From Apostichopus japonicus (taxonomy: Eukaryota > Echinodermata > Holothuroidea > Aspidochirotida > Stichopodidae): a stretch of DNA of 64,000 nucleotides. The notes under the pieces were generated by a model, which was given only the letters and a program-made list of their open reading frames with translations, searched no databases and was not told where the DNA came from. Shown piece by piece: positions 1 to 64,000 of the stretch. Within the stretch, counting starts at the first letter, position 1; each line of letters begins with the position of its first letter. Where the stretch lies: positions 22,964,577 to 23,028,576 of the forward strand of contig NC_092582.1 in the NCBI RefSeq assembly GCF_037975245.1. Direction: 5' to 3'. Position numbers and translations under genes: made by a program.

Positions 1-345
1 ATTAAGTACAAGAAACCCATTGTTTACTGTGGAGGTCAAAGGTCATTTAGGGTCACTAGGGGTTAAATTGTCAAAACCTTGTAAACACGATATCTCAAGA
101 GAATTGTTTTGGGCAGACCTCATGTTTAGTGTGTGGATGTATCACATTGAGTACATGAGGTCTATTGTTTTCTGTGGAGGTCAAAGGTCATTTGGGTTCA
201 CCAGAGGTCAAAATGTTGAAACCTTGTTAACACAATATATCTCAAGAAGGGAAGCTTGGGCAGACCTCATATTTGGTGTGTAGATGAACCACATTGAGCA
301 CAAGAAGCCTATTTTCTGTGGAGTTCAAATGTCATTTTCGATATC
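1..345. repeat. Tandem repeat, about 145-bp unit, over two copies
   Basis: The phrase CTGTGGAGGTCAAAGGTCAT starts at 27 and again at 172, and a decayed third start is at 316, giving a period of 144-145 bp. Each of the first two units holds AGGTCA-A-AGGTCA (33-45 and 178-190), a perfect DR1 arrangement. A related pair of units lies in the opposite orientation at 36545-36795. The left end of the array is cut by the window edge. The short open frame across it is a by-product of the repeat and is not called as a gene. Confidence 0.8.
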
Positions 346-2095
346 TTGAATTTTATTTAAGATATCTCAAATTGTCTTTTAGATATCAAGAAACAAATCA
401 AAGAAAAACAAAAGGAAACATTATTTAAGATATATCGAATTGAATTCTGGCGGATTGGCACTTTAACGGGGCAGTCATTCAGTGTTTCCATAAATCAAGA
501 TCCCATTTCTTTAGATCAGGTTACCCTAACTGGGTGAATGAACCCTCAGGGGTGCGTGAGTCCATCCCAGGGGGTTCGTGAGACGTTTCTGGAAGTCAAA
601 ACTAGAGTACTTTTTGTTGAACTAAAATCTAATATGTAATATAATTTAGTAATGTACAAAAGTCGTATGTATCGACAAACTCTTTTTATATACCCATATG
701 TTGCCATAGTAGTACCGTACGGTGCATGTGATAAAAAAAACAGGAGCATCCGTCTCATCGTGTGTGATGGGTGATCGATGCGTGATACAATTCGTGATCT
801 GATCTTGAAGCTTCCAAATAAATATTTGTTCATCTCTTGTTTTATGAACTTGATCTTTTACGAAGCACTGCTATGCGTATTATAGTATAATAATGACTCA
901 GATCGTGTCTCAAAAAGTTGAGGGTTCGTGGACAACTTTGACATCCACAGGGGGTTCGGGGGGGGGGGTAAAGTTAGGGAAATCCTGCTTTAGACCTGAC
1001 AATTTCCTTAGATTTTTTAAGATTTCAGTTTACTGAAAGGCAAAGGGGTCCACAAAGGCACATAAAGGGCATATTATTCAGCTTCTAGCAGCAGTGGCGG
1101 GCTTCGGAGCGTGTTATGAATACGTATAGCGTGGCAATGTGAGCTACAAATAAACTACCGACGGGACAAGCATATAAATAAATGATTTTCCTCCGCTCCA
1201 TGCATTAGCAAATTTTCTTGATTTTCTTTCATATCCGTAACATTTCTAGAATTCCGGGTCATGAATTTCCTTTGATTTCTGTAAGGTTTCCGTGATTTCA
1301 CTTATATCAAGAAATTCTTTGAAATTTACCTTCACTCAACGATTTTCCTTACAATCAGAAAATTTCATTGAAAGTGGAAGTACTGATAAGACTACTTATT
1401 CGCGTTCATTCAGTTCAGAGGAATGTAACGTGTACCGGAAACACAAGTTTGGATATCTCAAATTCTCGATATCTCTAATTCAATTTAGTGTGTGAGTCAA
1501 TGTGGCTTTTAATTGGCGTATTCTACCAGGTTAAGGTACCGTGGTTACCAACAGAAAGATAAAAAAGTGCAGTCACTATGGTGCCTGCTTTTAGTATCCG
1601 GTTGTCGTCTGGGTTAAAACAGCTGCCCAATCAGAGCAGCGAATCTGGGATATCAACAGAGGGCAGTAACTGAGTGAGCTTTTTGACGGAGGGCAGGGGG
1701 TGGGGGAGGGGTTAGGGTGGAGGAGGGCGGTTCTATAGATAAAACTTTAGAGTTTCAGGGTTACACAACTTTCCCTCTTGTTTTGAGTTTTAAAAAAAAG
1801 GAAAGTAGCTAATTTATGATGAACAATAGATGATGTATATTCAAAAATACCAACAATAGACTAAAATTGAAGAAGAATTTCTCTTAGTACAGCATAAGTC
1901 AATTTATTTTACTTTGCTCTGTGTTGCAAAAGAACTAAAAGAAAAAGAAAAAAAAGGGGGGGGGGAGAGAAAGCAACGAAAATCGAATAAGATATATCAA
2001 ATAAAAATGGAAATATCTTAACATAATGGGTAAAAATGAACTTTTGAAGTAACGTGACGTGCGCATTTTTCGGTACATTTTTGTATATGTAATAC
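346..2095. other. Intergenic, no gene seen
   Basis: AT-rich DNA with short low-complexity patches, including a G run near 958-968 and an A/G-rich run at 1940-1968. Short open frames here show no recognisable domain or splice pattern. No RNA gene is seen. Confidence 0.5.
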
Positions 2096-3530
2096 TAGAC
2101 CGGCAGCCCAGAGCACTTTGATCAAACGAACGAGGTACCAATATCTGAGTATTGGAACATTTGTGGAAAAACCCAGTATATCCAAAAGTGGACGTCTGCC
2201 GTGGTCGCTCTGCTGCATGTGGCCCATGGGGCCGGTTAAAGGGGGCCAAAAAATGCATCTGATCAAACGAACGAGGTACCACTTGAAACCAATGTCAACT
2301 TAATGCATGAATGCCACAAAGTAATGAATGGCCCATGACAGACAAATTTTCTGCTGCAAAGGGCCCGCCAGACGCCCCCAAATATGGCCCAAATGCCCAT
2401 TATCGTAGCATTGACCCAGATTAAATATGCAAGGTACCACTCAAAACCGGTTTGGAATGTTCGGGTTGACCTTACAGACTATGGAAATAATCATGCCAGA
2501 CAAATTTTCTGCTACAAAGGGCCCGCCAGACGCCCCAAAAGGGCCCCTTAAAATGAATTTGATCAAACGAACGAGGTACCACTTGAAACCAATGTCAACT
2601 TAATGCATGAATGCCACAAAGTACTGAATGGCCCATGCCAGACAAATTTTCTACTGCTAAGGGCCCGCCAGACGCCCCCAAATATGGCCCAAATGCCCAT
2701 TAGCGTAGCATTGACCCAGATTAAATATGCAAGGTACCACTCAAAATCGGTTTGGAATGTTCGGGTTGATCTTACAGACTATGGAAATCATCATGCCAGA
2801 CAAATTTTCTGCTACAAAGGGCCCGCCAGACGCCCCAAAAGGGCCCATAAAAATGCATTTGATCAAACGAACGAGGTACCACTTGAAACCAATGTCAACT
2901 TAATGCATGAATGCCACAAAGTACTGAATGGCCTATGCCAGACAAATTTTCTGCTGCTAAGGGCCCGCCAGACGCCCCCAAATATGGCCCAAATGCCCAT
3001 TAGCGTAGCATTGACCCAGATTAAATATGCAAGGTACCACTCAAAATCGGTTTGGAATGTTCGGGTTGATCTTACAGACTATGGAAATCATCATGCCAGA
3101 CAAATTTTCTGCTACAAAGGGCCCGCCAGACGCCCCAAAAGGGCCCATAAAAATGCATTTGATCAAACGAACGAGGTACCACCTTAAACCAATGTCAACT
3201 TAATGCATGAATGCCACAAAGTACTGAATGGCCTATGCCAGACAAATTTTCTACTGCTAAGGGCCCGCCAGACGCCCCCAAATATGGCCCAAAATGCCCA
3301 TTATCGTAGCATTGACCCAGATTAAATATGCAAGATACCACTCAAAACCGGTTTGGATCCACACAAAAACAATATTAAATGCAAAGGTACTTTCCACAGA
3401 GTAAAGAACTGCCAATGCAAGACAAATTTTCTTCTGCATAAGTCCCACCAGATAGAAAGAATAGGTGGCCCAATGTGGCCCTATATATGGGTCTAAAGAA
3501 TTGGATATATGTGCCTTGTAACATGACATT
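2096..3530 (+). repeat. Left arm of the foldback element
   Basis: After a 142-bp first spacing, three 300-bp units follow, then a diverged inner part (3360-3530) rich in GCAAGACAAATTTTCTTCTG-like text. Each unit has two half-related segments, both containing GCCAGACAAATTTTCT followed by GGGCCCGCCAGACGCCCC. Because 300 is divisible by 3, an open frame runs through several units; it is best read as a by-product of the period. Confidence 0.75.
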
Positions 3531-3741
3531 TCAAGCTCATGATTATATTGTTTCCAGCATAAATTGGAGTTACTGTATACAAGACCAGTGTTTTATCTTA
3601 TTTAGCTATTCGCTGCTCTAAGCAAAGTAAAGATAACACTTTCACCTAAGCCTCTAAATATTTTGGGATTTGCTGGCCTGGGCAAAAATTACAGTTCCCC
3701 ACATTATAATTCTAACACTCTGAGGAAGAGTCTAGCCTGGC

Positions 3742-3957
3742 TTGGATCCACAGAACTACGGTTGGAAGAGCAAGAATGGGTGCTACAGCCCTGACTGGTT
3801 TGAGGGACCGGCTCTCCCAGATCATCTATTCCAAGAGGGGGAACTGAGCGAAGATTTTCAAAGTAGCCGACCAGACGTGGCTTCCGAGTTTGATGGCGAT
3901 GATTCAAGTACTGAACCATCTTGGAGTGATGACTCCGACAATGAAACATTGATTTGA
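3742..3957 (+). CDS. Hypothetical acidic ORF in the core of the foldback element
   Basis: A 71-codon frame with a C-terminal half rich in Asp, Glu and Ser (around residues 50-70). It lies in the unique core between the arms, where a transposase gene or its remnant might be expected. I see no catalytic triad, zinc finger or helix-turn-helix. Acidic Ser/Asp-rich stretches occur at the N-termini of several transposase-derived proteins, so a decayed 5' exon is possible, but nothing here proves it is a gene. Confidence 0.15.
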   Translation: MDPQNYGWKSKNGCYSPDWFEGPALPDHLFQEGELSEDFQSSRPDVASEFDGDDSSTEPSWSDDSDNETLI

Positions 3958-4512
3958 GCTTCCATTGTCTTTTTAGAATCAAGTTCATGGGAATACTTAA
4001 TTTTCATAAACTTAGAGATCTGTCTGAATGGCAAATGCAGTGTCTTTTTACAATGCACACACTCCAGTGTTTAATCACTGTCAAGAGACATGAATTCTCA
4101 GTTCTTATACTTCGAACCTAACATGTGTCATGTTCAGAGTAATCACATAATGATCTTTTGTTACTATCTTTGCCAATTATGATTTTAGTACATTTAAACT
4201 AGCAAGATGACTTTCTTCAAAGGTAAAAGATCCCTTCATAGATGAAAACAAAAACCCTCATCTAGCATTCATATTTCTGAAAAATGGATGCCACATCTAT
4301 TTGTTGGACTTGTTACAAGCTATTCGAATTGAATTAGTGTAATGATGGAAGTTCTAAAAGACCAAGATGGAGTAATATACGCCAATTACTCATTTTATAT
4401 TTTGTATCAGGGAATGGAGTCATACGTGGTGATATCAGTATTTGTTTGTTCAATCTTAGCATTTTAAGTCCTTTAAAGAGTGTACCTAGCATAAAGGTAC
4501 ATATACATTTCT

Positions 4513-4605
4513 ATGCTTCAATTATGTATCTTTTAAAAACCATATTGGACAGTTTCAACTTGAAACTGTCCAATATGGTTTTTAAAAGATACATAATTGA
4601 AGCAT
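4513..4605. repeat. Perfect 93-bp palindrome with 46-nt arms
   Basis: The left arm 4513-4558 and the right arm 4560-4605 are exact reverse complements around a single C at 4559. The centre reads GACAGTTTCAACTTGAAAC. It lies 20 bp from the midpoint (4539) of the foldback element. The DNA on both sides of it is not complementary, so it is a separate hairpin and not just the meeting point of the arms. Confidence 0.95.
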
Positions 4606-5274
4606 TACTTTCAACCCAAACCTTTATCGTTAAGTACACGTTATAAAGCATTTTCACCATTGTTTGATAATTGTTTCTTTGTCTGAGCTTAAGAAACAAA
4701 ACATAATCTCTTTTGTTCGACTACATGTATGTCTTAAGATGACACTTAAGCGTTCTTTCTCAAGATTTTAAACTTTGTAGATTTACAATAACGTAAACAC
4801 AGTGTTTTAAGATACAAAATGATTTTTGGTTTCTTATTTACAATACATAAACTGATTTTAATCTGCTCCAGTGTTTCCAGCGAAACAAAGTAACTGTCAA
4901 GTTAAACACTGCTCACGATACAAAGTACTGACTGGATAAAAGGAAAAAGAATAGATAAAAGGAACAAGAATGGATTTGAGAATGCATTATAACTGTCAGG
5001 ATCTCCCTCAAAGACTGAGTTCGCGTCATTTTTGTTTTGCTCAATGAAATGTTCAGTAATTGATACACCTACTAGTATACTAATCTCATTATTCCATTGG
5101 CCTATGTAGCGGGAAGGAATTTGAATAATTCAGGATGTTCTTGATTGTTATAGATTGGTTTCTTGTGGCATCTTAACTATTTAAACTGCATATTTCTTAT
5201 ACATGTGGAGGGCCTTTTGCAGAAGAAAATTTGTATTGCATTGGCATTTCTTTACTCTGTGGAATGTTACAAAT

Positions 5275-6982
5275 GTCATGTCACAAGGCACATATATTCT
5301 GCATCAATATACAATCCATTAGGCCCATATAGGGCCGCATTGGGCAACCTATTCTTTCTATCTGGTGGGACCTATGCAGAAGAAAATTTGTCTTGCATTG
5401 GCAGTTCTTTAATCTGTGGAAAGTACCTTTGCATTTGATATTGGTTTTTTTGTGGTACCAACTATGATTGATCATAGCCCATTTGGAGGCCCTTTTTTTT
5501 AGTGTGTCTGTTGGCCCCTTTGTAGCAGAAAATTTGTCTGGCATGATTATTTGCATAGTCTGTAAGATCAACCCGAACATTCCAAACCGGTTTTGAGTAG
5601 TACCTTGCATATTTAATCTGGGTCAATGCTACGATAATGGGCATTTGGGCCATATTTGGGGGCGTCTGGCGGGCCCTTAGCAGCAGAAAATTTGTCTGGC
5701 ATGGGCCATTCATTACTTTGTGGCATTCATGCATTAAGTTGACATTGGTTTCAAGTGGTACCTCGTTCGTTTGATCAAATTCATTTTAAGGGGCCCTTTC
5801 GGGGCGTCTGGCGGGCCCTTTGTAGCAGAAAATTTGTCTGGCATGATTATTTCCATAGTCTGTAAGGTCAACCCGAACATTCCAAACCGGTTTTGAGTGG
5901 TACCTTGCATATTTAATCTGGGTCAATGCTACGATAATGGGCATTTGGGCCATATTTGGGGGCGTCTGGCGGGCCCTTAGCAGCAGAAAATTTGTCTGAC
6001 ATGGGCCATTCATTACTTTGTGGCATTCATGCATTAAGTTGACATTGGTTTCAAGTGGTACCTCGTTCGTTTGATCAAATTCATTTTAGGGGCCCTTTTG
6101 GGGCGTCTGGCGGGCCCTTTGTAGCAGAAAATTTGTCTGGCATGATTATTTGCATAGTCTGTAAGGTCAACCCGAACATTCCAAACCGGTTTTGAGTGGT
6201 ACCTTGCATATTTAATCTGGGTCAATGCTACGATAATGGGCATTTGGGCCATATTTGGGGGCGTCTGGCGGGCCCTTAGCAGCAGAAAATTTGTCTGACA
6301 TGGGCCATTCATTACTTTGTGGCATTCATGCATTAAGTTGACATTGGTTTCAAGTGGTACCTCGTTCGTTTGATCAAATTCATTTTAAGGGGCCCTTTTG
6401 GGGCGTCTGGCGGGCCCTTTGTAGCAGAAAATTTGTCTGGCATGATTATTTCCATAGTCTGTAAGGTCAACCCGAACATTCCAAACCGGTTTTGAGTGGT
6501 ACCTTGCATATTTAATCTGGGTCAATGCTACGATAATGGGCATTTGGGCCATATTTGGGGGCGTCTGGCGGGCCCTTAGCAGCAGAAAATTTGTCTGGCA
6601 TGGGCCATTCATTACTTTGTGGCATTCATGCATTAAGTTGACATTGGTTTCAAGTGGTACCTCGTTCGTTTGATCAGATGCATTTTTAGGGGCCCTTTTG
6701 GGGCGTCTGGCGGGCCCTTTGCAGCAGAAAATTTGTCTGTCATGGGCCATTCAGTACTATGTGGCATTCATGCATTAAGTTGACATTGGTTTCAAGTGGT
6801 ACCTCGTTCGTTTGATCAGATGCATTTTTTGGCCCCCTTTAACCGGCCCCATGGGCCACATGCAGCAGAGCGACCACGGCAGACGTCCACTTTTGGATAT
6901 ACTGGGTTTTTCCACAAATGTTCCAATACTCAGATATTGGTACCTCGTTCGTTTGATCAAAGTGCTCTGGGCTGCCGGTCTA
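5275..6982 (-). repeat. Right arm of the foldback element
   Basis: Reverse complement of the left arm: 300-bp spacing from about 5758 to 6658, then two 141-142-bp spacings to the outer end. It has more full units than the left arm and an extra partial unit at about 6660-6800, so the arms are not identical in copy number. Units within one arm look at least as similar to each other as to units of the other arm. Confidence 0.75.
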
Positions 6983-7456
6983 TACCCTGTATCTTTAATA
7001 ATTTGTAGTAAATTCAACAACAACAAAATGGACTTGCTGTTTACTTAAATGTGTTTTTTTTTCAATTAAATTGAATTGAAAAGCCTTTTTTTTTTTAAAT
7101 TTCTTAAATTGCATGAAAAGATGTAATTGTTTATTTGTTTGCAAAATATGTATGTCATTTAAATAGGCTACTGGCATTTTGACCCTGCTCAAATTTAACA
7201 AACATGTTAAATTACACTTTTACAGTCGACAAGCTAATTCTTTGGACTATAGTAATATCTCAACCTCAGACATTTGTTGAGTACAGGTTACACTCGACTG
7301 CCACAATATGATCTGGGAACAAATAACTATATCCTGACATGCTGAGAATAACGTCTAAGTTGTGTACTCCTGAAGGAAAGCGATACGTTTGAAAACAGAT
7401 AGCAATCTTAAGATGCTAAGCTTTAGAGTCCGATATAATATTCTTGTCGGAGCCTT
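6983..7456. other. 3' flank of desaturase gene D1
   Basis: Unique AT-rich sequence downstream of the D1 stop codon (minus strand). A minus-strand AATAAA lies at 7130-7135, about 320 nt past the stop, and is a candidate polyadenylation signal. No other gene is seen. Confidence 0.4.
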
Positions 7457-10328
7457 TTAATAATCATAGGTATAACCTTTCTCATTTTCTGCATCCACTT
7501 GTCCAACCTTCTGTCGGTTCAATTGTTCATACATAGTTCCATTTCCAGTTTTCTGTGCTCTGGCTTTGATCAAGTCCTTTGGGACAGTCTTTAAGTTGTA
7601 TGCTTGTCCAAGGAGGTGCATTAGATCTATGAATTGTGTGGTAGGGTTTACCTTCCAGCGAAATTCGCTCGCTCGATAGTCAAAGGGGAACACGTGGTGG
7701 TAGTTGTGCCATCCTTCCCCCATACCGAAAAGCGAAACCATCATGTTTTCTGCCGGGTCGATGCTTTCGTCGTACGGCCGATTACCCCACATGTGCGCCA
7801 CGCTGTTCACGGACCACGCGATGTGGTATTCCAATATCAAACGGGTGATTCCGGCCATGATGAAAGCATTCCAAATGGATTCGCCCCAGAGGTAGTGGGG
7901 GAGGTAGGTCGGAAGAAAGAACGTGATTATCAGACTAAGCTGGTAGTAATACCTGGAAGGAAATAAAAAGCGAAGACAACTTAATATCATGTTGAATAGT
8001 CGGCTCTAAATGATGGACGCTTCCCCCATCTGAGTGAGAGGGTATAGGTGGGGTATAGTTCTGGCACTGGGGGGGGGGGATTATGTACGGCTTGTGACTA
8101 TGATTTTACCACAAGTGTTTTATGTTGAGGTAGCGGTATACATAACGGGAAATTGGGGGGGGGGGCGGAAGGCGGTAAGGTAAGGAGTATTTGTTTTTAG
8201 CTCAAACTGTGGTCGTCACCGTGCCCAACGTCTTTGTACACACATACTTCAACAAGCTCTTTGTAGTGACATTCATGAAGCAGGAGAAAAAGTTTGTAGA
8301 TGAGGGCAGGAAGTTTGAAGGGGGGGACAATAGCGGGGCAGGAGGGGGGGCGAGAGGGGATGTTCTCAAACGACTGACCAACTTGATGCTCAAATTTGAG
8401 AAGTGACGTCATCGGTATCCAATTTGCAATGAAAAAAAATTATGTCCAAGTCTGATCTCCCTTTTCAAATAAACTCAACACAAAAAAATGAAAACATTCG
8501 ATACTGCTTCATGCTCATAGCTTATACTCATATAATTAGTATTTATACTAACCAGCCCTACATCCACCCAATCTGATTGAGGAGAAATATATAAATACAC
8601 ATACTTATACGATAACTTTACGGAATACGCCAACCCTATAACCCCCCCCCGTACGCACCCCCACCCTACCCACCCCCTGCAAACAACCTTATATCCCATC
8701 ACGGTACTCACTTGTGTTGATAATAAACCACAGGATCGTTCAGCAGGTCACTGCAATCAATTCCACCACCTCGCTTGATCACATCCGGGTGTTTTTTGAC
8801 CATCAACCAACCAATGTGCGAAAAGAAGAATCCCCTTTTAGCATTGTGAGGGTCTGCGTTAGTATCGGTGAATTTATGGTGGGCGCGATGGTCCCTGGCC
8901 CAAGTGAATATAGAATTCTAAAATCAAAATAAAACAACAGTGAAAAGAGAACGCGTTTTGAATACAGGTAACGTATGCATTAACCTAAAAGACTGTGCAC
9001 TGAATCTTAGTTTTAAGTGTACCAGTTATATACCAAGAGCAGGCGGTCACAGTAATGTTTCTTGCTGGGGAAGGATAAGGCGGTGGGGGGGGGGGGTAAG
9101 GCGGTGGGGGGAGGGAGGGGCGATTAATGGGAAGACTGAATGAGTCTCATTTGGGGAACAAACTGAGAGGACGAAATCGAAGGGGGGGGGGATGGGGGTG
9201 GGGGAAGCAAAAGCAGTCGATTTTTTTGGATTGTGCCTAGATATCGTGTCATTTCAATATGCAGGAGCTAAAGAATTTACGAGGAGAACGGGAGGGGCGG
9301 ATGTATTGTCTTCACTATGCCAACTGAATGGGAAGAAATTATGACTAGTAATACCCTCCTCCCACCCTCCTAACCCCCATTTCCTTACCCCTTCTCTCCC
9401 TCCATCGTTCACCACAGCTCTTTAATTTCTTACCTGAAATGCTAGTGTTGAGCAAACAGCTAAGAGAATTCTCATTGGTAGTTTAGCGGAGTAGCCCCTG
9501 TGGCACCACAAGCGATGTGGTCCCGCAGTTACCCCCATGACACCCACAAAGACCAGAACTGTAGCTGCAACGACAAACAAAATATTTGAATGGTTATTGA
9601 ATGTGGGGTGGGTGTGGGGGTGTGGACCGGACTTTTCTGGGAAGTTTCTATTTACATAATATCACATGGTCATACCAATGAAAGTAGCCCTCAATATTGA
9701 GTTTGAACTAAAACTGAAAGAGGAGCAAATTTCCTTTTTAGAGATAAACCCTATCCCTTCCGACTGCACGAACACACGAACGCCCGCCACTTTAATATCC
9801 ACAATTATTCATAATATTCTGAAAAATGTGTTCAAGCCCTTTTAAATTCTCTATTTTATTCTTCACTAGCCTTTTCATCCGTATACACTGGCTTATGTTT
9901 GAAAATCCCCTCCCCTCCGTACACCCCCTCCCCTCCCCTCCCCTCCCCTCCCCTCCCCTCCCCTCCCCCAATGTACCTATTATGCAGACCTATCCCGGTA
10001 GAAACATCGACGTATTTTTAAGATACTTCCTTCAGCAATTTTGTTTTGTTTTAATACGGCAAATATTGAAACGATATTTTTCTTCTTCTTCTTTTGCTGA
10101 AAGTGGACTGGCATAAAATTTTAGATCCGTCTTACCAAAAAGAAGTGTCTTGAAGTTACTCTTCCACGCCACGTCGGTCAAGCCATACAAAGCGATGGCG
10201 TGGAGCACACAATGGGCAAGAACGTTCCCCCAAACGATCTCCATTTTATACTCGAGACTCTCATCTTTAGCCGCCTTACTCGTAGACTTGCTGCTCGTGC
10301 CGTTTGATGTACGGTGGATGTCAGTCAT
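7457..10328 (-). CDS. D1: acyl-CoA delta-9 desaturase (stearoyl-CoA desaturase family), four coding exons
   Basis: Exons on the minus strand: 10136-10328, 9434-9564, 8712-8917 and 7457-7952 (introns 571, 516 and 759 bp, all GT-AG). The join is open for 341 aa. The start is fixed by an in-frame TAA 9 nt upstream of the ATG, unless a 5' exon splices between. The family puts a cis double bond at C9 of saturated acyl-CoAs in the ER membrane, using cytochrome b5, with two irons held by His. Visible ligands: HRLWCH (81-86), HRAHH (118-122), N226/H230 and HNYHH (259-263). Oddities: box I is preceded by Gly-Pro where D2-D4 have Gly-Ala; the Thr four residues before N226 is Ala222; and a C-terminal tail of about 20 residues ending YTYDY is absent from D2-D4. 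It is the most diverged copy and the only one on this strand. The N-terminal phrase YKMEIVW links it to D2. Function class is sure; exact substrate is not. Confidence 0.92.
9924..9969 (-). repeat. (AGGGG)n array in D1 intron 1
   Basis: CCCCT repeats on the plus strand, so the transcribed D1 strand reads AGGGG about eight times, after an interrupted start near 9907. The array lies in intron 1 (9565-10135). Runs of G4 at this spacing could form a G-quadruplex in the pre-mRNA. Confidence 0.85.
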
Positions 10329-12365
10329 CGCTAATTAATCCTTTGAGAAGAAATATACGGAGGCAGTTTCTTCTGAGAAGGACGTATATGTATGCAGTAG
10401 ATGAAAAGAAAAATTAATCAACATATTTTTTAAAACTTGGAAAAGATTACAATTTTCTTTCGTACATTTCCTCAATACCCGTAACCCCCCCCCCCCCCAC
10501 CCCTACTCCCGCAATAAACACACGTTGACACGTTCAGACTGCCAGGCATTAACGATTAAAATGTTCGCTTTATTATATGTCATAACCCAATTACATACAT
10601 ATTTTTTTTTCTCAAACTTTGCATGAAATTTAAAAATAAAAGTAATATCAATAAACGGCAGAATTTTCAAATCAAACTCATCATTAGTGATCGACAGTTT
10701 ATGTTGAAATTGCATCATAGAACATCACAACTGAGATAAAAACCGAAGCAAAAGGCGATATAATCAAAATACAATTTCGAGATAAAATTTCTCCAAATTG
10801 CTTCGTTATGACTCGAAATTTTGTGGAAATTTGGAGATAGGAAGGGGGTGGGTGGGCGGGGGGGAATCGATATTTTGATTTGAAAGTTCGAAATTTCAAA
10901 GTAAAAAAGCAAGATCTCGAGAATATAGCCGACATTCTGAGAGAAAAAAAGACGGAAAAATTCCAGGAAAAACAAGGAGAAAATTTGAAATAAAAAAGTG
11001 GAAATTTGTAGACGAGTCGTGAGGACTTTCAGATTACAGAAATTTCTAGAGAAAAAAAAGAAGAAATTTCGATTAATCATGTAAAATGTTCGCGATAAAA
11101 AAAAAAGAGTGACATTTTTAACGTCCAACTGAGCCATCGCATTTTTAATTTTCATGCAAAGTATATCTATACAAAACTAACATTCTTCGCCGCCCCCCCT
11201 CCCCCACCCCGGCGCACACATGTTTGCCACATAGTTACAATTTCCCCCACTCTATCCCCTCCCCCCAGACTCTTAAGAATCAAATCGTCGACCATGACCG
11301 TTAATAAAGCTTGAAATAAAACATTAAAATAAATCATCATTTCAAAAATGCGCCAATATATATAGTTGCAAGCAATTATATATGATATCGACCCTTCCTT
11401 GCCACTGCATCTATTATTTACAGTATATCTTACCTATCAGATCGGCTACGGAGTGGTCATCACTTTGGTAATTTCAAATTAACTGCTTAAGAGTCGACAC
11501 GCAAGTGAAACATAGAGTTAGTTCAACCTTGTCATCTTGCTTGCATGCTTTCCTAAATTATATGCAGATTGTAACCTTTTGAAGTGGTTATTGTAAATCG
11601 GTCCTTGTGTCTCGTGGTGCAAACATGGCGCCCTTATATTTACTTTACAGATTGATATCAAACTTAGAGATCAGATCCAGAGTACACTCTTATTATTTTT
11701 ATAATAAAGAACCTATCATTGTTCTGTTCGTGATGATGATGATGATTATGAACTTTAATTTTTCTTTTGGTATTCATATCGTCAAATATTTGTCCGTATG
11801 ACAAAGGTAAAACAAACAGACAAACATACAACCTTTATGGAGGTTCTCTAATTAATTCCCTTTTTGATTATAGTTTACTGATTTACCTGATCAATACGGT
11901 AACATAGTTCACTTTGTCTATTATAAGACGAATCACTATTATCTCTTCATATCCATCTGTTCAAAGCATTCTTTAGCCTTTTGCGTGAATTCTGTTTTGC
12001 AATAATACTACCACCAACCATAAAACATAATTTTGGTTCTTGCAAATGTGTTCTGTAAGGAGACGCCGTCGAAGTACCAGTTTTGTGCTGCAGTACATGC
12101 ATGTACATGTAATCTTTGTAGATTATTTTGCTTTGTGGATAAAAAATATAAATATAAAAAAATGTTTATCACTATTTCTATATCATTATTTCTATATCAT
12201 AATATATGCATGACCAAATATCATAACCATTATCAAAATGAAGACATGCATTTGAAGTACTTCGTTTTCTCATCATTATAAAAAGGAAAAACAAAAAACC
12301 AAGCAACTTGATCAACCGCCATCTGAACGAAATGGACAGAGGTTAAGGTCTCGTATACCACATTA
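10329..12365. other. 5' side of D1, no further gene seen
   Basis: Presumed to hold the D1 promoter and any non-coding first exon, but I cannot place either. It contains a C run at about 10485-10499 and a purine-rich, AAATTT-rich stretch at 10780-11150 with many decayed GAAATTT motifs. Open frames in the latter come from this skewed composition. Confidence 0.4.
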
Positions 12366-12369
12366 TTAA

Positions 12370-12940
12370 AGGACTAGTTCAGGTGTCACAAATGTTTATC
12401 TTATATGAAAGAGGACAATAAAAGGAACCCAATAGTGAAGAAATCATTTCAAATATCTTTTTCCGTTTAGGAGATATTCAAGTTTAAAGTTTTATCTGAT
12501 TGTGTAGAAACTGCTGAAATCAGACTAACTGTGACGTCATATCCTCACATTCCTGAAAAGTCTTTGTTATTTTATTAAAATATTTTGTAAGATTTATGAC
12601 TTACAACCAAAAGATACGCCAGGAGATCTCATATGTGTCAAGGGAAGTATTTGAGATTTAACATCTAACGAATGTTTGATTATATTTTTTTAGATTTGTG
12701 AAAAAAAATGTAATTATTTTTTAATGAAATATATTGACACATGTTAAGGAGGTGAGGATGTGACATCACATCCTCACAGTTAGTCTTTCTACACCAGTCA
12801 TTTGCAAAGAAATTTTGAAATCTTCAAAGTGTGATATCTCCTTAACAGAGCATGCTATGATGGTAGTTTCTTCACTATTCTGTTTGTCTTTTTAAGCTCT
12901 TTCATAAAAGATAGACATGTCAGACACCTGAACCAATCCT
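12370..12940. mobile_element. MITE with TTAA target duplication, 571 bp
   Basis: TTAA occurs directly outside both ends (12366-12369 and 12941-12944). The ends are inverted repeats: AGGACTAGTTCAGGTGTC at the left and its near-complement ending CCAATCCT at the right. Inner inverted segments (CCTCACAGTTAGTC-type at both 12530-12550 and 12765-12785) make the whole unit fold back on itself. TTAA duplication is typical of piggyBac and Kolobok DNA transposons; no transposase is encoded. Confidence 0.8.
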
Positions 12941-13284
12941 TTAACTGCATCATTGACTTACTCACTAACCGTGCGCATTGGATGTCCTATACTACACCCA
13001 ACGTATATGGTATACCCAGAGTGCTTAGACTATCGTGAAATTTATCCACAATGATTGTTCAGATTTCGAGCGAATACACGAACGTTTAGTACACCACTTT
13101 TGAGTATGTCATCTCATCCACGCCACCAAGGAGTTTCTAAACCAGACATCATTACGGATTCATCAGTAGTTTTAATATTCCATTCACTTCAACATCTAAA
13201 CATCAACAACAAAAACAACAAAAGCAACAAAATAATAATAAAGATAATTGCAAAGAAAGTAAATTCATCAGAAATGGCAATATA

Positions 13285-13405
13285 CTTAAGTAAAATATAT
13301 GACCTATTTCACTTAAGTAGAATTCAATTAAGCTTAAGTGAAATTACATTCTACTGAAGTGGAATACAATTCTACTGAACTGAAACTGCATTCCACTGAA
13401 GTACA
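13285..13405. repeat. Short degenerate repeats ACTTAAGT / TTCTACTGAA
   Basis: About eight related 10-20-bp motifs, alternating CACTTAAGT, TTCTACTGAA and CATTCCACTGAAGT. They look like a small decayed minisatellite with partial inverted symmetry. No function can be assigned. Confidence 0.6.
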
Positions 13406-13424
13406 AAAAAAAAGAAAGAATTGA

Positions 13425-13650
13425 ATTGATTAATGCATACGTATTTACATATATTTAATCGCATGCGAAGGGTGAAGGCTGCAACGATATCAATATCACC
13501 TTGAGATTATCACAAGTTTTGTTTGCACTCTATAGGCATCTTTAACATATGAGGATTCTAAACTTAGCTACCGAATAAACTAACCAGAGAAACAAAGGTT
13601 GGTAAGTACCACCCCGTGTCGTACGATATATAAATATATATCGTAAGATA
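13425..13650 (+). repeat. Copy of the D2 upstream flank
   Basis: About 225 bp matching 23650-23875 in the same orientation, with landmarks GCATGCGAAGGGTGAA, TTGAGATTATCA, GATTCTAAACTTA and GGTGTCGTA in the same order. At 23.9 kb this flank leads within 200 bp to the D2 5' splice acceptor; here it ends in AT microsatellite. It may mark an old desaturase duplication whose coding part has been lost. Confidence 0.75.
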
Positions 13651-13654
13651 TATA

Positions 13655-13662
13655 TTTAGATT

Positions 13663-13750
<88 letters not shown>

Positions 13751-13798
13751 AATATATATATTATATATATATATATATAAATATATATATATATAATA

Positions 13799-13838
<40 letters not shown>

Positions 13839-13865
13839 ATATATATATATATATATATAATATAA
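13655..13865. repeat. (TA)n microsatellite, about 210 bp
   Basis: Nearly pure TA with a few AATAT and ATTCAATA interruptions. It directly abuts the 3' end of the RTE-like LINE fragment. No coding sense. Confidence 0.95.
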
Positions 13866-13869
13866 TTCA

Positions 13870-15022
13870 ATCTTCTTTCTAGCCTATTTCCATCCACTGC
13901 AGGATGAAGGCCTCTTCATCGATTCCATTTCCATCTGTCCTGTGCTCTCCTTTGCCATAGAACACCTGTAAATTCTCTGAGTTCATCTGTCCATCTTCTA
14001 CTCTGCCTGCATGCCTCTCCTTCTGACACAAGTTCTTGGGGTCCAGTTGGTAATTTTCTTTGTCCATCAGTTATCATGTTGCCTGGCCAAATGGCCGGCC
14101 CAACGCCATTTCTTGACTTTGATTTCCTTTATGATGTCTTGGACATTGGTTTTCTCTCTTAAGTTTTGGTTGGTTACTCTGTCTCTCCTTGTGACTCCAA
14201 TCATGATTTTTTCCATCGCCCTCTCTGTCACTCTCAACTTCTTTTCCAGTTTTGTTGTTGTCCAGGTCTCCGCACCAAATGATAGTACAGGAATTATGCA
14301 CTGGTTGAAGCCTTGTTTCTTCAGTGATGTTGGAAGGTCCTGGTCACGGAAATGAAGCTTAGTTTGCCAAATTTGACCCATGCTAGTTGGATTCTTCTGT
14401 TTACCTCTCCCTGTGTTTCATTGTTGAGGGAGATCCTTTTGCCCAAGTAGATGTAACTGTCCACCTCTTCTATCTCTATCCCCTGTACTGTAATCTGATG
14501 TCCTCTTATTCTGTCACCCATCATTACTTTAGTCTTTTTGATATCCATATTGAGTCCTGCCTTTCTGCTTTCTCTGGCTAGTTCTTACATCATTGCCTGC
14601 AGCTCTTGTGGTTGGTGACTTAGAAGAAGTATGTCATCAGCAAATCTTAGATGGGTCAGGTGTTCACCATCCACTGCAATTCCTTTTGATTGCCAGTCTA
14701 GATTCCTGAAGGCATTTTCCAAGGCTGCAGTAAAGAGTTTAGGAGAGATTGGATCGCCCTGCCTCACACCTTTCAGAATTTTGAAGATGTTGGTTTTGTC
14801 TCCTTCCAGATGAATTCTTGCACTGGAGTCTCTATAGATGGCTTTCACCAGACGAATGTATTTCTTATCTGTGATCTGGTCTTCCAATGCATGAAGCAAG
14901 GACTGGTGGTCGAGGCTATCAAATGCTTTTACATAATCTATGAAGCCCAGACAAAGATTAAACCGGTATTCCTTAGCTTTCTCAATCACCTGGCTTAGGG
15001 TGTGAAGGTGGTCTGATGTCCG
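13870..15022 (-). mobile_element. RTE-like non-LTR retrotransposon, 5'-truncated and frameshifted
   Basis: Minus-strand reverse transcriptase is readable in three pieces. Within 14585-15022 the palm holds [13 protein letters not shown] and the catalytic FADD box. 14321-14548 has the YLGKRIS motif region. 14067-14381 has the tail with RWAGHLARQ, and the last part (13879-14067) continues to a terminal EEAFILQW. This order and tail are typical of RTE-clade elements. Endonuclease and the N-terminal part of the RT are missing: the open frame runs into TA microsatellite at 15023. At least two frame breaks make it dead. AATATAATTCAAT occurs beside both ends (about 13858 and 15090) and could be part of a target duplication. 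Confidence 0.85.
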
Positions 15023-15030
15023 GAAGCCTG

Positions 15031-15096
<66 letters not shown>

Positions 15097-15144
15097 ATTC
15101 AATATATATATATATATATATGTGTATGTATATATGTATGTATG

Positions 15145-15230
<86 letters not shown>

Positions 15231-15232
15231 AC
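15023..15232. repeat. (TA)n microsatellite at the 5' end of the LINE fragment
   Basis: TA and TATG runs of about 200 bp, interrupted by AATATAATTCAAT and GTATGTATATATG. The Tyr/Ile-rich frames through it are artefacts of the repeat. Confidence 0.95.
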
Positions 15233-15807
15233 ATTCTCAATCGAATGTTTCTGTAGACTGAAGTGATTTTCAACAGGTTTGTTGATCTTGTTTGTTTTGA
15301 TCGTCGATCTATGTTGAGTCAGTCTCATTCTTAGAGTGTCTTTCGACTCTCAAGGTCTATTCTACGTTGCAAATATTACAGTAGATGTAGCAAGTGACAT
15401 TTTTAGATAGGCAGTTTATAGTCTGCTCGATTATTCGAAACGTGGGTTGTCATATAGGTTGCTCTGAAAGGCCCCGGTCTTGCAATGTTGTGTACAGGGC
15501 AATGATCCCGTAGTTTCTGTTTTGTGCAGTGTCTCTGATGAGGGTCATCCTGAAAACAAAAATGCCCGAACTGAAATGTCCTGTATAGGTTCCTATAGAT
15601 ATTTCAAGTATTGGGTTTAACTGCATGCAGAAAATTCTACTCCCATACATAATGCAGTCTATCATTGAACATGGCGACAAAAATCAATTTGCCTACAAAA
15701 GGGAGTTTCATGCACCGATGCCATACTTACTCTTGTACATGACATCGTTTGGGGGTTAAATCAGAAAGACACAACATTGTCAAAAGTCCTTTTTCTTAGA
15801 TTTTTTT

Positions 15808-17455
15808 TTAAGCGCATTTAATACGGTATTGCCTAATCGCCTAATTCAAGATCTATGTAGCTTTATTGAAGAACCATGGCGTATTCATTGGCTTTCAAAC
15901 TTTGTACAAGGCTGGTCTAGGCAAGTGAGATTACAGAAGGGATTTTCTTCTAAATCGGATATTAAAATTGGCGTTCCTCAAGGGGGTCCTCTATCGGCTC
16001 TACTTTTCACCATTTACACGGATGAGATACGCTCAGGTTCCAACTGCAATGTTATTAAGTATGCAGATGATACTGCTGCTTCCTGCAGAATCAGTAAAAG
16101 CACACACAGTAAAGATCAAGATGATTATCAATATACTTTATTTCTAGAATTGTTAGCTTGTGTGAGCAGAAAAATCTCATTTTGAATCCAAATAAATCAA
16201 AAGAAATCTTGTTTGAAAATATAAATGTTAAGCACAAAGGTTTAATGAATGTTAAAGAACAGAGAACTATAATTCAGGGCTCGTGCGTTGACACGTACCT
16301 CTTGCACTATGTATCTAGGAGTGTGCATTGACGATAAGTTAACTTTGACAAATCATATCTCGAAAATGTTAGCTAAAGTGTATTATATTGTTTCGACAAT
16401 ATAGCATTCAATGTCCGATACTTCTCCAGTGATACAATAGAAAGGGTGTTCGCGGCGTCTGTCTTGCCGATCCTAGTATATGCGGTTCCAGTATGGTATC
16501 ATTTTGTACACGTTAAAGATAAGAGAAGAATAAGAAGTTTCCTCAAATTGTGTTCAAAAATTTTCAGGCTTAATTATGAGAATCTTGTACATAGAGTCAA
16601 TGAATCTGCTAGGAATGAATTTATACGACTTGTCAAAAATTTTCAAACTACTAACGAACATCCTCTACACTCCCAGCTCAACTCTCTGTGCAATAAAACA
16701 AATTATAATTTGAAAAACCAAATATCACGCCATCTTTTAGAATTATACTCCTTAAGAACTCTATTATTTACAGAGCAGCTCTTTTTGTACAAAAGGGCTC
16801 CTTAGATCCTTTATTGCAGCTTTTTGATAATGTTTTAGAACTTTTACTCTTTAAGAACTCGTTTTATTTACAGAGCAGCCACTTTTTGTAAACTGGTAAA
16901 AACAGCTTCTTAGATCCTTTGTTGTAGCTTTTTATGTTTCATCAGTGGCGTAGGAAGGTACTTTTGAGTAGGGGGGAGGGGCTGAAGACTGATGGCCGGC
17001 CTGGGGGAGGGGTCTAAAGGGAGGGATGTCCCCCTCCCCTTTGGATTTTTTTTGCATTTCCAGGTGGCCTCAGATGCAATTTGGTGCAATATAGCACACT
17101 TCAACCCACCCACTCCATTTTGTATATAATTTTGCATTTTCACCTGGCCTTAGATGCAATTTGGTGCTCCAAATGAGATTTTTTTCTCATTTGCAAATGA
17201 AAAAGGGGTTTTCTGACTTGCGAAGCGGGGGGGGGGGGGCGGAATGATACTTCCGCCCCTCCATACTTTTCACTGGGGGGGCTGGCGCCCCCAGCCCCCC
17301 CGGTTCCTACGCCCTTGTGTTTCATTATTAACTTAATCTCATAAACTTTTATATGTCTTAACCTGTATTTTGATGTTCTGTATATATTGTTATATTTTTT
17401 ATCCTATTGATAAATTTCTCTGTAAATTTATACTGGAATAAAGGAATTAAAAAAA
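15808..17455 (+). mobile_element. Second non-LTR retrotransposon fragment (YADD type), with poly(A) tail
   Basis: Plus-strand RT remains begin inside motif A (AFNTVLPNRL), then GVPQGGPLSALLFTIYTDEI and the catalytic YADD box (within 15829-16185). After frame breaks near 16185 and 16330 the C-terminal part is open again at 16446-16805. The 3' UTR is interrupted by a hAT-type MITE at 16943-17317. The element ends in GGAATAAAGGAATT and a poly(A) run at about 17449-17461. The motif set suits the CR1/L2/Rex-like group and differs from the nearby FADD element. It also carries a tandem duplication of about 120 bp near 16745-16930. 5'-truncated and inactive. Confidence 0.8.
16943..17317 (+). mobile_element. 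hAT-type MITE, copy 1, nested in the LINE 3' UTR
   Basis: 375 bp starting CAGTGGCGTAGGAAGG and ending GGTTCCTACGCCCTTG, flanked by a perfect 8-bp duplication TGTTTCAT (16935-16942 and 17318-17325). Eight-bp duplications and CA(G/A) ends are the hAT signature. Same family as 31999-32365 and 40036-40410. No transposase. Confidence 0.93.
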
Positions 17456-17461
17456 AAAAAA

Positions 17462-18057
17462 TAGGTCTTGTGAAAGATTGTCAAATATCGTATATATGTG
17501 CAGCGTATTAATTTGATGAATTACAATTTTATATTGACTAAACTCGCCAGGTCTGCTCAAACTAATAAAAAAAAAACGCATGCAGAAAACTACTCAGTTA
17601 TAGACAAACCTTCATATTAAATTCAAGATGCTCCTCAAGTTAAGAAAAGAAAAAAGGAAAAAAAAACTGATACAGCTTTAGTTCGTTCTCTTGTTCTATT
17701 TATATTGTATACAATTTCTTATCATAGATTAGTATTAGATACTTAAAAACCCACAACCACTCAAAATATCCAAATTTAGCAAATGCAAACCTAATTATCT
17801 CGCAACCTGATAATTCTATTTTTATAAAACAAATAAAGCCTGACCAGTACCGAACAGTATCTTGACCGTTAACCAGATAAGAAGTATACTGAAAGGATAA
17901 GAAACGAGGCTTACAAACTAAGGATTTCAAGCTTAAAGGCAGTGTCACAATTTTTTTTTTTGTGAAATACTGTGTTGTGTTTAACAATGCATAGATTACG
18001 TAGACATAGACATAATGATATATTCTTTACAGGCCTATATCTATCTATCTATCTATC

Positions 18058-18096
<39 letters not shown>

Positions 18097-18789
18097 ATGT
18101 ATATATATATATATATATATATTACGTAAATCCAGTCTTTGATGTTGTTTTTTGTTTACCGATAGTCTTATACTAACAGTGTGTATTTATCGCTAAGAAG
18201 AGCTTATCGTTAATCCTGATAGAGTTTGTAAAATAAGCGCCCGTCGCAACCTACGGAACAGTAATTTATATTATCCGAACATGTGTAGAACATCCAAACC
18301 AGCCAGACACCCGGCAGCATTGCTTTCACCTTTTGTAGTGTGTAAAAACTATTATAGCTTTTCAAAAGAGAAGTTTTAATCCTGGGGATATTTTGGCTGC
18401 TGACCCCATGATAATTATAACAAGATATGCAGGATATATGTAGTTTATATTTTATATGCAGGTCATATGATATATGCAGGTAGTATGATATATGCAGGTC
18501 ATACGGTATAGGTCATAAGTTACATGTTTTGCTAACTTGTGTGTACCTTTCAATTAATTTAAAATAATATATAGATATATATTCTTTATTTTGAAGTTCC
18601 GTTCGATCGTGCATGCCAAAGAGGTTATTACTGAAGAACCATTGTTGAAAATGATTTAGCTTTGATGAAGAAATGATAACCAAACTTGGCATGATTCAGA
18701 ATGAAGAATCAAAACTTGATGTTGACAATATATCTTGAATTATTGAAAACATCTACAGCAAAAAGCTAAGACAATGAAAAAGAAAAGAA
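17462..18789. other. Intergenic, no gene seen
   Basis: AT-rich DNA with a compound microsatellite (TATC, TA, TG, TA) at about 18037-18122 and short ATGCAGGTCATATGATAT-like repeats at about 18425-18520. No ORF with recognisable content. Confidence 0.5.
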
Positions 18790-19480
<691 letters not shown>

Positions 19481-19484
19481 GTAA

Positions 19485-20500
19485 AAACAAGAATGAACTA
19501 TGAGTAGCAAATGAAATGAAACAATAAAGAGAGAAAGAAAGATTCAAAACGTTCATCTTTTTCCTCAAATATAAAACTACATAATTACCAAATTTGACAA
19601 CAAAAAAAGTTTCATAAATAGGGAGTGAGACGCTAACCGTTATGAGCATATATACCACAATGGTCACCCTTTAAGCAGGTGATGAAACAAAGTAAGCAGC
19701 ATAATGTAGACAAAGGGCATTTACACCTTACTTAACCTTTGTACATCTTCAACGTTATCAAATTATTGACAAGATGATAATAACAAAACTGAGCCGTTGG
19801 CTTTAATTTTAGAATATCTCGGTTTTTTTTTAAGAATTCGCTTGTGTATCAGTGACCAGCTGTTTTGAAGGTGAAGGATCTTGTTCCCATGTACCTAATA
19901 CATCGGTAGGTTATATGTAAGTCATATTACAGTAACAAACACATGTCCATCACCACCTTATACCAGTTTACATTCATATACATTTTTGAGATTTAGACTA
20001 CCGTATGGTGGGTGAAATTTCGAACCACTGATGCTCTTCCACACCTCATGAATATTCATTTGCTGATGTTCTCGTGGCACTTGAGGATTGGCTGTCTCCT
20101 ACAGCCAAATCCTCACGTGACAGTATTTCTCAAGAAAACCGTTTTGTACACAGTTTAATATGTCGAGCAATGTCATCATGCATGATACAGCCCAATGAAT
20201 GACGTATCTTGTGGACCGGGAAAACCCTATGCATGGTTAGGGTGAACCCCTAGGGTTAACCCTAACTCGCGAAATACTGCATCTAATGTAGTATTATACA
20301 ATACCGTACTTCTTGAGGCAATGCAACTTGCCACATTATAACTTATCTTGAGAGATGAAAAAAACTTGAGGTCTTGGTGTCTCCTAACATCCATGATGGA
20401 TAAAGAAAACATTCTATAATGTACTTCAATGTCTCGCTTTTTCATAGCACTCGAAATCACAGTATGAGGAGTACACATATCACCTTTCTATCAGGTATAT
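19485..20500. other. Intergenic, no gene seen
   Basis: Unique sequence. At about 20075-20123 there is a short hairpin (GAGGATTGGCTGT against ACAGCCAAATCCTCA, one bulge) and at 20236-20268 repeated AACCCTA-like text (GGTTAGGGTGAACCCCTAGG). No coding signal. Confidence 0.4.
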
Positions 20501-20680
20501 ATGATTGTCCCTCCACTGTTTATATCCTACCTCTCCTCTTCCTCTGTTGGTTTCTTTCTTTCTTCTCTCCATCCCTTGTCTACTAATCCCCTTACATCTA
20601 TCTCTTTGTGGACACCATGCTCATTAACCTGTCTGTTTTCTGTGCGTGATTTTGTCCCTTCTGTTACTGTTACTTGTCAT

Positions 20681-20725
20681 TTGGCCTTTCAAGAAGATCC
20701 TGCTAGGATCGAAACGTCAGGCCAA
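20681..20725 (+). ncRNA. Decayed hammerhead-ribozyme-like motif
   Basis: Reads as the type I hammerhead order: stem I TTGGCCT (20681-20687) pairs perfectly with AGGCCAA (20719-20725); a stem II hairpin GATCCT/AGGATC; then GAAA and CGTC. The CUGANGA core is replaced by TTCAAGA, so two core bases are changed and cleavage is not expected. An intact-core relative is at 29005-29045. Such motifs are carried by Penelope-like elements and retrozymes; the pyrimidine-rich DNA just upstream (20510-20680) may be part of the same remnant. Confidence 0.4.
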
Positions 20726-20754
20726 CTTACTTTTACACATATCAGATATAAGGT

Positions 20755-20835
20755 TAGGAACTGTTCATACTGTCAGTACGAGTGCTTTGAAGCATGATAG
20801 TGGAGGACAGTTATATAGTGGTATTAGCATTAGGA
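20755..20835 (+). mobile_element. Fragment of the CCAGTTGGG MITE family
   Basis: GTTAGGAACTGTTCATACTG, CAGTACGAGTGCTTTGAAGC and a following TATAGTGGTATTAGCA match the right part of the copy at 22629-22832. The left part and both terminal repeats are missing. Confidence 0.65.
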
Positions 20836-22628
20836 TTTTGTCCGTCCTTATCTCACGTCTAAGAGCCTATACAGTTACCACATTGTCACAACTTATGCAA
20901 GATTTCACCACAAGCTTCACCGAAATGTCATCCTGGGTGATGCAACTTGACAACAAACCGCTGTTTTAAAGAAAAACAACTGCAAAAAAAAAAAAAAATT
21001 GAGCTCGAATGCATAGATAACAGAAGTGCCAGAAATAGACGTTTCTTGACCACAGTTTGCTAAAATTAAGACCAAAATAAACATTGTGCTAACAGTGTTT
21101 GTTTGATTAGAAGAAGCAGACCCGGTGACCCTATAGCTTATTACCACGATAGTTAATTACACGCGCGAAGGTTATCGGCAACTGTTTCGAAAATGGAAAA
21201 AATAGTTTTATCTCTTACACCTTCATATCAGGGGGGCGTATCCCAAGCTGGACAGACAACTTGATATAAAACCAAATCATTTCTTAAGTCTTAACCACAA
21301 TTGATCTCATCAGAATCCAACATCGTGTCCAACGAGCAACTGACAACTTATTAGTTCCTTGTATCATCCAGTTGATCTGTATTGGTTAGTACTCATTTTT
21401 CTATCTTATTTTTTCTTTTTCAAATAACTGTTTCATTCTTTTATGTTTGTAATTTTCGGTGCCAAGTATATTTGTGTTATCTCGTCTGTGGGTACTTCAG
21501 TCCAGGGGTGTAGAAAGCTCCCACGATGCGTACTTGAGTACTTTATGGTGGACAAGGGTCGGGTCAAGGATTTTAAAAAGGGGTCGTTGAAGCCGATTCT
21601 CATTTACGGGCGGGGGGGGGGGGGTGAGGGGTTATCTGTGGCATATTTAGGCTAAAGGCCTATAATTAGAAGTCTACACGCACTACACACTAATAGCTAC
21701 TTTTATTTTATTGTTTGTGGAGAGGGGGATTTGATAGGAGGTGGTGTACGCCCATACACTCCCTGGGGCCACGCCTGGTGGGTTGACGGTCCAGAAAGCA
21801 GTCGTGGATTAGAAACACTTCAACAGAAGGATATCATATTGTGTGTGCCCATCAGGGTGGTTTTTAAAATGGCAACTTTACGGCAATCTTCTTTAGACTT
21901 TTTATGTGTATTTATCCAATACTTAATGTAAGCCTATTTACTAACAGATATACTTTGAAAAAAACATTAAATTATGACATGTTAATGTTATTCAAGAGCA
22001 TCCCACTTGAATCGTCCACCATGGCGATGGAGTGCTCCCCCGAATATCAACCCCTGCCTCTCCCCCACACCCAACCTGTTCCTACACATATGAAATCATA
22101 GGTCGTAAATGATTTTATTATTTATTAAGATATGCACAAATTTGAGGCATCTCTGAAACAGAGGCGCAACCACGTACACTTCTGGTGGCGGGGGCTTTTA
22201 AAAACAATCAGAGAGTTCCATCCCCGCCCCCCCCCCCCCGTTCCCCGCTGGCAGACAGAATATTACAACTTATCCTATAGTGCAGTACAAATATATATAT
22301 ATATATAACATGTTAATGCGGTAGAGCCTAAACAATCGGAAATTCTTCAATATTGTTTCAAATTATAGCACCATTTTACAAAAAATTACCTTATACCCCC
22401 CTCCCTCCCCAACTCCCTGAACGACTTAGCACCTGAGCCCCCCCCCCTTTCCAGTAAGTTTGTACCCCAGCTCTGATAATTTCAAACTGGTTTGCACTAA
22501 TTTTACCAAACTTTGCAGCTTCTGTAAAATCTCGTTTTTACGTTGTTACCACTATTAAGCTGTTCTCTGACTATAGTGACTGTTAACTTTGTCTACATGC
22601 ATATGCATTTCCTTAAAATAATGCACAC
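20836..22628. other. Intergenic, no gene seen
   Basis: Mixed unique and low-complexity DNA, including a G run at about 21610-21622, a C run at about 22226-22239 and a short TA run at 22291-22306. A patch at 21500-21790 begins CAGGGGTGTAGAAAGC, resembling the start of a hAT end, but I find no matching right end or target duplication. Confidence 0.4.
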
Positions 22629-22832
22629 CCAGTTGGGAGAATTGTTTCTATACTGTACTGTCATTGTCCCGCTTCAGAGCACTCGTATTGTCAGTACGAG
22701 CAGTATGAATATCATGTTTCTATTATAGATCAAGGTTAGGAACTGTTTGTACTGTCAATGACAGTGCTCTGAAGCAGGATGTTGAAGAACAATATAGAGA
22801 GGTATTAGCAGTTAGGAAATGTTCCAAACTGG
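22629..22832 (+). mobile_element. CCAGTTGGG MITE, copy a
   Basis: About 204 bp from CCAGTTGGGAGAATTG to GTTCCAAACTGG, with internal inverted segments around GCTTCAGAGCACTCGTATTG and ACAGTGCTCTGAAGC. Same family as 42482-42672, 52999-53185 and 54184-54386. The target duplication is unclear. Confidence 0.75.
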
Positions 22833-23649
22833 CTGTAATGCAACATTGGTACAGTAAGAAAGAAAGGCCCGTGCGTTAAAGCGTGCCAATTTTTCCCATT
22901 GCTTAGTTTGTTATTAAAAATATATTTGTCTCCAGTTAAATGATACTATAGAGTGTCAAACTATTTTCAACAAGAAGAAAGAAAGAAAGAAATTAAAATA
23001 ACTATTTCTCAATTTATGATATGGTCATGGGTGTCCATTATCTAATCACAGTGTGTTTAATCGTTTGACTAAGTAAACAGTAGCGATTAATGATAATTAG
23101 AATCCTTCAGATTGTTGACAAAGGACGAACAATCTCGTGTACATGTACATAAAAGTTGTGAGAAGGCTGTCTGATAATAGCTGTGTTATCAAAGATGACT
23201 AATTAAAGATGGCATGATTATGGACTCAAAGTTTAATTTGCTTACTTTTCTTATAGCCTGCTCAAGAGCATTGTACAAATAAAATGTTAGATAATGCACC
23301 CTAAAAATACATTAAACACGATGTATAGATAGGCCAATTATAGCCTCGTCTCGCTAAAGACCAAATGTGAATAGAAGGTCGGCAGGGTGACTTTGTGTAT
23401 ATATTTGTATATATGTATACAACCATGCACTGAAGAAAAGCTGATTTTGCTCGGAAGCTCTCAAAAAAACCCAAACACTGGCTGATTTATTTCCAATCAC
23501 TCACTTCTACGTCATTTGTGAATGGGTGGGTGGGTATACATATACCCCCGATACATATACTGTCGCGGTAGTCCGTGGAGTGCAAGCTAGTGGATCGAGA
23601 CACATCCAGCAAGAATCATCAATTGTAACACGTGACTAACGACGTAAAT
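22833..23649. other. Intergenic, no gene seen
   Basis: Unique AT-rich sequence upstream of D2. It may contain the D2 promoter and non-coding first exon, but no clear counterpart of the D3/D4 first exon is visible here. Confidence 0.35.
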
Positions 23650-23875
23650 TAATGCATGTGTATTTACATATAGGCTATATTTACTTGCATGCGAAGGGTG
23701 AATGCTGGAACTCGGGACAATATCACTTTGAGATTATCAACAACAAAAACATTGTTTGCATTCTACAGTATCTTGAAAAAAATATGACGATTCTAAACTT
23801 ATAGCCTATACCCGAATCATACTAACGAGGAAGATAGGTTGATTATTAACATCCGGTGTCGTAAGATATATTTAT
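23650..23875 (+). repeat. D2 upstream flank, duplicated at 13425-13650
   Basis: Partner of the 13.4-kb copy, in the same orientation. It ends about 160 bp before the splice acceptor TTTGTAG (ending at 24036) that precedes the D2 start codon, so it lies in the presumed 5' intron or upstream region of D2. Confidence 0.75.
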
Positions 23876-24047
23876 ATACAAACAAACACATATACACACA
23901 TATACATCACATCCTTCATTGAAAGCCCTATATGTGCGATATAGGACTTAAAAAACTGAAATAAAGATAAAATCATACACTATATCTTTGATTCCCTATA
24001 TATATATTTTATTCCTTTTTTCTTTTCTTTTTGTAGATTATTTTAAA

Positions 24048-26316
24048 ATGCCTCCTCTTAAAATTGAAGATGAAACTATGCCAGTCGTGGCTAGTACAGT
24101 AGAAGAAAAGAAAACAGCACAGAATGAACCGAAGAAGGAATACAAAATGGAGATAGTTTGGACAAATTTAATCATTCATACAGTTCTCCATGCTACTGCA
24201 CTCTATGGTCTGACGGTTGAAATATGGCGGTCCCAATGGTACACTCTACTTTTTGGTAAGTATAAATCTTTGGTATATATATATGTATATATACCACACA
24301 GGTCTACGATAGATCCATCTTAAATCGAAGCTAAAGAGAGAGAGAGGATGGAGAGAGAAAATAAATAAATAATTAAATATATAGTAACTACTTAATACAG
24401 ACTAGCCAAGTATAAAACATATATGAAGATGTAAAACTATGTGTACCATTTTAACCTTTTCTAAACCTTTTGGTCATTTGGAATTATTATTATTATTATT
24501 ATTCGTTTACAGCTTTCGTATTAGGTTGGTTTTCTAATCTCGGTATCACAGCTGGTGCACATCGTCTGTGGAGTCATAAAGCGTATTCTGCCAAGTTACC
24601 ACTCAGAATTTTCCTAGCTATCATTGCGTCACTATCCTGCCAGGTAAGTTCATGTTGCCAGGGGCAACGGGTATAGTCCTATATACGATCTCATACTTTG
24701 TTTACATTGTTTTAAGAACGTTCTTTCAAGGGATGTCGCCCGTTTTGCGGTGCACAACTATTAAAATTTTAAATTATTTTAAATATGAAAATATAAGTGA
24801 AGGCAGTTGCGTCAGTCTTTAAAGTCGCAAGTGTGTTGCCCCTTAAATTATGCTAGAAAGTTCAACTATGATCACTTATATATCGAAACAACGAGAAATA
24901 AATTGAACTGCCACGTTCGACGCGTCTACTCTGTGTTAAAAGTCGTATTCGTTCGTATATTTGCTCCTCAATGACTGAAAATGATGCGCGTAGGATCTGG
25001 AGCGCCCAAGACAAAAAAAAAAAATACTTTGAAAATCATTCAGCAAAAGTTTTGCCATTCTCAATGTTGAAGGCAAGAAAATGACCTAGAAAACTTGTTT
25101 TGTATTTGCCTAAATTTTAACCTGCTGAAAAATTGATATCAAAATTCTGAAAGAATCATACTGTAGATTGAAACACTCAAAGTTTATGAAACCAGATTTC
25201 TAGGAATATCAAATTTGACAATTTAATGCACGCTACCCCCCCCCCCCCCAATCCCCCTTATCATCCTTTCACAAACTTTTGGTTTTTTTGGTTTATATCG
25301 TATCGGTTTCAAAATATCCCCTTCTCTATACTTTGATATATGCAGAATTCCATCTACATCTGGTGTCGAGATCATCGAGTCCACCATAAGTTCACAGAGA
25401 CTGACGGCGACCCACATAACGCGAAGAGGGGGTTCTTTTTCTCTCACGTGGGCTGGTTGATAGTCAAGAAACACCCGGAAGTTATCGAGAAGGGCGCCAA
25501 ATTAGACTACAGTGATATGCTAAATGACCCGGTTGTGAAATTTCAACACAAGTAAGTATATATTTGTATATAGCTGAAATAGTTTCATTGTATGAGTTTA
25601 TTTTGAAATGGCAAGTCGAATTGGGGAGGGGAAGGGAAGGGGAAGGGGAGAAGTTGGATCGGAAGGTGTTTGGTTGGGAAGATTATCCTAGTAAGGAATG
25701 GGGAATCGACATCATCTAAACGGAGGAGAGGAGGTGGGGTGGCGGGGGGGGGGGGGTTAGTACCCACCACATGAGTGTCAGAGGTTTAGACCGAATTCAG
25801 CATTATATTTTTCGTAAAGCTCACTGTTCAATCATTAATTTATTTCTCGCCTATTTTTCACCCTCCAGATACTACTATCCAATGATACTTGTGATCAGTT
25901 TTATTCTCCCAACCTTGATCCCTTGGTATTTCTGGAACGAATCCATCTGGAACGCCTATATCGTATCCTGTATCACTCGATTGGTGCTGACGTTAAATAT
26001 CACGTGGTGTGTCAACAGTGTCGCCCATATATGGGGGTCACACCCTTACGACGAATCCATCGACCCGGCACAGAATGTCGCCGTGTCGTTTTTCGCGCTC
26101 GGAGAAGGTTGGCATAACTACCATCACGTGTTCCCATTCGATTATCGCGCCAGTGAGTTCCGTTGGTTGGTCAACCCGACTACACAGTTCATCGACTTGA
26201 TGTATCTTGTGGGACAAGCTTACAATCTGAAATATATGACTGATGAATCGATTAAATCTAAAGCCGCAAAAGCGGGCGATGGGTCAATACATTCGAGGTT
26301 CCATAAAACACACTAA
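24048..26316 (+). CDS. D2: acyl-CoA delta-9 desaturase (stearoyl-CoA desaturase family), four coding exons
   Basis: Exons 24048-24255, 24513-24643, 25346-25551 and 25869-26316 (introns 257, 702 and 317 bp; phases 1, 0, 2). The join encodes 330 aa. A 3' splice site at 24036 lies 11 nt before the ATG, so the frame continuing upstream is intron and the gene has a non-coding 5' exon elsewhere. Di-iron ligands: HRLWSH (86-91), HRVHH (123-127), N231/H235, HNYHH (264-268). Expected four-helix ER membrane protein that uses cytochrome b5 and O2 to desaturate C16-C18 acyl-CoA. Length is slightly below mammalian SCD (about 355-359) because the N-terminal region is short. The position matching mouse SCD1 Tyr104, at the tunnel end, is Gly74. 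A perfect DR1 motif lies about 300 bp after the stop. Diverges head to head from D1, with about 14 kb between. Confidence 0.94.
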
Positions 26317-28310
26317 CAATTTTGTGTACGTCTATAAATGGAGATGAATTTTGAAAAGATGTTTAACCACCGTTTCGTGACGTATCCTACCGTGTTAAAC
26401 CAGGCTTAGGCTTTTACGATAATAGACGAAAAGTAACACAAAGCGTAAAGAACACTGCGCGGGTTCCATGGACATTTCTTCGATGTATAAAATTTATTTG
26501 GAAATCTGATGTTGCATCCTACCGTGTATTGTTGACCTTAGGCTACATATAAAAGGACAACAACACTGCATGTGTAAACATAGTCTTTAATCATATATGT
26601 TTCTACTGTTGTCAAGGGTCAAAGGTCAGGGCAAATGCTCAATATGAAGCCATTATTTTACGGCTATTTTTTTCTGTGTACAGTTTATAGAAAAAGGTCA
26701 TATCGAAATTCGTATTTTACTGTATAGATGATCGACCGATAAATAAGACTCTAAACATTTGTTTGTAAGAAATGTTCAAAATCTGACCGTAACAGCTTGA
26801 TTAATTAATTAGAATGTTTCAACATATTAAATGTTTTCATTTCCATATTAAAATGAACGACACGTTACTTAGATATGTTTGAAATCCGTGCTGGACAGTT
26901 GACCGGGCATATTAGATCAAATATGCTAGAATATGCTAGAATGCCACCGAAATGGTCACACATCGTACAACTTAATATTAACTTCCACTATTCCTGCCAT
27001 TTTCATCAACTCAAATCAGATTTAGAGATTTAAGACGTGTTTGCATTTAATGTTAAATTTTCTTACTATCGTTGCCTACAAATTTATTTAGCTTCTGTAT
27101 ATACTTATATGTCTTTATGTACAATAAAACATGTAAAATTAACTTACGAAGACGTTTCCACGTATTTTTACATTGTTTTGGTCTTAAGAGACATGGCAGC
27201 GCATATGACGGTTGCACGCGGACATGCAGGAGGGTATGCTAACCTAACCCTTTTCTTATCCCTCCTCCTTCCCCTTCCCCCAAGCGTATTGACATTTCAC
27301 TAATATATTTGCGAATGGCATGTATACCACTTCTTTCACACCCTGCCCCCTACTGACCCAAGTCACGGTCCAAGACACTTGTTAAGCCTTTCAACATAAA
27401 GTATTAACATCAAAATGTATTAGGCATACACTGTGTAGTGCACCTGTACGTGTTAACCCGTGTTTCTCGGTTTCTCTTAAAAGCTTCTCTTCATCTCTAA
27501 TGATATTGGATAAAATCTATCATTGTGTGTCTGTAGATTCCGTATATCGAGACAACGACAGAATTTGTGCCTTTGATAACTGTTAACATTATATTTGGCC
27601 GAAACTTGGCATTCTCTTATTTATATTATTTATCACATGTGAGTATCGAGAATTGACTCTGTAGCCTACCGGGATATTTTACGGTAGCTTGGCCAGCCTA
27701 CACCTATAGTTGGTGCACATCGTTCTGTGTAGTCTGTGCTCCTTGTGCTCGTTTGTTACGTAATCATGGCGATCGACAACGGTTTATGTCTAACTTGTGG
27801 CTTCAATACAGCGCAAATCGCTATCTTTTATCATCATATATGCAAAACTGAGAGTTCCATGGAGTATGCATACTGTTTATATGACCATGTGACATTGGGG
27901 TAAGATTCGGACGCCATCTTATTTCTTTTTCATCTCTGGAAAGCTACATCGAAGAACCCATCAGGTTTCTCCCTTTGTTTGTGACCATTATTAGCGTGAA
28001 ACGCCAAAGAAATGGCTAACAATACGCTTATAAAAGAACGAATGCCGGGCTTTGAAGTTTTGTGCACTAACAAACGAAAGTTTGGCTTTAAAGAATCTAG
28101 AGCATCTTGTCTCTTTTCGATAGATCGACTTCTGTCGATAGATCGAATCTAATCTCATCGACGAAGCCGAACATTCCCCCTGAAAATGGTTCTAAACTGG
28201 TCGTGAAGTCCCAACACAGGCTGCTGAGCCACCTGGACGGAATTGCTGGTCCAAAGTTGAACAGGTACAGTCCGTTAAGATATTCTTCACTCGAAAAGAA
28301 GCGAGTCCTC
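26317..28310. other. 3' flank of D2, no further gene seen
   Basis: Contains GGGTCA-A-AGGTCA (26616-26628), an AATAAA at about 27123, and at 27713-27736 a short stretch like the exon-2 sequence coding for the first histidine box (GGTGCACATCGT then CTGTG and AGTC). The open frame at 28107-28379 runs into a MITE and shows no domain. Confidence 0.4.
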
Positions 28311-28318
28311 GTTGCAAA

Positions 28319-28601
28319 CATAGGCGTAGGTGGCGGGCGGGGTGGGGGGGGGGGTTGGGCTGCTACGGGCACCTACTGAAAGAAGAATAATTTGCAATGT
28401 GTTTTTCAATGGTTAAACTTATATTATTATTATTATTATTATTATTATTATGATCATGATTATTGTAACGACTTCCCCAATAATTCTTACCAATTTGGAA
28501 TGGTAATAACACGAAAATGAGCGCGCGAAATATTTGGTTATATTTTTCGGGCAAGTCGTTACAGCCCATTTCCCAAATCAAATTGGGCTCCTACGCCTAT
28601 G
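28319..28601. mobile_element. Second hAT-like MITE family, 283 bp
   Basis: Starts CATAGGCGTAGG and ends CCTACGCCTATG, a perfect 12-bp inverted pair. Flanks are GTTGCAAA (28311-28318) and ATTGCAAA (28602-28609), an 8-bp duplication with one change. It carries a G run and an (ATT)n stretch at about 28424-28450. The inner sequence is unlike the 375-bp family. Confidence 0.75.
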
Positions 28602-29004
28602 ATTGCAAAAGTCCCTGTCGATGCCAACACACTGAATCCAACACTCTTGACAATTCATTCCCTGTCAAAAACACCTACAGAAATCTATAAGGCCACCACG
28701 TAATTATCTTTCCTGATAAACAGTCGTAATTAAAGTGTCTTTGAACCTAATTATACAGACAAACCTCCTATAATTAACATTGTTGGTGTTGTTTTCCTCT
28801 GACATAACAAAGGGCTACCCGTGCACAGTGTTAAGTTGCGATATCATTACGTTTGTTTAACTTGTGACGTCAGCACAATATATTTTGCAACACCATCGTA
28901 TGATTATTGCAGGCCAATTCTTACTAACATCAAACTTTGGAACAACCGGCAAACAACAGACACGAACTAACCCAAAGTAAAGTATGCGTATAAAAGTATG
29001 AGAG
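28602..29004. other. Intergenic, no gene seen
   Basis: Unique AT-rich DNA between the MITE and the hammerhead-like motif. The part from about 28925 may belong to the same retroelement remnant as that motif. Confidence 0.35.
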
Positions 29005-29045
29005 GGCCTGACGTTTCGATCCTACCAGGATCTTCTTCAGAGGCT
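29005..29045 (-). ncRNA. Hammerhead-ribozyme-like motif, core intact
   Basis: On the minus strand: GCCT of stem I, then the core CTGAAGA (29034-29040), then a stem II hairpin GATCC-TGGTA-GGATC, then GAAA (29014-29017), CGTC and AGGC closing stem I (4 bp). This fits a type I hammerhead with a minimal stem III, as described for Penelope-like elements. One extra A sits between the core and stem II. The same layout at 20681-20725 has a longer stem I but a broken core. Upstream CTGTCTGTCGG-rich text (29110-29140) may belong to the host element. Confidence 0.45.
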
Positions 29046-29690
29046 GAATGTAAAGTAATGTATATAAATCAGATTGCCATGTAATGCCGTTCATGGCAGA
29101 CAGATACACATACATACAGACCGACAGGCCGACAGACAGGAAAGCTAAAACTGTGGCAAACTCCCTGATTAAATAATTCTTCTATTTCTGACCGTCAAAT
29201 GGAGAATCGTCCCCCCCCCCAATCCAACTTTGTCCCGAATTTCCTGAACAATTGTGCCAACTAAAATCATGAAAGATCGCCAACCTCAACGTTTTCTGGT
29301 ATTCGTGGCTTCTGTCAATATATTTTAGCTTCATAACGCGCTTTGAAAATAAATTTACAAGCTCCCCAACTCAAAAGAAAAATACTATTGATTTGTCTTT
29401 ATAAAAATAACAGTTCAAAATTAAACAAACTTATAAACAATACGAAAATATACTGAGGCGTTTCCAATCAGTAGCGTAGTCGGAGGGGGTGGGGAGGGGG
29501 GGGGGTGCGGAGGATGTGTAGGGATGAATTCTCATACATCACAGGCGCAGGCTGGCTGCAAGCCAATATTCAATCTATTACGTTATCGTGTTGGCCTGAC
29601 CACATTATGATATAGACATTAAGTCAACAGTAATTATTGCAAGCGATATAATGGGTTTGAAATGTTGGCTTATCAATGGCAATCGGTCGC

Positions 29691-29825
29691 TATTTAAGTG
29701 TCAAGGTCCCCGAGTCATGTCGCAGTCATTGCAAGTTTATTTGTCAGACAAGGTCGTTACCGACGTATACATCCCACGATAGAAAATCTGGTACAACTCT
29801 CGCACAGTCTCAAATTACATGCACG
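29691..29825 (+). promoter_or_regulatory. Putative core promoter and non-coding exon 1 of D3
   Basis: TATTTAAG (29691-29698) looks like a TATA box; a start of transcription is expected near 29721-29728 (CGCAGTCATT). The presumed exon ends at 29825 before GTAGGTG, a fair 5' splice site. The block is strongly conserved with 46886-47021 while nearby DNA drifts more, and the D3 ATG sits 1 nt after a 3' splice site (AG at 40571-40572). Together these imply a 5' UTR intron of about 10.7 kb. The element at 29701-29709 reads TCAAGGTCC, one base away from the TCAAGGTCA found in unit B. Confidence 0.6.
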
Positions 29826-31311
29826 GTAGGTGAATCTTAAATATCTTTATTTTTTTATTTTTTTTTATTTTACTTCATATGCAGAGATATTGAAATACAA
29901 GCGCTTTTGCCTATGAAAGATAGCAAACAATGAGGGACTGATATATATTTTATCTTTGATATTAAATCGATTATACCAGAATGTAAAGTATTTGATTTCT
30001 ATTATTATTTTCATAATAATTATAATTTTAATATTTAATATAACATATATGAATTACTTATTTTCTTAACGAAGAATATAAAACGCTTGTGTTTTCTTTC
30101 TTCAATGTAAAACAAAGTTCTATTTTCATAAGAATTGTTTATTTTCTATAGATGGATAGTTTGTGAATATCATATTTCCTTCATGGTTTCATTTTTCTTA
30201 CATCTTGACAAATTGCCTAATTGTCGAGTTGCTGAGTTACACGTCACTTTGTCAATACGACAAAAATATTAATATTTAAATTTAAAAAATGTTTTGTTTC
30301 GTATGAAATTTAGGTTTTGCTCAAATATCGATAGTAATCTAAAATTCTAAGACAAAGTAATTCAATATTCTGAACTAAGTAAGCCAAGTTTCCCAAAAAT
30401 AAATTTAAAAGGTCGATTTTTCTTTAACTTTTCGATTAAGTTTCTGTACGTTATTTCAATGCTCGTATGATATTGTTTCTGGGCGACAAAAGTTTTGAAA
30501 TCAACCTTTAAAAAATAATATAAGAATGTTTTCTGACTATTTCGTTAAAAAAATATAAAAAAATAGGTCTTACTATAAAGAATACAGCGAAGTTTCTCTG
30601 AGTGTATCTTTCTTATCCAAGTAAATAAAAAGTGGATTAATTCGAAAAGATTGAAATATGTTAATCGAAAGATCTCCGAGGCTGTATTAGAAATAAATGA
30701 AACGTAGTAAACGTGCGTGTGTTTGTTTTTGTGTATGTGTGCGTGTGTGGGTATGTCTAGGCCTCACAACTGGTGATATGGGACAAAAGAAATTCCTCCT
30801 GTCACCAGTTGTGGAACAATAGAGAACAATAGTTATCGGTTGTCCATGCAGACAAAGGGTTAGAATAAAGGGAAATGTAATCGGTTGTAGCTAATGTATT
30901 AGAAAACAAGTTTGGCTGGATGTGTGTGTGCGTGTGTGTCCTCGGATGTGAATTCTAAAGATTCACCACGTCCTCGAAAGAATTGTATTGTTATGGGGTA
31001 TTATTAAGGTTAGGGTACATGAATTTGAACAATAGAAATAACAATGGGGTCCTCGGTCTGAATGAAAACACACCTGAGTGTATGAGTGTGTGTGTGTGTC
31101 AATGTTCGTATTTTCGTTAACTTTATCTTAAAACAAATGAAAATTGACGTAAACAATGGGTTAGGCCTTCCTGTTAACTTCTTGTTTATTTTAATATACC
31201 GCGAGAGATTATAACAATGGACGTAGGCTCAGACGGGGGGAAGGCGAACATTCTTGTGTCCTGTTTGTTCCTTCTATGGACCGCTTCTTCTTTATCCCCT
31301 TTTCTTTGCGT
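29826..31311 (+). other. D3 5' intron, part 1
   Basis: AT-rich and collinear with 47022-48780. It includes CCTCACAACTGGTGA / CACCAGTTGTGG, an inverted pair about 40 bp apart (30762-30815), also present in unit B (48402-48450). No ORF. Confidence 0.55.
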
Positions 31312-31998
31312 GGCCGGGGGGCGAATTTTTTTCCCAAACAGGTTCTCAGTTACGGAGTTTTCAGCCAATCAGATTGCTCGTGACGTCAGCATCAAACGCT
31401 TGATAGTTCGAAAACATACACTGAGTTACACACTGACCCTTAATAAAGTCTTGTTACGCGGTTTCCCTGCAACGCCCTAACTTTTACTTTTAATGCTTGG
31501 ATAACATGTTGACCTTACTTATGATACATACGCTACATTCTATCGGTTTCGTGTTTACGCCATCCAAGATTCGTCAGCCGTTCTATTGAAATCGGAATTC
31601 GTTTCGTGGAATGGGTAGGCCTACACCAAAATCAACTTCACGACGCGAGTTCAGCCTTGAATGAATATACGCAAAACAGTTTAGTGTATAGTCAAGGCTT
31701 CATAATTGACGCACCCCCGTAATTGACGCACCTTCAATTATTACTAGCAACGATAGAGCAGGCCACCTAAACTTTTTGCAGTCAAGCAGAATTACATATT
31801 TCATGAGTTTGAATCCATTTCAGCTATTTGATGACCAAATTGTGGAATTTTTAAGCTTTTAACACCTTTCCCCCCGGTTTTGTACGTTTTTTGGGGGGCA
31901 TTTGGAAATCTTGCACCCTAAAAATAACCATCATTTCCTCAATATCATGGACAACACTACTCTCTGAGACCTGATCTGTGTAAGCTTAGAGGCTCAAA

Positions 31999-32365
31999 CA
32001 GTGGCGTAGGAAGGTACTTTTGAGTGGGGGGGCTGAAGACTGATGGCCAGCCTGGGGGAGGGGTCTAAGGGGAGGGGGTTCCCCCTCCCCTTTGGAATTT
32101 TTTGCATTTCCAGGTGGCCACAGATGCAATTTGGTGCAATATAGCACACTTCAACACCCACTCCATTTTGTAAACTTAATTTTGTATTTTCACCTGGCCT
32201 TAGATGCAATTTGGTGCTCCAAATGAGATTTTTTTTCTCATTTGGAAATGAAAAAGGGGTTTTCTGACTTGCGAACCGGGGGGGGCGGAATGATACTTCC
32301 GCCCCTCCACATTTTTCACTGGGGGGGCTGGCGCCCCCCCAGCCCCCCCGGTTCCTACGCCCTTG
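31999..32365 (+). mobile_element. hAT-type MITE, copy 2, nested in the 6.87-kb insertion
   Basis: 367 bp, same ends and inner sequence as copy 1, flanked by a perfect 8-bp duplication GGCTCAAA (31991-31998 and 32366-32373). It jumped in after the larger element formed. Confidence 0.93.
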
Positions 32366-32442
32366 GGCTCAAAGTATAGCAAACAGCATCTAAAGTCAAT
32401 GGATGTATACTAAAGCCTTCACTACAGCTAGCTTATCGACGA

Positions 32443-32853
32443 ATGTGTCAATTTAGGGGTATGAAAGAACTTGACACGGCAGACATTTTGTGGTCAAGTT
32501 CTGTTCAATTGTACGTTGCATATGCACAGAACAACAAATATATTGAGATCATTACATTTCTGAGGAACCACACATATGAAAAACACATACAGTTGAGTGA
32601 TTTTGATTTTTCCTTGATAGAAATCGTTGATCAAATCCTTAAGTGCGTCAATTATGAGCCCACCATGCTACAGTATGATGTATTTCCGTCACTGCACTGC
32701 ACACTTAAAAATAATTGCTCAACATGGGGTAAAATGGACCACCTCTATGGTGTAAAAAGGGAACATGGTCAACAGATGTGTAAACTTTACACATTAATGC
32801 TTTGGCAAAGTTTTACCTTACTGTGGGGTAATATTTTACCACACAATGTGTAA
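32443..32853 (+). CDS. Hypothetical ORF inside the insertion
   Basis: 136 codons. The first 85 or so have ordinary, mixed composition with hydrophobic spacing that could be helical (for example IEIITFLRNH). The end runs into the TTGTGTAA repeat zone and is probably not real protein. No family is recognised. It may be a single exon of an element gene or a chance frame; it has no clear splice partner on this strand. Confidence 0.2.
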   Translation: MCQFRGMKELDTADILWSSSVQLYVAYAQNNKYIEIITFLRNHTYEKHIQLSDFDFSLIEIVDQILKCVNYEPTMLQYDVFPSLHCTLKNNCSTWGKMDHLYGVKREHGQQMCKLYTLMLWQSFTLLWGNILPHNV

Positions 32854-33110
32854 ATTATTTTACCAACTGAGCATTGTGTAAAATTTGCACAACAATGACC
32901 ATGTTCCCTTTTGTACCCCATTTTGTGTAAATTTTACCCATGTCAAGCAGGGCACTGGTTTTACCCCACAGTTGTGTAGTTTTTTTGCAAAACAGTTGTG
33001 TAATATTAGCACACCTTTTGGGGTTCCTTTTTTTTTTACAAAACAGTTGTGTAATATAAGCACACCTTTTGGGGTTACTTTTTACACACACACTTGTGTA
33101 AATAATATAA
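32740..33110. repeat. Clustered TTGTGTAA / TTTTACAC repeats, left zone
   Basis: At least ten copies in both orientations of a core like TTGTGTAAAATTT. They include an inverted pair GGGAACATGGTCA (32759) and TGACCATGTTCCC (32897), and a near-direct repeat with AGCACACCTTTTGGGGTT at about 33009 and 33059. A sister zone is at 37590-37860 on the other side of the SAM gene. Such subterminal clusters often bind transposases. Confidence 0.7.
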
Positions 33111-34436
33111 TTTTATATATACTGTAAATGTTTCAAAATCGTGTCAAAAACATATACCTTTGAACAATTTGATATAACTTCCATACTTGCATATGCTTGC
33201 GTGTTAAGTAAGGTTGCAATAATTTTAAGACTTTAGTATATATGAACAAACATGGGAACAAACATTGGCTCTATGGCAAGGAAGCCTATGATCTCAGTGC
33301 AAGAAAATAAAACACTTGTAACATCAAAATGAACTGATAAAATTTATTAAGACTTCTGTAAATAACTTTCAGCAGGAAAAATGAATTTTCTCTCTTGCAT
33401 AAAACAGAACATGAAAATCATAGAAGTGAATACCATTACAGTATTAGCAGCAATGCAGCCACATATATAGGTTAATAATATTGTTCATAGTAGGCTAAAA
33501 TATTTTTGTAGGGGAGCCATTGCATAATGAAATGTACTTTTCTTATTCTTAATTGTTTTTCTATTCAGGTTGGTGTGTGTGTGTGGGGGGGGGGGGGGGC
33601 TTTTTTTTTTACACCACTTGCTATGGGCTTGCATAATATCAACCCAAGTTTAGGTGAAAGACGAGTTAAGCTACATATCAAACAGGTGAAACATACACAT
33701 GACTTTTAAATCCTTGTGATATTTTATTCCTGGGGTATTTCCTGGATATCAATCTCACATAGCAATTATATAGCCAACAAAATCTACATTTTTTAAATTT
33801 GTTTGTGCCTAATGTTGACCTCATCAACGAGTTATTCAGAAAGTTTTCCAACATTCGGGCAATATTATTTAGAATTAATGTAAAGTGTATAATTACTATG
33901 TGTTGGATAACCATGCTAGATGCTTAAAACCCTATGAAACTCAACTTTACTAAGCTGTCATATTTCTCAAAATTCTAACATATTTACATCGACAAATGTT
34001 ACAATGTATCATATAGTTGAGGTACTAAAACAGAACTTTGAAGAAACTTAACCATCCCTTATATGCTTTCACAGTTGTTGAATAAACCATACTGGAGACC
34101 TCAAGTCCTTTAAAATCACCTATAAGCTGTGATATTTCACAAAAATCTAACATATAATAGAAAGAACTCAACACAAGTTTGAAAACACCAGAAAAATATC
34201 TATATGGAATGAAAGTAAAATCATCACTTATCTGTTATCACAGTTGTTCAATAAAACATGCTGGAGAACTAAAGCCCTGTAATATTACCTATACGCAGTG
34301 ATCACGTATAATAGAAAGAACACAACACAACTTTGAAAACAACAGAAAATATCTATATAGGAAACAGACTCAAATCATCACTTATATGTTAAACTGGGTA
34401 AAGTTTTACATACCCTTGTAACCTGAAGTAAATAGC

Positions 34437-34552
34437 AGCTAGAGGTCTAACATCTGTTTAGCTTTACATAGCCCAGGCCAATGGATACAAAGAGCGGGCC
34501 CACTTCCAGTGCCTTCTCCTCAATGATGACGAAGAGCTTCTGGAGCGGATTC
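34437..34552 (-). pseudogene. Decayed second copy of the SAM-gene terminal exon
   Basis: Minus strand: KLFVIIEEKALEVGPLF-type text repeats QLFVIIERKAMMVDTLI of the exon at 34687-34920, followed by the same Ile/Leu-x-Asp-Leu block, but with an in-frame stop where the functional exon continues into YPPQ. This suggests a local duplication of the terminal exon after which this copy decayed. Confidence 0.6.
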
Positions 34553-34686
34553 CTTGTTAACAATGACGAAAATAATGCCATGTTGCTGACAGTGGTCTTA
34601 CATAATTGATTTGATATGATAGTATGCCCTGAATGCCCTGATAGACCCTGGTTCATTCGGTACTTTAATAGCATAAATGAGAGTGT

Positions 34687-37554
34687 CTAAAGCAGTTCAT
34701 ACCCCCATACTGTAGCCTGAGGTGGATAGCAGAGGTCTAAAATCTGGTAAGCCTTGTAGCAGAGGTCAATTGCTGCAATAAGTGTGTCTACCATCATTGC
34801 CTTTCGCTCAATGATGACGAAGAGCTGCTGTGGCTGGCAGTAGTTGCCTCCCAAGATCAAAACGAATGGCTGTGTACGTCCATCAAATTGAGTCAAGTAT
34901 TGCGCTAAGTTTACACCTTCCTGAAAAGACAAGTTATTATATAAAATTTATATATATTGACCACAATCTGGGAAATATGTATAGGTAACCTTCCAGTTGT
35001 GTAGTTTTAAGCACATCTGACCAATGCTAGTAAAAAAGAAACAGGTTTCTTCAGGGGGAACTTCTACAACACACAGGTCATACTTGTCTCGACACCAAAA
35101 GGATTTGAAATATTATTTAATATCTTCTTTTCCAGTCCTATGAAGATTCCTGGTATAATAAATTATCAAAGTCTAGAGGTACCATGGAAATGATATGTTA
35201 GTTCTGGCCAAATTAAGGGCAACTTATTTTGGTAGTATATTGCAGTAACATAGCCAGGTTCTGACAATGGGCGAGTTATGTGGGGTATAGAGTCAAAGGG
35301 GCACTGAAACTATCAGGAAATTTCCCTTAAAAGAGGGTATCCCCATGCAACCCTCACCCATGGTTACTACTAGCTCATTTTTGTGATGGTATTTCCTTTT
35401 GAGGAAGAGGCATATTCCGCACCCACCCCATTTGACAACCATGCAGGTGCTCCAGAGTTAACAGTCTATTTAATTTTATTCAGTGGAACTGATTACTATG
35501 AGCATAAATGCAGTATTTCAGGGCATTTATACTGTAGTACAGTAATACCTTTGATGATTGCCTGTGGCATCAGAACCATTACTTGAGTAATATTGCAACA
35601 TTTACATATTGACCTCAATCTGTGACAACATCAATGCTATGTACACCAAAAACAATTGATTACAAGTTACTACAGGCCATCTACTAGCATGGTAATGATA
35701 TATCATGCCATCTTCTGAAATGAGGCCCACCACTCAGAATTATGTCACAATAACATTTACAAACATGATAACCAAAAAGATCATACAAAGTTTGGATATA
35801 ATGTGACCTTTGGGTGCAGAATCATTGTTATTAAAATATTTTGACCTCTGACCCAATACGTTAACTGATATTTACGATGAGATCGATGAACACCATACAC
35901 AATAATATCTTTAAGTAACAAAGGGCGATCACCCATTGTTGAGTTATCACGTAACAAAGCCAAGCATCACACACTCACTCATGCATACACAGTACACGTA
36001 CATATGCACATGGACCTGAACACATATACTATTCCGTGTGCAGCAAGGAATCGAACCTGTGTTGAACAATGAAATTATTACCTTCTGAAAGAGAGTTGCA
36101 CCTTAGGTTGTAGTGATGTTTAAACTTTAAACGAAGACCGAGTTTGGGGATTATCTGTGTTATGCTCTCATCATCCAGTAACTCAAATACTTCATCATCA
36201 ATCCTGTGAGCTGTGGAAATTAGAGGGAAAATATTTTCCATATAACACTGTTACAAAGCTTAATAACAGTAATGACAAAGGACATGTTGCATATTAGGAA
36301 ATTGCTTCCGTAAAATGAACATTTATGGATATTGCAATCATCACATATTATTCTAGACATAAAAAACAACCAGAGAATGTAAACATTTTATTGTGAAATA
36401 AAAAAAATGCAGAGATATTAATGTGCTTACTGCTTAGCCCACTCATTAACATAACTTATTTTCTTCAGGTAAAAGTCAACTGCGTTCAAAGGTTAAACAC
36501 TAACATCATTATTTTATTAAGCCACCATGGACCAAGGTCTTAGTTGGAATGTAGGCTTCTTGTAGGCCAACTTCATGTGACACACCCACATATCAAATAT
36601 CAGATCTGTCCAAGCTTCCCTTCTTGAAATATCAGGTTTAGTAGTTTTCACAATTTAACCTCTGATGACCCCAAATGACCATTGACCTCCCCAAACATCA
36701 GTGCGCTTCTTGTCCCTAATGTGGTCACGTACACACCAAACATGAGAAGTCCAAATTCCCTTCTTGAAATACTGTGTTTACAAGCTTGGCAGCACAAACA
36801 CACACATACGCCATTATGATTGCAAAGCATACTATTTTCATCACAACTAACAAAGCTTGTACACCATTTGGCCCTAACATATGAGAGCCAGGGTCTTGGT
36901 TGACTACTGCAGGATCATAGTGAGGCTTATTTTAATGGATATGCTAGTCATAATGGGTCATTGCCTGGCCTTAAAACTAATATTCAACTGGTAATGTTAG
37001 CCTAGGCTGTATCGCTTGCCTATTTGTAGTGTTGGTTAAGGAGGCCTATCAGTATATAAATGTAGAATTGGCTTGGGCCTTAAACATAAGCCAAAGCTAG
37101 GATGGTTCAACGTTGGCCAACGTTATACGTAACCTAAGTTACTCTCATACGTGAGTAATATCTTTAGTACGAACAAGATGGTTATGTGCACTACCTAGTC
37201 TCTATGGGCATGAAAAGAGAATCTAGAGAGGAACGAAAGGCTATATATGTATGCTTGGCGCTTACTATTAGCAATAGCTTAGCCTAACGTTCGACCTTGC
37301 ACCAACATTTAGTCGTAACGTTAAACAAGAGTGAGGCCTAGGCGACGAGTATATGCCGTTTAAAACAGTTTTCGTTCAGTATTCAACGGTGAAATTGTAG
37401 TTCAAGACTTATTGAAATATTATTCTTTCCGCATAAAAGGTTAGTACTGATGCCCGAAATACACCATCCTACCTTCTAATTGTGGCTTCAGTTCCGCTAG
37501 GCCGATGTTTTCCAGAAATTGTGAAACGACCATCGAACTTTTAGTGGCTTCCAT
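34687..37554 (-). CDS. SAM-domain protein gene carried inside the 6.87-kb insertion (partial model)
   Basis: Supported exons, minus strand: 37473-37554 (ATG; MEATKSSMVVSQFLENIGLA), 36082-36210 (IDDEVFELLDDESITQIIP, then GLRLKF) and 34687-34920 (terminal; QLFVIIERKAM, ILDLCYPPQ, stop). Exons 1 and 2 join in phase 1 to rebuild a SAM fold (WL-like helix, IDDE loop, LGLRLKF end). SAM domains mediate protein-protein or RNA contacts. The terminal exon resembles the C-terminal domain of a multicopy, poorly characterised animal family that pairs an N-terminal SAM domain with a PFVLILG...QLFVII...CYKAYQILDLCYPPQ region. One or more middle exons (34921-36081) are not resolved; 35781-35963 is a candidate region. 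The exon 2 donor could instead be at 36102. This may be a cargo gene or part of the mobile unit. Confidence 0.6.
36545..36795 (-). repeat. Reverse-oriented copy of the 145-bp repeat family
   Basis: Contains CAAATGACCATTGACCTCC and CTTCTTGAAATA twice, spaced about as in the repeat at 1-345 but on the other strand. Its nuclear-receptor-like site is AGGTCA-A-TGGTCA, one base off a perfect DR1. Confidence 0.65.
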
Positions 37555-37589
37555 GTTGTCGTTCTGCAAGCAGCGCCCGGTATGAAAGC

Positions 37590-37860
37590 GTGTTTACACA
37601 TCAAAGTTGTAACATAAATGTATTTTACCCAGTGCAGTGCAACAAATTACACCGGTATTTTATTTTACCGGTAGAAAGGGGCAAACTGGTCCTTTTTTTT
37701 TACACAATACGCATTTGTAAATCATTACACCTGTGTCTGTGTCGCCTGATATACATGTTTTACTCAGCGTTGTGTAAAAATTGCACAACTCTTTACCCCT
37801 CACTTTTATACCCCGTTAACTTTTACACATTGTTTTTACTGTGTGTGTACACAGTTATAA
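37590..37860. repeat. Clustered TTTACACA / TTGTGTAA repeats, right zone
   Basis: Several copies of TTTTTACACAA, TTGTGTAAAAATTGCACAA and TTTACACATTG just upstream of the SAM-gene ATG. With the left zone (32740-33110) it brackets the gene. Confidence 0.65.
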
Positions 37861-38194
37861 TACATATAGGCCTATATCGCATGTGTTATGTACCCCTGTA
37901 CGAAACTTTCACTGTGCGATGTTATCGATAAATGCCTTCACAGAAATCTTCGATCAAAGTAGATCATACAATACTAGTGTGCTCATTATGTCTAAACCAA
38001 TTCCAAACACATCTACATATATTTACGAAAAGCTGCGGGTAATTTTGAACGGGTATATCTTCGTTGCAACAAATGGATGCAGACATTTTGATAACCTCGA
38101 AGTGAAGGGTTTTATTGTTATGACGTAACTTTTCCGACCAATCATGAGCGACTATTTATACACAATTGAGAACCTGTTTGGGAAAAAAATTCGC

Positions 38195-40035
38195 GGCCGG
38201 GGGGGGGGGGGGAAGGGGTGTTTGTATTTTCGTTATTGGTTCGTGTGTATTTGGTTTCTTCACGAGAAACAGGCCAAAACATCGACGATTTGAAAAATGA
38301 ATTTGAAATAATTAAAATAAAGAAATAAAAACATACTTGTTTAATGCAATACACTGGAATGTGTACCCGATATAAACGATATTGTATAAAGGAAGTGTAA
38401 AATATGGATATGTTGTATAAAGTTACCAGAATATAAGACCAAAACAAAAGCATTTCTCGAAGAATAATGAAATCTTAAAAGTAATTCGAATGTTCATGGA
38501 TTAACGTGCTAAAATATAATATCGTTAATCCTTGTGCAAGAGCTTTCGGGTCAAAGTCACAATCTATATATATAAAATAGGGTTTCATAAATAGTAACAG
38601 TATAGTATGATAAGGGTAAAGAAGGACTTTGCGGTGAAGATTTTACCAGCCAAAACAAATGTAGCATTCTCGAAGAACAATTGAAATCTTAAAAGTTTTT
38701 CACGTGCTAAAAATAACATCGATTATCCTTGTGCAACACCCTTTTTTTTTCAAAGTTGCAATCTATATTTGTATTCCAAATATAGGGTTCTATAAATAGT
38801 AACAGTGCTCTATAGTATGATAAGGGTAAAGAAGGACTTTGCGGTGAAGATTTTACCGCACCCCCCCCCCCCCATTGTTTTTCTTTTAATCTTATACCAG
38901 GGTAAAGTGTTTCATTTGCTAGAGGACGAAAATAGATGTAAAATAGATAGAAAGATAAAGTAAATTAGTCTTTCATACATAAATGATAATGGATTCCAGG
39001 ATAACAATGATAAAGATATATATTTGCCTATCTTACAATGGTGATATTGACCATACATATGCATATGCCATTTATAGATTGCTAAACAATCGTAAGTTGT
39101 AATGATATTTTTTGCTGACATGCACGAACGCGATGATATGCTTCTGTGCAGACAGTGCATGTTGGACTTTGTACATTAAATGGACAGATCGGATAAGTAG
39201 CATCTCCCTGCATGGTTACATGTAAGCGTTTATGTGTGCGTTTATATATCATGCATGGATCAGATGTTACCTATGCGACAGCGTTTTCAATGTTTTCTTG
39301 AACATGCGCGGAGAGCCTTCCGGTGTGCTTTTTAAACATATCGAATATGAATAAACATAATTAACTATGCACAAACCGATGAATCACAGTCATTAATGTC
39401 TACCTTATTGCTACAGCTATGAATATGCATAATTTCGTATGCCTAAACTAACGAATCACAGTCAGGAATGTCTACCGTAAGCTACAGTTATGAATAGCCT
39501 ATGCATAATAACGTATGCCCAAACTAACGAATCAAAGTCAGGAATGTCTACCGTAAGCTACAACTATGAATATGCATAATTTCGTTTGCCTAAACTAACG
39601 AATCACAGTCAGGAATGTCTACCGTATGCTACAGCTATGAATATGCATAAATCCGTATGCCCAAACTAACGAATCACAGTCAGGAATGTCTACCGTATGC
39701 TACAGCTCTCGGTAGGTATGTATGGATGTATGTATTTTAGATCCTCCTGCAAGCAAAAACTCGCGAAGAAGCCTCATTGGCTTATTGTATTGTGTACAAC
39801 TTGACTCACTCCCTCGTCACCAAGCTACCTCCTAAATATTTTAATATCATAATTTTCGGAGCCATGGAAAGAGCGCACTGACGTTTCTTAGTCCAATTCC
39901 GCAGATCAAAATTCCGTAATCTTGACTGAATAGCAAAAATATAACAACATACTGTACAGTTTATAGATTAAAAGATATTTGGCTATTCCCAAAAACTATA
40001 CACTTTATACAAGATGTTCATTTAATTGATTTCGT
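38195..40035 (+). other. D3 5' intron, part 2
   Basis: Collinear with 48790-50070. A segment of about 180 bp is tandemly duplicated here (38500-38635 and 38690-38860, both ending GGACTTTGCGGTGAAGATTTTACC) but is single in unit B (49080-49232). No ORF with recognisable content. Confidence 0.6.
39345..39715 (+). repeat. Minisatellite of about 72 bp, five units, upstream of D3
   Basis: Units contain GAATCACAGTCAGGAATGTC, TACCGTATGCTACAGCTATG and AATATGCATAATTTCGTATG. Unit B has only two to three units (49745-49935), so the array has changed length since the duplication. Confidence 0.85.
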
Positions 40036-40410
40036 CAAGGGCGTAGGAACCGGGGGGCTGGGGCGCCAGCCCCCCCAGTGAAAAATATGGAGGGGCGGAA
40101 GTATCATTCCGCCCCCCCCCCCCCCGCTTCGCAAGTCAGAAAACCCCTTTTTCATTTCCAAATGAGAAAAAAAATTCATTTGGGTCACCAAATTGCATCT
40201 AAGGCCATGTGAAAATGCAAAAGTTTTTACAAAATGGAGTGGGTGTTGAAGTGTGCTACATTGCACCACTGTGAATTGCATCTGAGGCCACCTGGAAATG
40301 CCAAAAAATTCCAAAGGGGAGGGGGACACCCCTCCCCTTAGACCCCTCCCCCAGGCCGGCCATCAGTCTTCAGCCCCCCCCCCACTCAAAAGTACCTTCC
40401 TACGCCACTG
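40036..40410 (-). mobile_element. hAT-type MITE, copy 3, in the D3 5' intron
   Basis: 375 bp in reverse orientation, starting CAAGGGCGTAGGAACC and ending CCTTCCTACGCCACTG, flanked by a perfect 8-bp duplication GATTTCGT (40028-40035 and 40411-40418). Absent from the matching place in unit B. The 3' splice site of the D3 5' intron is 160 bp downstream. Confidence 0.93.
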
Positions 40411-40572
40411 GATTTCGTAATATGCATGTATGTGTGGGTGTATGTGTGTATACGTGGGTGGGTGTATATATGCGTGTATGTAGGTACGTACGTACGTATT
40501 ATGTCTAACTTTTGTACATATTTTGTGTCATAATGATCATTGACCACCCAGCTTCACTTTTCTGTTTGGCAG

Positions 40573-43299
40573 ATGGCACCAAACACAGGATCATCTCAAG
40601 TTGCCAATGAACACGTTGCTCAAAAGATCGAAGACAAAGACAAAGCTGCAACGAGAACAGAATATACAAGAGAATTTGTTTGGACTAACGTTATAGTCCA
40701 TACAGTACTACACATTGCGTGTATCTACAGTATTCTGTTCGTGTCGTGGAAATGTCAGTGGTATACGCTCCTTTTTGGTAAGTCGGACGTCAATAATCTG
40801 CAAATACAATTGTCAATATTTTGTTATTAAATTCGGACATTTTGTCTCTGGTTGCCGCTTAAATAGTACATTGTCAATCAAGAAAAATCGATGGAAACTT
40901 CGGGCACCATCATTTTTTCAAAATGCTGTTCTAGTTTATAATTTTGATCCTTTCGATGCCCTTTGAACCAAACGTTTGTTTACGACTAAATAAAGCATAA
41001 TTTGTTTAGCTCAATCCTCCATGTGACGTTAATCATTCGGCTGTTACAGACACACGCCTAAGCTTGATAAATTTATCTGTGTTTTAATTAATAATTTCAT
41101 ATCTAAGTTGTTATAAAACAGGTTACCAGGATACATGGTTTTTCAGCTACTTATGATTCAAATTTACGGCAAATATTCTCTAACTCATGTCATCATCTTA
41201 AAGCTCGTGACGTCATAAAGCTTGTATGAGATAAAATATTAAAATGAAGTTTATGATCGTACGAGTAATTTATCTCTGATTGATTTCCTTTTTTTGGGGT
41301 TTTTTTTTGTTTACAGCTTTCGTATTAGGTTGGCTTTCTAATCTCGGTATCACAGCTGGTGCTCATCGTCTGTGGAGTCATAAATCTTATTCGGCCAAGT
41401 TACCACTCAGAATATTCCTAGCTATTATTGCTTGCCTGTCCTGTCAGGTACAACACATTACAACATCACATCGATAATATTATCAAGCTTCTTTACTACA
41501 AAGTAATGTGGGGACGTTCTAATAACGACGACGATGACGACAATGATGACACGAACGATGACGTTGACTTTGACTACGACGATGATATTGATGACGACAA
41601 TGTCGATGATGACGACGACGATGACGTTGACGATTACGACGAAGATTTCGATGACGATGACGACGATAGCGACGATGATTGAGATGACGACGATGACGAC
41701 GACGAAGATGACGTTGACGATGACGACGATGATTTAGATGACGATGACGACGATGATTTAGATGACGATGACGAAGATGACGACGACGACAATGATTATG
41801 ACAAAATACGGCGACAGTGACGACGATGAAGATGATTTGATAGCTTATGATAGCTATTGTAGCTTTTGTGACTTTTGTGGTGGCTTTAAGCAAAGCCGAT
41901 CACACAACGTTATGATATATCCAGGGTGTCCCATTACCAACTTTGAAAGGGTGTTTTTACTTTGTAATGATTTGAATGTCATATATGACCACAAAGAGAC
42001 ATTTTTCAAACTGGTAAATTGGTTTAAAATATAGGTTAATGGTTAATATAGAACTACTTCCCATTAAGATTGATATCATCGATACAAAGTTGGAACAACT
42101 CGTGGATGAAGCATTTAACCAACCCTATTGACAAATGAATGCCCAAGAAGATAATTGTCAAACAAGTAGTAAACTTTATTTTATTAATTGTTGTGTTAGG
42201 AGAAAACGTGTAGTGAAAATATCACATATTGCCTCCACAGAACTCCATCTACATCTGGTGTCGGGATCATCGCGTCCACCACAAGTTTACAGAGACTGAC
42301 GGCGACCCACATAATGCTAAGAGGGGTTTCTTTTTCTCTCACATGGGTTGGCTGTGGGTAAAGAAACATCCGGACGTTATCAAAAACGGAGCCAAGCTTG
42401 ACTTCAGTGATTTAATGAATGACCCAGTTGTCTACTATCAACATAAGTAAGTAGATGATCATTAGATTTCATTAAAATCAGCCAATTGGGACAAATTTGC
42501 TAAACCTAATGCCTGTCTATACTGTCCTCCAATATCATGCTTCAAAACATTCGTACTGACAGTACAAACAGTACGAAACCCTAGAAACATGATATTCATA
42601 CTGCTCAAACTGTCACTACGAGTGCTTTGAAGTGGGACATGAAAGTGCAGTATAGCAAAAACGGGTCACAATTGCATTCTTTAAAATGTTTAACGATATG
42701 AATATTCATAAAACACCGTATCATTACAGCCTATGTTTAATTGTAAGGGTTTATGGCCGGAAACGTATCACGTCATAAACTTTTGTTTTGTGGTTTTCTT
42801 TCGTTTGATATATGTTTTCTGTATCTGTTTTCTCTCTGGTTTTTCCCTTAGATTCTATTATCCGCTCATTTTGATGATAAGCTTTGTCCTGCCGACAGTG
42901 GTTCCATACTTCTTATGGAACGAATCTCTGTGGAATGCTTACTTCGTTGCCGCGGTGATGAGGTTGGTCTTAACACTGAACATCACGTGGTGTGTCAACA
43001 GCGCCGCTCATATGTGGGGATACCATCCGTATGACGAAACTATCGAACCAGCCGAAAACATCGCAGTTTCCTTCTTCGCTCTCGGAGAAGGATGGCATAA
43101 TTATCATCACGTCTTCCCATTCGATTACCGTGCAGCTGAACTACCCTGGAAAGTAAATCCGACGACACAATTTATCGATCTCATGCATCTGATTGGTCAA
43201 GCCTACGGTTTGAAATATATGAGCAAAGAAGCGATTCGCTCACGAGCCACTAAATATGGAGACGGTACCATTTATCCAAGGGGTGACAAAACAAACTGA
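40573..43299 (+). CDS. D3: acyl-CoA delta-9 desaturase (stearoyl-CoA desaturase family), four coding exons
   Basis: Exons 40573-40777, 41317-41447, 42241-42446 and 42852-43299 (introns 539, 793 and 405 bp; phases 1, 0, 2), 329 aa. The ATG directly follows CTGTTTGGCAG, a 3' splice site, so MAPNTGSSQ is the true N-terminus and the longer upstream frame is intronic. Di-iron ligands: HRLWSH (85-90), HRVHH (122-126), N230/H234, HNYHH (263-267). The kink Thr is kept (T226). The tunnel-end position matching mouse Tyr104 is Gly73. Predicted ER membrane enzyme making delta-9 monounsaturated acyl-CoA. D4 is its tandem twin: only 4 of 69 residues differ in exon 3 and 7 of 148 in exon 4. Its promoter is probably at 29.7 kb, with the 6.87-kb insertion inside the intervening intron. 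AATAAA at about 43910 is a possible polyadenylation signal. Confidence 0.95.
41520..41815 (+). repeat. (GAY)n trinucleotide array in D3 intron 2
   Basis: Almost unbroken GAC/GAT triplets with some GTT and GAA. The matching intron of D4 has an even longer version (51880-52320). The poly-Asp and Thr/Met frames across it are artefacts, since the region lies between well-defined splice sites. Confidence 0.9.
42482..42672 (+). mobile_element. CCAGTTGGG MITE, copy b, in D3 intron 3
   Basis: Begins GCCAATTGGGACAAATTTG and runs through CATGATATTCATACTGCTC and GTGCTTTGAAGTGGGACATG to about 42672. Present at the matching site in D4 (52999-53185), so it was there before the D3/D4 duplication. Confidence 0.7.
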
Positions 43300-43339
43300 A
43301 CACTGTAAACTTTGTGATTGGTTTGCATATAGGATATAT

Positions 43340-43420
43340 AGGTGGAAGCTAGAAGTTTTTTTTACTGTTCTGGATTTTCCACACTCAATACAATTTCAAT
43401 TATGTTTATATTCATGTGCA
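43340..43420 (+). mobile_element. SINE 3' fragment after D3
   Basis: AAGCTAGAAGTTTTTTTTAC, TGTTCTGGATTTTCCA and ACAATTTCAATTA match the tail of the fuller SINE at 43640-43790. The tRNA-like head is missing. Confidence 0.65.
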
Positions 43421-43639
43421 TTTGTCGTTTACCTTCATTTGATTTAACAAAGTCTGTTCAAAGTATCTCTTTCGAGTTCCGGTTTTAGGAATCACAAATG
43501 ATTTCGAGTTGGTTAGCATTATGTTTGATCTCAAGAGTAAGGCAAATATGTCACCCAAACAGAACTAGTATTGCTCGATATAGGTGACAAACGCCTACAG
43601 TGGAATTACGACCTTACTTACCGGTTTCGAACCTCTGGA

Positions 43640-43790
43640 CATACAATCAGCGTTCATAGCCTAGTGGTTAGGGTGTCCGTATATATAGCCGGATGCCCGG
43701 GTTCGAATCCCGGTGGAGACTGGAAGTTTCTTCACTGTTCTGGATTTTCCAACTCACGTACTACAATTTCAATTATATATGTATACATAT
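43640..43790 (+). mobile_element. tRNA-derived SINE
   Basis: Pol III boxes are plain: A-box-like TAGCCTAGTGGTTAGGG and B box GGTTCGAATCCC inside CCCGGGTTCGAATCCCGG. The acceptor stem does not pair (GTTCATA against TGGAGAC), so it is not a working tRNA. A tail CTGGAAGTTTCTTCACTGTT, then TGGATTTTCCAACTCA, is shared with 43340-43420 and 50690-50765. Confidence 0.8.
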
Positions 43791-44176
43791 ATTTCATTGA
43801 ACTTGGTTCAATCAAGCGAGTATCACTATGTCCGGAAACGATCCCATTAGTATCCAAGGGAGTGAAAATGAACTGTACACTGTGATTCGTTAATCTAGAT
43901 GTAACGTATAAATAAATATGTAAATATACATTTAAAATACCTAAGCGGAATATGCTTAATTTAATGTACAGATTTATGACATTCACACAAAGTTTTCAAT
44001 CTTACTTGCTGGTTTGATTCATCATTTTGGTCTTGGTTTAATCGAAAATCTAGGACTGAACCCTCTACCACTCCACCCCTCCCTTGTCCCTCGATCCTAC
44101 CTCGTCTCTCCCACCCCTCCCGACCACCCCTTCGCCAATGGTCATCATAGTTGATCATCATTGATATAATCCTCAA

Positions 44177-44190
44177 GTTACCATAGTAAC
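44177..44190 (+). promoter_or_regulatory. RFX X-box-like motif 3' of D3
   Basis: GTTACCATAGTAAC, a symmetric match to the X-box pattern GTNRCCATRGYAAC. The copy in unit B is GTTGCCATAGTAAC (54648-54661). Whether it is bound is unknown. Confidence 0.45.
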
Positions 44191-44589
44191 ACCACCCATA
44201 TTCCAAGCATAACCTAGCACTCGTATTCATCAATTAAGTTCCCCTATCTGACCTATAGTCTAACACCGCACCCAGTGCTTCACTCCGGCCTCCCCCCCCC
44301 CAACCCCACTGATTTATTCAAAATGCAGCATTGTTTCTACTATATTTCTGCTATATTAACATCAGTCTGATTACAAACAAGGCACTCCTGTTCACGTCCA
44401 TTCTTTTGATCAAATGAAGTCCAAATGCATACGCCGGAAGTCAAAATCAAGTTAAATATATAATTATTGGAGCAAATTTTATCCAAATGGAACAAAATTT
44501 GCGATATTTAAGATCAGTTATCGCCCAGGCTCTTGCATTTTTACTCAAGTGCAAGGAAAATAACAATTATTCAGTAAGCGTATTCAATA

Positions 44590-45215
44590 AGTGCGCGAGA
44601 TCACTGGTGGGCTTTATAGGCATCCGTTATTTTATAATTGGCGTAACATTTTGGGAGTTTCACTTCAAATTAAATTTCTTTGTATTCTACTAAACTTCTG
44701 TAATAGTTAGAACAGCAACTTTCACAGTAGCTTGTATACAAGTTTGCGACCTTTGACTCTGAAGGTTGTAGAGATAATGATTTTTTCGTACATTTTGAAT
44801 GTTAGGCTCAGGTGTAAAAACAATGTAAATTTATAACATTAGGTTCACAACTGGTCCCTTTGTGCGATTTGGTAGGCCTGAATTCGACCGGTGTTTTGTA
44901 CGTTGTCTCTTTCGCATCATTTTAAATGATAAACAGTTTCAGATGAACTGTAGCCTACTTTTAAATCATGATTTTCTTTAGCTGACAAATATGATGGTTG
45001 ATTTAACTTCCAGGGAGTTGTTCCATTACAATTCCCTGAATTTAACGGGTCTCGTAGTAACTGTTATTTCGCAGTCATCACGTGACCAAATTCCTGTTGT
45101 AAGGAGAGAATCTCTGTTGCTAACACGTGATCAGTTTGCAAATATTTTCTGCAATATTTTAGTCTTTGTAACCAGCTGGTGCCCTCCCTGGATGTGAGGG
45201 ATTTCCTAGATAGGA
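44590..45215 (+). repeat. 600-bp dispersed repeat, copy 1
   Basis: Starts near GGCATCCGTTATTTTATAAT and ends near CCTGGATGTGAGGGATTTCC. Landmarks: GCGTAACATTTTGGGA, GTTAGGCTCAGGTGTAA, TATAACATTAGGTTCACAA, ATTCGACCGGT and GCAGTCATCACGTGACC. Five copies lie in the window, all on the same strand and all 3' of D3 or D4. TCACGTGA is at 45078-45085. No protein is seen. Confidence 0.8.
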
Positions 45216-45629
45216 TATTTCCCTAAAATCACACGATCTAATAATTAGAATGTTTGTAAAACTGCTTAACCTTGTTGCGCTTGACCATTGACAAGACTAC
45301 CACATCTCATAGATTTTCAAATAGACGTTAAAATGTAACGCATAGATTGAATATTGTTCCATCAAATTTGAGACACATTAGCAGGTCTAAATAGTTTATT
45401 GTCAGGAGAAAGGATGGAGCTTCTCGACCCCATCCTCAAGTCATATCCCCCGGCCACTCCAGCCCACTCAGCCCACTCAGCCCACTGGTCCACTAAGCGC
45501 ACCCACCCTATCAATAGTTCGACAGTTGAATTGCTCTTGAATTTCTACCTCATAGCAGGGAACTAACAACGAATACACTTATATTCAGAAAGAATATTGA
45601 AATAGTCACGGTGTTCGTATTTACTGACG

Positions 45630-46095
45630 GGTATTATAGGCATCCGTTACGTTTTAATTTCGCGTAACAATTTTGGGAATTATCACCTTCACTAATGAAT
45701 TTTTTAATTCTTCTAAAACTTCTGTCAATGTTAGTACAATCATTATAAAAATGGCTTGCATACAATTTTCCGACTTCTGACGCTGACTGGTGAAGGAATG
45801 AGGATGTCAATTTCACGTATATTTTGCATGTTAGGCTTAATTCCAAATACAATGTTAATTGTTATAACATTAGGTTGCAAGGAGTCCTTTCGCTCCATTA
45901 AATTGAGCAGTTCGGTGGGTGGACGTGTACCGTGTGTTTGTACGCTGTCTGTAGTGCATCATAATTTTATTTACAGTTTCAAATGAAATGTAATCTAAAA
46001 CCATGATTGACAGACAGTTTATGATCAATGAAATGTTTCAACTTGTGGTTACTGTTAATTCGCAGTCATCACGTGACCACTTTCCTGTTGTAAGG
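45630..46095 (+). repeat. 600-bp dispersed repeat, copy 2, at the duplication junction
   Basis: Same landmarks as copy 1, with TCACGTGA at 46069-46076. It ends just where unit B begins (about 46108), so recombination between such repeats is a natural explanation for the tandem duplication. Confidence 0.8.
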
Positions 46096-46851
46096 ATGTA
46101 TTTTGCTTACGGGAAAGCTACAACTGTAGCAAACTCCCTGATTAAAAAATTCTTCTATTTCTGACCGTCAAATGGAGAATCGTCACCTCCCCCATCCGAC
46201 TTTCTCCCGAATTTGCTGAACAATTGTGACAACAAAAACGGTATAAGAGCGCCAGCATCTATTGTCTGAGAACGTTTTCTGGTGTTCGTGGCTTCTGTCA
46301 ATAGATTTTAGCTTCATAACGCGCTTTGGAGATAAATGTACAAGCTACCCAACTCTAAAGAAAAATACTATTGATTTGTCTTGATACAAATAACATTTCA
46401 AAATTAAATAAACAACCTTATAAACAATACGAGAATATACTGAGGCGTTCCCAATCAGTGGCTTAGCCAGAGGGGGGGAACCAAATTAATTTTCCGGGAC
46501 CAAATGGGTAAGTCCAAGACAAAGAAGAAAACGACAAAAGAAAATGGGACACGCCTCCCCATTAGTCCCCTGCTCAGAACGGACAAGTTTGTGCAATCGC
46601 CTATATAAACGGTGTCGTGGAAATTCATATCAATACAAGTATTTATGAAACTTAAATTCCCTGACGCTTATCTTACAACGGAGACAACTTGAATTTAGCC
46701 CCCCCCCCTTCCCCTTCTCTCACATCACCGGCTGGCTGCGAGCCAGTTTTCAAACGTCTAAATTGCTATCTTATCTTGTTTTGGCCTGCCCACAGTGTGA
46801 TATATACTAGCCATTTGGTAAACGTTAATTAATGGAAGCGTTATAATGGGT

Positions 46852-47021
46852 ATGCAAATTTTGGCTTATCAATGGCAATCGATCGTTATTTAAGTGTCAA
46901 GGTCACTAGTCCGGCCACAGTCATTGCAAGTTTGTTTGACAGACAAGGTCGTCACCGACGTATACATCCCACGATAGAAAATCTGTTACAACTCCCGCAC
47001 AGCCTAAAAATTACATGCACG
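46852..47021 (+). promoter_or_regulatory. Putative promoter and non-coding exon 1 of D4
   Basis: TTATTTAAG (46886-46894) is a TATA-like box and transcription probably starts near 46917. The presumed exon ends at 47021 before GTAAGTG. ATGCAAAT (46852-46859) matches the octamer of POU factors, and TCAAGGTCA (46897-46905) matches the extended half-site of ERR/NR5-type receptors. Neither is intact in unit A (TTTGAAAT and TCAAGGTCC). The implied 5' intron to the D4 ATG is 3.9 kb. Confidence 0.6.
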
Positions 47022-50516
<3,495 letters not shown>

Positions 50517-50645
50517 CGTTGAGCGATCATCAGACAACTCAACGCGTGAAACTCTGAGTTACAACTACTAGTGTTCCACTAGTCTCAACATATATTCCGC
50601 TCTGTCCCACGGACATAGAGCACTCTGCACCAAGATAGACAAGAT

Positions 50646-50681
<36 letters not shown>

Positions 50682-50689
50682 ATGAAAAT

Positions 50690-50765
50690 CGTAATGAGTT
50701 GGAAAATCAAGAACGGTGAAAAAACTTCCAGCCTCCACCGGGATTCGAACCCGGGCCTCCCGCTT
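50690..50765 (-). mobile_element. tRNA-derived SINE fragment, reverse orientation
   Basis: Reverse complement shows GAGGCCCGGGTTCGAATCCC (B box) and the tail CTGGAAGTTTTTTCACCGTT then TTGATTTTCCAACTCA, as in 43640-43790. The 5' part with the A box is lost or replaced by TA repeats. Confidence 0.75.
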
Positions 50766-50946
50766 ATATATTTATATATATGTATTATATGGGTGTATGT
50801 ATGTATGCGTGCGTGCGTGAATGTATGTATATATTCGTGTATGTAAGTATATATGTAGGTATGTACGTACGTATTATGTCTAACTTTTGTACATATTTTG
50901 TGTCATAATGAACATTGACACCCGGCTTCACTTTTCTGTTTGACAG

Positions 50947-53786
50947 ATGGCACCAAACACAGGATCATCTCAAGTTGCCAATGGACACGTTGAAAAGATC
51001 CAAGGCAAAGACAAAACTACAACGAGAACAGAAAATACGATAGAAATTGTTTGGTTTAACGTTATAGTCCATACGGTACTACACATTATGTGTATCTATG
51101 GCATTCTGTCCGTATCGTGGAATTGTCAGTGGTATACGCTCCTATTTGGTAAGTCAGACGTCAATAATCTGCCATTACAGTTGCCAATATTTTGTTATTT
51201 AATCCAAACATTTTGTCCCTGGTTGCGGCCGGCTTAAATAAATTGTCAATCAAGAAAAGTCATCATTTTCAAAAACATTTTCTGTATAGTTTATAATTTG
51301 TACCTTTCGATGCCATATGAACCAAACGTTTGTTTACGACTAAATAAAGCATAATATGTTTAGCTCAATCCTCCATGTGACGTAAATCATTCAGCTGTTT
51401 ACAGATACATGCATGAAAGTTACCCAAGCTTGCTAAATGTATCTGTGTTTTCATTAATAATTTGTTATAAAACATGTTACCAGAATACATGGTTTACAGC
51501 TAGTTATGTTGCAAACACAGCCAAAAATTTTCTAACATATGTCATCATCTTAAAGCTCGTGACTTATATCAGACAAAATATTAAAATTAATATTAATATT
51601 AAAATTAAGTTATGATCGTACGAGTAATTTATCCTTAATTGGTTTCCTTTTTTTTTTACAGCTTTCGCATTAGGTTGGCTTTCCAATCTCGGTATCACAG
51701 CTGGAGCTCATCGTCTGTGGAGTCATAAGTCTTATTCGGCCAAGTTACCACTCAGAATATTTCTAGCTATGATTTCTTGCCTGTCCTGTCAGGTACAACA
51801 CAACGATAGTATTATCAAGCTATATACTTAACCATAAAGTAAAAGGGACATTTGTAATAACAATATCGACGACGATGATGACACGAACGTAGGCGTTGAC
51901 TACGACGATGATAATGATGACGACGATGTCGATGATGACGACGACGACGATGATGATGACATTGACGATGACGATCACGACGATAGCGACGATGTCGATG
52001 ACAACGACGATGACGTTGACGATGATAACGATATCGACGATGTTGATGATGATGACGACGACCGCAATGATGACGTTGACGATGACGACCTGACGACGAT
52101 AGCGACGATGATTGAGATGACGACGATGACGAAGAAGACGATGACGAAGATGACGTTGACGATCACGACGTTGTCGATGATGACGACGACGACGACGATG
52201 ACGTTGACGATGACAATGACGATGACAATGGCGATAGCGACGATGATTGAGATGACGACGATGATTCAGATGACGATGACGATGATTTAAATGACGATGA
52301 CGACGACGATGATTATGACAAAATACGGTGACGGTGACGACAATGAAGATGATGTGATAGCTTATGATAGCTATGTTAACTTATGTGACTTTTTGTGGCG
52401 GCTTGCTTTAAGCAAAGCCGATCACACAACGTTGTGATATATCCAGGGTGTCCCATTACCAACTTTGAAAGGGGGTTTTTACTTTGTAATGATTTGAATG
52501 TCATATATGACCACAAAGAGACATTTTTCAAACTGGTAAATTGGTTTAAAATATAGGTTAATATAGAACTACTTCCCATTAAGATTGATTTCATCCATAA
52601 AAAGTTAGCACAACTCGTGGATGGAGCATTAAACCAACCCTATAGTGACAAAAGAATACTCAAAAGATAATTGTAGTTTTTTACTTTATCAATAGTTGTG
52701 CTGGAAGAAAACCCGAGTGAAAATATCACATATCATACCCTCGCTTTACCTTGCCTCCACAGAACTCCATCTACATCTGGTGTCGGGATCATCGCGTCCA
52801 CCATAAGTTTACAGAGACTGACGGCGACCCACATAATGCTAAGAGGGGTTTTTTTTTCTCTCACGTGGGTTGGCTGTTGGTAAAGAAACATTCGGACGTT
52901 ATCAATAACGGAGCCAAGCTTGACTTCAGTGATTTAATGAATGACCCAGTTGTCTACTATCAACATAAGTAAGTAGATGATCACTAGATTTCTTTGAAAT
53001 CAGCCAACTCATGCTAATACCAGTCTATACTGTCCTTAAATATTATGCTTCAAAGCATTCGTTCTGACAGTACAAACAGTTCGAAAACCTATTCATAGAA
53101 ACATGATATTCATACTGCTCAAACTTTCACTACTAGTGCTTTGAAGTGGGACATGAAAGTGCAGAATAATTTTTCTTTCCTCGCAGTTGCGTTCTTTAAA
53201 ATGTTTAACGATATGAATATTCATTAAGCACCGTATCGTTACAGCCTATGTTTAATTGTAAGAGTTTATGGCCGGAAACGCATTACGTCATAAAGTTTTG
53301 CTTTTATGGTATTCATTTTCTCTGTTTTTTCCCCTTAGATTCTATTACCCGCTCATTTTGATGATAAGCTTCGTCCTGCCGACAGTGGTTCCATATTTCT
53401 TATGGAACGAATCCCTGTGGAATGCTTACTTTGTTGCCGCGGTGATGCGATTGGTCTTAACTCTGAACATCGGGTGGTGTGTCAACAGCGTCGCTCATAT
53501 GTGGGGTAACCATCCGTATGACGAAACTATCGAACCAGCCGAAAACATCGCGGTTTCCTTCTTCGCTCTCGGAGAAGGATGGCACAATTATCATCACGCC
53601 TTCCCATTCGACTACCGTGCATCTGAACTTCCCTGGAAATTAAATCCGACGACACAATTTATCGATCTCATGCATCTGATTGGTCAAGCCTACGGTTTGA
53701 AATATATGAGCAAAGAAGCGATTCGCTCACGAGCCACGAAATATGGAGACGGTTCCATTTATCCAAGGGGTGACAAAACAAACTGA
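50947..53786 (+). CDS. D4: acyl-CoA delta-9 desaturase (stearoyl-CoA desaturase family), four coding exons
   Basis: Exons 50947-51148, 51662-51792, 52763-52968 and 53339-53786 (introns 513, 970 and 370 bp; phases 1, 0, 2), 328 aa. The ATG follows CTGTTTGACAG, so the start is set by the splice site as in D3. Di-iron ligands: HRLWSH (84-89), HRVHH (121-125), N229/H233, HNYHH (262-266). Same predicted ER reaction as D3. Differences from D3 include two in well-kept spots: the Thr four residues before N229 is Gly225, and the Val after the third histidine box is Ala267. Frame, splice sites and metal ligands are all intact, so it should be functional, but the Gly225 change could alter tunnel shape. 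The 3' UTR region contains two extra decayed copies of the last codons. Confidence 0.95.
51880..52320 (+). repeat. (GAY)n trinucleotide array in D4 intron 2
   Basis: About 440 bp of GAC/GAT triplets with GTT, longer than the same array in D3 intron 2. It accounts for most of the greater length of D4 intron 2 (970 against 793 bp). Confidence 0.9.
52999..53185 (+). mobile_element. CCAGTTGGG MITE, copy c, in D4 intron 3
   Basis: Counterpart of 42482-42672, with CATGATATTCATACTGCTC and GTGCTTTGAAGTGGGACATG, but its left end is shorter (part of the GGGACAATTT end is missing). Confidence 0.65.
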
Positions 53787-54130
53787 ACATTGTCATTATC
53801 GGTTTACATGTAGGATATTATTTACATATAAATATAAGCATGATGATGATGTCCTGGATTGGAATATATGAATAAGCAAGGAACATGGTTCAATCAAGGA
53901 CCACTAGGTCCAGAAACGATTCCATTTATCCAAGGGAGGGCAAAAGGTACTAAAGTTTGTGAACTAATTAATTGGTTTGCATGTAGGAAATTGTCTACAT
54001 ACATATAAACATGATTTTGTCCTGGATTGGAATATATGAATAAGGAAGGAACTTGGTTCAGTCAAGGACCACTAGGTCCAGAAACGATTCCAATTATCCA
54101 AGGGAGGGCAAAAGTAACTGAACAACTGTT
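53747..54130 (+). repeat. Tandem repeat of the D4 3' coding end and UTR
   Basis: The end of the coding region (TTCCATTTATCCAAGGGG) and about 130 bp of UTR recur twice as diverged copies (about 53915-54080 and 54080-54130 onward): ATTCCATTTATCCAAGGGAG and ATTCCAATTATCCAAGGGAG, with TGTCCTGGATTGGAATATAT and the palindrome GGACCACTAGGTCC in each unit. D3 has one matching decayed copy near 43825-43885. The copies carry no open frame. Confidence 0.75.
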
Positions 54131-54183
54131 ATATCAGGGTGTAACGTATAAATGAATATGTATATTTATATTTAATTACCTCG

Positions 54184-54386
54184 CCAGTTGGGACAATTTC
54201 TTAATGCTAATACCTCTCTAAACTGTACTCCAATATCATGCTCTCAAAGCACTGGTATTGTCAGTGCAAACAGTTCCTAACCTTGATCTGATAGAAACAT
54301 GATATTCATACTGCTCGTACTGACAATACCAGTGCTCTGAAGCGGGACATAACACTACAGTATAGACAAAAAATTGTCCCAACTGG
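54184..54386 (+). mobile_element. CCAGTTGGG MITE, copy d, most complete
   Basis: 203 bp with 16-bp perfect inverted ends: CCAGTTGGGACAATTT at 54184 and its complement ending at 54386. Internal arms (GCACTGGTATTGTCAGTGC and GACAATACCAGTGCTCTGAA) fold back. No convincing target duplication. Confidence 0.85.
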
Positions 54387-54647
54387 GTGAATAACCTAAG
54401 CGGTATATGCTTAATTTCGTAACTTTATATACAGATTTATTACATTCACACAAAGCTCTCGATCTTACCTGTCGTTGGATTCATTCTTTTGGTCTTGGTT
54501 TAATCGGAAATCTAGGACTACACCCTATATGCTCCTCCAACCCTTCCTTGTCCCTCGATCATACCTCGTCTCTCGCGCCCCTCCCGACCCCTCCCTTCGC
54601 CATTATAGCTGAGTCATATATATTTGCAGCATTAATATAATCCTCAA

Positions 54648-54661
54648 GTTGCCATAGTAAC
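54648..54661 (+). promoter_or_regulatory. RFX X-box-like motif 3' of D4
   Basis: GTTGCCATAGTAAC, counterpart of 44177-44190 with one substitution that keeps the X-box pattern. Confidence 0.45.
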
Positions 54662-54839
54662 ACTACCAATACTGATTACAAACATGGAACTCCTGTCCAC
54701 GTCCATTCTTTTGATTAAATGAAATTCAATTGCATACGCGGAAGTCAAAATAAAGTTAAATATATAATTATTTTTTTTAGGCTCTTGTATTTTAACCCAA
54801 GTGCAAGGAAAATGACAATTATTCAGAAAGAATTGTTCA

Positions 54840-55380
54840 ATAAGTGTGCGAGATCACTGGTGGGCATTATTGGCATCCGTTATTTTATAGTAGGCGTAAC
54901 ATTTTGGGAATTTCACATCAAGTCAATGACTTTTTATTCTTCTAAACTTCTGCCGTAGTGAGAACAGCAACTTTCACAGTAGCTTATATACAAGTTTGCG
55001 ACCTTTGACTCTGACTGGTGTAGAGATAATGATGTCAATTTTCCGTACGTTTTGAATGTTAGGCTCAGGTGTAAACACAATGTAAATTGATAGCATTAGG
55101 TTCACAACTGGTCCCTTTGCCCGTTTAAAAAATTGAGCGATCGGATCTGGTTAGTCTGAAATTCGACCGGTATTTGTACGGTGTCTCTTTCGCACCATAT
55201 TAAATTATAAATAGTTTCAGGTGTTACTGTTATATCGCAGGCGTCACGTGACCACATTTTTGTTGTAAGTCGAGTAACTCTGTTGCTAACACGGGATCAG
55301 TTTGCTCACATTTGCTGCAATATTTTAGTCTTTGTGACCTGGTGCCCTCCCTGGATGTGAGAGGGTTCTTAATACGGATA
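54840..55380 (+). repeat. 600-bp dispersed repeat, copy 3
   Basis: Counterpart of copy 1 in unit B, slightly shorter, with TCACGTGA at 55244-55251. Confidence 0.8.
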
Positions 55381-55699
55381 TTTCACTAAATTCCCACGAT
55401 CTAATGATTGATATGTTATTAAAATATTGGATCATTTAATTTTTATTTTTATAAGTTACCTCACATGTCTTCTTTTTATTTTATTTTATTTTATTTTATT
55501 TCATTCAAATCTATTTTCCATTTGCGAATCCAATTTTTTATCCGTTAATATCAGGCAGAGTCAAAAAAAAAAAAAATCCCAGACCGTGACAGAAAAATGG
55601 ATGGAGTAGGAACTGGTAAATAAGAAAGCAAAGGACACCCCATCCCGCCCAATCCGCCCGCCCGCCCACCCACCATCCGCACTATATAGCTTAAGTGAA

Positions 55700-56048
55700 C
55701 TATACCGACTGGTTAGCCTATAGTGGTTAGAGCATCCGCTTATCAGCCGGAAGGTTCGGGGTTAGACTCCGGGCCGAGTCATACCAAAGACTTTAAACAT
55801 GGGACCTACTGCTATCTTGCTTGGTGCTCAGCATATAAGTATGGAGTGGGGGAATATGTGTGTCTGATCGGTAAATACGATTTAGCGCCCTTTGTGGCAG
55901 CTCATCGTGTATAGTCCACAGTAACTTGAGAACGGTTATGGAATGATAATAGACGGTTGGTTATAGCGAGGCACTGCGCCATGAGCATCTTCGGACGGAT
56001 ATCGTCGCAATACCAAGTGTACACATTATTATCATTATATAGAATAAT
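55700..56048 (+). mobile_element. tRNA-derived SINE, second family
   Basis: The head TAGTGGTTAGAGCATCCGCT and GGTTCGGGGTTAGACTCC resemble A and B boxes; the B box has drifted and the acceptor stem is not formed, so it is not a tRNA gene. The body includes CTTGGTGCTCAGCATATAAG, and the element ends in an ATTATT-rich tail at about 56025-56048. About 350 bp. Confidence 0.7.
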
Positions 56049-57379
56049 AAGAGGGGATAAAAGACAGGAAACGTTAGAAATACTTTAGAAAACAAAAGAG
56101 CTTTGTAACAAGTTTTGTTTAAAGTTAGCAATGGAATGTACAGACTCGAGCCGGTTACTCAAAGGGGTTCCAGATCTAATAGGACATATGAAACAGAATT
56201 ACAATGCTTAGAGGATTTCGAACGATCTACAGGAATGCTGCTGAGAGAGTTGCTGATATCTATAGTGTTGCTGTTGTTGTGCAAGGAATAACGATGAAAA
56301 AAAAGCACAACACGTGTGAAACACTTAGAGCCTAATTACAAAATTGGAAACTAAAGGCAGCAGTTCGTGTCATCAAATTGAGGGTGTGGAATTTAACGAA
56401 ACAGGATCACTGTGAGCTCAGTTTGTGATGTATACGCACTGGATTATTTTGAAGAACACTGTGAAGTTTCTGCAGTCGCGAAGGATAGTTGTCGGCCCAG
56501 ACAGACTTACAGAAAGTATAAGGTAGGATAATGGTATTATTTATATATGGAGAATTGTTCTCTTGTTTGGGGGGGGGGGGGGGGTTGGTGAAATGTCAGC
56601 CTGTTGAGATACCGACTCTTTTAGAATCTTTGCTGCACACATAATCAATGCTGTTAAGTTAAATTATTACAATTGCAAACACTAAGCAATATGGAATATT
56701 TATGTTATGGTTGTTGTAGATATTAAGTCACTTTGAAGCTTGATGGGATGGACATGTTGCGAGTATATGGAACATCTATTTTTGACATTTAGTGAAAGTT
56801 TGTCAGCCTCAAACCGCATTAAAACATGTATGTGAATCATTTTGAAATTTCACTTTAAAGCAGCATTTTGCGTTTGTCGCCGTTTTCCACTTTTTTGACA
56901 AGTCGATTGGCTGACTAGCATTAAGTGACGTCAGAGAAGTGTACGTCACATTGTGTTGCTGTTTTGTATTCTGTCAGAATTATATATGGATTTCACCTTC
57001 GTTAATTCATGGAGCCATGACATCCTTCAGCGTTAAGCTGTATTTATAAATAGCGCCCTTAATTATTATAGGCAACATCGTAAGCGCATGTATGTTGATC
57101 CAGGGAGTTGTTATGGAACAACTCTCTGGTTGATCCGACAACTTTATAACGTTCCAGTTTTTCTTTCTGAGAAGGTGTAGAGGAGTTGGGTGGAGGTAGG
57201 TTGGAGAAGGGGTCAGACCTTAGACAATATATAACAATGTTCTATCTGCTGTTATCTTACCTCAGCCTTAGCCAGAAGTGCAAGAATCCAAAGCCAGCAA
57301 ATTAGATGTAATTAATTTCCTAATATGTAATTAAGAGTATAGTAGCCATTTACAAACAAGAAATGTTTGCAGTTATTTT
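56049..57379. other. Intergenic, no gene seen
   Basis: Unique DNA with a G run at about 56570-56584. Around 57080-57135, TTGATCCAGGGAGTTGTT and AACAACTCTCTGGTTGATCC form an imperfect inverted repeat. No coding or RNA gene is recognised. Confidence 0.45.
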
Positions 57380-59165
57380 AAAACTGCTTAACTTTGTTGC
57401 AATTGATCATAGTCAAGCTTAAAACATCTCATAGATTTTCAAATAGAGGTTAAAATGTAACGAATAGATTGAATATGTTTCATCAAAATTGAGACACTAT
57501 GCATTTTGTTCACATTAGCAGGTCTTTTTAGTTTTATGTCAGTAGAAATGATGGAGCTTCTCGACCCCATCCTCAAGTCATATCCCCGGCCACTCCAGCC
57601 CACTCATCCCACTCAGCCCACTCAGCCCACTGGTCCACTAAGCGCACTCACCCTATCAATAGTTCGACAGCTGAATTGCTCTTGAATTTATACCTCACTG
57701 CAGGGAACTAACATCCAATATATTTATATTCAGAAAGAATATTGAAACAGTGTTCGCATTTACTAAAAGGTATATAAGCATCCGTTGGTTTTTAATTCGC
57801 ATAACAATTTTGGGAATTTCATCTTCAATAAGAAACGTAATTCTTCTAAAACTTTTGTCAAAGTTAGTACAATATAACAATGGTTTGGATACAATTTTGC
57901 GACCTCTGACACTGACTGGTGAAGAAATGAGGATGTCAATTTCACATATATTTTGCATGTTAGGCTTAATTCCAACTCCAATGTAAATTTATAACATTAG
58001 GTTCACAAGCAGTCCCTTCGGCAAAGTGAGGTAGGTAACTTCGAATGACTTTGGTAGGCTCATGAAGGATCAAACACCCTAATAACCATATATCACAGGA
58101 AAGTTTATGCAACATAGATTTTATTTATTGTATAGAATTGGTCATGGTTGCCACGGTAACGGTACCCACGGCTGTGATTGGTTAATCTATTCATTGCAAC
58201 TCTCCCGTTAAGGGAAATCACAGGACATTGACATATTTTACAGGAGTTCGTTTCCCGAAGACTTAAAAAACAATGGGGGCACTTTGGTAACTGTTGCTAT
58301 GGCAACGAGTTATGGTGGTTGCAATTACAAATGATGCTTAATAGATGAAAACGTAATCATATCAACAAAATCTGTCATTGCTTGAAAGATAATATCATTA
58401 AGAAGAAGCATGCCAAATTTCGGGTTGATAGCTCTTATAGTTTTTGAGTTATAAGGATTTTAAGAAATACATTATGCAAAATAGCTTATTTCCATAAAAA
58501 CAAAGGAAAACAAGAACACATTTTAAGAACCGAATCTTCAATGGAGAAACTTCAAATGTAGAGATACTGACAAACATTTTAATCATTTTTTGCAAGATTA
58601 TTCTGCAACCAACTGCTCAAGAACTTCTCTAAGTAAATAAAGAGTTTCAAAACTTCTTTGATTAATAATCACATTGTTAATAGGAGTTACAAATTAACAG
58701 AAAAACCTGACACACTAATTACAAGAAATGTCACACTGAAAAATCGTAATCACTTTGGGAGTATCAGTTACGTTCTCATGTAAAAGTATATACATTCTGT
58801 ATAGAGGTATCAACTTGCAATCTGGTTTATTAGAACATTTTGATACTACAAAAAACCCCAAATAATTGTTAATTAGGCTTTATTAGGCTTCCGTGGGTGG
58901 AGGTGTACGGTGTACCGGTGTTTGTACGGTGTCTCTAATGCATCATAATTTTATTTATAGTTTAAACCATGATTGAAAAACAGTATGATTGGTTAAATGT
59001 TTCTTGTGGTTACTGTTATTTCGCAGTCATCACGTGACCACATTCCTGTTGTAAGGATCACTATTGGTTACACAGGATTAGTTTGTCAATATTTACCAGC
59101 ATGTTTCAGTTTTCGCGACCAGGTGTCTTCCCTGAATGGGTGAAGAAGGTTCTCAGAAAGGACAT
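57380..59165 (+). repeat. 600-bp repeat copy 4, split by an 860-bp insertion, with its left flank
   Basis: 57380-57770 matches 45250-45630 (including repeated CAGCCCACT). 57775-58030 and 58890-59165 are the two halves of the 600-bp repeat. Between them, 58031-58889 is unrelated DNA holding two X-box-like motifs. TCACGTGA is at 59030-59037. I find no clear inverted ends or target duplication for the insertion. Confidence 0.7.
58147..58306. promoter_or_regulatory. Pair of RFX X-box-like motifs
   Basis: GTTGCCACGGTAAC (58147-58160) and GTTGCTATGGCAAC (58293-58306), both 14-bp symmetric matches to the X-box pattern, 146 bp apart, inside the insertion that splits the 600-bp repeat. Confidence 0.45.
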
Positions 59166-59777
59166 TTCACTAAACATGTAAGATGTAATTCAACCAGTGG
59201 CCATTTTAAGTTTATCCACTGGTGTATTTTAAGTTGTCTTCAGCCATTATTTTCTTGTTTTATCAAGTTTTGTCATGTTTGTTTCCATGCATCCAATTTG
59301 GTCTCCGATAATATCAAGCAATTAATGCCCATGTTCATGTCAAGCTCTCTTTTCATGAATGTGGACCACTTTGTTATTACTTAAAGGCGATTGGTCGACC
59401 TGCATAACGTGACGTCAGAGAAGTGTAAGAAACGTTGTGTTGTTGTTTTACGTTGTATTCTGTCAGAATTATGTATGGATTTTATCTTCGTTAATTCATG
59501 GGCTCATGGCATCATCCATCTGCGTTGATTCATAGATATATCATAATTTATCTATGGCGGTATCATAGCAGTATATAGGCTATATTGATAAATAGCGCCA
59601 TCTTCATTTATGAGGGATATTGTCTGTTTATGTATGTTGATCCGACAACTGCAACGATCCGGTATTTCTTTCTGAGGAGGATGAGGACGTAGGGTCGGAC
59701 CCTGAACAATACATAAGATGTTTTATGCAACCGTGGTAAAAAGAAAAACGTTATTTTTAGGGAGTATTTTCACAACA

Positions 59778-59817
<40 letters not shown>

Positions 59818-61449
59818 AACACACTCAGCTCAATTTAAGCTATAGCCTAGTTGTACAAAAATAGAAGCCACCATCCCTATACACGTATAGGCCAAGGCTA
59901 TAAATTGAAAAGAAATATAGAAATGGCTGAGAGCAACTCAAAAGAGTTAAAATAACTGAGTGGGTAAAGGTTAAATGCCCACTGTTATGATTCCATCTTA
60001 GGAGTTTTGTGAAATATCCTTTTAAAGAACCTTCTTCACTAATTTAGGGAACTTAGGCACGTCATCGCCAAGACTAAAAAACATCATATGATGCTTTTAG
60101 GACATTTATCCTCCGTCGGCCATCCGTATTTGTTTAGTATACCTCTCCGACACATTTAGTCTACATTGCCAACTCACTTACGACTTGCAAAGTTTGGCTA
60201 TTTGCTGTAAATCTTCATTCCATGCAATTTAGCTAGAACCAATGAGTCTTCAGTTCAGCTGCATTATGGAAAGGGTATTGATGGAAGTGCGGGGGTGTGG
60301 GAAAACGGAAAGCTGGTCTTGTAATAATTCGTAAACTAGGCTCCCACTATGGACGTGCCCGAACCTATAAATTCAGTTATGGATATTTCGTAAAGATTAG
60401 CAAGTTAAAAATAGTCCACTTAAATATATTAAATCTGGCCTCGTATCAACAGTCCTCATCCCCCCCAAAAAAGGATATTATCGTAAACGATGGTGTGTAT
60501 CTACGGTTGATAGGTACAGATTTAGGGATGAAGGCGGATCAAAAGTGTGTGTGGGGGGGGGGGGGGGGTGAAGTGGAGCATAGTTCCCTACCAATAACAT
60601 AGCATCCCTTTGCACAGATGAAGGTGAAGAAGAACCATAAGGTGAACAGGACCTTAATTTCCTGTTAGATTCAAACAAAAAATCAATTACTGTTTCGATG
60701 GAAAGTGAAATATAAAATATAGTTTATGATTATCATATATTAACTTTTTATTCAGAAGCCACATTTGTATATGTGTATATATCTGTGCGTGCTGACATAA
60801 TGGCCAATATTAAATTATCGATTTATATTCCGACGTCGGCATAGCCAGAAGAGATAAGCACGATTCCGCTGTATCCTAAAGACCCATTGTTGCCCAATGC
60901 ACCCCACAGTATACCCAATCTTACCCCCCCCCCCCCTAGTTACACCCACCCGAGACCTCCCCTCCGGAATTGGTGATATAAAAATAGACACAGAGCATTC
61001 TGTATTTCTTAACGAAAATAAATATGGGATGGTTCAACTACTTTCTTCCAATTCTAATTCTAGTCATATTTGTTCCCGCACTAACCCAGGACCATCCCCT
61101 CCAACCCCACTTATCCCCTCTCCCATCAGATCAACAGGTTTTTCACCACTTTTATCCCTATCTAAGATTTCACTTATATAATTCCTCTCATTTTTCTGTC
61201 TTTTTTTCAATTATAGAACAATCCGTTTACATTTACCAGAGATTTGTCTCAGAACCCGTTGCGTTACCATGTTTTTATAACTTCGATCACCCCCCCCCAC
61301 CCTCTCCCCTCCCTTGTCGATTACAGTATTGGATTAATGACCTTCAAAATTACCTTTCTTACAAACTTGTGCAATATATGGATATTTACTTCAACACTCA
61401 TATAAAAAAAAAATTATATCCAGAGAGGCAATTATTAGGCAATCATTAA
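59166..61449. other. Intergenic, no gene seen
   Basis: Contains a TA tract at about 59781-59813, a G run at about 60552-60568 and a C run at about 60925-60938. Short open frames have no recognisable content. Confidence 0.45.
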
Positions 61450-61790
61450 CGGATATTCTAGGCATCCGTCATTTTCAACATTCTCGTAAATTTTGGTGAA
61501 TTTCAGTTTCACTATAAGAGCAATAACTCTGTTCAAAATTATATGGCACAGAGGGTGTACATTTTAACAATGAATAAAGGCCAAAACTGTGAGATTTGAT
61601 TCTTTCCCTTGACCAAATAAGGATGTCAATTTGTAATATGTTTTTCATGTTAGGCTGATCTTCGTTGGTAATGCAAATTGATAACATTAGGGTCATATCT
61701 AGCCCTTTTGCCGCTTACATTGCGCGATATTGTCGCCTAAATTCGACCGGTTTTTCTACGGTGTCTCTAAGGCATCGTCATACAATGTAC
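61450..61790 (+). repeat. 600-bp dispersed repeat, copy 5 (diverged, 3'-short)
   Basis: GGCATCCGTCATTTTCAACA, ATGTTAGGCTGATCTTCGTT, GATAACATTAGGGTCATATC and AAATTCGACCGGTTTTTCTA follow the family order. The part with TCACGTGA is missing. Outside units A and B. Confidence 0.65.
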
Positions 61791-64000
61791 AAATATTTTC
61801 ACGAACACAATCGATCAACGAACGTATGATTCTGATAACTACCTACCGTATAGTTAGTTGTTGTATGCGATGGAAGTGGGAGGGAGTGTGTGAGGGGGAG
61901 GGGGGTGGGGGTTGAGATGGAAATTGCATGGGCTGATAGAACCATTATTCCCGCTAACTCGTATTAATCGCCTACCACTTCCCATACAATTTGTAGGTAA
62001 TTTATCATGTAAAACTTTTGGAATTACTATAGATGTATACGTATTGCTATGTCTTTGACGTCAAGTAAAACAGTATTGTGTACTCGAGGCCTGTCTCGAC
62101 CCTTCATCTCGCGATCGTTCGCTGATTGGCCCAGTCTCAGTGGTCTCGAGAATACAATTGATTAGGGCGTGGTCTTCGTCTCGGTCTCGCGTGCTAGGCC
62201 AGCAGGTCAAACTTTTGCATGTATATATATGCCCAATATTGTGTGCAAGAAGGTTAATGTTTTATTTTGACTGAGGTCATGTAGATAAACAGAGATGAAC
62301 TGTGAAAACCTTGTTGTTTTAATCTTGAAAAATTATACTTGGAACAATTTGAAGTGGATGATGCTCTATATTGAACATATGAAAAAATTTGTTGTTTGTG
62401 AGAGGTCAAAGTTCGGTAAAATGGAAATCCTTCCAGGATGTCTCAAGAGGGGACATTTTGATGTGCTAAATCTTTATCGAACGGCGCGGGCGGATGAAGG
62501 AACCCGCGGAGGGCTGAGGCCGTTGGAAAGGACTCCCATACATGTAGGGGAGGGGTGTCCCCCCCCCCCCGAAAAGCCTATTCGTTAAATGCTGCATTCT
62601 GGGACTATAAATTAGGTCTATATTTAGCTCTAAAAGCAAGGTTGTACAAATAAATACATTCGATTTTCGGTTTGACAGAATGTCTATGCATCCTTATCAT
62701 CAGTGGTTAGTCTTCCCCGACTGAATGTAAAACTTCTTTCTCGCCTACCGTGTCTATGGAGTGAACTGGTAACCTTTTAACACGGTGCGCCCTCTATGCC
62801 CGTACCACACGGGACAATGATCCCCACCCCCTTTCTCATTCTACCACCCAAACGTGTTTGAACGTTCGTTCCGACTGAAGCATTGTCGGCCTCCTACTGA
62901 CGATGAAGGGTGTGGGGGGGGGGAGCATGGAAGGTGGGGGAAATAACCCTTCCTCTCCTTATAGAGGAAACGAGCTCCCAGAGAAGTCTTCGAGGAATGA
63001 CCAGCTTGATATAGTTCTAACTAGTTTTTTTTACCTTCTGGTTGATTGGGTCGTTTCAATAATGATGAATTTTCCGATATAGCCTGATGCTTTGGGGAAG
63101 ACCTAGTCTTGGCCAAGTCACTTGTAATACTATTTTTCTCGCGTAATACTATTTTTCTCGCGTACAAACTGTACATACCTCAGAGTTCGTTTCTGCCTAC
63201 CACGAATGTGCTTGCCCATTTTATTTTACATGCCCGAGGATCTGTCCTAGTATCAATCGAAAGCGTTGCTGCGGGCGTTCTCTGGGCAGTACAGCAGATA
63301 GATACGGGGAAATAGCTTTGTGAAAAAGAAAGGTACACTAGGCTGTTCATACTAGGGTCTTAAACAAGGGAAGACCCAGAGACCGAAAAAAACACAAACA
63401 CAAATCTTCGTTACTGCAACACTCGCAAAATTAACTATTAATTTATCATCGAAATACGATATCGGCGTTGAAGCTTAATATATAAAATTCTTTATCCACA
63501 GCCATTTAAACCCATACCCCCCCAACCCCCCTCCCCATAAGAAAAGGCACAGTGAAAACGACAGTATTTGTGTAGTACGTAGTTTAAGGAGAATGTTACG
63601 AAGGACGGTAATTGATGGCACACAATACCAATCTTGGAAGACAAAACTAGGATACGGGGAAACAGGTCGATAAATATTTACAAAAAATTCCAAATTTCTC
63701 TTGAAAAAAAGCGTATGTTGTGATAAAGATCTAAATGAAAATAATAGGGAAAACATCTTTTTTTTTTCTTTTTTTTTAAATCAACTTCTTTTTCAGTTTA
63801 CAAATTCCACATTTATTACAGGATTGAATTTAGCACCAAACATACACCAATCTCAAAAGAGATTTTAGATGGGAGGATATTTAAACGTTTGGTACCCAAC
63901 GTAGTACCAAACTTAACATGACGTTATAATATTTGACATTATACGTAATAAATGACTTTAAGTTGGAGGTTTCAGAATTTAATTTAACACCTAACAGACA
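61791..64000. other. Right end of window, no gene seen
   Basis: Unique DNA with G/C runs (62559-62570, 62915-62924) and pyrimidine tracts at 63759-63776. The frame at 63109-63315 has no domain. A gene running off the right edge cannot be excluded. Confidence 0.4.

Follow-up and report, generated by a model that had tools for sequence, protein, structure and literature searches.

The DNA considered in this study (the window) is a stretch of 64,000 nucleotides from the holothurian Apostichopus japonicus (contig NC_092582.1), and the features of interest, listed in Table 1, lie between two of its desaturase genes: 3' of the last coding exon of one (whose frame ends at 26316) and 5' of the first coding exon found for the next (at 40615). 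The original prediction, made from the window alone, described one young mobile unit of 6.87 kb within a desaturase 5' intron. No transcript shows an intron at that place, and the supposed unit is actually a 1.36-kb element (the outer element) interrupted by two further insertions, a small MITE and a transposon that carries a gene with a SAM domain (the SAM element). The empty site claimed in the tandem paralogue does exist: the joined flanks of the insertion align with 48556-49140 at 82% identity over 608 columns, and the paralogue lacks the insertion there.

Table 1. Features of the insertion between the desaturase genes, in window coordinates.
Feature	Position	Strand	Basis
Left 9-bp target duplication GGCCGGGGG, outer element	31312..31320	.	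repeated outside both ends
Outer element, 6874 bp here, about 1.36 kb uninterrupted	31321..38194	+	comparison with other copies
Left 28-bp inverted end, outer element	31321..31348	+	multicopy in host genome
8-bp target duplication GGCTCAAA, left of nested MITE	31991..31998	.	flanks MITE
Nested hAT-type MITE, end CAGTGGCG...	31999..32365	+	two more window copies
8-bp target duplication GGCTCAAA, right of nested MITE	32366..32373	.	flanks MITE
2-bp target duplication TG (CA on gene strand), SAM element	32698..32699	.	filled/empty comparison
SAM element, 5144-bp inner transposon, termini 5'-CACAGTAAAAAC ... TTTTTAAGTGTG-3'	32700..37843	- (gene strand)	exact ends common to L044, L045, L046
3' subterminal palindrome, about 73% self-complementary, TTGTGTAA-type motifs	32716..32949	.	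z -6.2
SAM gene exon 3, partial duplicate, degenerate	34468..34542	-	
SAM gene exon 3, conserved C-terminal part, no Pfam family	34687..34920	-	
SAM gene exon 2, second SAM-domain half; last bases are the internal-deletion junction	36082..36210	-	
SAM gene exon 1, first SAM-domain half; start codon at 37554	37473..37554	-	
5' subterminal zone, TTGTGTAA-type motifs, upstream of SAM gene	37590..37843	.	motif scan
Second copy of 2-bp target duplication TG	37844..37845	.	filled/empty comparison
Right 28-bp inverted end, outer element	38167..38194	-	pairs with left end
Right 9-bp target duplication, outer element	38195..38203	.	GGCCGGGGG
Empty site matching insertion, tandem paralogue	48784..48805	+	flank alignment

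The boundaries of the outer element are as first described. Its inverted ends agree at 28 of 28 positions, and GGCCGGGGG stands directly outside both; the only other occurrence of GGCCGGGGG in the window is on the opposite strand, at 45447. Sought elsewhere in the host genome, the ends proved multicopy rather than single (448 first-look candidates, with a match in all 40 that were scored). The right end follows within 10 kb in 18 of 20 fetched copies, and perfect 9-bp duplications flank 13 of these 18. The targets are CCGG-like and the duplications 9 bp. Uninterrupted copies continue straight across both insertion points of the window copy, which measures 6874 bp because of the two nested insertions. 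Its core is 95-98% identical to that of other copies, so the description as young stands insofar as the insertion is recent and postdates the duplication of the paralogues, with no date attached to it.

The outer element is thus a common, multicopy, non-autonomous mobile element. Its 9-bp duplication and 28-bp inverted ends fall within the ranges published for MULEs (target duplications of 8-11 bp and inverted ends of 14-500 bp; PMC6446971). I call it Mutator-like by the length of its duplication, as a putative member of that superfamily; the copies read are all non-autonomous.

How the SAM gene came to lie within it is the central question. The original prediction offered two possibilities, the first being a Pack-MULE-like (or Pack-TIR) event, in which a SAM gene of the host was acquired by the element with the 28-bp TIRs and has been carried along by it since. 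Pack-TIRs are known from animals (370 in 100 genomes; PMC8277862), and one intron of the SAM gene contains an old repeat (36552-36787), as might be seen in a host gene. Against this, the comparison of filled and empty copies places exact SAM-element ends, with their 2-bp duplication, within the outer element, where a captured gene should be free of another element's ends. SAM sequence, far from always accompanying the inverted ends, is present in 0 of the 20 fetched outer copies that share the left end (10 kb of each was read), and the SAM element is found at 14 other short-form 5' ends. I therefore give capture by the outer element almost no credence. Since well-preserved copies of the inner family carry the gene, it moves with its own element. 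The second possibility offered, an undescribed type of element whose own gene is the SAM gene, comes close to right for the inner element and fails for the unit with the 28-bp TIRs. Unless filled and empty outer copies are compared, a nested insertion resembles a Pack-MULE; a gene between a pair of TIRs is insufficient for a call of capture.

The locus is very probably explained by three stacked insertions, with the SAM gene belonging to a DNA-transposon family of its own. The non-autonomous 1.36-kb outer element inserted first, at a GGCCGGGGG site lying 5' of a desaturase gene, and the hAT-type MITE and the 5144-bp SAM element inserted into it later, in either order.

All four full copies of the SAM element (that of the window and those at L044, L045 and L046) start and stop at identical bases, with termini 5'-CACA..TGTG-3' and 2-bp YR duplications in each case (CA, TA, TG and TA, respectively). 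Motifs of the TTGTGTAA type are concentrated on both sides of the SAM gene, in keeping with the bracketing zones of the original prediction, and 13 of the window's 20 instances of TGTGTAA/TTACACA fall within 712 bp. The zones had been considered as independent MITEs, an idea dropped on finding that they lie inside the SAM-element ends in the full copies read. They are probably binding sites for a transposase or for the SAM protein. The SAM element thus belongs to a distinct DNA-transposon family, with CACA..TGTG ends, TTGTGTAA-rich subterminal regions and 2-bp YR duplications. Counting against the explanation as a whole, shared terminal bases are few: CACA, followed by A-rich sequence that is merely similar.

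Repeated motifs near the ends are typical of CMCT transposons (EnSpm/CACTA, Mirage, Chapaev, ESTA and relatives), and the SAM element shares them, as it shares the occurrence of internally deleted derivatives. According to PMC12730594, CMCT termini are mostly 5'-CA..TG-3' and the duplications 2-5 bp; both hold in all four full copies, and the termini and duplication of the SAM element fit CACTA-like (CMCT) transposons. An animal element of the CACTA superfamily also makes 2-bp duplications but has CCC ends (PMC4298943). An inner element of the Tc1/mariner type, with a TA target, is very improbable: TA is duplicated in two of the four full copies and also abuts the right end of L047 and the left end of L014, but CA is duplicated in the window copy and TG in L045.

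The SAM element differs from the CMCT clade in that its gene encodes a SAM-domain protein and no CMCT transposase has been found so far. The window copy contains no stop-free frame longer than 157 aa (not all frames were scanned against Pfam), none of the 58 Transposase_21 (PF02992) loci in the host genome falls inside the three long copies described below, and Plavaka (PF18759) gave no match in the host genome at E values up to 10. Nor was a transposase seen in the only long-copy sequence read, the 3' 6 kb of L047 (a copy of about 15.1 kb). The enzyme that moves the element may be a transposase of the CACTA-like (CMCT) kind, either acting in trans or encoded by the long copies outside those 6 kb.

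A search of the host genome for the 5' end of the SAM element gave 26 places, all of which were scored, 18 of them at an identity of at least 90%. Each of these 18 is followed by the SAM C-terminal exon in sense, at 2.8-3.7 kb in 15 cases and at 12.8 kb in three. Diverged 5' ends (73-86%) account for the seven of the 26 without a C-terminal exon among the scored matches. Pairing of 5' with 3' ends yielded 14 copies of 5086-6486 bp and three of 15119-15137 bp; besides the window copy, there are 14 further short-form copies, a pair of which lie next to each other on C11. The three long copies are at C17:5182509-5197645, C17:27597951-27613071 and C16:25568916-25584034. An insert of 5.7 kb at L039 was considered as another copy and rejected, having no SAM match.

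Exon spacing is near-constant across the copies. The three long copies (about 15.1 kb) hold further SAM-gene exons, among them a middle exon that is 100% identical in all three and was not detected in the neighbourhood of short copies. In the long copies the match to SAM exon 2 extends as far as residue 43 of 46 and breaks off at the short-form junction. The short form arose from the long one by internal deletion: the loss of about 9 kb turned a form of about 15.1 kb into one of 5.1 kb. For the C-terminal exon, the host genome gave 533 first-look candidates, with a match in 150 of the 150 scored.

The minus-strand SAM-domain gene was correctly predicted: its 146-aa product scores 21.8 bits with SAM_2, against a curated cut-off of 20.5 (SAM_1 stays under its own cut-off). 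If splicing uses the acceptor before 34920, exons 1 and 2 do not continue in frame into exon 3; the reading frame is preserved with the AG that lies 4 nt further on. As the nearest acceptor shifts the frame of exon 3 in the short form, short copies may yield only an 82-aa SAM product, and the copy at L045 has a stop in exon 1. The C-terminal and middle exons matched no Pfam family above cut-off (APP1_cat reached an E value of 0.036, at 14.4 bits against 27.1) and no credible relative in the PDB (best E 0.048); an AlphaFold2 model of the 77-residue exon alone had a mean pLDDT of 56 and was set aside. The gene product presumably resembles the SAMD3-like proteins of animals in its layout, combining a SAM domain with a middle region and a conserved C-terminal region; it differs from them in being encoded inside a mobile element.

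In the overall explanation preferred here, the stacked insertions, the SAM protein would act as an accessory factor of the element, perhaps multimerising, DNA- or chromatin-binding, or anti-silencing. Beside this, three more specific readings can be set out. The SAM gene may be a former host gene captured by the CACTA-like element and now carried as cargo, playing no role in transposition, a reading whose chances I would put somewhat short of even. Accessory genes on transposons have precedents, such as the TET/JBP genes on several lineages of DNA transposons (PMC12730594), and the distinct changes in exons 2 and 3 among nine copies (9 nonsynonymous, 4 synonymous) do not clearly point to selection on the protein. 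The fungal TET/JBP elements of that source likewise have an accessory gene on DNA-transposon families, but here the host is an animal and the gene encodes a SAM domain. Cargo fits poorly with the retention of the last exon at all 18 well-preserved 5' ends, with the related sets of SAM genes, likewise multicopy and near-constant in exon spacing (examples being the copies at C10:13581305 and C15:11350722, at C19:28432115 and C2:9302713, and at C7:2765483 and C16:39986010), and with the lower variability of exons than introns (8 of 341 against 81 of 1311 sites; Fisher p 0.004).

More tentatively, the SAM protein might be an essential second protein of an element whose full form encodes a CACTA-type transposase. 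Near one related two-copy SAM set is an 877-aa frame with a Transposase_21-like match; on two contigs this match begins upstream of the SAM C-terminal exon and in its orientation, at distances of 6136 and 6160 bp, where about 0.09 such neighbours would be expected by chance. The match, at 27.5 bits, is nevertheless under the curated 28.6, the two related copies amount to one event, no other same-strand pair occurs within 30 kb among the 150 SAM and 58 transposase matches scored, and none of the 58 lies in the three long copies.

Finally, and in my judgment rather unlikely, the SAM gene could define a lineage of animal DNA transposons that has not been described, with many multicopy families in this genome each bearing a version of its own, and the protein would take a direct part in mobility (for example as a binder of the subterminal palindromes). 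On that view, animal genes built in the same way would descend from, or share ancestry with, a gene of transposons. A SAM-domain gene kept in the well-preserved copies of a DNA-transposon family, with relatives that are multicopy and near-constant in exon spacing, would represent a new kind of animal-transposon accessory protein and provide a concrete origin for the copy-rich SAM-domain genes of animal genomes. Among the open-access titles and abstracts listed for SAM domains together with DNA transposons, none is about such an element.

Outside the host genome, the TIR pattern of the outer element was found at 0 places in viral contigs, and its 19-mer in two bacterial contigs, against about 1.9 expected. 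The SAM C-terminal exon had no match in viral contigs or phages, and the N-terminal part matched viral contigs just once, over 19 residues of a different kind of frame.

The remaining insertion is unexceptional. An 8-bp duplication and short inverted ends of the CAG type are the marks of hAT elements, and the nested MITE bears both, as do two further copies in the window (16943-17317 and 40036-40410), each with its own 8-bp duplication. The duplications are perfect in all three, and the ends of the window copies are CAGTGGCG and CAAGGGCG.

The original prediction took this region for one young 6.87-kb mobile unit carrying a SAM-domain gene in a desaturase 5' intron, and its observations on the outer boundaries stand. 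The two ends of the outer element, 31321-31348 and 38167-38194, are reverse complements at 28 of 28 bases. GGCCGGGGG abuts both externally as a 9-bp duplication and has one other occurrence in the window, on the opposite strand at 45447. The flanks, once joined, align at 82% over 608 columns with 48556-49140, the empty site in the tandem paralogue, where the insertion is absent. As for placement, desaturase genes stand on either side of the element: coding sequence of one runs out at 26316, and the first coding exon found of the next starts at 40615, so that a position in a 5' intron is putative.

In the host genome (671.6 Mb in 35 contigs, the window being C22:22964577-23028576), the outer element is both small and common. 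Its first 100 bases gave 448 first-look candidates and its last 180 bases 472; all 40 scored in each case matched, at 95-100% and 97-100%, respectively. A sample of 20 copies was fetched at 10 kb each, three of them neighbours on contig C2, and the right end was located in 18: sixteen measure 1324-1373 bp, one 1560 bp and one 7038 bp. A perfect 9-bp duplication flanks 13 of these 18. Their targets are GC-rich, with a GC content of 0.86 where the loci have 0.38. Positions 3 and 4 are each C in 17 of the 18, and position 6 is G in 17. SAM sequence was found in none of the 20 copies (tblastn, E up to 1e-3, 10 kb each). Mutator-like elements (PMC6446971) have duplications of 8-11 bp and inverted ends of 14-500 bp; the outer element's lengths are compatible with these, no more.

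Four outer copies (L022, L026, L030 and L037) retain a 200-aa open frame, in which a Pfam search found no match; in the window it begins at 32380 and is severed by the SAM element. Another copy, L039, is broken by a 5.7-kb insert (~490-6170 from the left end of the outer element) with ends CTCTTAAATTT.. and ..AAATTTAAGAG and with ACTGAAATTTCAGT-type palindromes close to both; tblastn found no SAM match in the insert.

Alignment of the window's outer element to uninterrupted copies reveals two additional blocks, and with both removed the core is 95-98% identical to other copies. Block 1 is a hAT-type MITE; two more copies occur within the window, both with their own perfect 8-bp duplication. 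Block 2, which I will call the SAM element, contains the SAM gene entirely. Its site reads CACTGCACTGTGTACACAG in most uninterrupted copies and CACTGCACTG, insert, TGTGTACACAG in the window, so TG has been duplicated.

Features located in the window
Feature	Position	Remarks
Block 1	31999-32365	starts CAGTGGCG; GGCTCAAA on both flanks
Block 2 (SAM element)	32700-37843	5144 bp; by alignment to uninterrupted outer copies
Exons encoding the SAM domain	37554-37473, 36210-36082	SAM_2, 21.8 bits (cut-off 20.5); splice sites present
Third conserved SAM-gene exon	34920-34687	
Old repeat in SAM-element intron	36552-36787	~72% identity to window start
Old repeat at window start	1-337	repeated ~146 bp apart
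Acyl-CoA desaturase gene	7457-10295	strand opposite to the other three of the cluster
Acyl-CoA desaturase gene	24048-26316	
Acyl-CoA desaturase genes	40615-43299, 51025-53786	close tandem paralogues
tRNA-like match	43650-43721	35.9 bits; gene or SINE; sole Rfam match above gathering score in window

Block 2 is present elsewhere in the genome with identical ends. The four full copies read (window, 5144 bp; L044, 5125 bp; L045, 5134 bp; L046, 5237 bp) are 96-99% identical to one another, and all four have the termini 5'-CACAGTAAAAAC...TTTTTAAGTGTG-3'. Their target duplications are CA, TA, TG and TA, respectively; two further loci, L047 and L014, each show a single end, both abutting TA. The TTGTGTAA-rich zones that the original prediction noted on both sides of the gene are the SAM element's two subterminal regions, the 3' one a palindrome that folds much better than shuffles (z -6.2, 0/100).

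The 5' terminal 150 bases occur at 26 places in the genome (26 of 26 candidates scored), and the 3' terminal 150 bases have 26 candidates. A SAM C-terminal exon from the 150 scored lies at 19 of the 26 5' ends and at none of the other 7. Eighteen 5' ends match at at least 90%, and all 18 are followed by the C-terminal exon in sense. The two tables, paired by hand, give 14 short elements (5086-6486 bp) and three long ones (15119, 15121 and 15137 bp), while another 5' end, on C11, adjoins a second SAM-element copy. The other eight 5' ends are weaker matches (73-86%) and all fall on contig C16, between 7.1 and 33.3 Mb, whereas the 18 fresher ones are spread across many contigs. Three of the eight have a paired 3' end at 789, 2456 and 3184 bp; these are old derivatives of reduced length, and a search for SAM exon 2 found none in them. 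Another pairs at 14.1 kb, its C-terminal exon being degenerate (67%); for one the nearest 3' end is 35 kb off, and three have no partner.

The spliced SAM-domain gene is real, having a SAM_2 score above cut-off, splice sites and a conserved exon 3. Locus L047, the 3' portion of one long element, has exons absent from the short form, two with normal splice sites; one of these exons is 100% identical across the three long copies, 3003-3007 bp ahead of the C-terminal exon. SAM exon 2 lies 2304-2306 bp from the 5' end of the long copies, matching only to residue 43 of 46. Because the match stops at the short-form junction, where the joined sequence terminates a later exon of the long copy with TTTCAGAAG, the short form arose by one internal deletion of ~9 kb and then spread. 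Splicing to the acceptor before 34920 would give the short form an 82-aa SAM product; use of the AG 4 nt further on would yield 146 aa, C-terminal exon included. In L045, exon 1 contains a stop.

In eight copies, exons 2 and 3 changed at 8 of 341 sites, as compared to 81 of 1311 in introns (Fisher p 0.004; the count omits L047, splice-adjacent bases and the final 15 bases of exon 3). The exon changes fall 4, 1 and 3 at codon positions 1, 2 and 3. Over nine copies there are 9 distinct nonsynonymous and 4 synonymous changes, and selection on the protein is therefore not demonstrated within the short form.

The termini and 2-bp duplication of the SAM element resemble those of the CMCT group, marked by mostly 5'-CA..TG-3' termini and 2-5-bp duplications (PMC12730594). 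An animal CACTA-superfamily element (PMC4298943) shares the 2-bp duplications but has CCC ends. The SAM element probably works like a CMCT-type transposon; it is not assigned to CMCT, because the defining enzyme was sought in an incomplete search and not found. The window copy has no stop-free frame above 157 aa, none of 58 genome loci matching Transposase_21 at E up to 10 lies in a long copy (long-form reading covered the 3' 6 kb of one copy), and Plavaka has zero matches in the host genome. At two loci, on C7 and C16, a Transposase_21 match begins 6136 and 6160 bp, respectively, upstream of the C-terminal exon of a related SAM gene, in the same orientation; the frames are of 877 aa and score 27.5 bits, under the curated 28.6. 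Chance alone would place about 0.09 neighbours of this kind (150 and 58 places). The pair is one event, copied, and is a hint, not proof, of a transposase link. A Transposase_21-like family with ~872-aa frames has many copies of near-equal score, none with a scored SAM exon within 30 kb. A SAM-domain gene as a DNA-transposon accessory was not found in the titles and abstracts of open-access literature; accessory genes as such are known on DNA transposons, TET/JBP in fungi being one case (PMC12730594).

The SAM-gene family extends well beyond the element. The C-terminal exon has 533 candidates, and all 150 scored match: 20 (at 19 places) at at least 88%, the SAM element proper, one at 67%, and the others at ~35-50%, many in equal-score sets on different contigs. 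The middle exon has 37 matches, one a second piece of the same exon and excluded. When compared with 74 of the 150 C-terminal matches, 29 of the 36 used have a C-terminal exon after them in the same orientation and 7 have no partner. The distance is 3003-3119 bp in 28 cases and 3822 bp in one, and this near-constant spacing indicates that introns were copied along with exons, as DNA-level copying predicts. Eight paired copies of one related set, on C10, C12, C15, C16, C17 and C21, have their two exons 3080-3081 bp apart, which points to a recent burst of that set.
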